From a bacterium (GTDB taxonomy: Bacteria; Desulfobacterota; Deferrisomatia; Deferrisomatales; BM512): a stretch of 47,207 nucleotides of DNA. Shown here piece by piece: positions 1 through 47,207 of the stretch. A program made the position numbers and the translations under genes. The stretch's first letter is position 1, and each line of letters begins with the position of its first letter. The notes beneath the pieces were generated by a model that had not been told where the DNA came from, searched no databases, and saw nothing but the letters and a program-made list of their open reading frames with translations. The stretch is taken from assembly GCA_004322275.1 (NCBI GenBank), contig SCTA01000023.1:1-47207 (forward strand), in the 5' to 3' direction.

Positions 1-2
1 TT

Positions 3-101
3 CACCTGTTTTTGAAGGAATGCGAATGGCGTTTCAATAACCCTGACCCAAAAGTTCAATTAGCTCAGGTAAAACAACTGGTTAGAGACTATTTAGGCTG
101 A
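3..101 (+). pseudogene. IS1595-type transposase, 3' end only (cut by window edge)
   Basis: The first 33 codons are open in this frame and end in TGA at 99-101. The peptide contains FLKECEWRFNNPDPK and ends in VKQLVRDYLG, which matches the usual C-terminus of IS1595/IS1016-group DDE transposases (ISXO2-like). The rest of the gene lies left of the window, so I cannot say whether the element is intact. The stop codon abuts a plausible terminal inverted repeat, as expected for a compact insertion sequence. Typed as pseudogene only because it is partial here. Identification rests on a short stretch and is moderately sure. Confidence 0.62.
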
Positions 102-118
102 TTATCTAGGACAGCCCC
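101..118 (-). mobile_element. Probable right terminal inverted repeat of the IS1595-type element
   Basis: Read on the minus strand the segment begins GGGGCTGTCCTAGATAA, which resembles termini of the IS1016 group of IS1595 elements. It sits directly after the transposase stop. The next eight bases (119-126, aaatattt) would be the target duplication if the element is complete. The left end is outside the window, so this cannot be verified here. Confidence 0.5.
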
Positions 119-350
119 AAATATTTTTCTTCCCCCCTGCCTTGCTCACCTGCGTTTGGAGAGATAGATTTTAGGTGTGGGTATTGTCCCGCAACGCACG
201 ACGAGAGAAATATGACAGCAAGCGTTTTTTCTCGAACCCACGCCGCCACGAATCTTTCGCCAAGTCCCGCCCAAAACGTCACGACAGTGCTTTGCGCCGT
301 CCTCAGGGACTCGGCGCGGGCGCTTTTTACGGTCACTCCAAGGAGCTCAA

Positions 351-809
351 ATGGATAAGAAGGTAGGAGTCTGGCTCGACCACGAAAAGGCTTTCCTCGT
401 TGCTATCGACGGAAAAAAGGAGACCCGCACTATGTTTCCCTCGGACGTGGAGAACAAAACCAAGTCCCACGGGGGGTACAAGTACCCCGGCGTCGCGGGC
501 GGCTTTGAAATCGTCTCGGAGCAGAAGATCGAGAGAAAGCGAAGGGAACACCTCAAGAGCTGGTACAGGGAGCTTATCGCCGAGCTCGGTAAGGCCGACA
601 GGATATTCCTTCTCGGCCCCGGCAGCGCGAAGACGGAGTTTTTGCACGAGATAGAGAACAACAGGGATCTGGCCGACAAGGTCGTCGCCGTCGAGCCCGC
701 CGAGGGGAAGATGACCGAAAACCAGATAGCCGCCGCGGTGAAGACTTTCTTCGGGAACAGCAAGGCGGGGGAGGCCGTCCCGCAGTACCGCAAGGCGCCC
801 GGAACGTAA
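351..809 (+). CDS. Conserved small protein, possible eRF1-like / translational-machinery family
   Basis: A 152-residue soluble protein with AAGGAG seven bases before its ATG. It starts MDKKVGVWLDHEKAFLV and has a mid-region KIERKRREHLKSWYRELI followed by ADRIFLLGPGSAKTEF and a late KMTENQIAAAVKTFF. This layout (IWLDH start, FGPG motif, MTENQI end) matches widespread bacterial proteins often annotated as host-attachment or translational-machinery proteins and thought to resemble the central domain of eRF1/Pelota. The role is not established; ribosome rescue or stress is inference from that fold. It stands alone, followed by a strong terminator. No signal peptide or membrane segment is visible. 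Confidence 0.7.
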   Translation: MDKKVGVWLDHEKAFLVAIDGKKETRTMFPSDVENKTKSHGGYKYPGVAGGFEIVSEQKIERKRREHLKSWYRELIAELGKADRIFLLGPGSAKTEFLHEIENNRDLADKVVAVEPAEGKMTENQIAAAVKTFFGNSKAGEAVPQYRKAPGT

Positions 810-823
810 TATTTACGGCTGCG

Positions 824-865
824 AAACCCCGTATTCGGCGGCGCGACGCCCTGAATACGGGGTTT
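824..865 (+). terminator. Rho-independent terminator
   Basis: A 13-bp perfect stem (824-836 with 853-865) flanks a 16-nt loop, starting 15 nt after the stop of the upstream gene and running into a short T tract. AAACCCCGTATTC pairs with GAATACGGGGTTT. The A-rich 5' side means it may also work for the convergent gene ending at 899. Confidence 0.85.
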
Positions 866-898
866 TCCGTTTCATTTCCCGATTGCTGTCCAAGAGAA

Positions 899-1324
899 TT
901 ACCCCGCCCTCATGGCCAGCAGCAGTTCGAGCCCCGTGCGTATCTGAAAGACGCACATGCCGAGGGTGAGGGCGTTTAAACCGCCGTGAATCTTTGGCAG
1001 GTGCGGGTGTTTAACAAAATTGCGTTCGAGAATTCCCCCGGTGACTATGCCCGTAACAAGCAGCGGCGCGATGGCGACGCCCAGCGTGCCGTGGAGACCC
1101 GTGACGAGAACCTGGCCGTAAAGCCCGTAAACGTAGCCGAGCCCGATTATGATCCCCAAAAGCAGCCCGGCTGTGGAGATCTTTCCGGCGAGTATGTGGC
1201 GCTTGCGGTTGAAGGCGAAGGAGGAGCCGGGCTTTTGCGGGCGATGCCTGCCCATGCCGGTTATCCACCCGTAGATCATCACCAGCGTTAAAATTCCCTG
1301 AAAATATGGGTGAAAATAAAGCAT
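899..1324 (-). CDS. Small four-helix membrane protein, DUF4079 / cytochrome b561-like
   Basis: I chose the ATG at 1322-1324 because GGGAGGT lies eight bases upstream; an in-frame TTG at 1361-1363 has no such site. The 141-residue product starts MLYFHPYFQGIL and has about four hydrophobic helices, with histidines near membrane faces (HPYF at the start, RKRHILAGK, GLHGTLG, KIHGGLN). This pattern resembles DUF4079 and other cytochrome b561-like proteins, in which such histidines can bind haem. Haem binding here is inference. The gene is convergent with the one ending at 809 and has no operon partner. Confidence 0.65.
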   Translation of the reverse strand: MLYFHPYFQGILTLVMIYGWITGMGRHRPQKPGSSFAFNRKRHILAGKISTAGLLLGIIIGLGYVYGLYGQVLVTGLHGTLGVAIAPLLVTGIVTGGILERNFVKHPHLPKIHGGLNALTLGMCVFQIRTGLELLLAMRAG

Positions 1325-1661
1325 CCGTTCAAGACCTCCCGCTTGAAATTCCAACCAGCCCAAATGATATCCATTGAACTTGGCAAATGACAGCGCGAAG
1401 TTGCCCCGCTTTTCACCGCGTGACGGAGGAGGGAGCGGGGGACCCGATTAAAACCCCATTTGATGAGGCAAATAGTCAAATAGTGGGGACCGGCCTTAAA
1501 AAAATAGCAATTGCCCTCAATTTGTGTTTTTCCTATTTCCGCTAGGTCAACGGAGGGATGTCAAGGGTTCACTATTTATATTTTAATATTTTCGCGTGAT
1601 TTTTAAGGTTTTTTTTGAATTTTTTTCTTCACAATTTAGATTTTTGCGGCATATTTCTTAC
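1325..1661. other. AT-rich intergenic region upstream of the RAYT-like gene
   Basis: No gene is supported here. The left part holds the 5' flank of the minus-strand membrane gene. An imperfect hairpin (CCCCATTTG near 1454-1462 against CAAATAGTGGGG at 1477-1488) lies mid-region. From about 1570 to 1660 the DNA is strongly AT-rich, unlike the rest of the window, and presumably carries the promoter of the RAYT-like gene. No clear -35/-10 pair was identified. Confidence 0.5.
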
Positions 1662-2333
1662 ATGGTTAGAATAGCAAGAATAGTTGTACCCGGATTACCG
1701 CATTACGTCGCCCAGAGGGGTTACGAAGGCCAACAGGCGTTTTTTGGGCCTGAGGACTACGCCCTCTACCTTCGCCTCGCTTCCGAGGCACTCGACGAGA
1801 ACAAGGTGAAAGCCTTGGCCTGGTCGCTTTTATTCAACCGCGTCAGCCTTCTCGTCGTTCCTTCGAGCGAGGAGGGGCTGGCAAGAGCTCTCGGTGAGGT
1901 TCACCGGCGTTACTCAAGGGAGGTCAACGCCCGTCTCGGGCGTGAAGGCCGCCTCTGGCACGCCCGGTTCAACTCCTTTACCATTGAGGAGCCCCTCATT
2001 GCCGAGACAGCCAAGTACGTAGAGCTACAGCCGGTGAGAACCGGGCTTGTGCTCACCCCGGCGGCGTATCCGTGGTCCTCGGCCACCGCGAGGCTGGCAA
2101 AGACCGCCGATCCTCTCGGCGCTCCTGCGACGCTCCCCGGAGTCCCGGACTGGTCGAGTTACATAACGGAACCCGTTTCAAAGGATTTCGCCAAGAAACT
2201 CGCCCAGCACGAGTCTACGGGACGCCCGATGGGGACCGAACCTTTCATCCTCGGACTCGAAGGCAAGCTCGGCAAGCGACTTCGCCCGAGAAAGAGGGGA
2301 AGAAAGCCAAAGATTCCGCGCATAGAGGACTAG
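1662..2333 (+). CDS. RAYT-like (REP-associated tyrosine) transposase with lost HUH motif
   Basis: The start at 1662 gives MVRIARIVVPGLPHYVAQRG, the usual beginning of Y1/RAYT transposases; the upstream extension of the frame is AT-rich and not conserved-looking. The 223-residue protein keeps the family layout: a central beta strand, GRLWHARFNSF, the YVELQPVRTGLV helix with its presumed catalytic Tyr, YPWSS, and a basic tail RLRPRKRGRKPK. The strand that normally reads MPNHVHLL, with the two metal-binding His, reads here LFNRVSLL, so both histidines are replaced (H to R, H to S). The frame is otherwise intact. Either the protein is catalytically dead or it has kept only DNA binding. The stop codon lies inside a 28-bp palindrome. 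Confidence 0.8.
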   Translation: MVRIARIVVPGLPHYVAQRGYEGQQAFFGPEDYALYLRLASEALDENKVKALAWSLLFNRVSLLVVPSSEEGLARALGEVHRRYSREVNARLGREGRLWHARFNSFTIEEPLIAETAKYVELQPVRTGLVLTPAAYPWSSATARLAKTADPLGAPATLPGVPDWSSYITEPVSKDFAKKLAQHESTGRPMGTEPFILGLEGKLGKRLRPRKRGRKPKIPRIED

Positions 2334-2345
2334 TCCTCTATGCGC
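2318..2345. repeat. 28-bp perfect palindrome spanning the RAYT stop codon
   Basis: GCGCATAGAGGACT at 2318-2331 is followed by its exact reverse complement through 2345. The TAG stop (2331-2333) is at the centre. Such a long perfect palindrome could be a hairpin recognition site for the transposase-like protein, a dimer-binding site, or part of the transcript's 3' structure. A separate terminator follows at 2360. Confidence 0.8.
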
Positions 2346-2359
2346 CCAGGTGGTAACAT

Positions 2360-2399
2360 GCCCCTGGAAGGACTCAAAAGGTTCTTCCGGGGGCTTTTT
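2360..2399 (+). terminator. Rho-independent terminator
   Basis: GCCCCTGGAAG (2360-2370) pairs with CTTCCGGGGGC (2384-2394), an 11-bp stem with one wobble, followed by TTTTT. It closes the RAYT transcription unit. Confidence 0.85.
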
Positions 2400-2466
2400 A
2401 TTTCCTGAAAACCCGCTTCCCTCGCGCCCCCCGCGCGTAGCGGAACAAACCGGAATTGAGGTCAAG

Positions 2467-2748
2467 ATGAGAAAACTCCTGATACTTGTTTCCCTCGCGG
2501 TGCTTTTTGTCTCTCCGGCGCTGGCGCTCGATTCTTCCGCGATACGGGATATCGAACGGGCCGATTCCATGAAGGAACTCATCTCCGAGGCCGAGGATAT
2601 CGCCAAGGACGCCACCTTCAAGACTCCCGCCGACGCCGAGGAGGCCAAACTCATAGCCATCGAGTTTCAGGCCTATATGTCCTACATAGCGGTGAGGCAA
2701 AACGCCCTTATGGCGCTGGAACTTGAAAAGCAAAAAGCCGCGAAGTAG
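2467..2748 (+). CDS. Small secreted hypothetical protein
   Basis: The ATG at 2467 begins a clear signal peptide (MRKLLILVSLAVLFVSPALA), so the upstream part of the open frame is excluded. The mature part is about 70 residues, mostly helical and charged (IRDIERADSMKELISEAEDIAK, then ADAEEAKLIAIEFQAYMSYIAVRQN), with no cysteines. It is probably a small periplasmic helical protein. No family was recognised. A weak GAGGT lies six bases before the start. It precedes, without obvious overlap, a thioesterase gene on the same strand. Confidence 0.6.
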   Translation: MRKLLILVSLAVLFVSPALALDSSAIRDIERADSMKELISEAEDIAKDATFKTPADAEEAKLIAIEFQAYMSYIAVRQNALMALELEKQKAAK

Positions 2749-2829
2749 ATTTCATAAGTCCGCAGAAAACATTCTGAATACGGCTTCTTCGAGGGCGGTC
2801 GAACCGGCGGGCAAGGGGTATTGTGGAAG

Positions 2830-3243
2830 ATGAAAGAAAACGAGATGTACCAAAATGCCCTCAATATCTTCTCTACCGTGGGGCTGGCGCGATTCTTGGG
2901 GATGGAGCTTGTCGCCGTCGCCGACGACGAGTGCGAGCTCTCGATGCCTGTTGACGAAAGGCACTCCAACTATATAGGCGGGCTCCACGGCGGCGCGGCG
3001 GCGGCCCTGCTCGATACCGCCGCTTTTTTCCCCGGCTCTCTTCTGCCCTCCGGCATAAAACTGGCGACGGAGGGCATAGAGGTCCACCTCTTCCGGCCTG
3101 TGCCGCTGGGCGAGAAGGTTTTCGCCCAGGCGAAGATACTGCGAAGCGGCAGAAGGATAGTCACCGTGGAGCTGACCCTGAGGATGTCCGGAGGTAAACA
3201 GGCCGCCCACGCGATAGCCACTCTGGTGGACATAGGCGAATGA
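2830..3243 (+). CDS. PaaI-like hotdog thioesterase
   Basis: A 137-residue hotdog-fold protein. The YIGGLHGGAAAALLDTAAFF stretch is the PaaI-type active-site helix (HGG followed by the DTA motif), and TEGIEVHLFRPVPLGEKV is the strand that follows in this family. Members hydrolyse acyl- or aryl-CoA thioesters; the substrate cannot be told from sequence. I favour the ATG at 2830 (AAGGGG 11 bases upstream) over the in-frame TTG at 2821. The length is normal for the family. The next gene on the same strand starts about 110 bases later. Confidence 0.82.
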   Translation: MKENEMYQNALNIFSTVGLARFLGMELVAVADDECELSMPVDERHSNYIGGLHGGAAAALLDTAAFFPGSLLPSGIKLATEGIEVHLFRPVPLGEKVFAQAKILRSGRRIVTVELTLRMSGGKQAAHAIATLVDIGE

Positions 3244-3353
3244 GCCGCGTAAAGCGCCTTTCGTTTAGCGGTTGCCAAACCTTCCCTGTAACCTTAAAAT
3301 CGTCCGGATTGAAAACTGACGTTTTTAAGCTATCGGGCAAAATTGAGGGTTTG

Positions 3354-3728
3354 ATGTTCAACCGCACGGGCACGATAAAATTCATGAACTTTCAGGGAAG
3401 GATCAACCGTTTCCAGTTCCTGATAGCTTCTGTCGGCCTCTACGTCCTCATGGGGGCTTTCATCTACTTCGCGATGGAAACATGGGGGTTCTTCGAGAAG
3501 TTTTACCTCGTCTTTCTCTTTCGCGTGCTCGCGATTTTTCTCGTCTCCATCTTCTCCCTCTCCTTCCTTTCAATCATGGTGAGAAGGTTTCACGACATCG
3601 GAAAGCGGTGGTTCTTCACACCCCTGATAATCGTCCCGATCTACAACGTATACCTCTTCGTCATCCTCTATGTGAGGGAGGGGGAGGGGGAGTTGAACGA
3701 GTTTGGACCGCCGGTGGGAGCGGCCTGA
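3354..3728 (+). CDS. DUF805 family membrane protein
   Basis: The ATG at 3354 is preceded by GAGGG at a good distance and gives a 124-residue protein, the usual DUF805 size. It has the family start FMNFQGRINRFQF, about three to four transmembrane helices, and the RRFHDIGKRWFF motif between helices. DUF805 proteins are inner-membrane proteins of unknown function, sometimes linked to phage-shock or envelope phenotypes. The frame is open further upstream to 3240, but that part shows no conserved features. A copy of the dispersed hairpin repeat begins about 10 nt after its stop. Confidence 0.85.
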   Translation: MFNRTGTIKFMNFQGRINRFQFLIASVGLYVLMGAFIYFAMETWGFFEKFYLVFLFRVLAIFLVSIFSLSFLSIMVRRFHDIGKRWFFTPLIIVPIYNVYLFVILYVREGEGELNEFGPPVGAA

Positions 3729-3737
3729 CGCGCGATG

Positions 3738-3858
3738 TCCGGCGCATCCTTTCCGTCCCCGGCGGCGTCATGTCCTCGCTCAAGGTCGCGCCGTAGCGCT
3801 GCTACCGCCTCGCCCTTTCGCTGCGGGATTCCTTGCCGGGAGCGGAAAGCCGCGCCGC
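3738..3858 (+). repeat. Dispersed hairpin repeat, copy A
   Basis: Outer arms CTTTCCG...CCCGGC (3749-3763) and GCCGGG..CGGAAAG (3835-3849) form a 15-position stem with one mismatch and one wobble. The central hairpin GTAGC-gct-GCTAC is at 3793-3805. It is nearly identical in plan and much of its sequence to copy D at 21510. It starts about 10 nt after the DUF805 stop, in the same orientation as that gene. Confidence 0.85.
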
Positions 3859-3869
3859 CCATTTTATTG

Positions 3870-3931
3870 CGTCATTCCCGCGCACGCGGGAATCCAGAGG
3901 TTCCGGACTTCCCGCCTTCGCGGGAGTGACG
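3870..3931. repeat. REP-like palindromic intergenic element (CGTCATTCCCGCG type)
   Basis: CGTCATTCCCGCG (3870-3882) pairs with CGCGGGAGTGACG (3919-3931), 13 bp with one wobble. Inside is a further near-palindrome ATTCCCGCG/CGCGGGAAT (3874-3893). GGAATCCAG (3889-3897) is mirrored by CTGGATCCC just outside, near 3937-3945. This sequence type is common between genes in many proteobacterial genomes. It differs from the GTAN5TAC family and directly follows its copy A. Confidence 0.75.
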
Positions 3932-4245
3932 GGTTGCTGGATCCCCTCTCGTTTCGGGATTCCTCGCCTACCCCTCCACCCCCTGGAGATATCGTCTTGC
4001 CCCCAAGGTGCACGGCCTTTGGACGGCGTCAAAAAATCCTCTTGACGCATAGGGAAAAGTTTCTCAAGGGAAGTCCGTCTTTTTAGCTTCAGGTAATTTC
4101 ATAATCTGCCGATGCTCTAATTTTGGACAAAGAACTTGCTTTGGGAGCATAATTACGCCTGTATTCCAGGAGCACGGATTCTTTTGTGAAGCGGCGAAAG
4201 GTTTTTCGCCGGGGCAATGGTCAGCCGACCTGCGGGCGGAGCAAA
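3932..4245. other. Intergenic region upstream of the metalloprotease gene
   Basis: No gene is supported. A GCGTCAA/TTGACGC hairpin is at 4026-4048. The stretch 4085-4180 is AT-richer and presumably contains the promoter, but no convincing -35/-10 pair with normal spacing was found. An upstream in-frame ATG at 4186 is less likely than the one at 4246. Confidence 0.4.
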
Positions 4246-6171
4246 ATGAACAGATTCATAGCGATTAAGGCCTTTATCGCCGTTTTCCTGCTTTCCACAG
4301 TTCTATGCACGGTTTCCCCGGCGCGTGAGCCATCCACCTTCGAGAGGATAAACTCCGCTCAGGCGAGGGGAGAGGTCACGAGGGGCAGGGCCGAGCTTGA
4401 AAAACTGCGGGATATGTTCGCTCCCGAAAGGGTTTCGCCCTTCTTTCGCAGCCTCGGCGAGAGAAAAAGAAGTCTCTGTGCGACGATGGCCCTCCGGGGG
4501 GCGATAGATGCCCTGCCGCTCATGGACCCCGCCGAACAGGAGGAGGCGCGCTCGTATCTCCTTCCCCGCACCGCCGCAGCCCTCCCTTCACTCCCCAACG
4601 CCTACAACACCCTGCACTTTTCCATCCAGTGGGGCGACGACTTTCCCCTTACCGACATAGACGGCACGGTGCCCGCGCCGGACGCGAACGAAAACGGCGA
4701 CCCGGACGTGATAGAGCGCTGGGCCAACTACCTCGAATACTCTTACACCACCCTCAGCGAGAATTACGGCTTCCCGGTGAACGTCCTTTCCGGAAGGGTG
4801 AAGGTGGTAATCGCAAACACCTCCGACCTCTCGGTTTACCGCCTTTCGGCCGGTTTTTTCGGGCTGGCTACGGACGCCTCGCCCCAGCCGTGGCTGATGG
4901 TCAACAACACCTTCAACTGGCCGGGTTTCACCATCGAGAACGACGACCCGGATAATCCCTACTGGGGAGCGATGAAGGTTACGGGCGTCCACGAATTCTT
5001 CCACGTCCTCCAGATGCTCTACACCCCCTCCGCCTGGATTGGCACCTACGACGACTGGTTCCTGGAGGCCTCCTCGGTCTGGAGCGAGGACAAGGTCTTC
5101 GACGAGGTTAACGACTATTACAGCTTCTGGAATAACAGCTCCGACCAGTGGATAAAAAATCCCGAGTCGGGCCTCCAGATAAGCCGCCCCTACGGCGACG
5201 GCGTCTACGAGCGCGGCATTTTCTGCTTCTACCTCGACGAGCACACCGGCGGGCCGGATTCGATGGCCCGCGTCTGGGAGCTGATAAAGAGCGGAAAGCG
5301 GATTCTCTATTCCAATTCCTCAAACAACGCGGTCACTAACGGCGCGCTGGAACTGTTCGCCCTCGAAAAGGCGCTTGACGGCGTGGACGAGCTTTACCTC
5401 GGCTTCGCCTCGGCGAATTCCATAATGGATTACGAGGAGGGCGCTTTCTATCCAAGGCCGAACCTTCGCTCGACTTCGAGCATCGAAGTGGTCGCTAGTA
5501 CTCTGTCACCGGACTATCTCGGGGCGTCCTACCGCAGGGAGAACGGGACCAACGGACCCGTGAGGGCCACAGTCACAGGCGCTCCCGCCGACAACTGGGG
5601 GATAACGGGGGTAATCCAGAGGGGGTCGCCCGCCTACGCGCTCTGCCTCGCCTCAAAGGGAACCGCCGGCTTCGCCTCCTTCCAGTTCGACGAGGCCCAG
5701 TCCTCCGACCTTCTCTTCGCCGCTCCCGCCTACCTTAAACCGGCGGGGGTTTCCCAATCTTTCAGCGTCGAAAAGCCCACGCCCAGCCCGGTACAGGGCA
5801 CCGTCCCACCCGCTCTCACCTCGGCGGATGTCTCTTCCTCGCCGGTCACCGGGGGGATAAACGTTTCATGGACCCCCCTCGCCTACGGCGGAACGGTAAT
5901 GCGATACAAGCCCGTGACCTCCGGGCAGTGGCAGACGAAGACCGTCGTCGCCCCCCTCGGAGAAACTACAATCTCGGGGCTCGCGGGGGAGACAAACCAC
6001 AACGTCGAGATTTGGCTCTATGACGCCAGAGGCGTCGAGGGAGGCCATTTCTCCTTTACCGCCCTTTCCGGCCCCGCCCTGCCTCCGGTGCCGCAGGCCG
6101 AAAAGATAATCGTCCCTCCCGCCACCGGCGGCGGAGGCGGAGGCGGATGCTTCATCGAAGTTATCTTCTGA
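4246..6171 (+). CDS. Secreted metalloprotease-like protein (MXAN_6640-like) with short CFI-box end
   Basis: The ATG at 4246 (GGAG nine bases upstream) begins a signal peptide, MNRFIAIKAFIAVFLLST and so on. The 641-residue protein has an HEFFH zinc motif at residues 249-253 and a downstream Glu at 274 in WFLEASSVWSED, the gluzincin arrangement. This matches the MXAN_6640-type putative metalloproteases of delta- and myxobacteria. A DANENGDPD stretch (about residue 148) may bind calcium. Residues about 530-615 look like a fibronectin-III-type domain. The C-terminus is a glycine run followed by CFIEVIF and stop. It resembles the CFI-box C-terminal domain but is cut to a few residues. Probably cell-surface or exported; its substrate is unknown. 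Confidence 0.75.
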   Translation: MNRFIAIKAFIAVFLLSTVLCTVSPAREPSTFERINSAQARGEVTRGRAELEKLRDMFAPERVSPFFRSLGERKRSLCATMALRGAIDALPLMDPAEQEEARSYLLPRTAAALPSLPNAYNTLHFSIQWGDDFPLTDIDGTVPAPDANENGDPDVIERWANYLEYSYTTLSENYGFPVNVLSGRVKVVIANTSDLSVYRLSAGFFGLATDASPQPWLMVNNTFNWPGFTIENDDPDNPYWGAMKVTGVHEFFHVLQMLYTPSAWIGTYDDWFLEASSVWSEDKVFDEVNDYYSFWNNSSDQWIKNPESGLQISRPYGDGVYERGIFCFYLDEHTGGPDSMARVWELIKSGKRILYSNSSNNAVTNGALELFALEKALDGVDELYLGFASANSIMDYEEGAFYPRPNLRSTSSIEVVASTLSPDYLGASYRRENGTNGPVRATVTGAPADNWGITGVIQRGSPAYALCLASKGTAGFASFQFDEAQSSDLLFAAPAYLKPAGVSQSFSVEKPTPSPVQGTVPPALTSADVSSSPVTGGINVSWTPLAYGGTVMRYKPVTSGQWQTKTVVAPLGETTISGLAGETNHNVEIWLYDARGVEGGHFSFTALSGPALPPVPQAEKIIVPPATGGGGGGGCFIEVIF

Positions 6172-6181
6172 GCGGATGGAG

Positions 6182-6209
6182 TTGAATTTAAAATACTTTG
6201 TACTAGAAT
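6182..6209 (+). promoter_or_regulatory. Candidate sigma-70 promoter for the large lipoprotein gene
   Basis: TTGAAT (6182-6187), a 16-nt spacer and TAGAAT (6204-6209) lie in the AT-rich gap between the two large exported-protein genes, about 90 nt before the start at 6297. Prediction by eye only. Confidence 0.4.
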
Positions 6210-6296
6210 ATAAAAGTCACCTTTCTCACTGTTTTTTTAAGGCGGGAGTCCTTTTGGTTTCCGCCCCGGATTAACCCCAAGGAGAAGGAGTACGCT

Positions 6297-9200
6297 ATGT
6301 TAAGGGCACTGAAGTTCACTCTTTTGATGGCCATTTTTCTCGTCCTGGCCGTCGCCTGCGGCGGCGGAGGAGGAGGAGACAACGGGGGGGGGACTGAAAA
6401 TCAGGCTCCCAGCGCAAGCGCAGGTCTCGACCAGACCGTTCTGGAAGGGGCGACGGTAACGCTTAACGGCTCCTCCTCGACCGATTCCGACGGCACCATC
6501 GCCGCCTACTCCTGGTCGCAGACCACCGGGCCTTCCGTGACCCTCTCCAGCGAGTCCGCGGTTCAGCCGACTTTCACGGCTCCCGCCGTTGACGCCGCCA
6601 CGGTCCTGACCTTCACCCTCACGGTTACGGACGACGACGGCGCGACCGATACGGATACCGTAATCGTCACGGTAAACGACATCGGCTCCGGGGAAAATCT
6701 GACCCCCACCGCCAGCGCGGGCCCGGACCAGACGGTCGATGAAGGTGCCGCCGTCACCCTTAACGGAAGCGGTTCCTCCGACCCCGACGGCACCATAGCC
6801 GCCTGGTCCTGGGCGCAGCTGGCAGGGCCTTCGGTGACCCTCTCCGACGCCGGAGCGGCATCGTCCACCTTCACGGCTCCCCTGGTAGACACCGCGACGG
6901 TGCTCACCTTCGAGCTCACCGTGACCGACAACGAAAGCGCGACGGCTTCCGACACCGTCACGATAACGGTCAACAACGTCGCGCCCGTCGTCCCCAGCAC
7001 CACCATCAACGGCGTCCTTCGCGACCGTGACGGAGCCCCCATCGCGGGCGCTACCGTCGTCCTCCAGGAGCAGGGCGCTTTCTCGGCCGGCGCTCCCCTG
7101 CCCAGGGCAAACAGCAAATACTCCCGCACCGCCCTTATAAACGCCGCCCGCGCTAAAGCCCTCAGCTCCACGGCCCGCATGGCGGCGCTCACCTCCATAG
7201 CCTTCACCGTGACCGACGAAAACGGCTTCTACACCTTCGCCGACGTAGCCATACCCGAAAGCGGCAAGCTCCTCATCTCCTTCGACAAGAGCGGCTACGC
7301 CAGCTATCAGGAACTCCTGACGCTCACCGCCGACGCCATGATCACCGTTCAGGCCATGATGGCCCAGGCCTACGTCGCCCCGGTTCAGGACGCTTCCGCC
7401 GTGATTACCGTTACGGCGGATTCCACCTCCACCGGCGTTGACAACGCGGGCATGAACCTCACCGTTCCCGCCGGTTCGCTCCTCGATTCCAGCGGAGCGC
7501 CCGTCACCGGAGACGTACAGGTCGAAGTGGCCGTCGCCGACCCGGCCAACGAGGCCGACCGCGCCATCTTCCCCGGCTCCTTCGCCGCCGCCGACGCGGG
7601 GCAGGACCTTAACAACCCGGCAACCACCCTTGAATCCGTGGCCTTCGCCGAGATAACGATCCGCGACGTGGCCACCGGCGAGGAATACACCACAATCGAC
7701 CCGGCGAACCCGGCAACGGTGGAGTTTCTCCTTCCCGTGGGCATACAGGACGGAACCATCCTCAATCCCAACACCGGCGTTGCCTACGTGGCCGGCGACA
7801 AGATTCCGTGGTGGTCCTACAACGAAGACATGGGCGTCTGGGAGCGCGAGGACGCGAACCCGAACGACCTCATCACCGACCCGGCCGACCCCGCCTACGA
7901 CGCTGACGTCGTCGCGAGGGCCGACGGCCTTTACGTGCAGGCGAACGTCGTCCACTTCACCTGGTGGAATGGCGATCACCCCATCGACCGCTCCTACCTC
8001 AACGTGCACGTCAACGACGACTCGGGCAATCCCCTGCCGAACGTGCTGGTAAAGGTTAACGGCGTCACTTACAATTCAAGAGCCCGCTCGGGCGTCACCA
8101 ACGCAAGCGGAGACGTTAACGGCCTCATCGTCAAGGGCTCCGTCGTCGCCAGCGTCACCGAACAGTGCCAGGTGACTCTGGTCTTCAACGGAATAGAGTA
8201 TCCGCAAAGCGTAATGGACACTCCCCCCCAGGAGCAGACCGTCAGCGTTACCTACGTCATCGGCATTCCCGGAACGATTCAGGGAACCGTGACCGACGCC
8301 GGCGGAAATCCCCTTTCCGGCGTCCTCGTGTACACCGACCTCATGGGCAGCCTGAGGACAGACGCCTTGGGCCAGTACTCGATAAAGGTTCCCTACGATA
8401 GACTGGTGAACGTACACGTCAACGGCGCGGTCGTCGAAGACCGGTCGGGAACCGCCACCGTAGCGACCCCGGTAGTCACCCTCGACTTCACCTTCCCCGC
8501 CATCGACCTTACCTCCATACTGGCGAAGCTCGAAGGCGACGAGACTACTCCCGGCGACCCGATCGGCGCTTACAAAGACCTCAAACAGCTTGCCGACAGC
8601 GGGCAGCTTGACAACAACGGGCGCGCTCTCTGGGCGGTCCTCTCCTTCTTTGAACTAGCCGAACAGGCCAAGACCTCCGGGACCTCCCTCAACACTCTCA
8701 TTGAATCCGTGGGACTTAAGGCTTACGACGACCCGGTAACCGGAGAATTCCGTATCGTTTCCGTCACCGAGGCATGCCTCGAATGGGATTACAGCGCTCC
8801 CGGCCCGGTCTGCTCGGTCGCCAACCCCTTCTACAACCCCGACTTCACGATGACCGCGATCCCCGATTATCAGAATCTGGCGCAGCTTATTCAGGCCAAG
8901 ATCGACTACTCAAGGGCGATCCTCGCGCAGATAAACGGGCCGGTTACCCTCGTCGTAGACGGCATGGAGGTCGACGACAGCGACATAATCGGTCTCAACG
9001 CGGTCCTGGACCTCGCTGACGGCCTCCTCGAATACATCCAGGGCTATCAGTTCACGCTGAATACCTACGCCGAAAACGGCGACCAGCAGTTCAGCCCCCT
9101 GAACCTCCAGGACCTCCTCCAGAGGCCCGACGTGGCTACCCGTTTCGCGAACTCCAAGGCCCTTCTCAATCAGGTGTTCGACGGCGTAGTGGCTTACCTC

Positions 9201-11075
9201 GACGCGATGGAGCTCGAGACGGATATTCAGTCCGACGACATAATCTACATCGACGCCGAGATGGCTGTGCAGCTCCCGAAACTGCTCGAAATGCTTGACG
9301 GCTTCAAGGCCTCCGTCAACTCCACCACGGGCTGGGTCAACGTGCCCATCTACGAATGGGACAACAAGCGCATCACCTCCGCGGTAATGGGCAACGACGG
9401 AACCTTCACCATCGACGAGACCGCCGACCTGTTCAAGGGCTATCTGAAGCTCGACCTCTCGACGATCTTCGACCCGGCCAGGATGTTCGACGGCAGCAAG
9501 CTCGCCGCCGACATAACCTCCGGCGCTTTCACCGTAACGCCTGTAGACGATTTCTACGGCCCCCGGAACCCGGATTACTTCGCGATAACCTTCGCGCCCG
9601 AGAGCCACGCGGGGACGCTCATTACGTCGGTCTTCGGCGACGCCGAGTTTGCTCTCAGGGACAGCAGATACGCCACCGACGGAATCGGCGGCTTCGCTAT
9701 CGAACCCGATACCAGGATTCTCCTGCCCTTCACGGCGACGGCAGGAGGAGCCCCGGAGTTCACTTACTACTTCGACTCTTTCCTTAACACCTGGGTGAAG
9801 GAAGAGCTCGGCCTCTCCGAGGAGAAGTTCGACAACCTCGGCGTAAGCCTGGGCTTCCCCTTCGACACCGGCACGGACGTTTCCTGGACCGAAACCAACG
9901 TCCCCGCCAGGGTTGATATGTGGGGAGACAGCTGGAGCCAAAGCGATACCCGCCCGATGGGGCTCGCCTTCACCTTCTCCTACCTCTATAGCGGAACCCT
10001 CTGGAATTCGCCGCTGACGGTTGGCGCGACCTGGACCAACGACAACATGTGGGTGCAGGGCTATCAGGGTTACACCGCCACCTCGACGGTTACCGCCATT
10101 GAAAGCGTGACCGTTCCTCTCAACACTTACGCCAACGCCATCAAGACCGTAACGGTGATCTCCGGCGCCGGCACCTCCTGGGAAGGCGCCCCCGCCCCCG
10201 CGGGAGTAAACAACTTCATAAACGGCACCCGCACGACATGGCACGCGCCGAACATGGGCATAGTCAAGATGGTTTACGACCATGCCGACGGAAAGCAGAC
10301 CGTGGCCGAACTTACCTCGCAGACCGACGGAACCGGCGCTCTTATCGCCAACTACGTCTACTTCAGGGCGAAGGAGGGCGGCTACCGAACCTACACGCTC
10401 ACCAACCCCTACGACGCTCCCGCCACGGTCTCTACGGAAACCTGCACGGTGCAGGCCAACGATCCGCTCCAGCCCCTGTACAGAAACTGGTGGACGGCGA
10501 TGCCCGAATCCATCGCCACGGGCTATAACGTGGTCTGCACGATAGACCCCGGCCCCGCGCCCACCACCTGGTATCTGGACTCCGACGGCGACGGCTTCGG
10601 CAGCCTCTTCGCAACCCCCGTGTTCGCCGTAGACCAGCCCGCCGGCTACGTAGCCAACCCCTTCGACTGCGACGACAGCGTCGCGGCGATAAACCCCGAC
10701 GCGACGGAGATACTGGGCGATTTCGTCGACAACAACTGCAACTTCCAGACCGACGAAGACGGAACCCTCTTTACCTGGTACTTTGACGGCGACGGCGACG
10801 GCTGGGGAGACCCCTTTAACTTCACCTTCTCCGATGTCCAGCCCGGAGGATACGTCAGCCAGCCTGGCGACTGCAGCAACTGGGACCCGAGCGTCAATCC
10901 CGGCGCAACGGAGATAAAGGACTGGCTGGACAACGACTGCGACCAGCAGGTAGACGAAGGCTTCTCCCAGTCGCAGGGCTTCTTCAACTTCAACCTCTAC
11001 CGGGCCGACGAAGACAACGGCCCCTTTGGCGGCGGAGGAGGCACCCAGCCGATGGGGCCCCGTCTCTTCAAATAA
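6297..11075 (+). CDS. Giant lipoprotein with PKD/REJ-like, carboxypeptidase-regulatory and MopE-type metal-binding modules
   Basis: A 1592-residue protein with GGAGAAGGAG before its ATG. The lipobox AVAC puts the lipidated Cys at 21, followed by a glycine-rich linker. Residues about 38-128 and 133-228 are two PKD/REJ-like Ig domains, each with the DSDGTIAAYSWSQ or DPDGTIAAWSWAQ signature. About 234-345 is a carboxypeptidase regulatory-like domain, repeated near 660-735 (GTIQGTVTDAGGNPLSGVLV). The long middle (about 740-1400) has no recognised family. The end holds two MopE-like putative metal-binding units: WYLDSDGDGFG near 1422 and WYFDGDGDGWG near 1491, each followed by DCDD or DC residues, NPGATE and DNDCD. 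The codon and base use match the neighbours. Likely an outer-membrane-anchored surface protein; ligand unknown. Confidence 0.8.
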   Translation: MLRALKFTLLMAIFLVLAVACGGGGGGDNGGGTENQAPSASAGLDQTVLEGATVTLNGSSSTDSDGTIAAYSWSQTTGPSVTLSSESAVQPTFTAPAVDAATVLTFTLTVTDDDGATDTDTVIVTVNDIGSGENLTPTASAGPDQTVDEGAAVTLNGSGSSDPDGTIAAWSWAQLAGPSVTLSDAGAASSTFTAPLVDTATVLTFELTVTDNESATASDTVTITVNNVAPVVPSTTINGVLRDRDGAPIAGATVVLQEQGAFSAGAPLPRANSKYSRTALINAARAKALSSTARMAALTSIAFTVTDENGFYTFADVAIPESGKLLISFDKSGYASYQELLTLTADAMITVQAMMAQAYVAPVQDASAVITVTADSTSTGVDNAGMNLTVPAGSLLDSSGAPVTGDVQVEVAVADPANEADRAIFPGSFAAADAGQDLNNPATTLESVAFAEITIRDVATGEEYTTIDPANPATVEFLLPVGIQDGTILNPNTGVAYVAGDKIPWWSYNEDMGVWEREDANPNDLITDPADPAYDADVVARADGLYVQANVVHFTWWNGDHPIDRSYLNVHVNDDSGNPLPNVLVKVNGVTYNSRARSGVTNASGDVNGLIVKGSVVASVTEQCQVTLVFNGIEYPQSVMDTPPQEQTVSVTYVIGIPGTIQGTVTDAGGNPLSGVLVYTDLMGSLRTDALGQYSIKVPYDRLVNVHVNGAVVEDRSGTATVATPVVTLDFTFPAIDLTSILAKLEGDETTPGDPIGAYKDLKQLADSGQLDNNGRALWAVLSFFELAEQAKTSGTSLNTLIESVGLKAYDDPVTGEFRIVSVTEACLEWDYSAPGPVCSVANPFYNPDFTMTAIPDYQNLAQLIQAKIDYSRAILAQINGPVTLVVDGMEVDDSDIIGLNAVLDLADGLLEYIQGYQFTLNTYAENGDQQFSPLNLQDLLQRPDVATRFANSKALLNQVFDGVVAYLDAMELETDIQSDDIIYIDAEMAVQLPKLLEMLDGFKASVNSTTGWVNVPIYEWDNKRITSAVMGNDGTFTIDETADLFKGYLKLDLSTIFDPARMFDGSKLAADITSGAFTVTPVDDFYGPRNPDYFAITFAPESHAGTLITSVFGDAEFALRDSRYATDGIGGFAIEPDTRILLPFTATAGGAPEFTYYFDSFLNTWVKEELGLSEEKFDNLGVSLGFPFDTGTDVSWTETNVPARVDMWGDSWSQSDTRPMGLAFTFSYLYSGTLWNSPLTVGATWTNDNMWVQGYQGYTATSTVTAIESVTVPLNTYANAIKTVTVISGAGTSWEGAPAPAGVNNFINGTRTTWHAPNMGIVKMVYDHADGKQTVAELTSQTDGTGALIANYVYFRAKEGGYRTYTLTNPYDAPATVSTETCTVQANDPLQPLYRNWWTAMPESIATGYNVVCTIDPGPAPTTWYLDSDGDGFGSLFATPVFAVDQPAGYVANPFDCDDSVAAINPDATEILGDFVDNNCNFQTDEDGTLFTWYFDGDGDGWGDPFNFTFSDVQPGGYVSQPGDCSNWDPSVNPGATEIKDWLDNDCDQQVDEGFSQSQGFFNFNLYRADEDNGPFGGGGGTQPMGPRLFK

Positions 11076-11109
11076 CCGCCTCGAAGCGCAACAACCGTAA
11101 CTGAAACAC

Positions 11110-11149
11110 GCGGGACGGCTCCGAAAAGGGCCGTCCCGCCCTTTCTTTG
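11110..11149 (+). terminator. Rho-independent terminator
   Basis: GCGGGACGGC (11110-11119) pairs perfectly with GCCGTCCCGC (11130-11139), followed by CCTTTCTTT. It ends the 4.8-kb lipoprotein transcript just before the next gene. Confidence 0.85.
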
Positions 11150-11159
11150 GCGAGGCAGC

Positions 11160-11720
11160 TTGAAAAAGGGAATTAAAACGGCGCTAATCGCCGCTCTGGC
11201 GGTAATTGCGGTGCTTTCGGTCTTGTTCGCTCTTCGCCCGGAAAGGAAGGAAGCCGCAGGGGCGGGGAAAGAGGGGTTCCACGGAGTAAGGGGAGCCTTT
11301 AAGGAGTTCTCCTTCGAGGAGTATTCCGCCGACGGCAAGAGCGGCTACGTGGTAAAGGCGAAGGAATCCTTCGTGCGCGATCAGAAATTCATGAAAGTTC
11401 TGCGCCTGGGGGCCAAGCGCGAAAACGTCCTCCAGGACGCGGAGGTGACCATACTCAAGGACGGCGCTCCGGCAGCCGTTGCCGCCGCCCCCAAGGGGGT
11501 CTACTACCCCGTTACTGGGGCCGTGCGGCTGGAAGACGGAGTGACGATAAAGACGGGAGATATGGCCGTCGCCTCCTCCGTCGCCTTTTTCAAGAGGGAA
11601 GGGACTATGGAGCTTCCCGGCGAGTACAGCGTCACCGGGAAGGACGGGAGTTTGTCGAAAGGGAAGGTCTTCCGGGGCACGCCGGAGGAATTTTTAAAGC
11701 TGCAGGCGAAAGCAAACTGA
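11160..11720 (+). CDS. LptC-like lipopolysaccharide export protein (putative)
   Basis: A 186-residue protein starting at TTG with GAGG seven bases upstream. One N-terminal membrane anchor (KTALIAALAVIAVLSVLFAL) is followed by a beta-rich domain: the FKEFSFEEYSADGKSGYVVKAKES stretch and later VLQDAEVTILKDG, and VRLEDGVTIKTGDMAVASS. This is the layout of LptC/YrbK (single helix plus beta-jellyroll), which passes LPS to LptA in the periplasm. The Lpt partners lptA and lptB are not adjacent, which is unusual, so the call is by layout rather than context. The family is very divergent. It is convergent with the response regulator gene. Confidence 0.6.
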   Translation: MKKGIKTALIAALAVIAVLSVLFALRPERKEAAGAGKEGFHGVRGAFKEFSFEEYSADGKSGYVVKAKESFVRDQKFMKVLRLGAKRENVLQDAEVTILKDGAPAAVAAAPKGVYYPVTGAVRLEDGVTIKTGDMAVASSVAFFKREGTMELPGEYSVTGKDGSLSKGKVFRGTPEEFLKLQAKAN

Positions 11721-11737
11721 AATTGTTCAAACCGCAG

Positions 11738-11764
11738 GTCGCTTTGAGCGCAGCGAAAGGCGAC
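11738..11764. terminator. Possible terminator hairpin after the LptC-like gene
   Basis: GTCGCTTT (11738-11745) pairs with AAAGGCGAC (11756-11764) with one bulged base, 17 nt after the stop. There is no T tract directly after it, so function as a terminator is tentative. Confidence 0.4.
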
Positions 11765-11827
11765 AAATCCAAAAAACAAATACAACAGTTAATGTATTTC
11801 TCGGCTTTCGTTCCCCAAGCCGACCTG

Positions 11828-11998
11828 CCCGGATTTCCGTTCCCGGCAAGGAATCCCGGAGCGAAAGGGCGCGAAGTCCGGCAAACTATTTCGGCGAAGG
11901 GCAAGGAGCCCGCAGGACGCGCGACGAGACAGTATCGGGAATACGGCGAGGAGCGCGACCGAGTAGCGACGCAGCCATTCGCCGAAAGAGGAAGCCGG
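11828..11998 (-). repeat. Dispersed hairpin repeat, copy B, abutting a half copy
   Basis: The complete copy is 11878-11998. Outer arms TTTCGGCGAA (11889-11898) and TTCGCCGAAA (11978-11987) pair over 10 bp, and the central hairpin is GTAT-cggga-ATAC (11932-11944). Outermost CCGGC/GCCGG pairs frame it. On the minus strand it starts about 2 nt after the TGA of the response regulator. To its left, 11828-11877 matches the right half of copies A and D (the ATTCCTTGCCGGGAACGGAAA segment read in reverse), so two subtypes are fused head to tail. Confidence 0.85.
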
Positions 11999-11999
11999 G

Positions 12000-13400
12000 T
12001 CAGACGTCGTGGCGTGAAACCCCGTGCTCCTTCAAAAGTCCATAAAGCCGTGCCCTGCCAAGCCCGGAGAGGCTCGACGCCAGTTCCATATCCCCCTTTG
12101 TCCTTCGCATAAGCTCGATAATGTACTCCCTCTCCACGCTGCGCAGGGCGTTCTTGCGATAGCTGTTAAAGGGGAGAATATCCCTTTTTACCTCCTCTTC
12201 ACCGGCTGATGGCAAAGCAGTAGCGTCCTCGTGCGCGAAGTGGCGCGCCCGCACCCTCTCGGGCAGGTGAATCGCGAAGAGCTTGCTGAACCCTTCCGCC
12301 CTCGAAAGCGACGCCTCCACCGTCTGCATAAGCTCCCGCACGTTTCCCGGCCATTCGTAAGCGGTCAGTTCCTCGCAAAAATCGGGCGAAAAAGCCTTCT
12401 TCGAGCACTTGTTGGCATAGCAGACCTTGTGGAGGTGGTAATCCGCCAGCGGCACTATGTCCTCGGTTCTTTCCCGCAGGGGCGGCAGGTGGATCGAGAT
12501 CGACCTGATGCGGTGCAGAAGATCGAGCCGGAAAGTCCCTTTTTCGACCAGCTTGTCGAGGTCGCGGTTGGTCGCGGCTATTATGCGGAAATCGCAGGTT
12601 CTTTCCCCCACGTCCCCGACCGGACGGAAGGTTTTTTCCTGAATCACCCTTAAAAAGCGCTTCTGGATATCCTCGCCCATCTCGCCGACTTCGTCCAGAA
12701 AGAGGGTTCCGCCGTGGGCGAGCTGGATGAGCCCCTCGTGGTCCGACTCCGCCCCGGTAAAAGCCCCCTTGATGTGGCCGAAGAGTATGGATTCGGCCAG
12801 CTGCGAGGGTATCGCAGTACAGTCCACCACGATAAATCCCTTGTCCCTGCGGGCCGAGCTGTTGTGGATGGCCCTGGCGATAAGCTCTTTTCCAGTGCCG
12901 GTCTCTCCCGTGAGAAGCACCGGGGCGTCCGACTGCGCGGCATGGGCCGCCTCGACCAGACAGCGCTTTATCTTCGGTGAATTACCCACGATGCCCGCGG
13001 TGCGCAGTGCGCTCTGGGCGGTTGCGGTCTTCTTTTCGGAGCGGAAGGTCATCGCCCGGTCCACGGCGAGCATGATGCGGCTGAGGGGGTCGGATTTGCT
13101 TATGTAATCCCACACGCCGAGAAGGAGAGCCTGCTTGGCCGCGTCGTCGTCGGGATTTCCTGTAATTACGATAATCTGGGGAGAGTCGGGGGCCTCCTCG
13201 ACCGAGGTTATCGCGTCGAGCCCGTAGCCGTCGGGAAGATGAACGTCGAGGAGAAGTACGTCCGGGACAAGCTCCCTCAGCCCTTCCTTGAGTCCGGCCA
13301 GTTTGTGGATGACAGTCGCGTCGTGTCCTTTTTTTGTGAGAGCGCGGGCAAGGAAGCCGGAAAAACTCGGGTCGTCGTCCAGAATCAGAACTTTCGCCAT
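12000..13400 (-). CDS. NtrC-family sigma-54-dependent response regulator
   Basis: A 466-residue three-domain regulator. The receiver domain (1-118) has the acidic pocket DDD at 8-10, phospho-acceptor D52 in LLLDVHLPDG and K102. The AAA+ domain (about 135-370) has Walker A GETGTGKE at 165-172, the sigma-54 contact loop GAFTGA at 212-217 and Walker B TLFLDEVGE at 232-240. A Fis-type helix-turn-helix closes the protein (residues about 430-462). When phosphorylated, such proteins activate sigma-54 promoters. AAGGA lies before the ATG. No partner kinase is adjacent; the hybrid kinase at 32.7 kb is too far away to assume. The stop is almost touched by repeat copy B. Confidence 0.93.
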   Translation of the reverse strand: MAKVLILDDDPSFSGFLARALTKKGHDATVIHKLAGLKEGLRELVPDVLLLDVHLPDGYGLDAITSVEEAPDSPQIIVITGNPDDDAAKQALLLGVWDYISKSDPLSRIMLAVDRAMTFRSEKKTATAQSALRTAGIVGNSPKIKRCLVEAAHAAQSDAPVLLTGETGTGKELIARAIHNSSARRDKGFIVVDCTAIPSQLAESILFGHIKGAFTGAESDHEGLIQLAHGGTLFLDEVGEMGEDIQKRFLRVIQEKTFRPVGDVGERTCDFRIIAATNRDLDKLVEKGTFRLDLLHRIRSISIHLPPLRERTEDIVPLADYHLHKVCYANKCSKKAFSPDFCEELTAYEWPGNVRELMQTVEASLSRAEGFSKLFAIHLPERVRARHFAHEDATALPSAGEEEVKRDILPFNSYRKNALRSVEREYIIELMRRTKGDMELASSLSGLGRARLYGLLKEHGVSRHDV

Positions 13401-13509
13401 AGAAATTCCTTGTCGGTTTGTTGACTTTGGGGCTTACGGACACGCCTTCGATTTTACCTGAATCGACCTCTATTTCAAACAAGGTTCTGTTCCAATTTTG
13501 AATCACTAC

Positions 13510-13525
13510 ACGGTTTTGAAACCGT
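13510..13525. promoter_or_regulatory. 16-bp inverted repeat between divergent genes, possible operator
   Basis: ACGGTTT-tg-AAACCGT lies about 110 bp upstream of the response regulator start and 88 bp upstream of the small membrane protein. A symmetric site between divergent genes is a plausible regulator-binding site. There is no direct evidence of binding. Confidence 0.4.
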
Positions 13526-13612
13526 TTTAGATTTCTTTCATTTCAGGCTGATGGTTTTGATATAGTGAAAAACAGACCGGAAATTGACAACGCAGGACAA
13601 GACGGATACGAA

Positions 13613-13777
13613 ATGTCAACTTTAATGGCTTTGATAGTTTCCGCGGTATTGCCCCTCGCAATAAACAAGATGCTTCCCGAATCGACGCCCTTCTGGGTGA
13701 CTGCGTTATTGGGGCTGATCGTTTCGGTTTTTGCTTTCTATCATACGCGAAAGTTTTTCAACGATTTGAAGCCCTGA
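13613..13777 (+). CDS. Small two-helix membrane protein
   Basis: The ATG at 13613 gives 54 residues; an in-frame GTG at 13565 would add 16 polar residues. The product has two hydrophobic helices (TLMALIVSAVLPLAINKML and FWVTALLGLIVSVFAFYHT) and a short basic tail. No family was recognised. It ends 16 nt before the following thioesterase gene, so the two may be co-transcribed. It is divergent from the sigma-54 regulator. Whether it is expressed is uncertain, but the hydrophobic pattern and spacing support a real gene. Confidence 0.55.
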   Translation: MSTLMALIVSAVLPLAINKMLPESTPFWVTALLGLIVSVFAFYHTRKFFNDLKP

Positions 13778-13792
13778 CCTTTGGAGCGAAGA

Positions 13793-14278
13793 ATGGAACG
13801 GCGGCTGCCAAACAGCGACTGGTGCTACGTCTGCGGAGAAAACAACCCTCTCGGGCATCACGTAGTCTTCACGACCGACGGCGAAAGGGTGCGGACGCGC
13901 TACAAGCCGGAGGTTCATCGGCAGGGGTATCCGGGCGTAGTCCACGGCGGCGTACTTTGCACCATCCTCGACGAGACGATGGGCTGGTCCGCCTCGCTGA
14001 AAAGCGACAGGCTTTACGTCACCGGCGAGCTTACGGTGCGTTTCCTTCGGCCGATGCCCGCCGGAACGGCGATGATAATCGAAGGCCATGCCGGGAGCGT
14101 GACAAAGAGGCTGGCCCACGTCACCGGCGAAGTGAGGGATGAAAACGGCGTCGTCTACGCCACCGCCGCGGGCAAATACCTGCCGCTGAGCGCCGAGAAG
14201 ACCAAAGAGGTGGACGACAGGCTCAACTACCGCCCCGATACGGTGTCGCTGTTCGGAAGGGAAAAGCAGGAGGAATGA
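13793..14278 (+). CDS. PaaI family thioesterase
   Basis: The ATG at 13793 has GGAGCG upstream and gives 161 residues. It carries the subgroup marks CYVCGENNPLG near the start and VVHGGVLCTILDETMGW, the hotdog active-site helix with HGG and Asp/Glu. GELTVRFLRPMPAGT is the following strand. The CxxCG-N-P-G start is typical of one PaaI branch that acts on acyl-CoA thioesters; the substrate is unknown. Its stop codon lies within a 15-bp perfect hairpin shared with the convergent gene. Confidence 0.85.
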   Translation: MERRLPNSDWCYVCGENNPLGHHVVFTTDGERVRTRYKPEVHRQGYPGVVHGGVLCTILDETMGWSASLKSDRLYVTGELTVRFLRPMPAGTAMIIEGHAGSVTKRLAHVTGEVRDENGVVYATAAGKYLPLSAEKTKEVDDRLNYRPDTVSLFGREKQEE

Positions 14279-14301
14279 CTTTCTCAAAAGTCATTCCTCC
14301 T
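14268..14301. terminator. Strong hairpin over the stop codon, likely bidirectional terminator
   Basis: AGGAGGAATGACTTT (14268-14282) and AAAGTCATTCCTCCT (14287-14301) form a perfect 15-bp stem with a 4-nt loop. The TGA of the thioesterase gene (14276-14278) is inside the left arm. It lies between two convergent genes. No long T tract follows on either strand, so termination efficiency is uncertain. Confidence 0.7.
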
Positions 14302-14354
14302 CCCGTTTAGTGCGGTGCTTATAGCTGATGCGCTTTTATTGACTCCCCGAACCT

Positions 14355-15677
14355 TTATTTAGCTAAAAGATTCGCGAAGGCGTTGCTCGATATGGAGTAG
14401 AGGATCGAGAAGCGGGCCTCGGACGGCTTTCCATATATTGTGGATGAGTCGATCGTCCCCCTGAATACAAAACAGGTGTTTCTCGTGCCGACTCCGGGTA
14501 TCTGGACCTGGGCGTTGGCAACCGCGCGGTTTTCAAGGTCTTTGTCCTCGCCTCCGGCCGAGTCCCTCCAGAAGCGGTCTCGGGAGTAAAGAAGTTCGAG
14601 ATAACCGTTGCAATCCGAGGGCTCATTGGCGAAGTTCTCTTCCAGGAACGCGAATATATTCCACCTTAGGCCCAGGAATGCCTTTGCCCTTGCGTCCACG
14701 AACTGGATTTCTTCGCTTTCGCCGTTGGGAACTGTCCGCACCCCTCCGCCGAAAACGATGGAGAATGCGGGATTGTTCCAGCTTTCGCCCAGAGGGTGAT
14801 ACAGAAAGGCGTATCTGCCTTCCACAGTGGATCCGCCAGACTTAAACGGGTTGTCCGTTCCCTCAGTGTCGCCTTCTTCGGCCACCTTGCCCATATAGGC
14901 CAGTCTGAAATCCAGCCCGCCGCTCAACCTGGAGTAGTGCCTTGTCATGGTGGACACCGCCACCTCGGGTTTCAGAACATAGCTTCCGTCCGCGTTAAGG
15001 GAATAAGAACCCCCAAGATCGAATCTGATTCTGCTCTTCGGCAGCACCGTGAGGATATTTCTTCCTATTACTGCGGGGGTTGCCTGAAGAGGCTTGCACT
15101 CGTAGTTGATCTCCGCCTGCCCGCCTGTCTGGAGCAAATTCATGCCTGTAAGGACAAGGTGGAAAGCAGTCTCTTTGTTGGCCGGGATAGAAACGTATTC
15201 GCTGCCGCTAAACTGTGTGGTACCGTCTTTCACCCTTCTGGTTATCTGGTCGGGCCAAATGCGCCACTCAGGCGGGATCTGAATTCCAGCCGGAGGTTGC
15301 GACGGAGCCGGGGACTCGGTTCCAGGCGGGGGTTGAGCCGGAGGTTGCGACGGAGTTGGAGGCTCGGTTCCAGGCGGGGGTTGAGCCGGAGGTTGCGACG
15401 GAGCCGGGGGCTCGGTTCCAGGTGGGGATTGAGTCCCGGCTTGTTGGGTCTCGGCTTGGGGTGTTTCCGCCGCCGGGGCGGTCAGGAAAATCTTGTAATC
15501 TCCCGCATTTTTGGCCTTTACTACGAGTTGGGGGGCATCTGACGCAAGCCACCTTACCCTGAACGACGGCGCTTCGTAGTCATCCGCATAAGAGGCAAGC
15601 GGCATCAGGAAGGCGGCGAGCAGCACCGCAAACAACGGATTCCGGATAAAAGAACGTTCTTTCGGCCTCGTTTCCAT
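14355..15677 (-). CDS. Outer-membrane-like protein with proline-rich repeat linker
   Basis: A 440-residue exported protein. The N-terminus has a basic region and signal peptide (FAVLLAAFLMPLASYA). After a short beta-rich domain comes a proline-rich linker (about residues 75-130) of three 16-residue repeats of the type PPGTEPPAPSQPPAQP. The C-terminal 300 residues are rich in alternating strands (FDLGGSYSLNADGSYVLKPE, FSIVFGGGVRTV, GLRWNIFAFLEENFA), suggesting a beta-barrel or surface domain. No family was recognised. A good sigma-70 promoter lies about 100 nt upstream. The proline linker would span the periplasm or cell wall, by analogy with such linkers. Confidence 0.7.
   Translation of the reverse strand: METRPKERSFIRNPLFAVLLAAFLMPLASYADDYEAPSFRVRWLASDAPQLVVKAKNAGDYKIFLTAPAAETPQAETQQAGTQSPPGTEPPAPSQPPAQPPPGTEPPTPSQPPAQPPPGTESPAPSQPPAGIQIPPEWRIWPDQITRRVKDGTTQFSGSEYVSIPANKETAFHLVLTGMNLLQTGGQAEINYECKPLQATPAVIGRNILTVLPKSRIRFDLGGSYSLNADGSYVLKPEVAVSTMTRHYSRLSGGLDFRLAYMGKVAEEGDTEGTDNPFKSGGSTVEGRYAFLYHPLGESWNNPAFSIVFGGGVRTVPNGESEEIQFVDARAKAFLGLRWNIFAFLEENFANEPSDCNGYLELLYSRDRFWRDSAGGEDKDLENRAVANAQVQIPGVGTRNTCFVFRGTIDSSTIYGKPSEARFSILYSISSNAFANLLAK
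15285..15428 (-). repeat. 48-bp in-frame tandem repeat, about three copies
   Basis: The CCGGAGGTTGCGACGG word recurs at 15290, 15338 and 15386, exactly 48 bp apart. It encodes the 16-residue proline-rich unit. The copies differ at few bases (for example A/T changes giving APSQ or TPSQ), so the array is probably recent and prone to length change. Confidence 0.88.
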
Positions 15678-15777
15678 CTTGTCGTCTCCCCGTTTTAAAT
15701 TTTTATAAGGGTATATTTAAAAAAATATTTTAAATGCGTAAAAATACCATTTGCATCGCGTATTTTTTAGTCAGCTA

Positions 15778-15806
15778 ATTATAGAATTCCAGCAACAGTT
15801 TCGCAA
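15778..15806 (-). promoter_or_regulatory. Sigma-70 promoter of the proline-repeat protein gene
   Basis: On the minus strand TTGCGA (15806-15801) is followed by 17 nt and a perfect TATAAT (15783-15778). This leaves a leader of about 95 nt that is very AT-rich. It is the best promoter match in the window, together with the one at 29517. Confidence 0.6.
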
Positions 15807-15930
15807 AATAAATTTTAACGCTCGTCCCTTTTAATTTTGATCCCTTTACCGTTGACTCCCTCCGCTATGGTGGTTAGCTTCAAGGCTGCAAAGGCGGGAA
15901 ATCAGCTTTGAGGGATTTGGCGGAATTTTG

Positions 15931-16962
15931 ATGAAACTGACCGATTTTACCTACGACCTCCCCGAGGAGCTTATCGCGCAGGAGCCCGCGCACCCCCGCG
16001 ATTCCAGCAGGCTTCTCGTCCTCGACCGCGCCACGTCTTCTCTCACCGATTCCGTCTTTTCTTCTCTTCCTTCCTTCCTTTGCGAAGGCGATCTTCTCGT
16101 AGTGAACGATACCCGCGTAATTCCGGCGCGTCTCTGGGGGCGAAAGCCCTCCGGCGGAAGGGTGGAGGCGCTGCTACTCAAGCGCCTCTCGGAAAGGTCG
16201 TGGGAAACGCTCCTTCGCGCCTCCAAGCGCTTCGGGGTGGGTTCCGAGGTTATTCTTTCGGGTGATTCCTCCCTAAGGGTCGTCTCCGTCCTCGGCGAGG
16301 GGCGCTACGTGGTGGAGCTTTCGTCGGAAGACTCCCCGGAGGAGGCGATCGAACGGCTGGGCGAGATGCCCCTGCCGCCCTACATCCGCCGCTCTTCCCC
16401 CCGAGCGGAGGACAAGAGGTGGTACCAGACCCTCTTTTCCTCGCCGGAGAAGGCCGGCAGCTCCGCCGCGCCGACGGCGGGACTCCATTTCACCGAAGAG
16501 GTGAGGGAGACGCTGCGGGCGAAGGGAATCACCTTCGCGCATGTCACCCTTCACGTCGGCCTCGGGACCTTTTTGCCGGTGCGGGCGGAGAATCTCTCCG
16601 ACCATAAAATGCACTCAGAGGTCTTTGAACTGACCGAAGAGAGCGCCGCGCAGATCAACCGGGCGAAAGAGGGGGGGAGGCGCGTCGTCGCGGTTGGAAC
16701 CACCTCGGCGCGCGTCCTGGAGCACTGCGGGAGGAGCGGGCGCGTTATTCCCTCGACGGGGGAGACGAACCTCTTTATCCTTCCCGGCCACGAGTTTAAA
16801 ATCGTGGACGCGCTGCTGACCAACTTTCACCTGCCGGAATCGACCCTTCTGATGCTGGTGTGCGCTTTCGGAGGCAGGGATTTTGTTCTGGACGCTTACC
16901 GCCACGCCGTCAGGGAAAGCTATCGTTTTTATTCCTACGGCGACTCAATGCTTATTAAGTAA
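15931..16962 (+). CDS. queA: S-adenosylmethionine:tRNA ribosyltransferase-isomerase QueA
   Basis: A 343-residue protein with the QueA start [32 protein letters not shown]. Other family marks are [27 protein letters not shown], and the late [23 protein letters not shown] and [21 protein letters not shown]. QueA transfers and isomerises the ribosyl part of SAM onto preQ1 in tRNA to give epoxyqueuosine, the step after Tgt. The ATG at 15931 overlaps an in-frame TTG just before it. It is followed 11 nt later by tgt, so the two are co-transcribed. Length is normal. Confidence 0.97.
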
Positions 16963-16973
16963 CCGGAAGGACT

Positions 16974-18116
16974 ATGGAAGACTTTAGGCCATCTTTTAAT
17001 CTGCTTGGCCGCGACGGCGAAACCGGCGCGCGGCGCGGGCGTCTTTCCCTCCTCCACGGGACGGTGGAGACACCCGCCTTCATGCCGGTGGGGACGCTGG
17101 GGACGGTGAAGGCAATGACGCCGGAGGAGGTGGAGGCGCTGGGGGCCGAGATAATCCTCTCCAATACCTACCATCTCTACCTGCGCCCCGGCCACGAGGT
17201 GATAAGGGAGCTTGGCGGCCTCCACAGGTTCATGAACTGGAAGCGCCCCATCCTGACCGACTCAGGCGGCTATCAGGTGTTCAGCCTCAACGACCTTCGC
17301 AAGATCTCCGAGGAGGGGGTCGATTTCCGCTCCCATCTGGACGGCTCCTCCCACATGCTCACCCCTGAAAAAGTCGTAGGAATTCAGGAGGCGCTGGGGT
17401 CGGACGTTATGATGGTGCTCGACGAATGCCCGCCTCACCCCTCCACCCGCGACTACCTCGAAAAGTCCCTCGCGCTCACCAACCGCTGGGCAAAGCGCTC
17501 GCTTTCGGCGAGAAAACGTCCCGAACTGGCCCTTTTCGCGATCATCCAGGGGGGAATGGAGCCCGATTTGCGCCGGAAGGCCGCCGAAGAGCTTTCGGCG
17601 ATGGGCTTTGACGGCTACGCAGTGGGCGGTCTCTCGGTCGGAGAGGGGCAGGAGCTCATGCTTTCGACTCTCGACGCCGTCACTCCCCACATGCCGGTGG
17701 AAAAACCCCGGTATCTGATGGGTGTCGGCACCCCTTCCGACATCGTGGAGGCAGTGGCGAGGGGCATCGACATGTTCGACTGCGTGCTCCCGACCCGGAA
17801 CGCCCGCAATGGAATGTTCTTTACATCACAGGGCAAAATTGCTATAAAAACCGCGCGATTCGAGCGGGATAAGGCGCCTCCGGACACGGCTTGCGGCTGC
17901 TACACCTGTAGCAATTACTCACGCGCCTACGTGCGTCATCTTTACAGGTCGGGAGAGATTTTGGCTTCCCGCCTTATCACCCTCCACAATTTGTATTACT
18001 ATCAAAACCTCATGAAGCGCATCCGGCAGGCCGCCGGGGAGGGGCGCTACGGTGAGTTTTTGCGGGAATTTAGGTCCGGCCCCGAAAGCTTGAACGAACG
18101 CGGAACTTCGGTTTAG
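16974..18116 (+). CDS. tgt: tRNA-guanine transglycosylase
   Basis: A 380-residue enzyme that swaps guanine 34 for preQ1 in tRNAs with GUN anticodons. Visible marks: [11 protein letters not shown], the catalytic-base region [13 protein letters not shown] (Asp96), the nucleophile region [14 protein letters not shown], and the C-terminal zinc site [17 protein letters not shown] with the following His. GGAAGGA precedes the ATG. The gene follows queA closely and precedes yajC, the usual order in many proteobacteria. The 190-nt gap to yajC holds a copy of the dispersed hairpin repeat. Confidence 0.97.
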
Positions 18117-18173
18117 ATGAAAAGCGTGATTTCCTGACGGTTTCACGGTTTGAGGTTTAGTAAAAAAAACGTC

Positions 18174-18277
18174 GCGAGAAGCACCGTATTCAAGGAGCCG
18201 CGCAGCAAAAGGCGAGGCAGTAGCAGCGCTACGGCGAGCCCTTGAGCGAGCGCGCGACGCAGAAGAACGGTGCTCGC
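18174..18277 (-). repeat. Dispersed hairpin repeat, copy C
   Basis: Outer arms GCACCGT (18181-18187) and ACGGTGC (18267-18273), extended outward by GCGA/TCGC, differ in sequence from all other copies but still pair. The central hairpin GTAGC-agc-GCTAC is at 18220-18232. The orientation is minus, opposite to tgt and yajC, so this copy breaks the pattern of sitting in sense after a stop codon. The yajC Shine-Dalgarno site follows about 16 nt later. Confidence 0.8.
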
Positions 18278-18305
18278 AGCAGTTTTTTTAAAAGGAGGAT
18301 TTTAA

Positions 18306-18650
18306 ATGTTTGCTTTTTTGGTCGATACCGCGCACGCAATGGGCGCCCCGACGCAGCAGGGGGGCGAAGCCCAGAACCCGATAATGTCCTTTATTCCGCT
18401 GATCCTCATCTTCGTAATCTTCTACTTCATGCTGATCCGGCCCCAGCAAAAGCGCCTGAAGGAACACAAGGCGATGCTCGCGTCGGTCCAGCGCGGGGAC
18501 GATGTCGTCACCACCGGCGGGATAATGGGCAAGGTCACGGCGCTGGCCGACGACAGCCTCACCATAGAGATCGCCAAGGATGTCCGCGTGAAGATCAAGA
18601 GAGACGCCGTCGTCTCGATTGACAAGGCGACCAAGGAAAAATCCGAGTAA
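18306..18650 (+). CDS. yajC: Preprotein translocase subunit YajC
   Basis: A 114-residue protein with AAAGGAGG before the ATG. One transmembrane helix (IMSFIPLILIFVIFYFMLI) is followed by the family signature RPQQKRLKEHKAML and by VQRGDDVVTTGGIMGKV. YajC associates with SecDF and the SecYEG channel in the inner membrane. The N-terminal MFAFLVDTAHAMGAP stretch with extra residues before the helix is common in delta-proteobacterial versions. It sits directly upstream of secD and secF. Confidence 0.96.
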   Translation: MFAFLVDTAHAMGAPTQQGGEAQNPIMSFIPLILIFVIFYFMLIRPQQKRLKEHKAMLASVQRGDDVVTTGGIMGKVTALADDSLTIEIAKDVRVKIKRDAVVSIDKATKEKSE

Positions 18651-18688
18651 TAACGATTTTGCCCTCTATCGGGCTCCCCTGCGGAGCC

Positions 18689-18720
18689 GGCCGCCGCTAA
18701 CGCTTTGCGGCGGCCTGTTT
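18689..18720 (+). terminator. Hairpin between yajC and secD (possible attenuator)
   Basis: GGCCGCCGC (18689-18697) pairs with GCGGCGGCC (18707-18715), followed by TGTTT. It lies in the 87-nt gap inside the yajC-secDF operon. It may cause partial termination or mark an mRNA processing point; the tail is too short in T for a confident terminator. Confidence 0.5.
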
Positions 18721-18737
18721 AGAGGAGAGGAGACAAT

Positions 18738-20567
18738 ATGTCCCAGGGTTGGAAATGGCGTCTGGGTTCAATCGGCGCGGCTACCCTTTTGGGTTTCCTG
18801 TTCGTCCTGCCGAGCCTTCTGCCCGACGGCGTGACGCCGCCGTCGTTCATGCCGCAAAAACGCATCGCCAAAGGGCTCGACCTCCAGGGCGGCCTTCACC
18901 TCGAATTGAAGGTGCAGACCGAAAAGGCGGTGGAAAACTCCCTTAACCGCACCGCCGAGGATATCTCCAAGGCCCTTCGCGACGAGCGGGTGCGCGTGCG
19001 CGGTGTTGACGTGACTCCGGCCAGCATCGTCCTTGCCGTGCGCGGGGAAGACGGCGGCAAAAAGGTGGTCGAGCTTCTGGAGAAGCGGTTCGGCAACCTG
19101 AAGGTCGATGGAAGGACCACCGAGGGCGAGGATGAGAAGTTCGTCCTCTCCTACACCGACGACGAGAAGAAATCGATCGAGCAGTACGCCATCGACCAGG
19201 GCATAGAGACGATACGAAACCGCATCGACCAGTTCGGCGTGGCCGAGCCGGTAATCGTCCCCAGGGGCAACGGCGAGATTCTCATCCAGCTCCCCGGCCT
19301 CGGGACTCTCTCCGCCGACACCGTTTCGGGCTGGCTCAGCGATAAAATGGCCAAGGACGGCGTCGCGGGCGAGGTAAAGGCTGGCGGAACCGACATAGAA
19401 GTCACCTTCCCCAGCGAATCCGTCGCCGATTCTATCGTTGCGGACGCTACCGGCAGGTTCGTCGGCCTCGTCCGCGAAAAGCGCGAGGTCATGCCGGACG
19501 GCAAGGTCAAGGTCCTCTTCGCGCTGGCCACCAGCAAGCGGGCGAAAAAGCTCATCGGCCAGACGGCTCAGCTTGAGTTTCGCCTGCTGAACGAAGAGAC
19601 CCCCGTCGAGACCGCCATGTCTACCGGAACTCCCGCGGGTTCCGAGATACTCTACGGCAAGAAGAAGATCGACATCCGCACCGGCAACGAAGTCGGGACG
19701 GCCCCGGCCTACCTGGTTCAAAAGCGCGTCATCATGACCGGCGAAGTGGTTCAGAACGCGATGATGAACGTGGACCAGAACCGCGCCGAGTATTACGTCC
19801 TCATGGAGTTCGACAAGCGCGGCGAGCAGATCTTCGGCGACGTAACCAGCGCCAACGTCGGCAAGCGGCTGGCCATACTGCTCGACGGAGTGGTGCAGTC
19901 CGCCCCCGTCATCCGCGAGGCGATTCTCGGCGGAAGGGCCTCCATCAGCGGCACCTTCACCCGCGACGAGGCGAGAGACCTCGCCATCGCCCTGCGCTCC
20001 GGCTCTCTGCCCGCGCCCGTGGAGGTGTTGCAGGAGATCGAGGTCGGAGCCTCCCTCGGAGCCGACTCCATCGCCGCAGGCAAGATGGCCTCGTCGATGT
20101 CGCTACTCCTCATCGTCGCCTTCATGATCTTCTACTACAGATGGTCAGGTTTCATCGCCGACCTCGCCCTTATCACCAACATGATAATCATGCTGGGGCT
20201 TCTGGCGGCGGTCGGCGCGACCCTCACCCTTCCCGGCATCGCCGGTCTCGCCCTCACTATGGGCATGGCGGTTGACGCGAACGTTCTGATACTCGAACGA
20301 ATACGTGAGGAACTGCGCATAGGAAAGTCGGTCCTTAACGCCATCGAAAGCGGCTACGACAAGGCTTTCTCGACGATTATCGACTCCAACCTCACCACCC
20401 TCGTCGCCGCGGTTGTCCTCTACTTCATGGGGAGCGGCCCGGTAAAGGGCTTCGCGGTAACTCTCTCCCTCGGCATGGTTTCAAGTATCTTCACCGCGAT
20501 CGTCTTCACACGCGGATGCTACGAGTGGTATCTCTCGAAGCGTTCGGTGAAGCGTCTCAGCATATAA
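18738..20567 (+). CDS. secD: Protein translocase subunit SecD
   Basis: A 609-residue RND-type membrane protein that uses the proton motive force to pull exported proteins from SecYEG. The first helix is at about 12-30. KRIAKGLDLQGGLHLELKV begins the periplasmic part (P1 domain). The C-terminal membrane half has LALTMGMAVDANVLILERIREEL, the SecD signature. GAGGAGA precedes the ATG. The next gene secF starts 15 nt later. Length is at the upper end of normal, as in related delta-proteobacteria. Confidence 0.97.
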   Translation: MSQGWKWRLGSIGAATLLGFLFVLPSLLPDGVTPPSFMPQKRIAKGLDLQGGLHLELKVQTEKAVENSLNRTAEDISKALRDERVRVRGVDVTPASIVLAVRGEDGGKKVVELLEKRFGNLKVDGRTTEGEDEKFVLSYTDDEKKSIEQYAIDQGIETIRNRIDQFGVAEPVIVPRGNGEILIQLPGLGTLSADTVSGWLSDKMAKDGVAGEVKAGGTDIEVTFPSESVADSIVADATGRFVGLVREKREVMPDGKVKVLFALATSKRAKKLIGQTAQLEFRLLNEETPVETAMSTGTPAGSEILYGKKKIDIRTGNEVGTAPAYLVQKRVIMTGEVVQNAMMNVDQNRAEYYVLMEFDKRGEQIFGDVTSANVGKRLAILLDGVVQSAPVIREAILGGRASISGTFTRDEARDLAIALRSGSLPAPVEVLQEIEVGASLGADSIAAGKMASSMSLLLIVAFMIFYYRWSGFIADLALITNMIIMLGLLAAVGATLTLPGIAGLALTMGMAVDANVLILERIREELRIGKSVLNAIESGYDKAFSTIIDSNLTTLVAAVVLYFMGSGPVKGFAVTLSLGMVSSIFTAIVFTRGCYEWYLSKRSVKRLSI

Positions 20568-20582
20568 GGCGGGAACCGCATC

Positions 20583-21506
20583 ATGATCGAACTGATCCCA
20601 CCCGGAACAAAGATAGATTTCATCGGGAAACAGAAGATCGCCATCGCGATAAGCATCGTCATCATCCTGGCGGGCATCGCGAGCATCGTCCTCAAAGGAG
20701 GCGTCCGCTACGGCATCGACTTCTCCGGCGGCACGATGGTGCAGGTGGCCTTCAAGACTTCGGTTTCCGCCGACCAGATACGAAGCGCCCTCACGGGGGC
20801 GGTGGAGGGCACTCCGGTAATCCAGGAGACCCTCGGGAAGTCCAACGAGTTCATAATCCAGCTCGAACGCATGCCCTCGGAACTCGGCGGCGTCGAAAAT
20901 CTGGTTTCCGAGACCCTCGGCAAGGCCTTCGGGGCGGACAACGTCTCCGTCAGCCAGGCGCAGATGGTCGGGCCCAGAGCGGGAGCCGAGCTTCGCCAGA
21001 AAGCCCTTCTGGCGATAATAATCTCCTGGGCGGCCATTCTCCTCTACGTCTGGTGGCGCTTCGAGATTCACTGGGGAATAGGCGCCATCGTAGCGCTGGT
21101 CCACGACGTCCTGATCACGGTCAGCGTTTTCTCTTTTCTTAACAAACAGTTCGATTTGCAGATAATCGCGGCGCTGCTTACGATCATCGGCTACTCGATC
21201 AACGACACGATAGTCATCTTCGACCGCGTCCGCGAGAACATCAAGAAGTACGGCTCAAAGTACACGATAACCGAGCACTTCAACATGTCGATAAACGAGA
21301 CTCTGGGAAGGACCATCCTCACCGCGGCGACAGTCTTTTTCTCGGTGCTTGCGCTCTTCTTCTTCGGCGGCCCGGTCATCCACGACTTCTCGCTGGCGCT
21401 GCTCGTCGGTTCGATAGCGGGCACCTACTCCACGGTTTACATCGCGAGCCCGGTGGTGCTCTACGTACAGAAGAGGTGGAGGGGAGCGGAGGTTTCTAAG
21501 TTCTAA
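20583..21506 (+). CDS. secF: Protein translocase subunit SecF
   Basis: A 307-residue partner of SecD with six membrane helices. Family marks are the GGVRYGIDFSGGTMVQVAFK stretch in the first periplasmic part and AALLTIIGYSINDTIVIFDRVREN in the membrane part. It forms the SecDF complex with YajC. AAGGCGGGA precedes the start. The gene ends in a run of basic residues. Copy D of the dispersed repeat begins only about 4 nt after the TAA. Confidence 0.97.
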   Translation: MIELIPPGTKIDFIGKQKIAIAISIVIILAGIASIVLKGGVRYGIDFSGGTMVQVAFKTSVSADQIRSALTGAVEGTPVIQETLGKSNEFIIQLERMPSELGGVENLVSETLGKAFGADNVSVSQAQMVGPRAGAELRQKALLAIIISWAAILLYVWWRFEIHWGIGAIVALVHDVLITVSVFSFLNKQFDLQIIAALLTIIGYSINDTIVIFDRVRENIKKYGSKYTITEHFNMSINETLGRTILTAATVFFSVLALFFFGGPVIHDFSLALLVGSIAGTYSTVYIASPVVLYVQKRWRGAEVSKF

Positions 21507-21509
21507 GAG

Positions 21510-21630
21510 TCGGCGCATCCTTTCCGCCCCCGGCGTCGTCATGTCCTCGCTTGAGGACTCGCCGTAGCGCTGCTACTGTCTCGCCCTCTCGCTGCGGGAT
21601 TCCTCGCCGGGAACGGAAAAGCCGCGCCGG
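21510..21630 (+). repeat. Dispersed hairpin repeat, copy D
   Basis: Closest relative of copy A. Outer arms are TTTCCG..CCCGGCG (21521-21535) and CGCCGGG..CGGAAA (21605-21619), and the central hairpin GTAGC-gct-GCTAC is at 21564-21576. It starts about 4 nt after the secF stop, in sense orientation. Confidence 0.85.
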
Positions 21631-21680
21631 GGAAAATCTGACTTGGGAACTGCAAAAGCGAAGTGAACCTCCTCGCCTTT

Positions 21681-21734
21681 GTCCTCCGAAGCAGAAAGAC
21701 GAAGGAGGACGGCGGCAAAATCCTTTGCCGTATT
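21681..21734 (+). repeat. Orphan right end of the dispersed repeat with adjoining hairpin
   Basis: GGCGGCAAAATCCTTTGCCG at 21711-21730 is identical to the right end of copy I (46651-46670). No matching left end or central hairpin is present, so this is a fragment. Just before it GTCCTCC (21681-21687) pairs with GGAGGAC (21704-21710). Together with copy D this makes a composite of two repeat subtypes between secF and recJ. Confidence 0.7.
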
Positions 21735-21773
21735 AAAAACGATCACTCCGGGCGCTGACCGGCGAGGACGAAT

Positions 21774-23507
21774 TTGAAAAAGCGCTGGCTGAGCAAACCC
21801 CAAAACCCCGAAGCGGCGGAGAAGATCTCCCGCAGCCTCGGGGTTTCGCCGCTTCTGGGGAGGATACTCGCCGCACGGGGGTTTTCTTCGGCTGAAAGCG
21901 CGGACGAGTTCCTCTCCTCGCGACTCTCCTTCCTGCCCGATCCCATGTCCATACCCGGCATGGAGCGGGCTTGCGAGCGGATAACCGCTGCGATCTTCGC
22001 CGGTGAGCCGCTCTGGATTTACACGGATTTCGACGCCGACGGAGTGACCTCGGCGGCGCTTCTGGGCAACTTCTTCTCCTCCATAGGCGTCAAGTGGCGC
22101 GCCCGGCTGCCCCGGCGCGACAAGGAAGGGTACGGCCTCCACGCCGATCCCCTCCGGGAGATAGCCGCCGACGGCGGCGGGCTGGTCATAACCGCCGATT
22201 GCGGCATCTGCGACGTCCAGTCGGCCTCTCTGGCCAAAAGCCTCGGCCTCGGCCTCGTTATCACCGACCACCACAACCCCTGCGGCCAGCTTCCCGACGC
22301 CGACGCCGTCGTAAACCCCAAAATCGAAACCTCCCTCTACCCCGACCCGATGATAGCCGGAGTGGGAGTCGCGTGGAATCTCTGCGTCGCCCTGCGGAAG
22401 GTTCTGCGCGAGAGGGGTTGGTTCACCGAACTTCGGCCCGAGCCCGACCTTCGTGAATTTCTCGATCTGGTCGCCCTCGGCACAGTCGCCGATCTCGTGC
22501 CCCTTCGCGGGGTAAACCGCATACTCGTCCGGGCGGGGCTCGGCGCGATGAACAAGAATCCCCGCCCCGGCATACTTGCCCTCGCGGAGACGGCGCTCCT
22601 CCGTAGCGAATACCGCGCCAGCCATCTGGCCTACCAGCTCGGCCCGCGCATAAACGCCGCCGGAAGGATGGAGAGCCCCCATCAGGCGCTCGATCTCCTC
22701 ATGTCGGACAATATGGAGGAGGCGAGGCTGCTTGCCGCCGACCTCAACCGTCTCAACACCGAAAGGCGCGCCGAGGAGACCTCCTCCTTCCAGAATGCAA
22801 AGGACAGGGTTCACCAGAGCGGCTGGCTGCAAAGCAGCCTTTCCCTCGTTGTCGCGGGCGAGGACTACCACCCCGGAGTTGTCGGCATCGTCGCCTCGCG
22901 CCTCGTAGAGAAGTTCCAGCGCCCCTCTGTGGTAATCTCGGCGACGGGGGATATCTGCAAGGGGTCGGCGAGGACGGCGGGAGAGCTCGACATCTACGAT
23001 ACGCTGAAGGAGTGCGAGGGGATGCTTCTGGCCTTCGGCGGCCACAAGGGGGCGGCGGGAGTGACGATAAAAAAGTCCGGCATACCCGCCTTCCGGGAGA
23101 GCTTCGAGCGGGCGGTCAGAAGGCGCGTCATCGAAGAAGACCTCGCCCCGACCCTCGTCTCCGACGCCGAGGCGAGCATAGAAGAGCTTACCCTTCCCCT
23201 GGTCGCGGAACTCACCCGCCTGGAGCCCTTCGGCTACGGAAATCCTTCCCCGCAGGTCATCCTCCGAAATCTGGAGGTCGCCGAGGCGGGTCACATGGGC
23301 GAGGGGGGAAACCACCTGCGCCTCAGGCTCGCCAGCGAAAACCGCTCCATCGAGGCGGTGCTGTGGAACAGCGCCCACGAGGTCGAGGGAATCAGGCCAG
23401 GCGTCAGAGTCGATACGATAGGGACTCCCCGCACCCGCACGCGGGGCGGCAGAACCTACGTTCAGTTTCATGCGCTTGACATAAAGGTGTCGGAAGAACA
23501 AAGTTAA
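21774..23507 (+). CDS. recJ: Single-stranded-DNA exonuclease RecJ
   Basis: A 577-residue DHH-family 5'-3' exonuclease acting in recombination and mismatch repair. It starts at TTG with GAGGA seven bases upstream. Motifs: YTDFDADGVTSAALL (metal ligands D85, D87, D89), TADCGICD, ITDHHNPC, GPRINAAGRM, then the DHHA1 part with GEDYHPGVVGIVASRLVEKF and LLAFGGHKGAAGVTI, and a C-terminal OB-like region. All key residues are present. It follows secF, as is common in Geobacter-like genomes. Copy E of the dispersed repeat begins about 3 nt after the TAA. Confidence 0.96.
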   Translation: MKKRWLSKPQNPEAAEKISRSLGVSPLLGRILAARGFSSAESADEFLSSRLSFLPDPMSIPGMERACERITAAIFAGEPLWIYTDFDADGVTSAALLGNFFSSIGVKWRARLPRRDKEGYGLHADPLREIAADGGGLVITADCGICDVQSASLAKSLGLGLVITDHHNPCGQLPDADAVVNPKIETSLYPDPMIAGVGVAWNLCVALRKVLRERGWFTELRPEPDLREFLDLVALGTVADLVPLRGVNRILVRAGLGAMNKNPRPGILALAETALLRSEYRASHLAYQLGPRINAAGRMESPHQALDLLMSDNMEEARLLAADLNRLNTERRAEETSSFQNAKDRVHQSGWLQSSLSLVVAGEDYHPGVVGIVASRLVEKFQRPSVVISATGDICKGSARTAGELDIYDTLKECEGMLLAFGGHKGAAGVTIKKSGIPAFRESFERAVRRRVIEEDLAPTLVSDAEASIEELTLPLVAELTRLEPFGYGNPSPQVILRNLEVAEAGHMGEGGNHLRLRLASENRSIEAVLWNSAHEVEGIRPGVRVDTIGTPRTRTRGGRTYVQFHALDIKVSEEQS

Positions 23508-23510
23508 AGT

Positions 23511-23633
23511 CCGGCTTCCTCTTTCGGCGAATGGCTGCGTCGTTTCTCGTTCGCGCTCCTCGCCGTATAAAACGATACTGTCTTCGTCGCGCGCCCTGCG
23601 GACTCCTTGCCCTTCGCCGAAATAGATTGCCGG
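23511..23633 (+). repeat. Dispersed hairpin repeat, copy E
   Basis: CCGGC/GCCGG frame the copy. Outer arms TTTCGGCGAA (23522-23531) and TTCGCCGAAA (23613-23622) pair over 10 bp. The central hairpin GTAT-aaaacg-ATAC (23565-23578) has a 6-nt loop, one longer than in the other copies. It starts about 3 nt after the recJ stop, in sense orientation. It is the same subtype as copy B. Confidence 0.87.
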
Positions 23634-23701
23634 AGTTGTGGGTGCGTGGCTATTAAATCTGATGATTATTACGGCATACAGCCGCTACAGGGAGGGTAAA
23701 A

Positions 23702-24274
23702 ATGAAGAAAACGCTCATCGCAATCGCAGTGGTTCCGTTTCTGCTCGGGTTTTGCGCCCCCTCGCACGCCACGACCGGCAACCTCAACTTCCTCGTCGGC
23801 GGAAAAGCCCTCGAAAAGAACGACTGGGAGCCGCTCGAAGACCAGACCGCGGTCTCCTTCCACCTCGACGTTACCCCCGAGGGGTGGCCGGTGGCGCTCG
23901 CCCTGGACTACCTCGGAAGCGCCGCAGAGGAAGAAAATTATGCGAACAGCGGTTTTGATCTCGCGGCCTCGACCATCGAACTCGACTTTGGCGTCAGGAA
24001 GTTCTTCGGAGACGAGACGGACGTGGCTGGGTTCGTAGGCGGCGGTCTCGGTATCATCGGGGCCGAGGCTGAGGTCACCTTCGGCGGGGCATCGGCCTCC
24101 GAAGACGATTCCGCCCTCGGCTTCTGGATCGACGGGGGAGTTCAGGGAAGGTTCTTCGATTCCATGAATCTCGGCCTCGACCTTCGCTATTCCAAGGCGG
24201 AGGTGAACGTCGGCGGCGTCAATGTCGAAGCGGGCGGCTTCACCACCGGCGTTTACATCGGCTACGGCTGGTAA
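23702..24274 (+). CDS. Outer-membrane beta-barrel protein (OmpW/OmpA-barrel-like)
   Basis: A 190-residue exported protein with GGAGGG before the ATG. The signal peptide ends at about PSHA (residue 23). The mature chain is a series of short amphipathic strands with glycines (LNFLVGGKAL, VAFHLDVTP-like segments, GFVGGGLGIIGAEAEVTF, NLGLDLRYSKAEV) and ends GVYIGYGW. Such size and pattern fit an eight-stranded outer-membrane barrel. The ligand is unknown. A strong terminator follows. It is separated from recJ by repeat copy E. Confidence 0.75.
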   Translation: MKKTLIAIAVVPFLLGFCAPSHATTGNLNFLVGGKALEKNDWEPLEDQTAVSFHLDVTPEGWPVALALDYLGSAAEEENYANSGFDLAASTIELDFGVRKFFGDETDVAGFVGGGLGIIGAEAEVTFGGASASEDDSALGFWIDGGVQGRFFDSMNLGLDLRYSKAEVNVGGVNVEAGGFTTGVYIGYGW

Positions 24275-24295
24275 CGAATAAAGGTCTGGATGCTA

Positions 24296-24325
24296 AAAGG
24301 CCGCCCGAAAAGGCGGCCTTTTTCA
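24296..24325. terminator. Bidirectional rho-independent terminator
   Basis: AAAGGCCGCC (24296-24305) pairs perfectly with GGCGGCCTTT (24312-24321), with TTTT on the plus side and AAAA on the other. It lies between convergent genes and probably serves both. Confidence 0.85.
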
Positions 24326-24326
24326 A

Positions 24327-24722
24327 TTACATCATCACGGTGGTAATCTCGAACTCCGGCGGGTCCTTTATCGCCCTCTTCACGGTGCACTGATCCATCG
24401 CCTTCACAATCGCCTGCTCGTACTTTTCCGGAAAGCCGTCCGGCAGTTTCAGTTCAAGCCTAACCTTCTCAAGTTTGTGCGATTCCTGATTGGTTTCAAA
24501 GGCCGCGATAAGCTCCATCCCCTCGGTGGCTATCTCCCTTTGCTGGCAGAAGCGTAGCGCGAAAAACCCCGCGCAGGTGGCGATGGAGGACAAAAAGAGC
24601 AGGTAAGGGGAGGGGGCGCTGTTGTCGCCGCCGGAGGTTACCGGCTGGTCGGTGCGTACTGTGAAAGAGCCGACGGAGGCCTCCACCGCCATTGGCCCAG
24701 GGAAGGAAACCTTCATAAGCAT
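24327..24722 (-). CDS. OsmC family protein
   Basis: A 131-residue OsmC/Ohr-type protein with GGGAGG upstream of its ATG. FTVRTDQPVTSGGDNSAPSP is followed by YLLFLSSIATCAGFFALRFCQQR, giving two cysteines at 50 and 59. The CTVKRAIKDPPEFEI end is also typical. OsmC proteins reduce organic peroxides with such a Cys pair. In this subgroup the spacing between cysteines is short, so peroxidase activity is inference. Cytoplasmic, single gene, sharing a terminator with the convergent barrel gene. Confidence 0.85.
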   Translation of the reverse strand: MLMKVSFPGPMAVEASVGSFTVRTDQPVTSGGDNSAPSPYLLFLSSIATCAGFFALRFCQQREIATEGMELIAAFETNQESHKLEKVRLELKLPDGFPEKYEQAIVKAMDQCTVKRAIKDPPEFEITTVMM

Positions 24723-24956
24723 CTTTTAAAACCTCCCGGTAATGCACGTCCAACTTGAAAAAAATACTTCCACTGCCCAAAGGATACACCTTTTATAACA
24801 CAAAAAAGGCGCAAGTCTCACCTTCGGAGCCAAATAATTTTTTTCGTCTACGGCTCAGGCCCCCCTATGCCTGCGGCGGTTTGAGGGTAATATTCACTCA
24901 TTCAGGAGATTAAAAAACCCTGCCGCGCAGCCGCAGTGAAAATGCATCGGGACGAT

Positions 24957-25907
24957 ATGGAAACTCGAATTACTCTGGGGGTAAGCGCCTGCCTTCTGGG
25001 CGAAAACGTCCGCTATGACGGCGGCTGCAAGCTCGACCCCTATCTCGTTCACACTCTTGCGAGGTTCGCCAGATTCGTCCCCCTGTGCCCCGAGACGGAA
25101 TCGGGCATGGGAGTGCCGCGCGAGCCCGTGGACCTCTGGGCCGGAGGCGGCGGAGAGGTGCGCGCCGTCGGGAGAGAGAGCCTGGCGGACTATTCACGCT
25201 CCTGGCGGGAGTGGGCAAAAGCAAAGGCCGGGGAACTGGAGGGGGAGGACCTCTGGGGGATGATCCTGAAAAGCCGTTCCCCCTCCTGCGGCCCGCAGGT
25301 AGAAATCCGGGAGGGGTGCGGCCAGAAGAGACGCACGGGAATGGGTTTTTTCGCCGAGGAGGTGGCCCGCTCCCTTCCTCTGGTGGTGGTGGAGAGCGAG
25401 GAGAGCCTTTACGACCCCGGCAGGCGGGAAAACTTCATCGTCCGCCTCTTCGCCATGCGCAGGCTGAAAAAGCTTGTCGAGGGGGAAAAGACAAGGGGAA
25501 GGCTCGTCGATTTTCACACCTGCGAAAAACTTCTCTTGATGGCGCACTCCGCCGAAGGCTACCGGAGCCTCGGCAGAACCGTCGCCCGGCCGACAAAAGA
25601 GCCTCTGGACCGGGTCTACGAAGCTTACCGCGACGGTTTCATCGGCGCGCTCTCCCACCGGTCTACGCGGGCGAAGAACTGCAACGTCCTTTTGCACGCC
25701 GCGGGTTACTTCAAGAGAAACCTCGACGTCATAGAAAAGGGCGAGCTCGGCGAGGCGATAGAGGGCTATCGCGCCGGGCTGCTCCCCCTGACCGTTCCCA
25801 TGACCCTCCTTAACCACTGGAACAGGCGCTGGCGTCACCCCTGGCTCGGCGCGCAGAGCTATTTGAATCCCCATCCGCTGGAATTGCGTCTTAAGTGTCT
25901 CGCCTGA
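24957..25907 (+). CDS. DUF523-DUF1722 fusion protein (TudS/YbgA-like)
   Basis: I chose the ATG at 24957, which gives METRITLGVSACLLGENVRYDGG; upstream in-frame GTG and ATG codons have no better site. Residues 1-155 are DUF523, with cysteines at 12 (SACLLG), 44 (LCPE) and 111 (SPSCG). In the TudS thiouracil desulfidase these positions hold a [4Fe-4S] cluster. Residues about 160-310 are DUF1722 (YbgA-like; RLVDFHTCEKLLLMAHS, NVLLHAAGYFKRNL). The fusion is common in bacteria. A role in removing sulfur from thiolated bases is inference from TudS; the DUF1722 role is unknown. The length of 316 residues fits. Copy F of the repeat follows within 8 nt. Confidence 0.85.
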   Translation: METRITLGVSACLLGENVRYDGGCKLDPYLVHTLARFARFVPLCPETESGMGVPREPVDLWAGGGGEVRAVGRESLADYSRSWREWAKAKAGELEGEDLWGMILKSRSPSCGPQVEIREGCGQKRRTGMGFFAEEVARSLPLVVVESEESLYDPGRRENFIVRLFAMRRLKKLVEGEKTRGRLVDFHTCEKLLLMAHSAEGYRSLGRTVARPTKEPLDRVYEAYRDGFIGALSHRSTRAKNCNVLLHAAGYFKRNLDVIEKGELGEAIEGYRAGLLPLTVPMTLLNHWNRRWRHPWLGAQSYLNPHPLELRLKCLA

Positions 25908-25914
25908 GGCGCTG

Positions 25915-26030
25915 ACAGCTTCGGCTTTTGCCGCGGGGCTTCGTCGCTTCTCGGGAGCGCTCCTCGCCGTATAAACGATACTGTCTTCGTCGCGCGCCCC
26001 GCGGGCTCCTCGCTCCTTCGCCGAAATAGT
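25915..26030 (+). repeat. Dispersed hairpin repeat, copy F (hybrid arms)
   Basis: The left side matches copies H and I (GCTTCGGCTTTTGCCGCGGGGC) while the right side matches copies B and E (CCTTCGCCGAAATAG). TTCGGC (25920-25925) still pairs with GCCGAA (26020-26025). The central hairpin is GTAT-aaacg-ATAC (25969-25981). It starts about 8 nt after the stop codon of the DUF523 gene, in sense. Confidence 0.82.
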
Positions 26031-26181
26031 TCATATTCGCCGTACAGGGGAATTCATAAAATTTTGCGTTCCCGGCGGTTAGGCGAGCTTATTTCTTGAT
26101 GCTAAAAGAAGTTACCGTTAGACTTAAACGTTGGGAAGTTATGTTTAATCCGATTTTTGGCGGGACCAAAATCAGGGGAAT

Positions 26182-28050
26182 ATGAAACAAAGAGCGATGG
26201 TCGCCGACGTCGATGCCAGCGCGAGCCGGATTCTGGAAGTCCTGTTATCCGGTTTCGATTACGATCTGGTGGTGGTGAAGGATGACGAGACTGCCTATAA
26301 AACCTTCGTCGAGTACGGACCCGACGTTGTTTTCGTGGATACCCTTTTGCCTCGCAAGGGCGCTTTCGAGCTGATAAAGCGCATACGGCAGACGGAAGGG
26401 GGCGACAGGGTGAGCGTGTACGTCACGAGCGCTATTCGCGGCGGGTCGCTCAAGGAGGAATCTCTCAGCGTCTGGGGCGCGGCCGGGTACCTGCCCAAGC
26501 CGCTCGAACTGGACATTCTGCGCTCGCAACTGGCTCCTTCCCTATCCACCAAGTCCGCCGACTCCAAAGGCGGCGGGCAGGGCGAGGAGGAGGAGGTTCC
26601 GGAGCAGGGCGAATTCGCGCGCTCGAATTTCCCGATGATATTCGCCTCCCTGCTTCGCCGCGAAGCCCCGATACGGCTCGCGGCGGGTCTCGGCAAAGTG
26701 AGAAAGGCCGTACACTTCGACAACGGCAAGATTATCTTCGCCAGATCAAACCTCCTCGCCGAAACCCTCGCGAGTTACCTGCAGGACAAGAACTTCATAG
26801 ACGAAAACCAGTACCGCGAAGGGGTTCGCGTCTCCATAGATCAGAAAAAGATGATCGGGGAGGCCTTCATATCTCTCGGCGCGGTGACCAGGGGAGACAT
26901 CGACGCGGCCATACGCAGCAACATCGAGGAGAAGGTCAAGAACCTCTTCACCTGGAAGAGCGGCTGGTACAAGATAATGCCCCACGCCGATCCCCCCGCC
27001 GAGATACCCGGCGGCCCCATCGAGGGATGGAAGCTCCTCTGGGACGAGATAAACACCCCCGCCGGCCAGACGCACCTGAGCGAGTATCTGACGAAACTCG
27101 CCTCACGCAAGATAATCGAGGGGCCCTCCCCTTCGGAGATTCTCGACGTGACCGGCTTTTCGCAAAAGGATTTTGAAAAAGTTATCGGTCTCGCCAAAGG
27201 GAGGCCGGTGGTCGAAGCCTGTGAAGACGTGGGGATGAGGAAGATGAACCTCCTTTATTTCCTCGTCCTCTCCGGTTATCTGGAGGTGAACGAAGAGACC
27301 TCCGCCTCCGGGCAGGGCAGCGAGGGGTTTGAAGAGCTAAAGCGCAGGGAACTCTCCCGCAGGCTTGCGTGGATGAGCGGGCGCAATCACTTCCAGATAC
27401 TGGGGGTTCAGATGACCGCCTCCGACGCCGAGGTGAGCGCCGCGTACGGAAAGCTTGTCGGCGAACTGCGCGCGGGCGAGGACAAGCTCTCGGGCGGGGG
27501 CGAGGCCCGGCGTCTTATCGGCGAACTCTCCGAGATCGCAGGGAAGTCCCTGGAGGCGCTTTCCACCAGGACAAAGCGCGACGATTACATCGAGAGCCTC
27601 AAGCACGGCGGAGACGTACCCCTGAGCGCCGAAGACCGGATAAAGAAGGCGGAGAACTCCTACAAGGAGGGTGTCACCGCCCTCAAGTGCCAGCGGTGGG
27701 ACGAGGCGATAGACAGGCTTGGCTGGGCGGTGGACATGAACCCTTCCAACGCCGAATACCTCATACGCCACTCAGAGGCGCTTCTCATGCGGGAAGGCGG
27801 GGACAAGCAGACGACCCTGAACCGCGCCGAAAGCAACCTCCGGAAGGCGCTCGAAGCCGAAAGCGAGAATCCCGAGATCTACTACCTCCTCGGCAGGGTG
27901 CAAAACGCCAAGGGCAAGGCCCCGCAGGCTATCGAATACCTGCAAAAGGCCCTCTCGCTAAAGCCCTCCTATCAGGCTCCCGCCCTGGAGCTGAAGAAGA
28001 TGAAGGATCAGTCGAAGGGGGGGTTTTCTCTTTTCGGCAAGCGCCGCTGA
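26182..28050 (+). CDS. REC-PATAN (DUF4388)-J-like-TPR signalling protein
   Basis: A 622-residue soluble protein. Residues 1-125 form a receiver domain with D53 (VVFVDTLLPRKG) and the late Lys in GYLPKPLE, but the acidic pocket is D9 and D11, so it is slightly divergent. After an acidic linker, residues about 145-290 are a PATAN/DUF4388 region (SFPMIFASLL-like, KAVHFDNGKIIFARSN). Residues 405-475 look like a J-type helical domain (NHFQILGVQMTASDAEVSAAYGKL) without a clear HPD. Residues about 490-610 are TPR repeats (YKEGVTALKCQRWDEAIDRL, PEIYYLLGRVQNAKG). Such mosaics are typical of delta-proteobacteria and link phospho-signals to protein complexes, for example in polarity or motility. It has no DNA-binding domain and no neighbouring kinase. 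Confidence 0.82.
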   Translation: MKQRAMVADVDASASRILEVLLSGFDYDLVVVKDDETAYKTFVEYGPDVVFVDTLLPRKGAFELIKRIRQTEGGDRVSVYVTSAIRGGSLKEESLSVWGAAGYLPKPLELDILRSQLAPSLSTKSADSKGGGQGEEEEVPEQGEFARSNFPMIFASLLRREAPIRLAAGLGKVRKAVHFDNGKIIFARSNLLAETLASYLQDKNFIDENQYREGVRVSIDQKKMIGEAFISLGAVTRGDIDAAIRSNIEEKVKNLFTWKSGWYKIMPHADPPAEIPGGPIEGWKLLWDEINTPAGQTHLSEYLTKLASRKIIEGPSPSEILDVTGFSQKDFEKVIGLAKGRPVVEACEDVGMRKMNLLYFLVLSGYLEVNEETSASGQGSEGFEELKRRELSRRLAWMSGRNHFQILGVQMTASDAEVSAAYGKLVGELRAGEDKLSGGGEARRLIGELSEIAGKSLEALSTRTKRDDYIESLKHGGDVPLSAEDRIKKAENSYKEGVTALKCQRWDEAIDRLGWAVDMNPSNAEYLIRHSEALLMREGGDKQTTLNRAESNLRKALEAESENPEIYYLLGRVQNAKGKAPQAIEYLQKALSLKPSYQAPALELKKMKDQSKGGFSLFGKRR

Positions 28051-28052
28051 GG

Positions 28053-28203
28053 CCCGGCTTCCTCTTTCGCCGAAGGGCTGTGTTGGCTTCGGCTTTTTCC
28101 GCCATGCATCGTTGCCGCCTGCGCCGGACGCTTGCCGTAGTCACGCTACTGTCTGCGCGCCCTTGCTCGGCGGCGCCTCGCCTGACGAAAAAATCCAAAG
28201 CCA
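28053..28203 (+). repeat. Dispersed hairpin repeat, copy G (longest, composite)
   Basis: It starts about 3 nt after the stop with CCCGGCTTCCTCTTTCGCC, like copies B and E, and then has a second left part GGCTTCGGCTTTTTCCGCC like copies H and I. The central hairpin GTAG-tcacg-CTAC is at 28137-28149. The right end has AAAAAATCC and AAAGCC, which can pair with the second left part. The extra left module explains the greater length and points to recombination between subtypes. Confidence 0.75.
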
Positions 28204-28274
28204 AATGAAAAAGCAAGGGTTTTGCCTTGCTCTCTCACCGGGTGATTCTTCTCCGGGCCATAGGCTTATTCAGT

Positions 28275-28306
28275 ACGAAAAAACCGCCGGAAGGCGGTTT
28301 TTTCGT
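28275..28306. terminator. Bidirectional rho-independent terminator
   Basis: ACGAAAAAACCGCC (28275-28288) and GGCGGTTTTTTCGT (28293-28306) form a perfect 14-bp stem with a GGAA loop. T tracts are present on both strands. It separates the convergent REC-TPR and zinc-ribbon genes. Confidence 0.9.
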
Positions 28307-28330
28307 TGCGGTTAACGGCGGGCGAACTTT

Positions 28331-28615
28331 TTATTTCAGGTCCGCGTAGCAGCGGGGGCATTTGGCGACTTTGGGGTCTTCCAGAGCGGCCCCGCAGGCG
28401 CTGCAGTAGAAAGAGGCCATTCCCTTGCGGGTGCGATACGCCTTGCGAAAAAAATAAAAAGCGAAAGGCAGGAAGAGCCACCCGAAAATCAGGCTATGGA
28501 AGAGCCAGGTCAGAAAAAGAAGCATCAGGCCGATGAACACAAAAAGCCTGTAGTCCTCGCTGACGGCCTGACCCGTCGCGCTCCCCTCAACCCTGTCTCC
28601 GATGCGATCCTTCAT
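28331..28615 (-). CDS. Small membrane protein with C-terminal zinc ribbon
   Basis: A 94-residue protein with GGAG before the ATG. Two hydrophobic segments (FVFIGLMLLFLTWLFHSLIF and GWLFLPFAFYFF) are followed by a basic stretch and a zinc ribbon with cysteines at 71, 74, 86 and 89 (CSACGAALED, CPRC). The domain is presumably in the cytoplasm. No function is known. It is probably co-oriented with the methyltransferase gene upstream, 43 nt away. Confidence 0.78.
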   Translation of the reverse strand: MKDRIGDRVEGSATGQAVSEDYRLFVFIGLMLLFLTWLFHSLIFGWLFLPFAFYFFRKAYRTRKGMASFYCSACGAALEDPKVAKCPRCYADLK

Positions 28616-28658
28616 TTAATCTCCGTCAGAGGAATTAGTCCGAGACGCTACTTATACC

Positions 28659-29228
28659 CTATGGCTTTTGAAAAAGCATCAGATAGGTTGAGGTCCCCAG
28701 TTCAACGACCTTGCCCGGCGCGAGTCCGAAGGGCGCGGTGAGGCGAAGAAGGTCTTCGGGCGAAAGGCGTATCTCCAACGGGGGGCCGGGCCTGGAGTCG
28801 ATCTTTTTGAACTCCACGAGGGCGAGCCAGCCGCCCTTCCGAAGCGCCCGTACGGCTTCCCCAAGCGCACCTTGCCCGGTCCCTCGCGCCGTGAGGTCGT
28901 GGAGCACCGTGGCCATCAGCGCAAGGTCCGCCTCGCCGTCACGGACGGCGGACAGGCCGGAAAGGTCGGCGGTTTCGGCCCGTACGTTCGTCAAGCCGAG
29001 TTCGGAAGCGGTCCGGTTAAGCTTTTCAACGCCCTCGCTCCAGAGGTCGAAGCCTCGCACCACGGACAAAGGCCCCAGCCTCCCGGCCAGCCGGAGGGCG
29101 TAGCTCCCCGAGCCGCAGCCGAGGTCGAGCACCTCCATTCCCGGAGCTAGGGGAAGCGACGAGTAGAATATTTCAAAGTCGATCAGGTCGATGCTCGACT
29201 TTCCTGCCTCATGCGGTATTTCGGTCAT
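28659..29228 (-). CDS. Class I SAM-dependent methyltransferase
   Basis: A 189-residue soluble enzyme with GGAGACA upstream of the ATG. Motif I is MEVLDLGCGSGSYALRLAG (about residues 31-50). FDLWSEGVEKLNRTA is the acidic second strand, AETADLSGL and ADLALMATVLHDL follow, and ALRKGGWLALVEFKK is the late conserved strand. This is a methyltransferase-11/UbiE-like fold; the substrate is not evident. The downstream zinc-ribbon gene may share its transcript. Confidence 0.85.
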   Translation of the reverse strand: MTEIPHEAGKSSIDLIDFEIFYSSLPLAPGMEVLDLGCGSGSYALRLAGRLGPLSVVRGFDLWSEGVEKLNRTASELGLTNVRAETADLSGLSAVRDGEADLALMATVLHDLTARGTGQGALGEAVRALRKGGWLALVEFKKIDSRPGPPLEIRLSPEDLLRLTAPFGLAPGKVVELGTSTYLMLFQKP

Positions 29229-29516
29229 ATTTCTTGTCTCCTGAAAGGCTTTGGTTGCGGTTGTCAGTATAGAGCATCGGCAGCGTTTTGTCGCTTTTGC
29301 GCTTCACGGAGCCAACGCCCTCAACCTTTCAGTCCGGCAAACCGCGAGTATTATTATGTTCAAGGCTGTATCCCGAAGCAAAGTCCCTGCATCAAATAAC
29401 GTTAAGGGGGCTTGGACGTGAAACCACTTGAGGACTCAATAGGCCTCCTGACGCACAATTGAAGAGAATACCCTCTTTTGCCGATTATAAGCTTATGGTT
29501 TCTACAATCGAATCCG
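29229..29516. other. Intergenic region between divergent genes
   Basis: No gene is supported. The sequence contains GGCAAACC (29336-29343) and GAAGCAAAG (29374-29382), faint echoes of a c-di-GMP-I riboswitch, but the second half of that motif is missing. The first 30 nt hold the methyltransferase Shine-Dalgarno site. The promoter of the Cys-rich gene begins at 29517. Confidence 0.4.
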
Positions 29517-29545
29517 TTGACAAAGGCCTTGAAAGAACCCATATT
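29517..29545 (+). promoter_or_regulatory. Near-consensus sigma-70 promoter, probably giving a leaderless mRNA
   Basis: A perfect TTGACA (29517-29522), a 17-nt spacer and CATATT (29540-29545). Transcription would begin about 7 nt later, at or next to the ATG at 29552. That start codon has no Shine-Dalgarno site, in agreement with leaderless translation. Confidence 0.55.
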
Positions 29546-29551
29546 AAAAAC

Positions 29552-29953
29552 ATGGTGAACAACGTCACGCTAAAACTGAAAAAGGCCTTTCTGGTCTTTC
29601 TGGCGGTCGCCTTGGCTTCCGTCGCCTTCGCGGGCGTCGTGCCTGTCTGCAAGGGGTGCTGCTGCTGCGTGAAATTCGCCGGTGAAGTGATGAGTTCCGG
29701 CGCGAAGAAGTGTTGCTGCGCCGAGAAGGCCGGGGTAACCGGCGGGTGCAACCCCAAGACGAAGAGCAAGGGTTCAAGCGAAGCCGCCTACGACTCGGCG
29801 AGACCTCTCGAAAGCCGCGACATCGCTTTGACGGCGGTAATCGGCCACACCCAACCCCCCCGGCTCCATGCCACGGCGGGGAAAAACCTTTCCCTCGCGG
29901 GCAATGGGCCTCCCTCCGCCCTCCACGCCCGAATCCAGCGCTTCGACTGCTAA
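29552..29953 (+). CDS. Secreted cysteine-rich protein of putative metal operon
   Basis: The ATG at 29552 starts a good signal peptide (MVNNVTLKLKKAFLVFLAVA, cut near VAFA at 27). The 106-residue mature part has ten cysteines in clusters: C33, C36-C39 (VCKGCCCC), C54-C56 (KKCCC), C66 (GGCNP) and a C-terminal C133. The GGCNP word recurs in the DUF2318 protein encoded next. No family was recognised. Clustered cysteines in the periplasm suggest metal binding or disulfide exchange; that is inference. The open frame extends upstream to 29459, but that part lacks a start site and lies over the promoter. Probably first gene of the operon running to 32478. Confidence 0.65.
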   Translation: MVNNVTLKLKKAFLVFLAVALASVAFAGVVPVCKGCCCCVKFAGEVMSSGAKKCCCAEKAGVTGGCNPKTKSKGSSEAAYDSARPLESRDIALTAVIGHTQPPRLHATAGKNLSLAGNGPPSALHARIQRFDC

Positions 29954-30065
29954 ATCTCCCTTCTTAAAGCTTCCCCAATCCCGGTAAAGACGCCGGTAAC
30001 GGTTAATTTTGTCAGATCGCCGGGAGCGCAGCTTGCGCCCCGTCAGGATATTTGGAGAAACGATC

Positions 30066-30623
30066 ATGTCTAACGACATCAAAAAAGATAAATTCGCTGA
30101 AAAACGCGCCGCCGTAGAGGGTAAATCCTCCGGCAGCCTCAAGCTTTTCGTCATCGGGGCGGCCGTGGTCGCCCTCGCGGTGGCCTCCCTCGTCGCCTAC
30201 TCCAGAACCGGAGACAAGTCCGGTGAAGCGGCAAAGGTGCAGGCGGCGACGCCCGTAAACGAATCGGGCGTCGTCGTCTCCTTCCCCCTTGCCGATTTTG
30301 AAGGCGGGCAGGCGAAGTTTTACGAGCACAAGACCGCCGACTCCATCACCGTCCGCTATTTCATCGTCAAGAGCGACGACGGCGTGACGAGGGCCGCCTT
30401 CGACGCCTGCGACGCCTGCTGGCCCCACGGTAAGGGCTACAGCCAGGACAAAAAGGAGATGGTCTGCAACAACTGCCAGATGCGTTTCCCGACAAGCAAG
30501 ATCAACGAGGTCAAGGGAGGGTGCAACCCCTCGCCGCTCGCCCGCACCGTCGAAAACGGGCAGCTCTTGATAAAGGTCTCCGATATCGAAGCGGGCAAGT
30601 CCTACTTCAATCTGAAAAAGTAG
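30066..30623 (+). CDS. DUF2318 (Fe-S/metal-binding) membrane-anchored protein
   Basis: The ATG at 30066 has GGAG upstream and gives 185 residues. One helix (about 25-45, LKLFVIGAAVVALAVASLVA) anchors a periplasmic DUF2318 domain with cysteines 115 and 118 (FDACDACWPHGKGY), 134 and 137 (VCNNCQMRFP) and 153 (KGGCNPSPL). DUF2318 proteins occur beside FTR1/P19 iron uptake and MacB-type ABC genes, as in Campylobacter jejuni cj1658-cj1665. Here the domain is followed by exactly such a permease and ATPase, but no FTR1 or P19 is in the window. A metal or redox role in the periplasm is likely; the cofactor is not known from sequence. Confidence 0.85.
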   Translation: MSNDIKKDKFAEKRAAVEGKSSGSLKLFVIGAAVVALAVASLVAYSRTGDKSGEAAKVQAATPVNESGVVVSFPLADFEGGQAKFYEHKTADSITVRYFIVKSDDGVTRAAFDACDACWPHGKGYSQDKKEMVCNNCQMRFPTSKINEVKGGCNPSPLARTVENGQLLIKVSDIEAGKSYFNLKK

Positions 30624-30632
30624 GGTAGCGCC

Positions 30633-31790
30633 ATGCGGCTCACCGATATCGCCCTTCTGAACCTGCGGCGGAGGAAGGCGAAAGCCGCCTTCCTTCTCAC
30701 CGGTCTTCTCATTGGCGTAACCACCGTCGTCGCCCTCCTTTCCATTACGGAGGCGATGTCCAGAAACGTCAACGACAAGCTGGAGCGCTACGGCGCGAAT
30801 ATACTCGTACTGCCCAAAAGCGAGACGCTCTCCCTTACTTACGGGGGCATCTCTCTCGGCGGAGTCTCCTTCGACATGAAGGAACTGAAGGAGGAAGACC
30901 TCGCCAAAATCCGGACTATAGAAAATTCTGCGAATATCGCCGCCCTCGGTCCGACCGTTCTCGGCGTGGCGGAGCTTTCCGGCCAGAAGGTGTTGACGGC
31001 GGGAGTGGATTTTTCCGTCTCTCACGTCCTCAAGCCCTGGTGGAAGCTTGTCGGAGATATTCCAGCCGGAGCCGGTGTCGTAGCCGGTTCGGAAGCCGCC
31101 CGAGTCTTTTTTCTGATACCCGGCGAGACGGTGAAAATCGCAGGCAAAGACCTGAAGGTTACCGGGGTTCTCGAACCCACAGGCTCCCAGGACGACCAGC
31201 TCCTCTTTACCGACCTTAAAACCGCCCAGGAGATATTCGGAAAGAAGGGAACCGTCTCTCTGGTAGAGGTCGCGGCGCTCTGCAAGGATTGCCCGGTTTC
31301 GGACATGGTTAACCAGATAGGGCGGATAATACCCGACGCCAACGTCATGGCCATCCAGTCGGTGGTCAAGTCGAGGCTGGAGACGATAGAGCACCTGCGC
31401 CGCTTTTCCTACGGCATAAGTGCGGTAGTTCTTTTCGTCGGCGGCCTCATGGTGCTGGTGACGATGATGGGAAGCGTCCGCGAGCGCACCGCCGAGATAG
31501 GCGTCTTTCGCGCCATAGGCTTTCGGAAATCCCACGTGATGCGAATAATCTTCACCGAATCGGCGATAGTCTCCCTCCTCGCGGGAATACTCGGCTATCC
31601 GGCCGGGCTCGCGGTAACGGCGGTTGCGCTTCCCTTCTTCGCGCCGGGGGAGGGCGCGGGAGTCGCCTTAGACCCGGTGCTGGCGCTCTTTGCGGTTTCC
31701 ATCTCACTCCTTCTGGGTCTCGTGGCCTCCATCTACCCGGCGGTAGCCGCCACCAGGATGGACCCCAACGAAGCCCTGCGCGCGCTTTAG
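30633..31790 (+). CDS. ABC transporter permease, MacB/FtsX type
   Basis: A 385-residue protein with the four-helix MacB/LolC plan. An N-terminal helix follows LTDIALLNLRRRKAKAAFLL, a periplasmic MacB_PCD domain spans about 45-255, and three C-terminal helices follow. RERTAEIGVFRAIGFRKSHV is the cytoplasmic coupling segment and PAVAATRMDPNEALRAL the usual end. Such permeases work as dimers with a LolD-like ATPase and act mechanically on periplasmic partners rather than carrying solute through the membrane. Its partners are probably the DUF2318 protein just upstream (9 nt) and the ATPase downstream (13 nt). Confidence 0.9.
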   Translation: MRLTDIALLNLRRRKAKAAFLLTGLLIGVTTVVALLSITEAMSRNVNDKLERYGANILVLPKSETLSLTYGGISLGGVSFDMKELKEEDLAKIRTIENSANIAALGPTVLGVAELSGQKVLTAGVDFSVSHVLKPWWKLVGDIPAGAGVVAGSEAARVFFLIPGETVKIAGKDLKVTGVLEPTGSQDDQLLFTDLKTAQEIFGKKGTVSLVEVAALCKDCPVSDMVNQIGRIIPDANVMAIQSVVKSRLETIEHLRRFSYGISAVVLFVGGLMVLVTMMGSVRERTAEIGVFRAIGFRKSHVMRIIFTESAIVSLLAGILGYPAGLAVTAVALPFFAPGEGAGVALDPVLALFAVSISLLLGLVASIYPAVAATRMDPNEALRAL

Positions 31791-31803
31791 AAGGAGAACG
31801 AAG

Positions 31804-32478
31804 ATGAGCTTACTGATAGTAAAAAACCTGCAAAAATCCTACGGCTCGGGCGATTCCGAGGTAAAGGCGCTCCGCGAGGCCACCTTCGAGGTGGAGGAGG
31901 GCGAGTTCGTCTCCATAATGGGCGAATCGGGGTCGGGGAAATCCACCCTGCTCTCGATCCTCGGGGCTCTCAACACTCCCACCGCCGGAAACCTGAACGT
32001 AGCCGGGGTGGAGGTCTACAAACTCGGTCAGGAGAAGAGGGCGGATTTTCGGCGCGAATTCCTGGGGTTCGTCTTTCAGAACTTCCGCCTTATCCCCTAC
32101 CTGACGCTGGGGGAGAACACCATGCTACCCCTCGCGACCCTCTCCATCTCGAAAAAAGAGAAGGTCGAAAAGGCGCGAAAGGCGCTTGAGCACGTGGGGC
32201 TGGCGAGCAAGATGAACCGCCTGCCGAGCCAGGTCTCCGGCGGCGAGCAGGAGAGGGCGGCGGTCGCAAGGGCCATCGTCAACGAGCCCCCGATACTCCT
32301 CGCGGACGAGCCCACCGGCAACCTCGACTCCCGCACGGCGGGCGAGGTGATGGGAATGTTAAAAGAGCTTAACTCCCACGGCACGACCGTCGTCATGGTC
32401 ACCCACTCCGAGAAATGCGCGGCGATAGCCACGCGGCATCTTCTTGTCGCCGACGGAGTGGTGAGCGAGATGCGCTGA
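31804..32478 (+). CDS. ABC transporter ATP-binding protein, LolD/MacB type
   Basis: A 224-residue ATPase with AAGGAGAA before the ATG. Walker A is GESGSGKST (40-48), then the Q-loop FVFQNFRLIPYLT. The signature reads VSGGEQERAAVARAI (Glu in place of the usual second Gln/Arg pattern), Walker B ILLADEPTGNLD, and the H-loop VMVTHSEK. All catalytic residues are present. It powers the permease encoded just upstream. A strong bidirectional-looking terminator ends the operon. Confidence 0.95.
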   Translation: MSLLIVKNLQKSYGSGDSEVKALREATFEVEEGEFVSIMGESGSGKSTLLSILGALNTPTAGNLNVAGVEVYKLGQEKRADFRREFLGFVFQNFRLIPYLTLGENTMLPLATLSISKKEKVEKARKALEHVGLASKMNRLPSQVSGGEQERAAVARAIVNEPPILLADEPTGNLDSRTAGEVMGMLKELNSHGTTVVMVTHSEKCAAIATRHLLVADGVVSEMR

Positions 32479-32511
32479 GAGCTTCTAATCGTTCCTTCAA
32501 CTTTTCCAGAT

Positions 32512-32550
32512 AACTCAAAACCCCGCGTAATTGCGGGGTTTTGAGTTTGG
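32512..32550 (+). terminator. Rho-independent terminator of the ABC operon
   Basis: AACTCAAAACCCCGC (32512-32526) pairs perfectly with GCGGGGTTTTGAGTT (32533-32547), 15 bp with a 6-nt loop, followed by TGG. The T-rich 3' arm itself can serve as the slippery tract. Confidence 0.85.
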
Positions 32551-32676
32551 GGCCCTGCGGGTTTTTAAAATCGGTCTTAAGAAATTTGTGAGAGAAACCT
32601 CCGGGACTTTTATATATACTCCTTCGGACTCGGTTACAGGCAGGCACTTCATGAAGGGTTCCGGACTCAAGTTTTG

Positions 32677-34647
32677 ATGGATAGCGAAAAAAAGGAAGAG
32701 AAGCCGAAGGTTTTCACCCTCGCCAGCGACGAGGGCAGGTACAGGCTTCTGGTTGAGAACGCCCACGTGGGCATCTGCGTCTGTCAGGGCGACAGGGTCT
32801 GTTACGCGAACAGGGCTTTCGCCGCCATGACTGGCTACACCCTCCTTGAACTTACCTCCCATAGCCTCCTGCGCATCGTCCACCAGGAGGATCACCCCCA
32901 CGTAATCCGTGAATACTCCCGCCGCATGCGCGGCGAAAACGAGGCCTCAAGCTACGAGTTTCGCGGAGTGACCAAAGAGGGGCGGGTAAAATGGCTCCTC
33001 ATGAGCGCCATCCGCATCGACTGGGACGGCAAACCCGCGGCTCTCGATTTCGTCACCGACCTCAGCGACCGCCGGTACATGGAAGAGACGCTCCGGAAAA
33101 GCGAGGCGCGCTACCGCTCCCTGACCGACGACGTCCTCGACAACTCCGCGGTCGGCCTCGTGATTCTCGACGGCGAACTGAAAGTGGCCTGGGCCAACCG
33201 CACCTTCGGTGAATTTTTCAGCATTCAAAGGGAGCTGACTATCGGGCTTTCGGCCGGGAGGGTGCTTGAGACCCTTCAAAAAGCCGCCACGGACCCCTCG
33301 GGTTTTCTCCTTTCGGCTAGAGACGCGCTGAAAGGTGAAGGGCGGACGGCCACCTTTGAATTTTCGGCGAAACCGGCTCCGGGGAAAGAGGAGCGCCACA
33401 TTGAGTGCCGGACGCAGCACGTCGGGGAGGGGCTTTTCAGCGGCGGGCGCATACTCCATTTTTACGACATCACCCCCCAGAAGACGGCGCAGCTTGAAAA
33501 CGCCGCCATGCAGGCGAAGCTCCTCCAGTCGCAGCGGCTGGAGACGGCGGGCACCCTTGCCTGCGGCATAGCGCACGACTTCAACAATATACTCCAGTCC
33601 ATCTGCCTCAACGCGCATCTTTTGTCTTCTCAAAGCGCCCTGGCGGAGCAGGACCAGCTCTATCTTTCGCGCATAGATTCCGCCGCCGGGCGGGGGACAA
33701 AGCTGGTAAACCAGCTACTCGCTTTCAGCAGGGGAATGCAGGCTTCCTTCGACGCCATATCGCTTTCGGAGGCTGTTTTAAAAGGCGTGGAGATGCTCGG
33801 CTGGATATTGCCCGAAAACATAAAGGTGGTGACCGAATTGTCGCCGGAGGAGTGCGCCATTCTCGGCGACGAGGGGCAGATAGAGCAGATACTCCTGAAT
33901 CTGGCGATGAACTCCAGAGACGCCATGCCGGAGGGCGGAGTTTTCAGGGTAACGGCCGGGCCGGTGAAGGTATCGGGGAGAAACAGGGAGGTGGAGCCGG
34001 GGGACTACGTCCTTCTCACAGTCGAGGACAGCGGTCACGGCATGGAGGAATCCACTCTTTGCAGAATCTACGACCCCTTCTTCACCACGAAGGAGGTCGG
34101 CAAGGGCTCCGGTATAGGCATGTCGGTCGTTTACGGCATCGTAAGAGACCACGGCGGTCAGATTTTCTGCAACTCGACGCCCGGAAAGGGAACCGTCTTC
34201 AGCATTTACTTCAAGCGGGCAGGCGTAGCGCGTATCCACCGGAAGGCAAAGGCGGCGGAACCGGAGGTTCTGCCCGGAAAGAGAGAAGGGGTGCTCGTGG
34301 TCGACGACGAGCCCTTCATCGCCGAGAGCCTTTGCGACGTACTCAAGGCGAACGGCTACGAGGCGCTGGCGGCCAACAGCGGCGAGGCTGCGCTGGAACT
34401 CTACAAGGAGCAGTCCGGAAAGATCGACCTCGTCGTCCTCGATCTCGGCATGCCGGGCATGGGGGGTAAAGAGTGCCTCGAATGCCTCAGGAAGATGGAC
34501 GGCGAACTGAAAATTATCGTCGCCAGCGGCTACGACGCGGCCACTCACGCCGGGGAAGTGAAAAAACTCGGAGCCAAAGCCTTCATCTCCAAACCCTACA
34601 GCATCTCGGGGCTTCTCAGGACTATCGAGGAGATACTGGAAGGGTAG
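32677..34647 (+). CDS. PAS-PAS hybrid histidine kinase
   Basis: A 656-residue cytoplasmic kinase without membrane segments. Two PAS domains lie at about 20-145 (RYRLLVENAHVGICVCQGD) and 150-265 (SAVGLVILDGELKVAWANR). The dimerisation domain has phospho-acceptor H300 in the GIAHDFNNILQSI box. The ATPase domain has NLAMNSRDAMPEGG, VEDSGHGM and the YDPFFTTKEVGKGSGIGMSV stretch. A C-terminal receiver (about 545-656) has DDEP, D589 (VVLDLGMPGMGG) and SKPYS. It senses an intracellular signal through PAS; no ligand can be named. No output gene is adjacent. Copy H of the repeat follows within 7 nt of the stop. ATG at 32677 is preferred to the overlapping TTG; the ribosome site is weak. Confidence 0.92.
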   Translation: MDSEKKEEKPKVFTLASDEGRYRLLVENAHVGICVCQGDRVCYANRAFAAMTGYTLLELTSHSLLRIVHQEDHPHVIREYSRRMRGENEASSYEFRGVTKEGRVKWLLMSAIRIDWDGKPAALDFVTDLSDRRYMEETLRKSEARYRSLTDDVLDNSAVGLVILDGELKVAWANRTFGEFFSIQRELTIGLSAGRVLETLQKAATDPSGFLLSARDALKGEGRTATFEFSAKPAPGKEERHIECRTQHVGEGLFSGGRILHFYDITPQKTAQLENAAMQAKLLQSQRLETAGTLACGIAHDFNNILQSICLNAHLLSSQSALAEQDQLYLSRIDSAAGRGTKLVNQLLAFSRGMQASFDAISLSEAVLKGVEMLGWILPENIKVVTELSPEECAILGDEGQIEQILLNLAMNSRDAMPEGGVFRVTAGPVKVSGRNREVEPGDYVLLTVEDSGHGMEESTLCRIYDPFFTTKEVGKGSGIGMSVVYGIVRDHGGQIFCNSTPGKGTVFSIYFKRAGVARIHRKAKAAEPEVLPGKREGVLVVDDEPFIAESLCDVLKANGYEALAANSGEAALELYKEQSGKIDLVVLDLGMPGMGGKECLECLRKMDGELKIIVASGYDAATHAGEVKKLGAKAFISKPYSISGLLRTIEEILEG

Positions 34648-34653
34648 CGCCGG

Positions 34654-34776
34654 ACGGCTTCGGCTTTTGCCGCGATGCGGGCGTCGCTTCTCGCTCGCGC
34701 TCCTCGCCGTAGGCCCGCTACTGTCTTCGTCGCGCTCGCTGCGGGCTCCTTGCCTCGCGCCAAAATCCTTTGCCGT
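34654..34776 (+). repeat. Dispersed hairpin repeat, copy H
   Basis: ACGGC (34654-34658) pairs with GCCGT (34772-34776). TTTTG..CGCGA (34665-34675) pairs with TCGCG..CAAAA, differing from copy I by a compensated G-C to A-T change. The central hairpin is GTAG-gcccg-CTAC (34709-34721). It starts about 7 nt after the kinase stop codon, in sense. Its interior is nearly identical to copy I. Confidence 0.85.
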
Positions 34777-34914
34777 ATTTAAAACCTGAAACGGATCCGC
34801 GCCGCCCCGCCCTTCACAACTGAAGGCCCGCGCAACAATCCCCTTTCCGCCAACCTCCCGAATCTGTAATATTCAAGGGTAAGAATTCTCTTTGCCAGTG
34901 GCGGTAAGGATTCC

Positions 34915-35622
34915 ATGCTCCAGTTCACCGTTCCCGACGATACCTTCGAGATGATCATCCGCCTTTCCGCCGCTGCGGCGGCCGGAGGGGTGATAGGCCT
35001 TGAGCGCTACATTCAGGGGCGCTCGGCGGGGCTTCGCACCCATGTGCTTGTCTGCGTGGGCAGCGCCCTTTTCACCCTCTTTTCCCTCATCGCGCCTCGT
35101 TATAACGAGGTCGCGGGAGCCGGCGCGGACCCCGGAAGGATCGCCGCGCAGATAGTCACCGGCATCGGCTTTCTCGGCGCGGGCGTCATCCTGAAACAGG
35201 GGGTGACTGTGCGCGGCCTGACCACGGCGGCCTGCCTCTGGGTTGCCGCGGGGATAGGCATGACGGCTGCGGGGGGCCTTTACTTCCTCACCCTCTTCGT
35301 CACGGCGCTCACGGTGGTCACGCTCTTCGGCCTGAATCTTTTCGAGATGAAATTTCACAACACCATCTACCGCCATGTAATGGTGGTGACGGACCTTGGC
35401 GAGGATGTCTCGGAGATAATCGAGAAGGTCAACTCCTCGGGCGTCACCGTTTTCGCCTGCGATTCGGCGCGCAATTTCGAGACGGGCAGGATGACCGTGG
35501 ACATGGAAGTGCGCCTCCTTCGGCGCGGCTCGACTCAGCCCATCGCCGACAAGACGCTAAAGGCGCTTCAAGCCTCCGGTATTCCGGTGCATTCTTTCTC
35601 GTGGAGGCGCGAAGCCTCTTAG
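34915..35622 (+). CDS. MgtC/SapB family membrane protein
   Basis: A 235-residue inner-membrane protein. Four to five helices carry the family marks AAGGVIGLERYIQGRSAGLRT, QIVTGIGFLGAGVILKQG and VRGLTTAACLWVAAGIGM. The C-terminal 85 residues form a soluble ACT-like domain. MgtC proteins affect magnesium homeostasis and the F1Fo ATP synthase in pathogens; in free-living bacteria the role is poorly known. It is alone between repeat copy H and the pseudo-AAA operon, with about 120 nt on its 3' side. Confidence 0.88.
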   Translation: MLQFTVPDDTFEMIIRLSAAAAAGGVIGLERYIQGRSAGLRTHVLVCVGSALFTLFSLIAPRYNEVAGAGADPGRIAAQIVTGIGFLGAGVILKQGVTVRGLTTAACLWVAAGIGMTAAGGLYFLTLFVTALTVVTLFGLNLFEMKFHNTIYRHVMVVTDLGEDVSEIIEKVNSSGVTVFACDSARNFETGRMTVDMEVRLLRRGSTQPIADKTLKALQASGIPVHSFSWRREAS

Positions 35623-35744
35623 CTTGTTTCTTGCCCGCTCCTTGGTTATCCTCTCCCCTGCCGATTCAACCTTGACAAGTTACGGCACGGCCCTTGCTTT
35701 TTAATTGCCGACTGTCTGATTCCCTTTCATATAAGGTTTCGCAT

Positions 35745-36626
35745 ATGCACAGAAAACTTGAAAAAATATTCTACGAGGTAAAAAAGCCCACCCTGAAATG
35801 GGACGACATCGGTGGTTTCGCGGATGTGAAGAAGATCGTGAAGGAAATGGTCTCCCTGCCGCTGATGAAGCCCGAGCTGATGGCGAAAGTCGGGCTTGAG
35901 CGCCCCGCCGGGGTGATGCTCTGGGGGCCGCTCGGCGTGGGTATCACCATGCTGGCCGAGGCCGCCGCCACGGAGGCGGGCGTCTCCTTCGTCTACGTTT
36001 CAGGGCAGGAGATGCTCGGAAAGCCGGAGCAGATCTCCGAAGCCTTCCACGATGCGGTTCACGAGGCTCCCTGCGTGCTTTTCATCTCCGACACCGAGTG
36101 GCTCTGTCCGCGCGCGGGTTGTTCCTACGAGTGGGGGCCGGGAAATTTCCGCGGAATCCCGCCCACCTTCGCCGACAGGGAACTGTCAGAGCTCTTCATC
36201 CGGGAGATCGACGCCATTCAGGCCCACAAGAACGTGATGCTTGTCGGCTCCTGCTACCGCATCGACACGGTCGATCAGGCGATAATCAAGGAAAAGCGCC
36301 GCTTCAACCGCAAGATCTTCGTCCACCCGCCGAAGGCCATAGACCGCGAGGGGATGATCAATATCTATCTTAAGAAGATGCCCTCCGTCGACCCGAAGGT
36401 GAGCGCGAAGGAGCTTAGCCTGCGCACCGAGGGGTACGTGGGCTGGGACGCGGAGAGCCTTTGCAAGCGCGCCGCGCTGGAGGCGGTGAAGGACGATCGG
36501 GACGTTGTTTCGATGGCGGATTTCGAGGCGGCCCTTTTGCAGGTCACTCCCTGGCTGACCCCCGACATGACGGAAAAATACAACGAGATTGACAAGAATG
36601 ACTGCCCCCATCACTACGCCTTCTGA
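35745..36626 (+). CDS. AAA pseudo-ATPase (Walker A lysine and Walker B acid lost)
   Basis: The ATG at 35745 gives MHRKLEKIFYEVKKPTLKWDDIGG, the usual entry to a Cdc48/FtsH-type AAA domain. The open frame upstream is not family-like. The 293-residue protein keeps the AAA plan, but Walker A reads GPLGVGIT (61-68), so Lys is Ile67. Walker B reads VLFISDTEW, Ser-Asp in place of Asp-Glu. Sensor-1 Asn is replaced (GSCYRID). The arginine-finger region RRFNR and the lid (GYVGWDAESLCKRAALEAV) remain. An insertion with cysteines 121 and 126 lies after Walker B. It should not hydrolyse ATP, yet the frame is intact. It overlaps the FmdE-like gene by 29 nt and forms an operon with it and the permease. Confidence 0.83.
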   Translation: MHRKLEKIFYEVKKPTLKWDDIGGFADVKKIVKEMVSLPLMKPELMAKVGLERPAGVMLWGPLGVGITMLAEAAATEAGVSFVYVSGQEMLGKPEQISEAFHDAVHEAPCVLFISDTEWLCPRAGCSYEWGPGNFRGIPPTFADRELSELFIREIDAIQAHKNVMLVGSCYRIDTVDQAIIKEKRRFNRKIFVHPPKAIDREGMINIYLKKMPSVDPKVSAKELSLRTEGYVGWDAESLCKRAALEAVKDDRDVVSMADFEAALLQVTPWLTPDMTEKYNEIDKNDCPHHYAF

Positions 36627-37050
36627 GAGGGACGACTTCTACGCCTTTTTAAAGCGCCTTCACGGCCATCGCTGCCCCATGTCGATTCTCGGGGCGAGGC
36701 TGGGGCTGGCGGCGCGTGAGAGGGTGGGCAGACACGGCGAGGACGGCGACGTGGCGGCGGTCTATTACCACCGCACCTGCGCCATCGACGGCATTCAGGC
36801 CGCGCTCGGCACCACCTCGGGCAACACCAACATCGAAGTGCGCCCCGAGGGGATTCACCGCCTCGAAGCGGTGAACAAGACAAAAAGAATGTACGTCACC
36901 GTATCCCTGACGGAGGAGGCCCTCGGCCGCGGCAGGGAGTACGGCGAGCTGCGGCGCTCCGGCGGCGACAAGGCGAGGATGGAAGAGATTCTCAAAGGCC
37001 TCGAATCCGCGCCGGAGAGCGAACTGATTTGCATCGAGGCCCATAGCTGA
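36598..37050 (+). CDS. FmdE-like (formylmethanofuran dehydrogenase subunit E family) protein
   Basis: A 150-residue protein from the ATG at 36598, which lies inside the end of the pseudo-AAA gene, so translation is probably coupled. The FmdE signature is clear: FLKRLHGHRCPMSILGARLG (His22, His24, Cys26) and HRTCAIDGIQAALGTTSGN (Cys61). In other FmdE proteins these residues line a metal site. The C-terminal zinc finger found in some members is absent. In bacteria without formylmethanofuran chemistry the role is unknown. Neighbouring permease and pseudo-ATPase suggest metal or cofactor handling, as inference. The stop TGA overlaps the ATG of the next gene by one base. Confidence 0.85.
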   Translation: MTAPITTPSERDDFYAFLKRLHGHRCPMSILGARLGLAARERVGRHGEDGDVAAVYYHRTCAIDGIQAALGTTSGNTNIEVRPEGIHRLEAVNKTKRMYVTVSLTEEALGRGREYGELRRSGGDKARMEEILKGLESAPESELICIEAHS

Positions 37051-38000
37051 TGGAGCTTGCCCGCGAGTTTTTCCGCATCGTCCTCCAGGAAGCGGGGAAG
37101 ATGTGGTGGTTCACCCTTCTCGGCATAACCATCGCGGCCCTGATAAAGACCTACCAGCTCGACCGCCACATAAGGCAGTACGTCGGAAAGTTCGGACACT
37201 TCTCGATACTGGCGGCAGTGGGGATAGGCCTGGTCTCGCCCCTTTGCTCCTGCGGCATACTACCCGTGATTATTCCGATGGCGCTCGCGGGAGTGCCTTT
37301 GCCCCCGCTGATGGCGCTGCTCACAACCAGCCCGGTTATGGACCCCACCTCGTTTGTCCTCACGATGGGGGCTCTCGGGCCGGAGCTGGCCTGGTGGAAA
37401 CTTGGGGGGGCCGCCTTTCTCGGACTCCTCTCGGGGTACGCGACGCATTTTTTTATAAGGACGGGCATTTTTTCTGGAAACCTTATCAGGCTAAAGCCAG
37501 TACATAACGAGAAGGGCGATCTTGCCAGCGCCTATGAGATCGGGTGCGCCAACGGAATCTTTCTTCGCACCATGAAGGTTGTGCAAAGAGAAAGCAAATT
37601 CCGCTTTTTCCTCGACAGGTTTTTCGACATCGGGGTCTTCGTGGGTTTCTGGGTTCTGATGGCGATCTTCATCGAGGCGGCGATTCACATCTTCGTACCG
37701 GTGAGCGCCGTAACCTGGCTGGTAGGAAAAAAAGGACCCTTCTCCGTGGTCTGGGCGGCGCTGATAGGGATTCCCCTGCCGCTCCATCAGATACCGGCGA
37801 TTCCGGTGCTGGCGGGGTTAAAGGCGAAGGGGATGGCGGTTGGCGCGGATATTGCTTTTTTAATGGCGGGCCCGGTAACGTCGATTCCGGCGATGGCCGC
37901 TCTTTATGCGATATTTATTCCCAGAGTTGTGGTAGCATTTATCGCAACAGGGTTATTGGGCTCCATCTTCCTCGGCCTTCTGCGGATGGCTGTTGGTTGA
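37050..38000 (+). CDS. DUF318 (YraQ/ArsP-like) permease
   Basis: A 316-residue inner-membrane protein with eight or so helices in two similar halves. The first half holds SPLCSCGILPVIIPMALAG (Cys66, Cys68) and TTSPVMDPTSF, the marks of the DUF318 permeases that include the organoarsenical exporter ArsP and the SO_0444-type metal efflux proteins. The second half repeats the pattern (IGIPLPLHQIPAIPVLAGL, AGPVTSIPAM) without cysteines. It probably exports a metal, metalloid or thiol-reactive compound; the substrate is not determinable. Its start overlaps the FmdE stop in TGATG. Last gene of the three-gene operon. ArsR-type regulators are not seen nearby. Confidence 0.88.
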   Translation: MELAREFFRIVLQEAGKMWWFTLLGITIAALIKTYQLDRHIRQYVGKFGHFSILAAVGIGLVSPLCSCGILPVIIPMALAGVPLPPLMALLTTSPVMDPTSFVLTMGALGPELAWWKLGGAAFLGLLSGYATHFFIRTGIFSGNLIRLKPVHNEKGDLASAYEIGCANGIFLRTMKVVQRESKFRFFLDRFFDIGVFVGFWVLMAIFIEAAIHIFVPVSAVTWLVGKKGPFSVVWAALIGIPLPLHQIPAIPVLAGLKAKGMAVGADIAFLMAGPVTSIPAMAALYAIFIPRVVVAFIATGLLGSIFLGLLRMAVG

Positions 38001-38071
38001 CGGATTTTAAGACAGCAAACTGAACGATAGACGGATTATCGACACATACACCCTTTGAAAGGAGACGGCTT

Positions 38072-39535
38072 ATGAGACGGCTCGCTATCTCTTTACTCGC
38101 CGCCACGATGGCTGTTCCGGCGCTGGCCGCCAGCCCGATCTTCACCGACATAACCGCAAAGTCCGGCACCGGCGACCCCGGAAACGGCAAGGGAGTGGCT
38201 TTCGCCGACATCGACAACGACGGCGACTGGGATCTCTACGTTTCCAACAAGGGCGGCCCCAACAAGCTCTTCCGCAACGACGGTAAGGGCGAGTTCACCG
38301 ACATCACCGCGCAGGCGGGCGACAACGTCGGCGACGCGGGCTTCGTCATGGGCTCGGTCTTCTTCGACTACGACAACGACGGGTGGGTGGATCTCTACCT
38401 CCCTAAGGGCGGCCGCTACGAGATTGAAGCCAACCGCCTCCTCAGGAACGTCGGCGGCAAGTTCGTGGACGTGACGGAAAAGGCCGGAGTAGGCTCCAAG
38501 GAATTCACCTACGCAGCCGCCTCCGCCGACTACGACCACGACGGCTATCTCGATCTCTACCTCGCCAACTACGGCGTCAACAAGACCAACACCCTCTACC
38601 GCAACAACGGCGACGGCACCTTCACCGACGTTACCGCCAAGGCGGGGGTGGGCGACCGCTCCTGGTCCTGGATGGCCACCTGGGCCGACGTGAACGGCGA
38701 CGGCTGGGACGATCTCTACGTCGTCAACGGGCGCTACCCCGCCGGTGAGCCGAACACCCTCTACATCAACAACGGCGACGGCACCTTCAAGAACGTCTCC
38801 CGCGAATCCGGAGCGGACGATCCGAACTGGGGCCTCGGCGCAGCCTTCAACGATCTCGACAGGGACGGCGACCTCGACCTGTTCGTCTCCAACTACGTCG
38901 GGCCGAACGCCCTTTACTACAACGACGGCGCCGGCCACTTCACCAAGGCCGATCCCGTCAAGGTCGGGCTCAATCACGTTGGCTGGGGCAAAGGTCCCTC
39001 CTGGGGCGACGTTGACAACGACGGCGACGTAGACCTCTACGAAGGCGACTGCAAGGCCGCCAACCAGCTCTACATCAACAACGGCAAGGGCGTCTTCACC
39101 GACATGACCAAAGACAACCCCGCTGTCGCCTGCGCCGCCGTCCGCTCCAAGGGCACCGCCCTCGCCGACATCGACAGCGACGGCGATCTCGATCTCTACG
39201 TCATCAACTGGGCCGCTCCGAACGTGCTGGCCCTCAACAACACCGATAACGGCGATTACCTTAAGGTTCGCCTCACCGGCAGCGTCTCCAACCACATGGC
39301 GGTCGGTTCCCGCGTGTGGGTGCGCGACGGTAAGAAGCTGGTCGGCATGAGCGACCTCCAGACCTCCTCGGGCTTCTGCTCGCAGCCGCCCCAGGAACTC
39401 CACTTCGGCCTCTCCGCCGCCAGGACCTACACCGTCGAAGTCCGCTTCCCCAGCGGCCTTCGCAAGGTGGTCGAGAACGTAAAGGCCGGGCAGACCATCA
39501 CCATCGAGGAGCCCGGTGAAGTGGCGAAGCGCTAA
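38072..39535 (+). CDS. Secreted FG-GAP/VCBS repeat protein with ASPIC/UnbV C-terminus
   Basis: A 487-residue exported protein with AAAGGAGA before its ATG and a signal peptide cut at VPALA. Seven or so FG-GAP/VCBS repeats follow, each with a calcium-type loop (DIDNDGDWDLYVSNKGG, DYDNDGWVDLYLPKGG, DYDHDGYLDLYLANYG and so on) and a LFRNDGKGEFTDIT-like strand. They form a beta-propeller. The last 90 residues match the ASPIC/UnbV domain of CRTAC1 proteins. Probably a calcium-binding surface or periplasmic protein. It is followed by, and overlaps by 20 nt, the lipoprotein gene at 39516. The terminator for this gene lies inside that next gene. Confidence 0.88.
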   Translation: MRRLAISLLAATMAVPALAASPIFTDITAKSGTGDPGNGKGVAFADIDNDGDWDLYVSNKGGPNKLFRNDGKGEFTDITAQAGDNVGDAGFVMGSVFFDYDNDGWVDLYLPKGGRYEIEANRLLRNVGGKFVDVTEKAGVGSKEFTYAAASADYDHDGYLDLYLANYGVNKTNTLYRNNGDGTFTDVTAKAGVGDRSWSWMATWADVNGDGWDDLYVVNGRYPAGEPNTLYINNGDGTFKNVSRESGADDPNWGLGAAFNDLDRDGDLDLFVSNYVGPNALYYNDGAGHFTKADPVKVGLNHVGWGKGPSWGDVDNDGDVDLYEGDCKAANQLYINNGKGVFTDMTKDNPAVACAAVRSKGTALADIDSDGDLDLYVINWAAPNVLALNNTDNGDYLKVRLTGSVSNHMAVGSRVWVRDGKKLVGMSDLQTSSGFCSQPPQELHFGLSAARTYTVEVRFPSGLRKVVENVKAGQTITIEEPGEVAKR

Positions 39536-40634
39536 TCCGAAAAGCATTTCAAATAAAAGAAGGTCGCGGCTTCGCGGCCTTCTTTTTTGCCTTCTCGCCG
39601 CCCTCGCTTTTTTCGGGTGCGGCGCCCGAAAAGCGGCGGTTGAGACGGGAGGCGGCGGTTTGACCGGCTCCGGGCTCATCGTCGAGGGGCTGGTGTCGCT
39701 CGAAAACAGGGGTTTCACCGGGGCCAGGGTCTACGCCTACCTTCCGGAATCCTTCACCGGGGGTGGCGAGCCGGTTCCGGCGGGAACCGCCGAAAGCGGG
39801 GTCAACGGGCGCTTCTCGATGGAACTTCCGGAGGGGAAATACATCCTTCTGGCGAGGGCTCCGGGCAAATTCGCCTGGTTCGGCAGAAACCCCCTTAAGG
39901 TCTCCGCGCACCAGCGCGGCCTGAGCCTTCCTCTCGTAGCGGCGGAGGGAGTGACCACCGCCGCCGTGGCGGAAGGCGAGGAAAACATCAGGGGGAGGGT
40001 GCTCCTAGGCGGGAAACCGGCAGCGGGAGTGCGGGTTTCCGCCCATCTTCGGGCCGACGCGGGCTTTCGGGGCCAGCCCTACGCCTCCAGCGCTCTGACA
40101 GCCTCCGACGGTGAGTACAAACTGGCGCTCGATCCGGGGGTTTATTTTATCACGGCCCGTAAGCGCGCTACCGGCCTCGAAGTCGGCCCGCTCACGCCCG
40201 GCGACCTCTTCGGCGTCCTTCCCGAGCTGCCGCTCAAGGTCGGCCGGGGCAAAGAGCAAAAAAGCGACATAGAGCTCGTCGAGCTTCCCTCCTACGAGCA
40301 GCAGGCCCGTTACAGGACGCGCTTCGCGAAGCTGGAGGGGACGATTCGCACCGGCGAGGGCAACCCCGCAGAGGGTTTTCGCGCCTGTCTCTACGACAAT
40401 CCGAGAATGCTCGGCGAGCCTCTCGCCATCTCGGCTCCAACCGGCCCCGACGGCAGGTTTACCATCTCCGTCTCGGTGGTCGGGCGCTACTACCTTGGCG
40501 CGCGCGAGCACCTCGGCGGCCCGCCGGTAAGCGGGGAGAGGGTCGGCTTCGCCAGGGACGCTCCGGAGGGTTACGAGATTGCGCCCGGCAAGGTCTTCGA
40601 GTCCCTCGAAGTCATTCTGGTGGTCGCGCCGTGA
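39516..40634 (+). CDS. Lipoprotein with carboxypeptidase-regulatory-like repeats
   Basis: A 372-residue protein starting at GTG with GAGGAG five bases upstream, inside the end of the FG-GAP gene. The first 20 residues are basic, then LLFCLLAALAFFGC gives a lipobox-like cut before Cys (FFGC, not a perfect match). Three or so Ig-like modules of the carboxypeptidase-regulatory or bacterial invasin type follow, with the recurring pattern of a sugar-like loop then GRFSMELPEGKYILLARA, GEYKLALDPGVYFITARK and GRFTISVSVVGRYYLGARE. It is probably anchored to the outer membrane. The basic region of the signal peptide is encoded by a terminator-like hairpin (39558-39580). It overlaps the next gene by 4 nt (GTGA). 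Confidence 0.75.
   Translation: MKWRSANPKSISNKRRSRLRGLLFCLLAALAFFGCGARKAAVETGGGGLTGSGLIVEGLVSLENRGFTGARVYAYLPESFTGGGEPVPAGTAESGVNGRFSMELPEGKYILLARAPGKFAWFGRNPLKVSAHQRGLSLPLVAAEGVTTAAVAEGEENIRGRVLLGGKPAAGVRVSAHLRADAGFRGQPYASSALTASDGEYKLALDPGVYFITARKRATGLEVGPLTPGDLFGVLPELPLKVGRGKEQKSDIELVELPSYEQQARYRTRFAKLEGTIRTGEGNPAEGFRACLYDNPRMLGEPLAISAPTGPDGRFTISVSVVGRYYLGAREHLGGPPVSGERVGFARDAPEGYEIAPGKVFESLEVILVVAP
39558..39590 (+). terminator. Terminator-shaped hairpin inside the signal-peptide codons
   Basis: AGAAGGTCGCG pairs with CGCGGCCTTCT (one wobble) and is followed by TTTTTT. It would end transcription of the FG-GAP gene. It also encodes RRSRLRGLLF of the next protein. If active, the downstream three genes would be attenuated unless ribosomes or a second promoter relieve it. 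Confidence 0.6.
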
Positions 40635-42442
40635 AGAGAGCCGCGTTTCCGGTGCTTCTTTTCTTTCTCGCGGGGTGCGCCTCCCTGCCTGCCCAAAAGG
40701 GAGGCGACAATCGGGAACTTAACTGGTCCGGAGAGATTCGCCTCGACAAGACCCTCAAACTTTCGCGCGGCACGAGTCTCACAATCGCGCCCGGCACCGT
40801 TATCCGCCTCGGGTGGGCCGACGAGGACGGCGACGGCCTCGGCGACACCTCCATTCATCTGGAGGGCGGCAAGCTGACCTCCCTCGGCACGCCGGAAGCG
40901 CCGATACTCTTCACCTCCGGGCAGGCCCCGGCCCAGGCCGGTAAGTGGGGCGAACTCCGGGTGGATTTCGGCTCGGTGGAGCTGAAATACACCGTCATTG
41001 AGGGCTCCACGCGGGGGCTTCACCTGCACTTTTGCAGCGGCCTCGTCGAGGATTCGATCCTCCGGCAGAACCACGACGGCACGCGGATAGGCGAATCGAC
41101 GATGGTTTTTCGCCGCTGCCTCTTTTCCGGTCAGGAGGGGAAAGGGTTCAACTCCCGCGCCTCCAGAAACCTCGTGGAAAACTGCCTTTTCAGGGGCAAC
41201 AAGCGCGGCATCTTCCTCTTCGAGGGTGACGAGGGCAGTGTCTTTAGGGACAACGTTTTCACCGGCAACGAGATACCCTTCCGGCTCGGCGATTTTTACG
41301 AGGGAGAATTGAAACTTGCGCCCAACAGGTGGGACGACCCCACGGACCAGTACCGGCCCGAAGGCTCCACCGCCCGCGTAGAGTTTGTAAACGCGCCGGT
41401 CACGGGCGCGGGGCCCGAAAACTGGCCGCTTCTTTGGGTCAAGTGGAAAGTCCCGATGGAAGGCTACGCCGACGCGCTGACGGCGGACGAAAGCGGCGTC
41501 TACGCGGTGTCTTTCGGCGGAGAACTCAAGCGGCTCGCCCTCTTCGACGGCTCGCTCCTCGCCTCGGCGAAGCTTCTCGACACCCTCGATTCCCCGCCGG
41601 CTCCCGGAAGGGTAAACAATAAACCTTATCTGGCCGTCCAATGCTGGAACAGGGGAATTTACCTCCTCGACGGCGAGACCCTGAAAGAACTGGACAGTTT
41701 CGTCGAAACATCTTCTCCCGCGGACGACCACCGCCAGTCGTCGCCGCTGATTGCGGGCGGGAAACTCTTCGCCGCTACCTGGGCGGGCAAGGTGAGGGGG
41801 TTCGCGATAACCGGCGGGGGGCTTGAAAACCTTTGGGAATTCGCCGCCGGAGGCCCCTTCCGGGGGGACCTCGCCCTTACGGCGAGAGGAGAACTGCTCG
41901 CCCCCTCCGGGGACGGGTCGCTTTACGCTCTCGGGATGGACGACGGCGCTAAAAAGTGGGAGTACAAGGCGAGAGCGCCCCTTCTTTCCGGCGCGGAAAT
42001 TTTTGAGGAAAAGGTTTTTATTGCCGATAAGGGGGGAGTTCTGCATTCGCTCGGCGAAAACGGAAAGCTTCTCTGGAAGAGCGCTCTTTCCGGCCCCGCG
42101 TGGTACGCGAGGCCGCTTCTGGCCGAAGGGGTGCTCTATCAGGGCGACGATGACGGAGGTTTGTCCGCCTTCGACCCCGCAAGCGGCAGTCTCCTCTACC
42201 GGGTTCGCCTGGAAGGGGGAATAAGGTCGAGACCCGCGCTGGCGGGAGGGACGCTCGCGGTAGCCACCGCCAAGGGGTTTCTCTACCTTCTTCGCGCAGC
42301 GGACGGGTTTATTCTCGACAGGCTTGAGATCGGCGAATCGTCGCTCGCCTCGCCCGCCGTCCTCGGAAAACTCCTCTTCGCGGGCTCGCGGCCCGGCATG
42401 ATTTTTGGATTAAACATTGAGAGTGCGGGAAAAAAGAATTAA
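40631..42442 (+). CDS. Lipoprotein with beta-helix and PQQ-type beta-propeller domains
   Basis: A 603-residue protein starting at GTG in a GTGA overlap with the previous stop. The lipobox LLFFLAGC places Cys at 16. Residues 30-260 resemble a right-handed parallel beta-helix (LTIAPGTVIRLGWADEDGDG, RNLVENCLFRGNKRGIFLFE, GSVFRDNVFTGN). Residues 280-600 are a PQQ/quinoprotein-like propeller with repeats of the type GSLYALGMDDGAKKWEYKA and GGLSAFDPASGSLLYRVRL. No haem or catalytic motif is visible, so it is likely structural or binding. It lies in the middle of the exported-protein cluster and is presumably co-translated with the gene before it. Confidence 0.78.
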   Translation: MKRAAFPVLLFFLAGCASLPAQKGGDNRELNWSGEIRLDKTLKLSRGTSLTIAPGTVIRLGWADEDGDGLGDTSIHLEGGKLTSLGTPEAPILFTSGQAPAQAGKWGELRVDFGSVELKYTVIEGSTRGLHLHFCSGLVEDSILRQNHDGTRIGESTMVFRRCLFSGQEGKGFNSRASRNLVENCLFRGNKRGIFLFEGDEGSVFRDNVFTGNEIPFRLGDFYEGELKLAPNRWDDPTDQYRPEGSTARVEFVNAPVTGAGPENWPLLWVKWKVPMEGYADALTADESGVYAVSFGGELKRLALFDGSLLASAKLLDTLDSPPAPGRVNNKPYLAVQCWNRGIYLLDGETLKELDSFVETSSPADDHRQSSPLIAGGKLFAATWAGKVRGFAITGGGLENLWEFAAGGPFRGDLALTARGELLAPSGDGSLYALGMDDGAKKWEYKARAPLLSGAEIFEEKVFIADKGGVLHSLGENGKLLWKSALSGPAWYARPLLAEGVLYQGDDDGGLSAFDPASGSLLYRVRLEGGIRSRPALAGGTLAVATAKGFLYLLRAADGFILDRLEIGESSLASPAVLGKLLFAGSRPGMIFGLNIESAGKKN

Positions 42443-42482
42443 ATTACCCCGAGTGAAACGGAACCAAGACCCGGAGAATAAA

Positions 42483-43046
42483 ATGTTCAGAAAAATAATA
42501 CTTCTTCTTGCTGTGGTGTTTGCTTTCGCGCAGCTTTCAAACGCCTGCGTGGGCAAATCGCTGATCATCGGCACCGACGGCACCGTCAGGTCGAAGGTCG
42601 TAGCCAACGTGCTCGCCATCCTCATCAACGAGAGAACCGGGACAACCGTTGAGATCTCCGATTACGACGGCCCCGAGGGTCTTTTCAAGGAGATGACCAC
42701 CGGCGACGTGGACCTCGGCCTCATGTATGCCGGAGAAGCGCTGATTCGGGGCCAGCAGCCCCTTCCCCCCGACCCAAAAGGGGCGCTTGAGGCGGTGAAG
42801 AACTATCACCAGGAAAAGTTCAACCTGGTATGGCTCCCCGAGCTGGGCTTCTCCGAGAGCGGCAACCCGTACTCGCTCGCCGCTTCCGTCGCCCAGAAGC
42901 ACACCCTTAAAAAGTTCCCCGCCCTCTCAAGGCTCATCGCCAAGACGCAGGGCAAGCTCTCCGACAAGACCGTAGACGCCCTCGGCAGCGCCCCGAGCAT
43001 TTCAAAAGCAGTGAGAGATTTCCTTAAAGCAGAAAAACTAATCTGA
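42483..43046 (+). CDS. Truncated OpuAC-like periplasmic binding protein
   Basis: The ATG at 42483 has GGAGA nine bases upstream and starts a signal peptide (MFRKIILLLAVVFAFAQLSN, then AC at 21-22, possibly lipidated). The 187 residues carry SLIIGTDGTVRSKVVANVLAILINERTG and VDLGLMYAGEALI, like the first lobe of glycine-betaine binding proteins (OpuAC/OsmF), and a helical end. A full binding protein has about 270-300 residues, so the second lobe is short. No ABC transporter genes are adjacent, which argues for a sensing or stabilising role rather than uptake. A terminator follows. Confidence 0.62.
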   Translation: MFRKIILLLAVVFAFAQLSNACVGKSLIIGTDGTVRSKVVANVLAILINERTGTTVEISDYDGPEGLFKEMTTGDVDLGLMYAGEALIRGQQPLPPDPKGALEAVKNYHQEKFNLVWLPELGFSESGNPYSLAASVAQKHTLKKFPALSRLIAKTQGKLSDKTVDALGSAPSISKAVRDFLKAEKLI

Positions 43047-43068
43047 CCGCAAAAGCGTTTGTGAATAT

Positions 43069-43103
43069 AAAGAGGGCGTAAATCAGCGCCCTCTTTTTTT
43101 TTG
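43069..43103 (+). terminator. Rho-independent terminator
   Basis: AAAGAGGGCG (43069-43078) pairs with CGCCCTCTTT (43086-43095), 10 bp, then six further T. It closes the exported-protein cluster. Confidence 0.9.
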
Positions 43104-43184
43104 TCCTTACGTAGCGCCGAAGAGCATGTGAACTCCGGGTGCAAAGCGGGTATACTTTCTTAACCGCAAACTTTCAGGAGTATT

Positions 43185-44336
43185 ATGGAGACGCAAAGAG
43201 AAAAGGGTTTCGTTTTTTTCGCTGTCTGCAATCCGGGCGCGGAAGAAGCGCTTCACAACGAGATGAAGGAGCTTCGCTTCTTCGGGCTCGAAAGGCAAAG
43301 CGGCGGGGTCAGTTTCCGCGGGCAGCCTTCCGAGGGCTGGAGGGCGGTTCTAACCCTTCGCGTAGCCGTGCGCGTCTACCGCGAACTCGGGCGCTTTCGG
43401 GTTCCCGACGCCGCCGCGCTCTACAACGGCGTCTTCGGGCTGCCGTGGGAGAAGATAATCTCCTCCGTGAACACCATTTCGGTGGACGCGAAGGTGTCGG
43501 AATCGCCAACTCTGACCCATTCCGGCTTTACCGCCCTCAAGGTCAAGGACGCCATCGCCGACGCCCTGCGCGAGCGCACGGGGGAACGCCCGAACGTCGA
43601 CACCAAAGACCCCGACGCCAGAATCTTCGTCCTTGTCCACCGTGACAGGTGCATCATCTCGCTCGACCTCGCGGGGCGCTCCCTCCACCGGCGCGGCTAC
43701 CGTCAGGGAAGCGTCGAAGCGCCGATCTCCGAGTGCCTCTCTTCGGCGGCGGTCCGCTACTCGGAATGGGACGAAAAATCACCCTTCCTCGACCCCTTCT
43801 GCGGCTCCGGGACGATAATGATAGAGGCGGCGATGAAGGCGGCCAGAATCATGCCCGGCTCCCTCGGGAGCAGGTACTCCTTCATGCGCCTCCCCGGTTT
43901 CGACGAGTACAGGTGGGAAAAGATGCTGAAGGAGGCGAGGGAAGGGGTGAATATTCCCAAAAAACTCATAATGATAGGCTCCGACATCGACCCCGCTGCG
44001 GTAGAAGCCGCGAAGGCGAACGCCGGGGGCGCAGGGGTCGGAGAAATGATCAGGTTCGAGGTCGCCGACGCCGGGGACTTCTCGCCCAAAAAGGGGTGGG
44101 GGGCGACTATAATATCAAATCCTCCCTACGGAGAGCGCCTCGAAGACGAAGAGAGCCTGATTCCCCTCTACAACCGTTTCGGCAGGGCTCTTATCAGCAA
44201 GTGCTCGGGCTGCGCCGTACACCTCTTCATGACCTCGCAGCGCCTCAGAAAAGCCATGCTTTTAAAACCGGAAAGATACTGGCCGCTGACCCACGGCGGC
44301 CTTGACGCCAGACTTTACCGCTTTTTGGTAAAATGA
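43185..44336 (+). CDS. THUMP-containing 23S rRNA methyltransferase-like protein (RlmL N-half type)
   Basis: A 383-residue protein with CAGGAG before the ATG. The N-terminal 160 residues form the ferredoxin-like and THUMP parts (FFAVCNPGAEEALHNEMKEL start, VHRDRCIISLDLAGRSLHRRGYR end). The catalytic half has motif I LDPFCGSGTIMIEAA, IGSDIDPAAVEAAKANA and the N6/N2-methylation motif ISNPPYGERL. This fits the class that methylates guanine in 23S rRNA (RlmL N-terminal part, YpsC). It is likely a cytoplasmic RNA methyltransferase; the exact target base is not certain. It is followed 10 nt later by a small gene. Confidence 0.9.
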   Translation: METQREKGFVFFAVCNPGAEEALHNEMKELRFFGLERQSGGVSFRGQPSEGWRAVLTLRVAVRVYRELGRFRVPDAAALYNGVFGLPWEKIISSVNTISVDAKVSESPTLTHSGFTALKVKDAIADALRERTGERPNVDTKDPDARIFVLVHRDRCIISLDLAGRSLHRRGYRQGSVEAPISECLSSAAVRYSEWDEKSPFLDPFCGSGTIMIEAAMKAARIMPGSLGSRYSFMRLPGFDEYRWEKMLKEAREGVNIPKKLIMIGSDIDPAAVEAAKANAGGAGVGEMIRFEVADAGDFSPKKGWGATIISNPPYGERLEDEESLIPLYNRFGRALISKCSGCAVHLFMTSQRLRKAMLLKPERYWPLTHGGLDARLYRFLVK

Positions 44337-44346
44337 GACTCATTCC

Positions 44347-44658
44347 ATGACCTGCGAATGCGACAACCTCCTGAAAACCGGCTTTTGCGTCCTCACTGAC
44401 GGCGAGGGCTGGACTTTGGAGGGCGGATATTCACTGTACAGCCTCCTCACCGGAAGGAAAGAGGTTTTTTCGGGGATGAAACTGGTAATATCCGTAAACG
44501 GCGAGGACTACGCCTCCGAGGCGCGCTGCTTTACCGGAATACCCTATGAAACCCTCCTCGACGAGGTTTCCGTCCTTCTCGCGAAAGACCGCCTTACCCT
44601 GGTGCGTGAAGGGCTCGTCAGGGAATTTTCCACCGGCGGCCAGTCAGCCCTCTCTTAA
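44347..44658 (+). CDS. Small hypothetical protein next to the RNA methyltransferase
   Basis: A 103-residue protein starting 10 nt after the methyltransferase stop. It has no Shine-Dalgarno site I can point to and is presumably translated by coupling. It begins MTCECDNLLKTGFCVLTDGEGW and has three cysteines in the first 14 residues and one later (EARCFTG). The rest is mixed strand and helix with no signal peptide. No family was recognised. Codon use matches the neighbours, so I consider it real. Confidence 0.58.
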   Translation: MTCECDNLLKTGFCVLTDGEGWTLEGGYSLYSLLTGRKEVFSGMKLVISVNGEDYASEARCFTGIPYETLLDEVSVLLAKDRLTLVREGLVREFSTGGQSALS

Positions 44659-45034
44659 GCGGCAATCCCGGCTTGCCCCCGATTTATCCCCGTAAATCGC
44701 CTCCCCGAAGCCTGCCGGTACCCCCCCACCCCTACCCCTGTTCCAAAAGCGGTTTGAACCGGCGCGCCTGTTTTCGACCCGAATTTAGGTACTCTCTTAA
44801 ACCTCTAGCCGGAAGGTCGGGAATGCCGTATTTACGCCAAGTGAAGGTAATCACTTGATGTCGAAACTCAAAAAATTTTTGAAATCGCTCTTCCTGTTTT
44901 ACTGAGTAAAATAACACGAGAAAAAAAGGCGGGTTTTTTGCGTTTTTGCTAAAAAAAGTTTAGCATCGCCAACATCGGAACATTCATATTTCATTTTATC
45001 GGCCTCTTGCATAAATCTTATCGGAGAGTGGCAA
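44659..45034. other. Intergenic region with hairpins before the small Cys-rich gene
   Basis: No gene is supported. The first 160 nt are C-rich, then the base composition turns AT-rich. Three small hairpins are visible: CAAGTGA/TCACTTG (44838-44857), TTTTAC/GTAAAA (44897-44911) and GCTAAA/TTTAGC (44948-44964). A weak promoter match TTGCGT (44938-44943), 17 nt and TAGCAT (44961-44966) lies about 70 nt before the gene. No known riboswitch was recognised. Confidence 0.4.
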
Positions 45035-45244
45035 ATGTCCTACGGAAAACAGAGTTCGGCAGAGTACAAGAAAGAGTGCGGCACCTGCGAATGGTGGTCT
45101 TGCGGTTGCTCGGAATCCGCGCACGTCGGCGCGTGTTTCTCAACCTTCCCCTCGCTTGGCGTGGACGACACCGGGCAATGCCAGTGCGTCGGCGAGAGCG
45201 ATTCCTGCGAGCAGTGGACGCCCAAAGACGGCGACAGGCATTAA
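45035..45244 (+). CDS. Small cytoplasmic cysteine-rich protein (8 Cys in 69 residues)
   Basis: The ATG at 45035 has GGAGAG eight bases upstream. An overlapping open frame at 45007-45270 has no such site and is rejected. The 69-residue product has cysteines at 15, 18, 23, 25, 34, 49, 51 and 58, arranged CxxC-x4-CxC, C, CxC, C. There is no signal peptide. It also has several Trp and acidic residues (CEWWSC, DSCEQWTPKDG). The spacing suggests a zinc- or Fe-S-binding fold, such as a double zinc knuckle or a small ferredoxin-like protein, but no family was recognised. It is flanked by its own promoter-like region and a terminator. Confidence 0.7.
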   Translation: MSYGKQSSAEYKKECGTCEWWSCGCSESAHVGACFSTFPSLGVDDTGQCQCVGESDSCEQWTPKDGDRH

Positions 45245-45268
45245 CATCCCCTGCGTTTTCTGAAACTT

Positions 45269-45297
45269 AGCCGCCTCCCTGCAGAGGCGGCTTTTTT
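45269..45297 (+). terminator. Rho-independent terminator
   Basis: AGCCGCCTC (45269-45277) pairs perfectly with GAGGCGGCT (45284-45292), followed by TTTTT. It ends the small Cys-rich gene; the convergent sugar-dehydrogenase gene ends 5 nt later. Confidence 0.88.
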
Positions 45298-45301
45298 CAT
45301 G

Positions 45302-46450
45302 TCATTTTTCGCTGCGGCCCGGGAGTATCCGCCAGACCTCTCCCTCTTCTTCGTCCGTAAGCGCATAGAGGTAGCCGTCGGGCCCCTGCCGTACGTCGCG
45401 GAGGCGCCTTCCGGGGGTCGGTATCAGCCGCTCCTCCGCAACCACCTTTTCCCCCTCCAGAGTCAGCCTGACCAGCATCTCTCCCCTCAGGGCCGCGACG
45501 AAAAGACTTCCCTTCCAGCCGGGATAGCGGTCGCCGGTATAAAAAGCCATTCCGGCGGGGGCTATCGAGGGCGCCCAGATGCGAATGCCGTCCTCTATTC
45601 CCGCTTTTCTCACTCCCTGGCCGATCTTCGCGCCGGTTACGTACTCCGCTCCGTAAGTGACCACCGGCCAGCCGTAGTTTCTGCCCGGACGGACTATGTT
45701 TATCTCGTCACCGCCCTGCGGGCCGTGCTCGCTGATCCACAGCTCTCCGGTCGCGGGGTTAATCGCCGCGCCCTGCACGTTCCGGTGGCCGTAGGAGAAT
45801 ACCGGCGAGTCTGACTTCGCGAAGGGATTGTCCGGGGGTATTTTGCCCTCAGGGGTCAGCCGGACGATCTTCCCCAGTTCGTTTTCAAGGTTTTGCGCCT
45901 CGTAACGCCGGACAGATCTTTCACCTAGAGTGACGAAAAGCCCCCCTTTGGAGTCGAAGACGAGCCTTGAGCCGAAGTGGGCCTGGCTCTCCACCGGGGG
46001 AGACTGGCGGAAGATTACCTCGACCTCGCGGAGTCCGTTCCCGTCGAGTCTGCCGCGCGCCACCGCCGTGCGGTTGGTCCTTCCCGGACCCCTTTCGCTG
46101 AACGAAAGATAGACGAAACCGTTTTTGGCGAAATCCGGATCCAGAGCCACGTCGAGCAGCCCTCCCTGTCCCTGCGCGTAGACCTCGGGAACGCCCGCGA
46201 GGGGAGGGGAGAGACTCCAGTCAGCGCCCAGCAGCCTGAGAGTCCCCTGTCTTTCGGTCACCAGTTTTCTTCCGTCGGGTAAAAACGCCATACCCCAGGG
46301 ATGGGAGAGCCCTTCGGCCACGACCTCCTTTAAAAGCGTACTCTCGGTAACCGGCACTTCGGCGGGCTTTTCGACCGCCCCCGCCATTCCCAGCAGGAAA
46401 ACCGACAAAACCACGATTCCGATGCTCGAAGCCTTGCGAAATACCGCCAT
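45302..46450 (-). CDS. PQQ-dependent sugar dehydrogenase-like protein (GSDH family)
   Basis: A 382-residue exported protein with GAGG seven bases before the ATG. The signal peptide ends near GMAGAVE (about residue 25). It shows the six-bladed propeller marks of the soluble aldose-sugar dehydrogenase family: GLSHPWGMAFLPDGRKLVTERQG, QGQGGLLDVALDPDFAKNGF, SEHGPQGGDEINIVRPGRNYG and the late APSIAPAGMAFYTG. Members oxidise sugars in the periplasm with PQQ. No pqq genes are in the window, so whether the cofactor is made is not known. Length is normal. Repeat copy I lies about 97 nt upstream of its start. Confidence 0.9.
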   Translation of the reverse strand: MAVFRKASSIGIVVLSVFLLGMAGAVEKPAEVPVTESTLLKEVVAEGLSHPWGMAFLPDGRKLVTERQGTLRLLGADWSLSPPLAGVPEVYAQGQGGLLDVALDPDFAKNGFVYLSFSERGPGRTNRTAVARGRLDGNGLREVEVIFRQSPPVESQAHFGSRLVFDSKGGLFVTLGERSVRRYEAQNLENELGKIVRLTPEGKIPPDNPFAKSDSPVFSYGHRNVQGAAINPATGELWISEHGPQGGDEINIVRPGRNYGWPVVTYGAEYVTGAKIGQGVRKAGIEDGIRIWAPSIAPAGMAFYTGDRYPGWKGSLFVAALRGEMLVRLTLEGEKVVAEERLIPTPGRRLRDVRQGPDGYLYALTDEEEGEVWRILPGRSEK

Positions 46451-46546
46451 GACGTATCCTCACACGCCTCCCCCGGATTTTTACCTAAAATATAGTCCGA
46501 AGGGCGGGAGGATGCGACTTAAGGGGTAATCTTTGAGTATCAGGGG

Positions 46547-46668
46547 ACGGCTTCGGCTTTTGCCGCGGGGCTTCGTCGCTACTCGCTCGCGCTCCTCGAC
46601 GTAGTCACGCTACTGTCTTCGTCGCGCTCGCTGCGGGCTCCTTGCCCGGCGGCAAAATCCTTTGCCGT
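46547..46668 (+). repeat. Dispersed hairpin repeat, copy I
   Basis: ACGGC (46547-46551) pairs with GCCGT (46664-46668). TTTTGCCGC (46558-46566) pairs with GCGGCAAAA (46649-46657), and the stem continues for three more pairs. The central hairpin is GTAG-tcacg-CTAC (46601-46613). Unlike most copies it lies upstream of a gene rather than after a stop codon. Confidence 0.87.
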
Positions 46669-47207
46669 ATATAAAGGCGGATTTTGTGAAATAGACAAAC
46701 TACCTTCGAGCCGCGTAGGGTGGGCTCGGCCCACCAAAACTGATAAAATATAAATGTAATTATATAGTTGCGGGGCTATCCGCCCCGCGCCCCGGACCCC
46801 ATCTTCTTTTAGCGCCAAAAGAAGATGGGGGAGAAGAAAGGCGCGCCCCCTTTCCGCCAAAGCGCTCGTTCGTCACTCGGCGAGCTCAAATTCGCTGCGG
46901 CTCAGGTTGAGCTCGGAACATCCTCGCTCTCTCACTCGCTGGCGCCGGAGGGCGTGGGGAACGTAAAGAAGGCTCGCACACGAGAAGGCTTGTTTTTATC
47001 TCGTGTGCTCGAAGGTATTTTGTTTACAACTATCCAAACCATACGTGTAAAAATCTACCTTCGAGTCCAAAAACATTTCATGATCTCGTTTTTGGACGAG
47101 CCATCCTTTCGTCCTCCCCGTGGCCCGTAGGTGACGCAGGGAGCGGAGGCGGAAAGGGCGGCGGGGGGGTCTTAGTGAGCGCAGCGAACGAGTGCCCCCT
47201 CACGCCC
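46669..47207. other. Non-coding, hairpin-dense region at the right end
   Basis: No gene is supported. Perfect stems: GGTGGGC/GCCCACC (46719-46735, tri-loop TCG), GCGGGGC/GCCCCGC (46770-46788), CCCCATCTTCTTTT/AAAAGAAGATGGGG (46797-46830), CGAGCTCAA/TTGAGCTCG (46881-46915), GCACACGAGA/TCTCGTGTGC (46976-47008) and GTCCAAAAAC/GTTTTTGGAC (47065-47097). The word TACCTTCGAG occurs at 46701 and 47056, and in reverse at 47008. The first stem with its GTAGGG prefix resembles an intergenic palindrome found in many proteobacteria. Confidence 0.6.

Follow-up and report, generated by a model that had tools for sequence, protein, structure and literature searches.

RAYTs (REP-associated tyrosine transposases) are themselves termed domesticated transposases, and what the host gains from them is still debated. 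A parallel in concept is found in the TldR proteins, which are nuclease-dead homologues of TnpB. They have been described as RNA-guided transcription factors (PMC13418256). In RAYTs and TIRYTs, the HUH motif and the catalytic Tyr were conserved in all of the sequences aligned by De Nocera et al. (2013, PMC3733652), as they were in the sequences aligned in another study (PMC2817692). Tyr mutants without cleavage have been reported, and REP-contacting residues described (PMC8266576). The consensus given for TIRtrons is GGGGWSAS (PMC3733652; PMC6006769). A large survey kept only those sequences with complete HUH and Y motifs (722 of 924), and took missing motifs to mean probable non-function (PMC6006769). 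This filter suggests a blind spot for non-catalytic members, and in the literature we searched, coverage of which was incomplete, we found no account of RAYT-like proteins that are conserved yet lack HUH.

The window analysed here is the whole 47,207-nucleotide stretch, and it contains a gene that resembles each of these systems only in part. Like TIRYTs, the window protein has the tyrosine transposase domain, its length is similar to that of its sister genes, and its closest intact relatives, among which it is placed in the tree, are flanked by terminal inverted repeats (TIRs) with a GGGGACA core. However, the window gene and its three orthologues (together, the window clade) have no TIRs, no HUH and no conserved Asn, and three of the four have also lost the Tyr. 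With RAYT/TnpAREP (PDB 4er8) the protein shares the Y1 domain, as judged by profile, but it scores below the cut-off of the RAYT family model, no cognate REP or flanking REP hairpins were found for it, and the active site is absent. The likeness to TldR is that of a transposon-encoded nuclease that has lost catalysis and been kept as a DNA binder, although the proteins are unrelated, the window gene has no guide RNA, and its binding to DNA is a prediction.

The gene and its active site

The reading frame starts at ATG 1662 and continues for 223 codons to a TAG at 2331-2333. The end at 2345 given in the preliminary description includes the palindrome, whereas the gene itself stops at 2333. A GTG start at 1596 was rejected, since the ATG is where the orthologues start and the extension would contain the promoter-like site. 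The features of the locus are:

1628-1655, + strand: sigma-70-like promoter, TTCACA-16-CATATT, ending 6 nt before the ATG
1662-2333, + strand: RAYT/TIRYT-like gene, presumed catalytically dead, 223 aa plus stop TAG, three orthologues
1836-1853, + strand: HUH strand, codons 59-64 NRVSLL, with H60R and H62S (intact relatives have His in 90/90 at both positions)
2016-2033, + strand: Tyr helix, codons 119-124 YVELQP, with Asn123 replaced by Gln; Tyr119 kept in the window member only
2286-2312, + strand: basic tail around KRGRKPK, which we take to be AT-hook-like
2318-2345, no strand: perfect 28-bp palindrome GCGCATAGAGGACTAGTCCTCTATGCGC, centred inside the stop codon and specific to the window's genome
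2360-2402, + strand: intrinsic-terminator-like hairpin (2360-2394) and T-run, 3' of the gene

The gene is present as a single copy in its own genome (G000). As no ribosome-binding site is in view before the ATG, the position of the promoter-like pair suggests a leaderless mRNA. In G001, a sister species, TTCACA lies at an equal distance from the ATG, as read by eye from the flanks.

The Y1 transposase domain is present by profile match: a 9-sequence profile of the family matched E. coli TnpAREP (PDB 4er8) at E 6e-6. The window protein alone scored below the cut-offs of both Pfam Y1_Tnp (17.7 bits vs 23) and its sole NCBIfam match, NF047646 (REP-associated tyrosine transposase; 42.8 bits vs 80). 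It had no match in the defence library, and no viral relatives were confirmed in either of two scans. A structure model made from the window protein and one orthologue was too poor (mean pLDDT 37.7) and was left unused.

Active-site positions were set by the profile alignment to 4er8, which places the HUH histidines at residues 60 and 62, the catalytic Tyr at 119 (Y115) and the conserved Asn, the third metal ligand, at 123. Residues 59-64, read in frame, do give NRVSLL, so the loss of both histidines reported in the preliminary description is real. It is common to the whole window clade, where position 60 reads RRSS and position 62 SSSS across the four orthologues. Beyond that description, the Asn is also lost (Q, V, L and M). 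The Tyr helix and the basic tail had been described as retained, and both YVELQPVRTGLV and KRGRKPK are found in the window protein. For the tail this extends to all four members; the Tyr is kept in the window member and replaced in the three orthologues (F, I and I). The tail pattern [KR]RGR(K)P is absent from all 15 sister rows (two tails being unreadable) and occurs in 8 of 75 other intact rows.

The rest of the domain is largely retained. Among 90 intact rows, 22 columns are at least 95% conserved, and 15 of these are unchanged in all four proteins of the window clade. The seven changed columns include all of the catalytic positions: H15, H60, H62 and N123 are altered in 4/4, and M57, Y119 and S139 in part. 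By the narrower standard of the 15-row sister group, 86 columns are conserved, of which 45 are kept and 21 lost in all four proteins, with 20 mixed. Residue 100 is His in every member of the window clade and in 0/90 intact rows; the sister residue, Q100, aligns in the 4er8 profile with Q95 of TnpA_Ec, reported to contact GTAG (PMC8266576). Target recognition may thus have changed.

Descent and selection

The family was sampled with five genomes (G000 to G004). The gene is present in four of these and was not found in G003. Identity to the window protein is 70% in G001 (the named record SRXB01000036.1 also matches at 70%), 54% in G002 and 51% in G004, and none of the four frames has an in-frame stop. 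Across 12 genomes of the order, only these four genes reached a full-length score (~421 bits vs ≤71 elsewhere), with a profile that was built from the four members themselves. In G001 the locus is flanked on either side by the same genes, with those for a small secreted protein and a thioesterase lying downstream and, beyond, the genes at 351-809 and 899-1363. In G002 and G004 the small secreted gene has a relative at a distance of ~2.7 kb. Orthologues with the same losses at the same locus had been proposed as a check on the preliminary description, and this is what we see, with HUH lost in 4/4 and the locus conserved in the sister species.

A wider sample of the phylum comprised 395 genomes, 71 of which gave matches with E-values of 1e-25 or lower. 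Of 117 distinct rows drawn from these matches and from loci collected before, 113 were readable at all four active-site positions, the remaining four lacking a motif; matches interrupted by in-frame stops, and a handful of partial ones, never entered this set. Of the readable rows, 105 were intact and 8 altered, and six of the altered rows came from the family of the window.

In a tree built without the motif columns, all four members fall into one clade (100/100) on a stem of 1.04 changes per column, nested among intact, mostly TIR-flanked genes from other families. The two genera, both of one family, separate inside the clade. As one clade contains both genera, the loss is placed on its single stem, before the genera split. 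A further motif-altered gene, L110 (G078), could belong to this clade or fall outside it (p-AU 0.43).

The gene tree follows the genera, as for a vertically inherited host gene, and the gene is under purifying selection. dN/dS (NG86) was 0.229/1.39, or ~0.16, for the window gene against G001, and 0.144/1.303, or ~0.11, for G002 against G004. Identity to G001 is 70% for the gene, compared to 34, 50, 56 and 59% for its close neighbours and 68-90% for more distant genes. Under simulated neutral change, 0.13% of frames of the window gene were still intact after 0.7 changes per site in each lineage, and 3.4% after 0.2. The full-length frame remarked on in the preliminary description is therefore not a copy awaiting decay, since all four frames are open at these low dN/dS values. 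Intact-HUH close relatives with stop or frameshift alleles, named beforehand as the pattern of a merely recent inactivation, did not occur. Together, the common loss of HUH, the open frames, the low dN/dS and the shared locus in the sister species make the suggested domestication well supported, for a case made on four sequences of one clade.

Terminal inverted repeats, the palindrome and dispersed repeats

At the sister genes, a repeat such as AATTCCGGGGACACCATACTTAATT is found ~35-46 nt before the ATG and again, inverted, after the gene, and its GGGGACA core fits the TIRtron consensus. Such repeats beat all 200 shuffles at 10 of 13 sister genes, and at none of the four genes of the window clade. 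Upstream of the window gene, at 1430-1500, there are two GGGGACC, 47 nt apart, which are possibly worn TIR remnants and possibly chance.

Other altered genes show the same pairing. In the combined, de-duplicated set, TIRs flanked 85/126 genes with intact HUH and Tyr vs 0/12 altered genes (Fisher p 4e-6, a value that ignores kinship among rows that are not independent). Seven identical rows and one gapped row were dropped from this set, and flanks were shorter than 100 bases in 10/148. L066 and L070 scored a TIR in the 13-sister test and none here; the cause may be that in the combined set the downstream flank starts after the whole frame. The altered state needs at least five changes on the tree. 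A kinship-aware test found three independent pairs on supported branches (five on all) and was not significant, as so few pairs cannot reach significance; TIR loss went in the same direction in 2.1 of them on average and never in the opposite one. TIR loss by itself is common, since no TIR was detected at 41/126 intact genes either. Mobile ends were lost together with the chemistry in the window clade, and the same pairing is seen in other sampled lineages, which adds to the preliminary description.

The 12 altered genes are the four of the window clade, two of a second subfamily (B) in G002 and G004, three from one further family (L160, L164 and L178), and L184, L105 and L110. The two altered genes of subfamily B (L056, 4592-5431, and L058, 1316-2155 on the - strand) occupy a conserved position between alaS and rho, gene names that were read off the translations of the neighbours. 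Their protein has a helix-turn-helix-like C-terminal end, HUH reads EYL, and dN/dS between the two genes is 0.151/2.67; two of 46 rows lacked a motif in this reading. Where TIRs occur in the subfamily, the repeat is GGGGTCAGGTCTTG, and G002 also carries an intact, TIR-flanked relative (L057). In L160, L164 and L178 (G060, G151 and G176) HUH is intact, the catalytic Tyr is His, and there are no TIRs; dN is 0.33-0.36 in the two computable pairs, at a dS of 3.4-4.1 that is near saturation.

The stop codon is indeed centred in a perfect 28-bp palindrome (2318-2345), the only perfect palindrome above 16 bp without a spacer in the window, where plain arithmetic gives an expectation of ~0.0002 in 47 kb. 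It folds as a strong hairpin adjoining the terminator hairpin, and it may have arisen by inverted duplication at the stop codon. The idea that it is the binding target of the protein did not hold: the genome has one exact copy and two places with two mismatches, and there is no counterpart at the 3' ends of the orthologues in G001, G002 and G004. The single exact copy and the absence at the orthologues likewise rule it out as a REP or a conserved site of the gene. No common flanking hairpin or target was found around the four orthologues.

Dispersed repeats fared no better as the proposed target. An intergenic repeat of ~126 bp, found in the window at 46550-46675, 34657-34783, 25918-26043, 23514-23637 and 11874-11998, has 42 copies in G000, one weak copy in G001 and none in G002 or G004, vs five in G003, which has no gene. 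This distribution across five genomes rules it out as a cognate element. Hairpins of the form ATTCCCGC..GCGGGAAT number ten in G000 and eight in G001, with none in G002, G003 and G004, and are not associated with the gene. TIR-like units (GGGGACASNATACTTAATT) were also tried as its partner and rejected, most of them (16) being in gene-less G003, with six in G000, two in G004 and none in G001 or G002. Short units of this kind (GAGTTCGGGGGACGCAATACTTAATT type) are dispersed singly (L190-L197 in G003, L198 in G004, L186-L188 in G000), with three in a row on contig C7 of G000. A separate repeat family of 54 nt makes up Asp-rich units in a 487-aa frame at 38072-39535, whose G001 counterpart is 83% identical across the portion available.

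A proposed path from transposase to host protein

On balance we favour the reading that the window gene descends from a TIRYT that became immobilised and domesticated, and that the host keeps its protein, most likely as a DNA binder. The starting point would have been a tyrosine transposase of the RAYT-like kind with TIRs on its flanks. Both these TIRs and the metal-binding and nucleophilic residues would have been lost before the two genera parted, in their common ancestor, so that the protein could neither nick DNA nor move. Purifying selection has kept what remained, in the form of a single-copy gene that stands alone and probably has a leaderless message. Its product is presumably inactive as an enzyme. 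Most likely it would bind DNA, with the retained Y1 fold gripping a hairpin or single strand and the KRGRKPK tail perhaps taking AT-rich duplex, and would act as a regulator or architectural factor.

Could the gene instead be a recently inactivated pseudogene, with decay still to come? Loss of the catalytic residues would fit, as would the Tyr that the window copy retains, but for the window clade as sampled here this is already refuted by a loss that is common to three orthologues, by open frames with dN/dS of ~0.11-0.16, and by an identity above that of the local neighbours. A rewired enzyme that uses other catalytic residues is very improbable. His100, invariant in the clade where intact rows never have it, is a candidate for such a residue, but both HUH histidines and Asn123 are gone, and Tyr119 in three of the four.

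Two other readings give the protein a different role. It might sit on TIRtron or REP ends as a guard that blocks intact transposases. In its favour, near-identical fragments of an intact-type RAYT (PDHLHCIWRLP) lie at the ends of two G000 contigs (C31, 1-378, L049; the start of C34, L189); they probably stem from an intact RAYT of E. coli type whose repeated copies interrupt the assembly. Both G000 (6) and G004 (2) also have dispersed TIR-like units (TGGGGCAGTATACTTAATT type, allowing three mismatches at most). However, this RAYT belongs to the E. coli-type group, and G001 and G002 have the gene and zero such units while G003 has 16 units and no gene, so we consider a guard unlikely. It is also unlikely that the fold was kept for an RNA or protein partner: the basic tail would suit RNA too, but the columns that the protein retains belong to a DNA-binding family.

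Returning to the domesticated DNA binder, the window's family has two candidate proteins of this kind, the window gene (subfamily A) and subfamily B. At least five lineages in the sample have separately lost catalytic residues, and none of the 12 altered genes has TIRs. We tentatively suggest, as a possibility rather than an expectation, that paired loss of mobile ends and catalysis is a repeated route from a RAYT/TIRYT transposase to a host DNA-binding protein. If so, these proteins would form a class of regulators that derive from transposases but are non-catalytic, and that has escaped notice because sequences lacking HUH and Tyr are dropped from surveys. A clade that retains the protein without the chemistry indicates that a non-catalytic function can suffice for selection, and makes this directly testable.

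Follow-up and report, generated by a model that had tools for sequence, protein, structure and literature searches.

A conserved AAA pseudo-ATPase gene in an overlapping triad with genes of an FmdE-like protein and an ArsP-type permease, and its possible part in delivery to the outside of the cell

Genes of the locus

The window analysed here, a stretch of 47,207 nucleotides from a bacterium of the Deferrisomatales (contig SCTA01000023.1), carries three overlapping genes on its forward (+) strand. The first (35745-36626) encodes a protein of 293 aa made of a CDC48/PAN-type AAA domain and its lid. Its reading frame opens with an ATG at 35745, preceded by an AAGG-type site, and closes with a TGA ending at 36626; this start is supported by the family alignment, in which Met1 never varies and His2 hardly ever does. 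The second (36598-37050) encodes a single-domain FmdE-like protein (PF02663), from an ATG at 36598, with a TTG at 36589 as possible alternative start, to a TGA ending at 37050. The third (37050-38000) encodes a permease of 316 aa of the ArsP_1/DUF318 family. The overlap of the first two genes is 29 nt long (36598-36626, + strand), and holds the end of the AAA protein, DCPHHYAF and its stop codon, in one frame and the FmdE start, MTAPITTPSE, in the other. The overlap of the last two is 1 nt, base 37050 being both the last of the FmdE TGA and the A of the permease ATG. The coordinates, strand and both overlaps given in a previous, sequence-only reading of this DNA were found again upon re-examination, and the overlaps support the translational coupling that it had proposed.

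That reading had also described an operon of three genes ending at 38000. The linkage of the three holds, but not the end, as genes run on the same strand to ~43046. The permease is followed, with spacings of 71, −20, −4 and ~40 nt, by genes for a CRTAC1-type predicted secreted protein with FG-GAP repeats and UnbV_ASPIC (38072-39535), a CarboxypepD_reg/DUF4198-like predicted lipoprotein (39516-40634), a predicted lipoprotein joining a NosD-type beta-helix to a PQQ-type propeller (40631-42442), and an OpuAC-like predicted periplasmic protein (42483-43046; ATG at 42483 chosen from the alignment with relatives, the frame being open from a TTG at 42417). The NosD beta-helix scored 30.5 bits with PF05048 (cut-off 23.6), which places it in the family, and signal-peptide or lipobox-like N-termini were recognised by eye in all four proteins. 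A strong intrinsic-terminator-like hairpin (43069-43096, + strand, 11 bp stem and T-run) closes the unit. The triad heads a cluster of seven genes, which end at ~43046 and are presumably read as a single transcript. No formylmethanofuran dehydrogenase subunit was seen within this unit, and Rfam gave no RNA element in the 34-44 kb part of the window.

Just upstream, on the same strand, lie genes for a hybrid PAS histidine kinase (32674-34647) and an MgtC-family protein (34915-35622), with a hairpin after MgtC at 35603. Further upstream, a Cys-rich protein (DUF2318-like by eye), an FtsX-like permease and a LolD-type ABC ATPase are encoded consecutively (30009-32478), and are possibly another metal-related export unit. 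The gene at 6297-11075 encodes a predicted surface lipoprotein of very large size that contains repeat domains; the C-terminus of this lipoprotein resembles a Cys/Asp "putative metal-binding" motif.

The AAA protein and its family

The AAA fold and lid are readily recognised in the first protein (Pfam AAA, 3.3e-18; AAA_lid_3, 5e-12), and a phmmer comparison with the archaeal VCP-like ATPase 5VC7 gave 1.7e-74. An AlphaFold2 model (mean pLDDT 94.3) has a classical AAA domain, whose best fold matches are PAN and p97 D2. Compared to these classical AAA ATPases (5VC7, PAN 3H4M, p97 D2), fold, lid and overall sequence are alike, whereas the present protein is a single domain, without N-domain, with a tail of its own (DCPHHYxF) and with changes in every one of Walker A, Walker B, sensor 1, GAD and pore loop. 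In the alignment with 5VC7, Ile67 replaces the Walker A Lys, Ser115-Asp116 the Walker B Asp-Glu, Tyr171 the sensor-1 Asn and Trp234 the GAD Ala; part of the aromatic pore loop is missing.

All these changes recur in 52 relatives, none of which, under about five phylum labels, has intact Walker motifs or any of the functional residues (Walker A Lys, Walker B Asp-Glu, sensor-1 Asn; 0/52). At position 67, 50 sequences have Ile and two have Met; at position 115, 51 have Ser and a single one Thr. Neither Tyr171 nor Trp234 varies, and a deletion in the pore loop is common to all 52. The losses of the Walker A Lys and the sensor-1 Asn that had been read from the window alone are thus family traits. 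The claim that the Walker B acids are lost was half right: the Asp has become Ser or Thr, but one acid, the invariant Asp116, is kept in place of the Glu (motif "SD"). The P-loop Gly residues and Thr68 are, like Asp116, invariant or nearly so, and D286, C287, P288, H289, H290, Y291 and F293 of the tail are invariant in the 52 homologues. The nearest active AAA proteins in related genomes retain GPPGxGKT and DE[IL]D. The substitutions are genuine and not due to chance, and they mark the AAA protein, judged from its sequence, as a real pseudo-ATPase. The frame, said earlier to be intact, is also under constraint: dN/dS was about 0.06-0.16 against five relatives, which indicates strong purifying selection and no decay.

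To see how far the family extends, 84,980 species genomes were scanned with degenerate patterns for two peptides, a procedure by which distant members may be missed. It returned 58 loci, mostly from metagenome-assembled genomes (MAGs), labelled Deltaproteobacteria/Desulfuromonadales, Deferrisomatales, Nitrospirae, Desantisbacteria, "Proteobacteria" and, in one case, an Actinomycetota MAG. Family members are 53-90% identical to the window protein, and the 52 proteins form one clade in the tree (support 100/100). Of 395 genomes drawn evenly from the window's phylum, 22 had the protein at 1e-70 or better, and all matches listed reached at least 420 bits. A search of plasmids with the AAA protein brought up, among the matches listed, only active CDC48-type relatives of at most 36% identity. 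The predicted dead AAA protein is strongly conserved in several groups, mostly of metal-reducing-type bacteria. Inactive AAA proteins, in the machines known so far, usually act alongside active paralogues. A stand-alone, single-domain AAA protein that has lost the whole ATP cycle and is nevertheless highly conserved would represent a testable case of reuse of the AAA fold as an ATP-free scaffold.

The two partners and their linkage in other genomes

The FmdE-like protein belongs to PF02663 (66.2 bits, cut-off 22.9; Pfam 4e-18), a family whose role has been unsettled since its 2010 structures. The His/Cys metal site expected of it is borne out: its predicted ligands, placed by comparison with 2GLZ, are H22, H24, C26 and C61, invariant in 19/19 homologues and lying in two invariant motifs (HGHxCPM and tCAxDG). 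In 2GLZ, Zn or Ni is ligated by His15, His17, Cys19 and Cys55, and metal-ion transporter genes adjoin most PF02663 genes (PMC2954224). The HxHxC...C site, the single core domain and the frequent metal-transporter neighbours are shared with 2GLZ and the single-domain B8FYU2_DESHY; the triad protein differs by CPM, invariant in the 19 homologues compared, where 2GLZ has CPD, and by its tight coupling to the pseudo-AAA gene. PF02663 thereby gains a concrete set of partners.

The permease falls in ArsP_1 (PF03773, 116.6 bits, cut-off 32.3; Pfam 1.5e-33), and C66 and C68 of its SPLCxCG motif are invariant in 19/19 homologues. Its model (pLDDT 83.5) matched no solved fold under E 0.001 with Foldseek. 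It shares the family fold and the membrane Cys motif with SO_0444 (NF033936), a distant relative required under Cu or Zn stress (PMC3219624), and with SaoE of the selenocysteine-assisted organometallic system (NF040736), but is found in different gene company. Membership of either group was rejected, the scores being far under both cut-offs (93.3 bits versus 300 for the SO_0444 Cu/Zn efflux model, 83.6 versus 325 for SaoE).

The three genes proved to be neighbours well beyond the window. Among 45 testable loci (full-length AAA gene followed by 1.6 kb or more of sequence), AAA, FmdE and ArsP genes were contiguous in 34, 33 of them by automatic criteria and one (L051) in which the FmdE frame starts unusually far upstream. 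With this result and the absence of intact Walker motifs from the family, the sequence-only reading passed both of the refuting checks that it had set. Geothermobacter hydrogeniphilus HR-1 is the cultured strain among the bacteria that carry the triad. The arrangement is present in the deep branches L071/L073 and L041/L044, with 4 changes on the tree. Where the AAA gene stands apart, a profile search detected full-length permease homologues elsewhere in 9 of 10 genomes (1e-50 to 1e-97), and the same partner families surround most of these split permeases: CRTAC-NosD-ArsP-CarbD-SpdSynTM in L096 and similarly in L095, NosD-PhnD-YeeE-ArsP in L101 and L105, and DUF1573-ArsP-NosD-like-TP_methylase-U32 in Nitrospirota L098-L100. 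None of these partners was seen in the stretch available around the permease of L094 and L097. Of 12 genomes with a separate AAA gene, FmdE was detected in 4 but not in the other 8, so that the scaffold does not always need FmdE. All four secreted families of the window are conserved neighbours of the triad, the NosD-type protein being the commonest and adjacent across lineages, and almost all partner families are brought together in one stretch of G037 (PhnD, several NosD, ResB, OpuAC, AAA, U32, CarbD, NapH-type ferredoxin and CRTAC). The permease subfamily, scored at 300 bits or more, was present in 12/13 AAA-bearing genomes versus 0/46 other relatives, a signal inflated by kinship and due mostly to one order; outside that order, the figures were 1/2 versus 0/45.

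Other genes recur near the system. A strict link with UbiV/U32 was dropped: matches occur in 12/13 AAA genomes, but within the window's own family they are a distant paralogue beside MoeA/MobB-like genes, and, besides G037, few cases have U32 genes close to the system. In two Nitrospirota (L098, 9082-11845; L099, 2648-5305), a tetrapyrrole methylase and two U32/UbiV-like proteins adjoin the permease, a possible cofactor link. In two others (L102, 4514-7191; L103, 4711-6886), FmdE sits between UPF0280-like (by eye) and PALP-family, cysteine-synthase-like genes, with CbiM nearby in L103. In 24 loci (in the range L031-L068), the gene before that of the AAA protein, on the same strand, encodes a protein of ~107 aa without Pfam match. 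Upstream and divergent in many of these loci, in Desulfuromonadales, are the thiazole-synthesis genes thiG, thiH, thiF and thiE (by eye), which we considered and treated as local synteny. An ~800 aa membrane protein with a weak spermidine-synthase domain accompanies the cluster in 17 loci (for instance L043, 13978-16392).

A possible route for a metal, and competing explanations

The four secreted partners shift the likely purpose of the system from plain detoxification to delivery outside the cell. The larger cluster as a whole probably moves a metal or a metal-sulfur ligand outwards. We give a probability of about 40% to the reading in which periplasmic NosD-like proteins receive a metal or metal-sulfur species from an ATP-independent scaffold, a metal-binding FmdE protein and an exporter. 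The triad would form the cytoplasmic and inner-membrane head of the seven-gene transcription unit. FmdE would bind a soft transition-metal ion, or a metal-sulfur or thiolate complex, at its His-x-His-x-Cys...Cys site, and the pseudo-AAA protein would be a scaffold or docking platform using no ATP, whose DCPHHYxF tail, likely an extra ligand or a docking peptide, may pass the cargo between FmdE and permease. Export would fall to the ArsP-type permease, one membrane segment of which contains the Cys-x-Cys, and outside the cargo would be taken up by the NosD-like beta-helix, the propeller lipoproteins and the CRTAC1-type protein for the maturation or loading of an extracytoplasmic protein. Assembly as a hexamer or otherwise, cargo, direction, handover and client are putative elements of this scheme. 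Against it stand the permease's weak tie to metal-transporter families, the genomes in which FmdE was not detected, a cluster in which no conserved client enzyme was seen, and a co-occurrence signal that comes mostly from one order. In a more detailed version, a dead AAA ring or scaffold that bears a C-terminal CPHH metal-ligand tail and is fixed across several phyla would load the ArsP-type exporter from an FmdE metallochaperone, and the cargo would serve to assemble NosD, CRTAC1 and propeller lipoproteins into an extracytoplasmic metal or metal-sulfur protein complex; this version appears doubtful, if worth retaining.

The nearest analogy is NosDFYL, in which NosD and an ABC exporter are needed for CuZ assembly (PMC7558416). 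Both systems combine a NosD-type periplasmic beta-helix with a membrane exporter, but in the conserved cluster an ArsP permease stands in the place of NosFY, and NosD is fused to a PQQ-type propeller. By this analogy the triad cluster may work like NosDFYL without being NosDFYL, given that no clade II NosZ was found: TIGR04246 had no match in G000 and none over cut-off in 59 relatives, so clade II NosZ was rejected as the client. No conserved client enzyme was seen in the cluster. In the family libraries and the literature searched, a partial coverage that included FmdE with NosD and pseudo-ATPase AAA, no described system had this combination of genes, in agreement with the sequence-only reading; the cluster points to a pathway of transport and maturation that these sources do not describe as a unit.

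The main rival is plain efflux. FmdE would act as chaperone for a toxic metal or metalloid, which the permease would then expel; the secreted proteins, although transcribed together with the triad, would be separate or sequestering. The ArsP_1 family covers organoarsenical and Cu/Zn efflux proteins. The frequent position of FmdE genes beside metal transporters also fits such a role (PMC2954224). We nevertheless hold it to be rather unlikely: four predicted secreted families accompany the triad across lineages, even where the permease has been relocated, no metal-responsive regulator gene was seen in the window's unit, and a dead AAA protein would be unusual in an efflux pump. The cargo could also be sulfane sulfur, a thiol or a metal-sulfide destined, by analogy with NosDFY, to an extracytoplasmic metal-sulfur centre. 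A YeeE-type Sulf_transp adjoins the system in three lineages (L058, L101, L105), L058 has in addition a Se/S carrier and an aminotransferase-V, and PALP-family genes lie near the triad or adjoin FmdE; these links are patchy and missing from the window's own unit, and cysteine-synthase-like genes are common, which leaves a sulfur cargo unlikely.

The pseudo-ATPase had been proposed to be a scaffold or a nucleotide sensor. As a sensor, it would bind or slowly hydrolyse nucleotide through Thr68, Asp116 and Glu118, and the intact fold with its conserved P-loop Gly, Thr68 and Asp116 speaks for this. None of the 52 relatives has the Walker A Lys, the Walker B Asp or the sensor-1 Asn of an ATP cycle, however, and the Trp for the GAD Ala and the loss of the pore loop are found in 52/52, making a sensor quite improbable. 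From sequence comparison, the scaffold role is favoured, because all nucleotide-contacting motifs are altered except the P-loop Gly and Thr, and an invariant Trp occupies the adenine-side GAD. As for the neighbourhood being inherited synteny with no common mechanism, most triad loci do come from related Desulfuromonadales and Deferrisomatales, but L071/L073 and L041/L044, which branch deeply, carry the triad too and its partners re-associate in two-locus arrangements, so that this explanation is very hard to credit.
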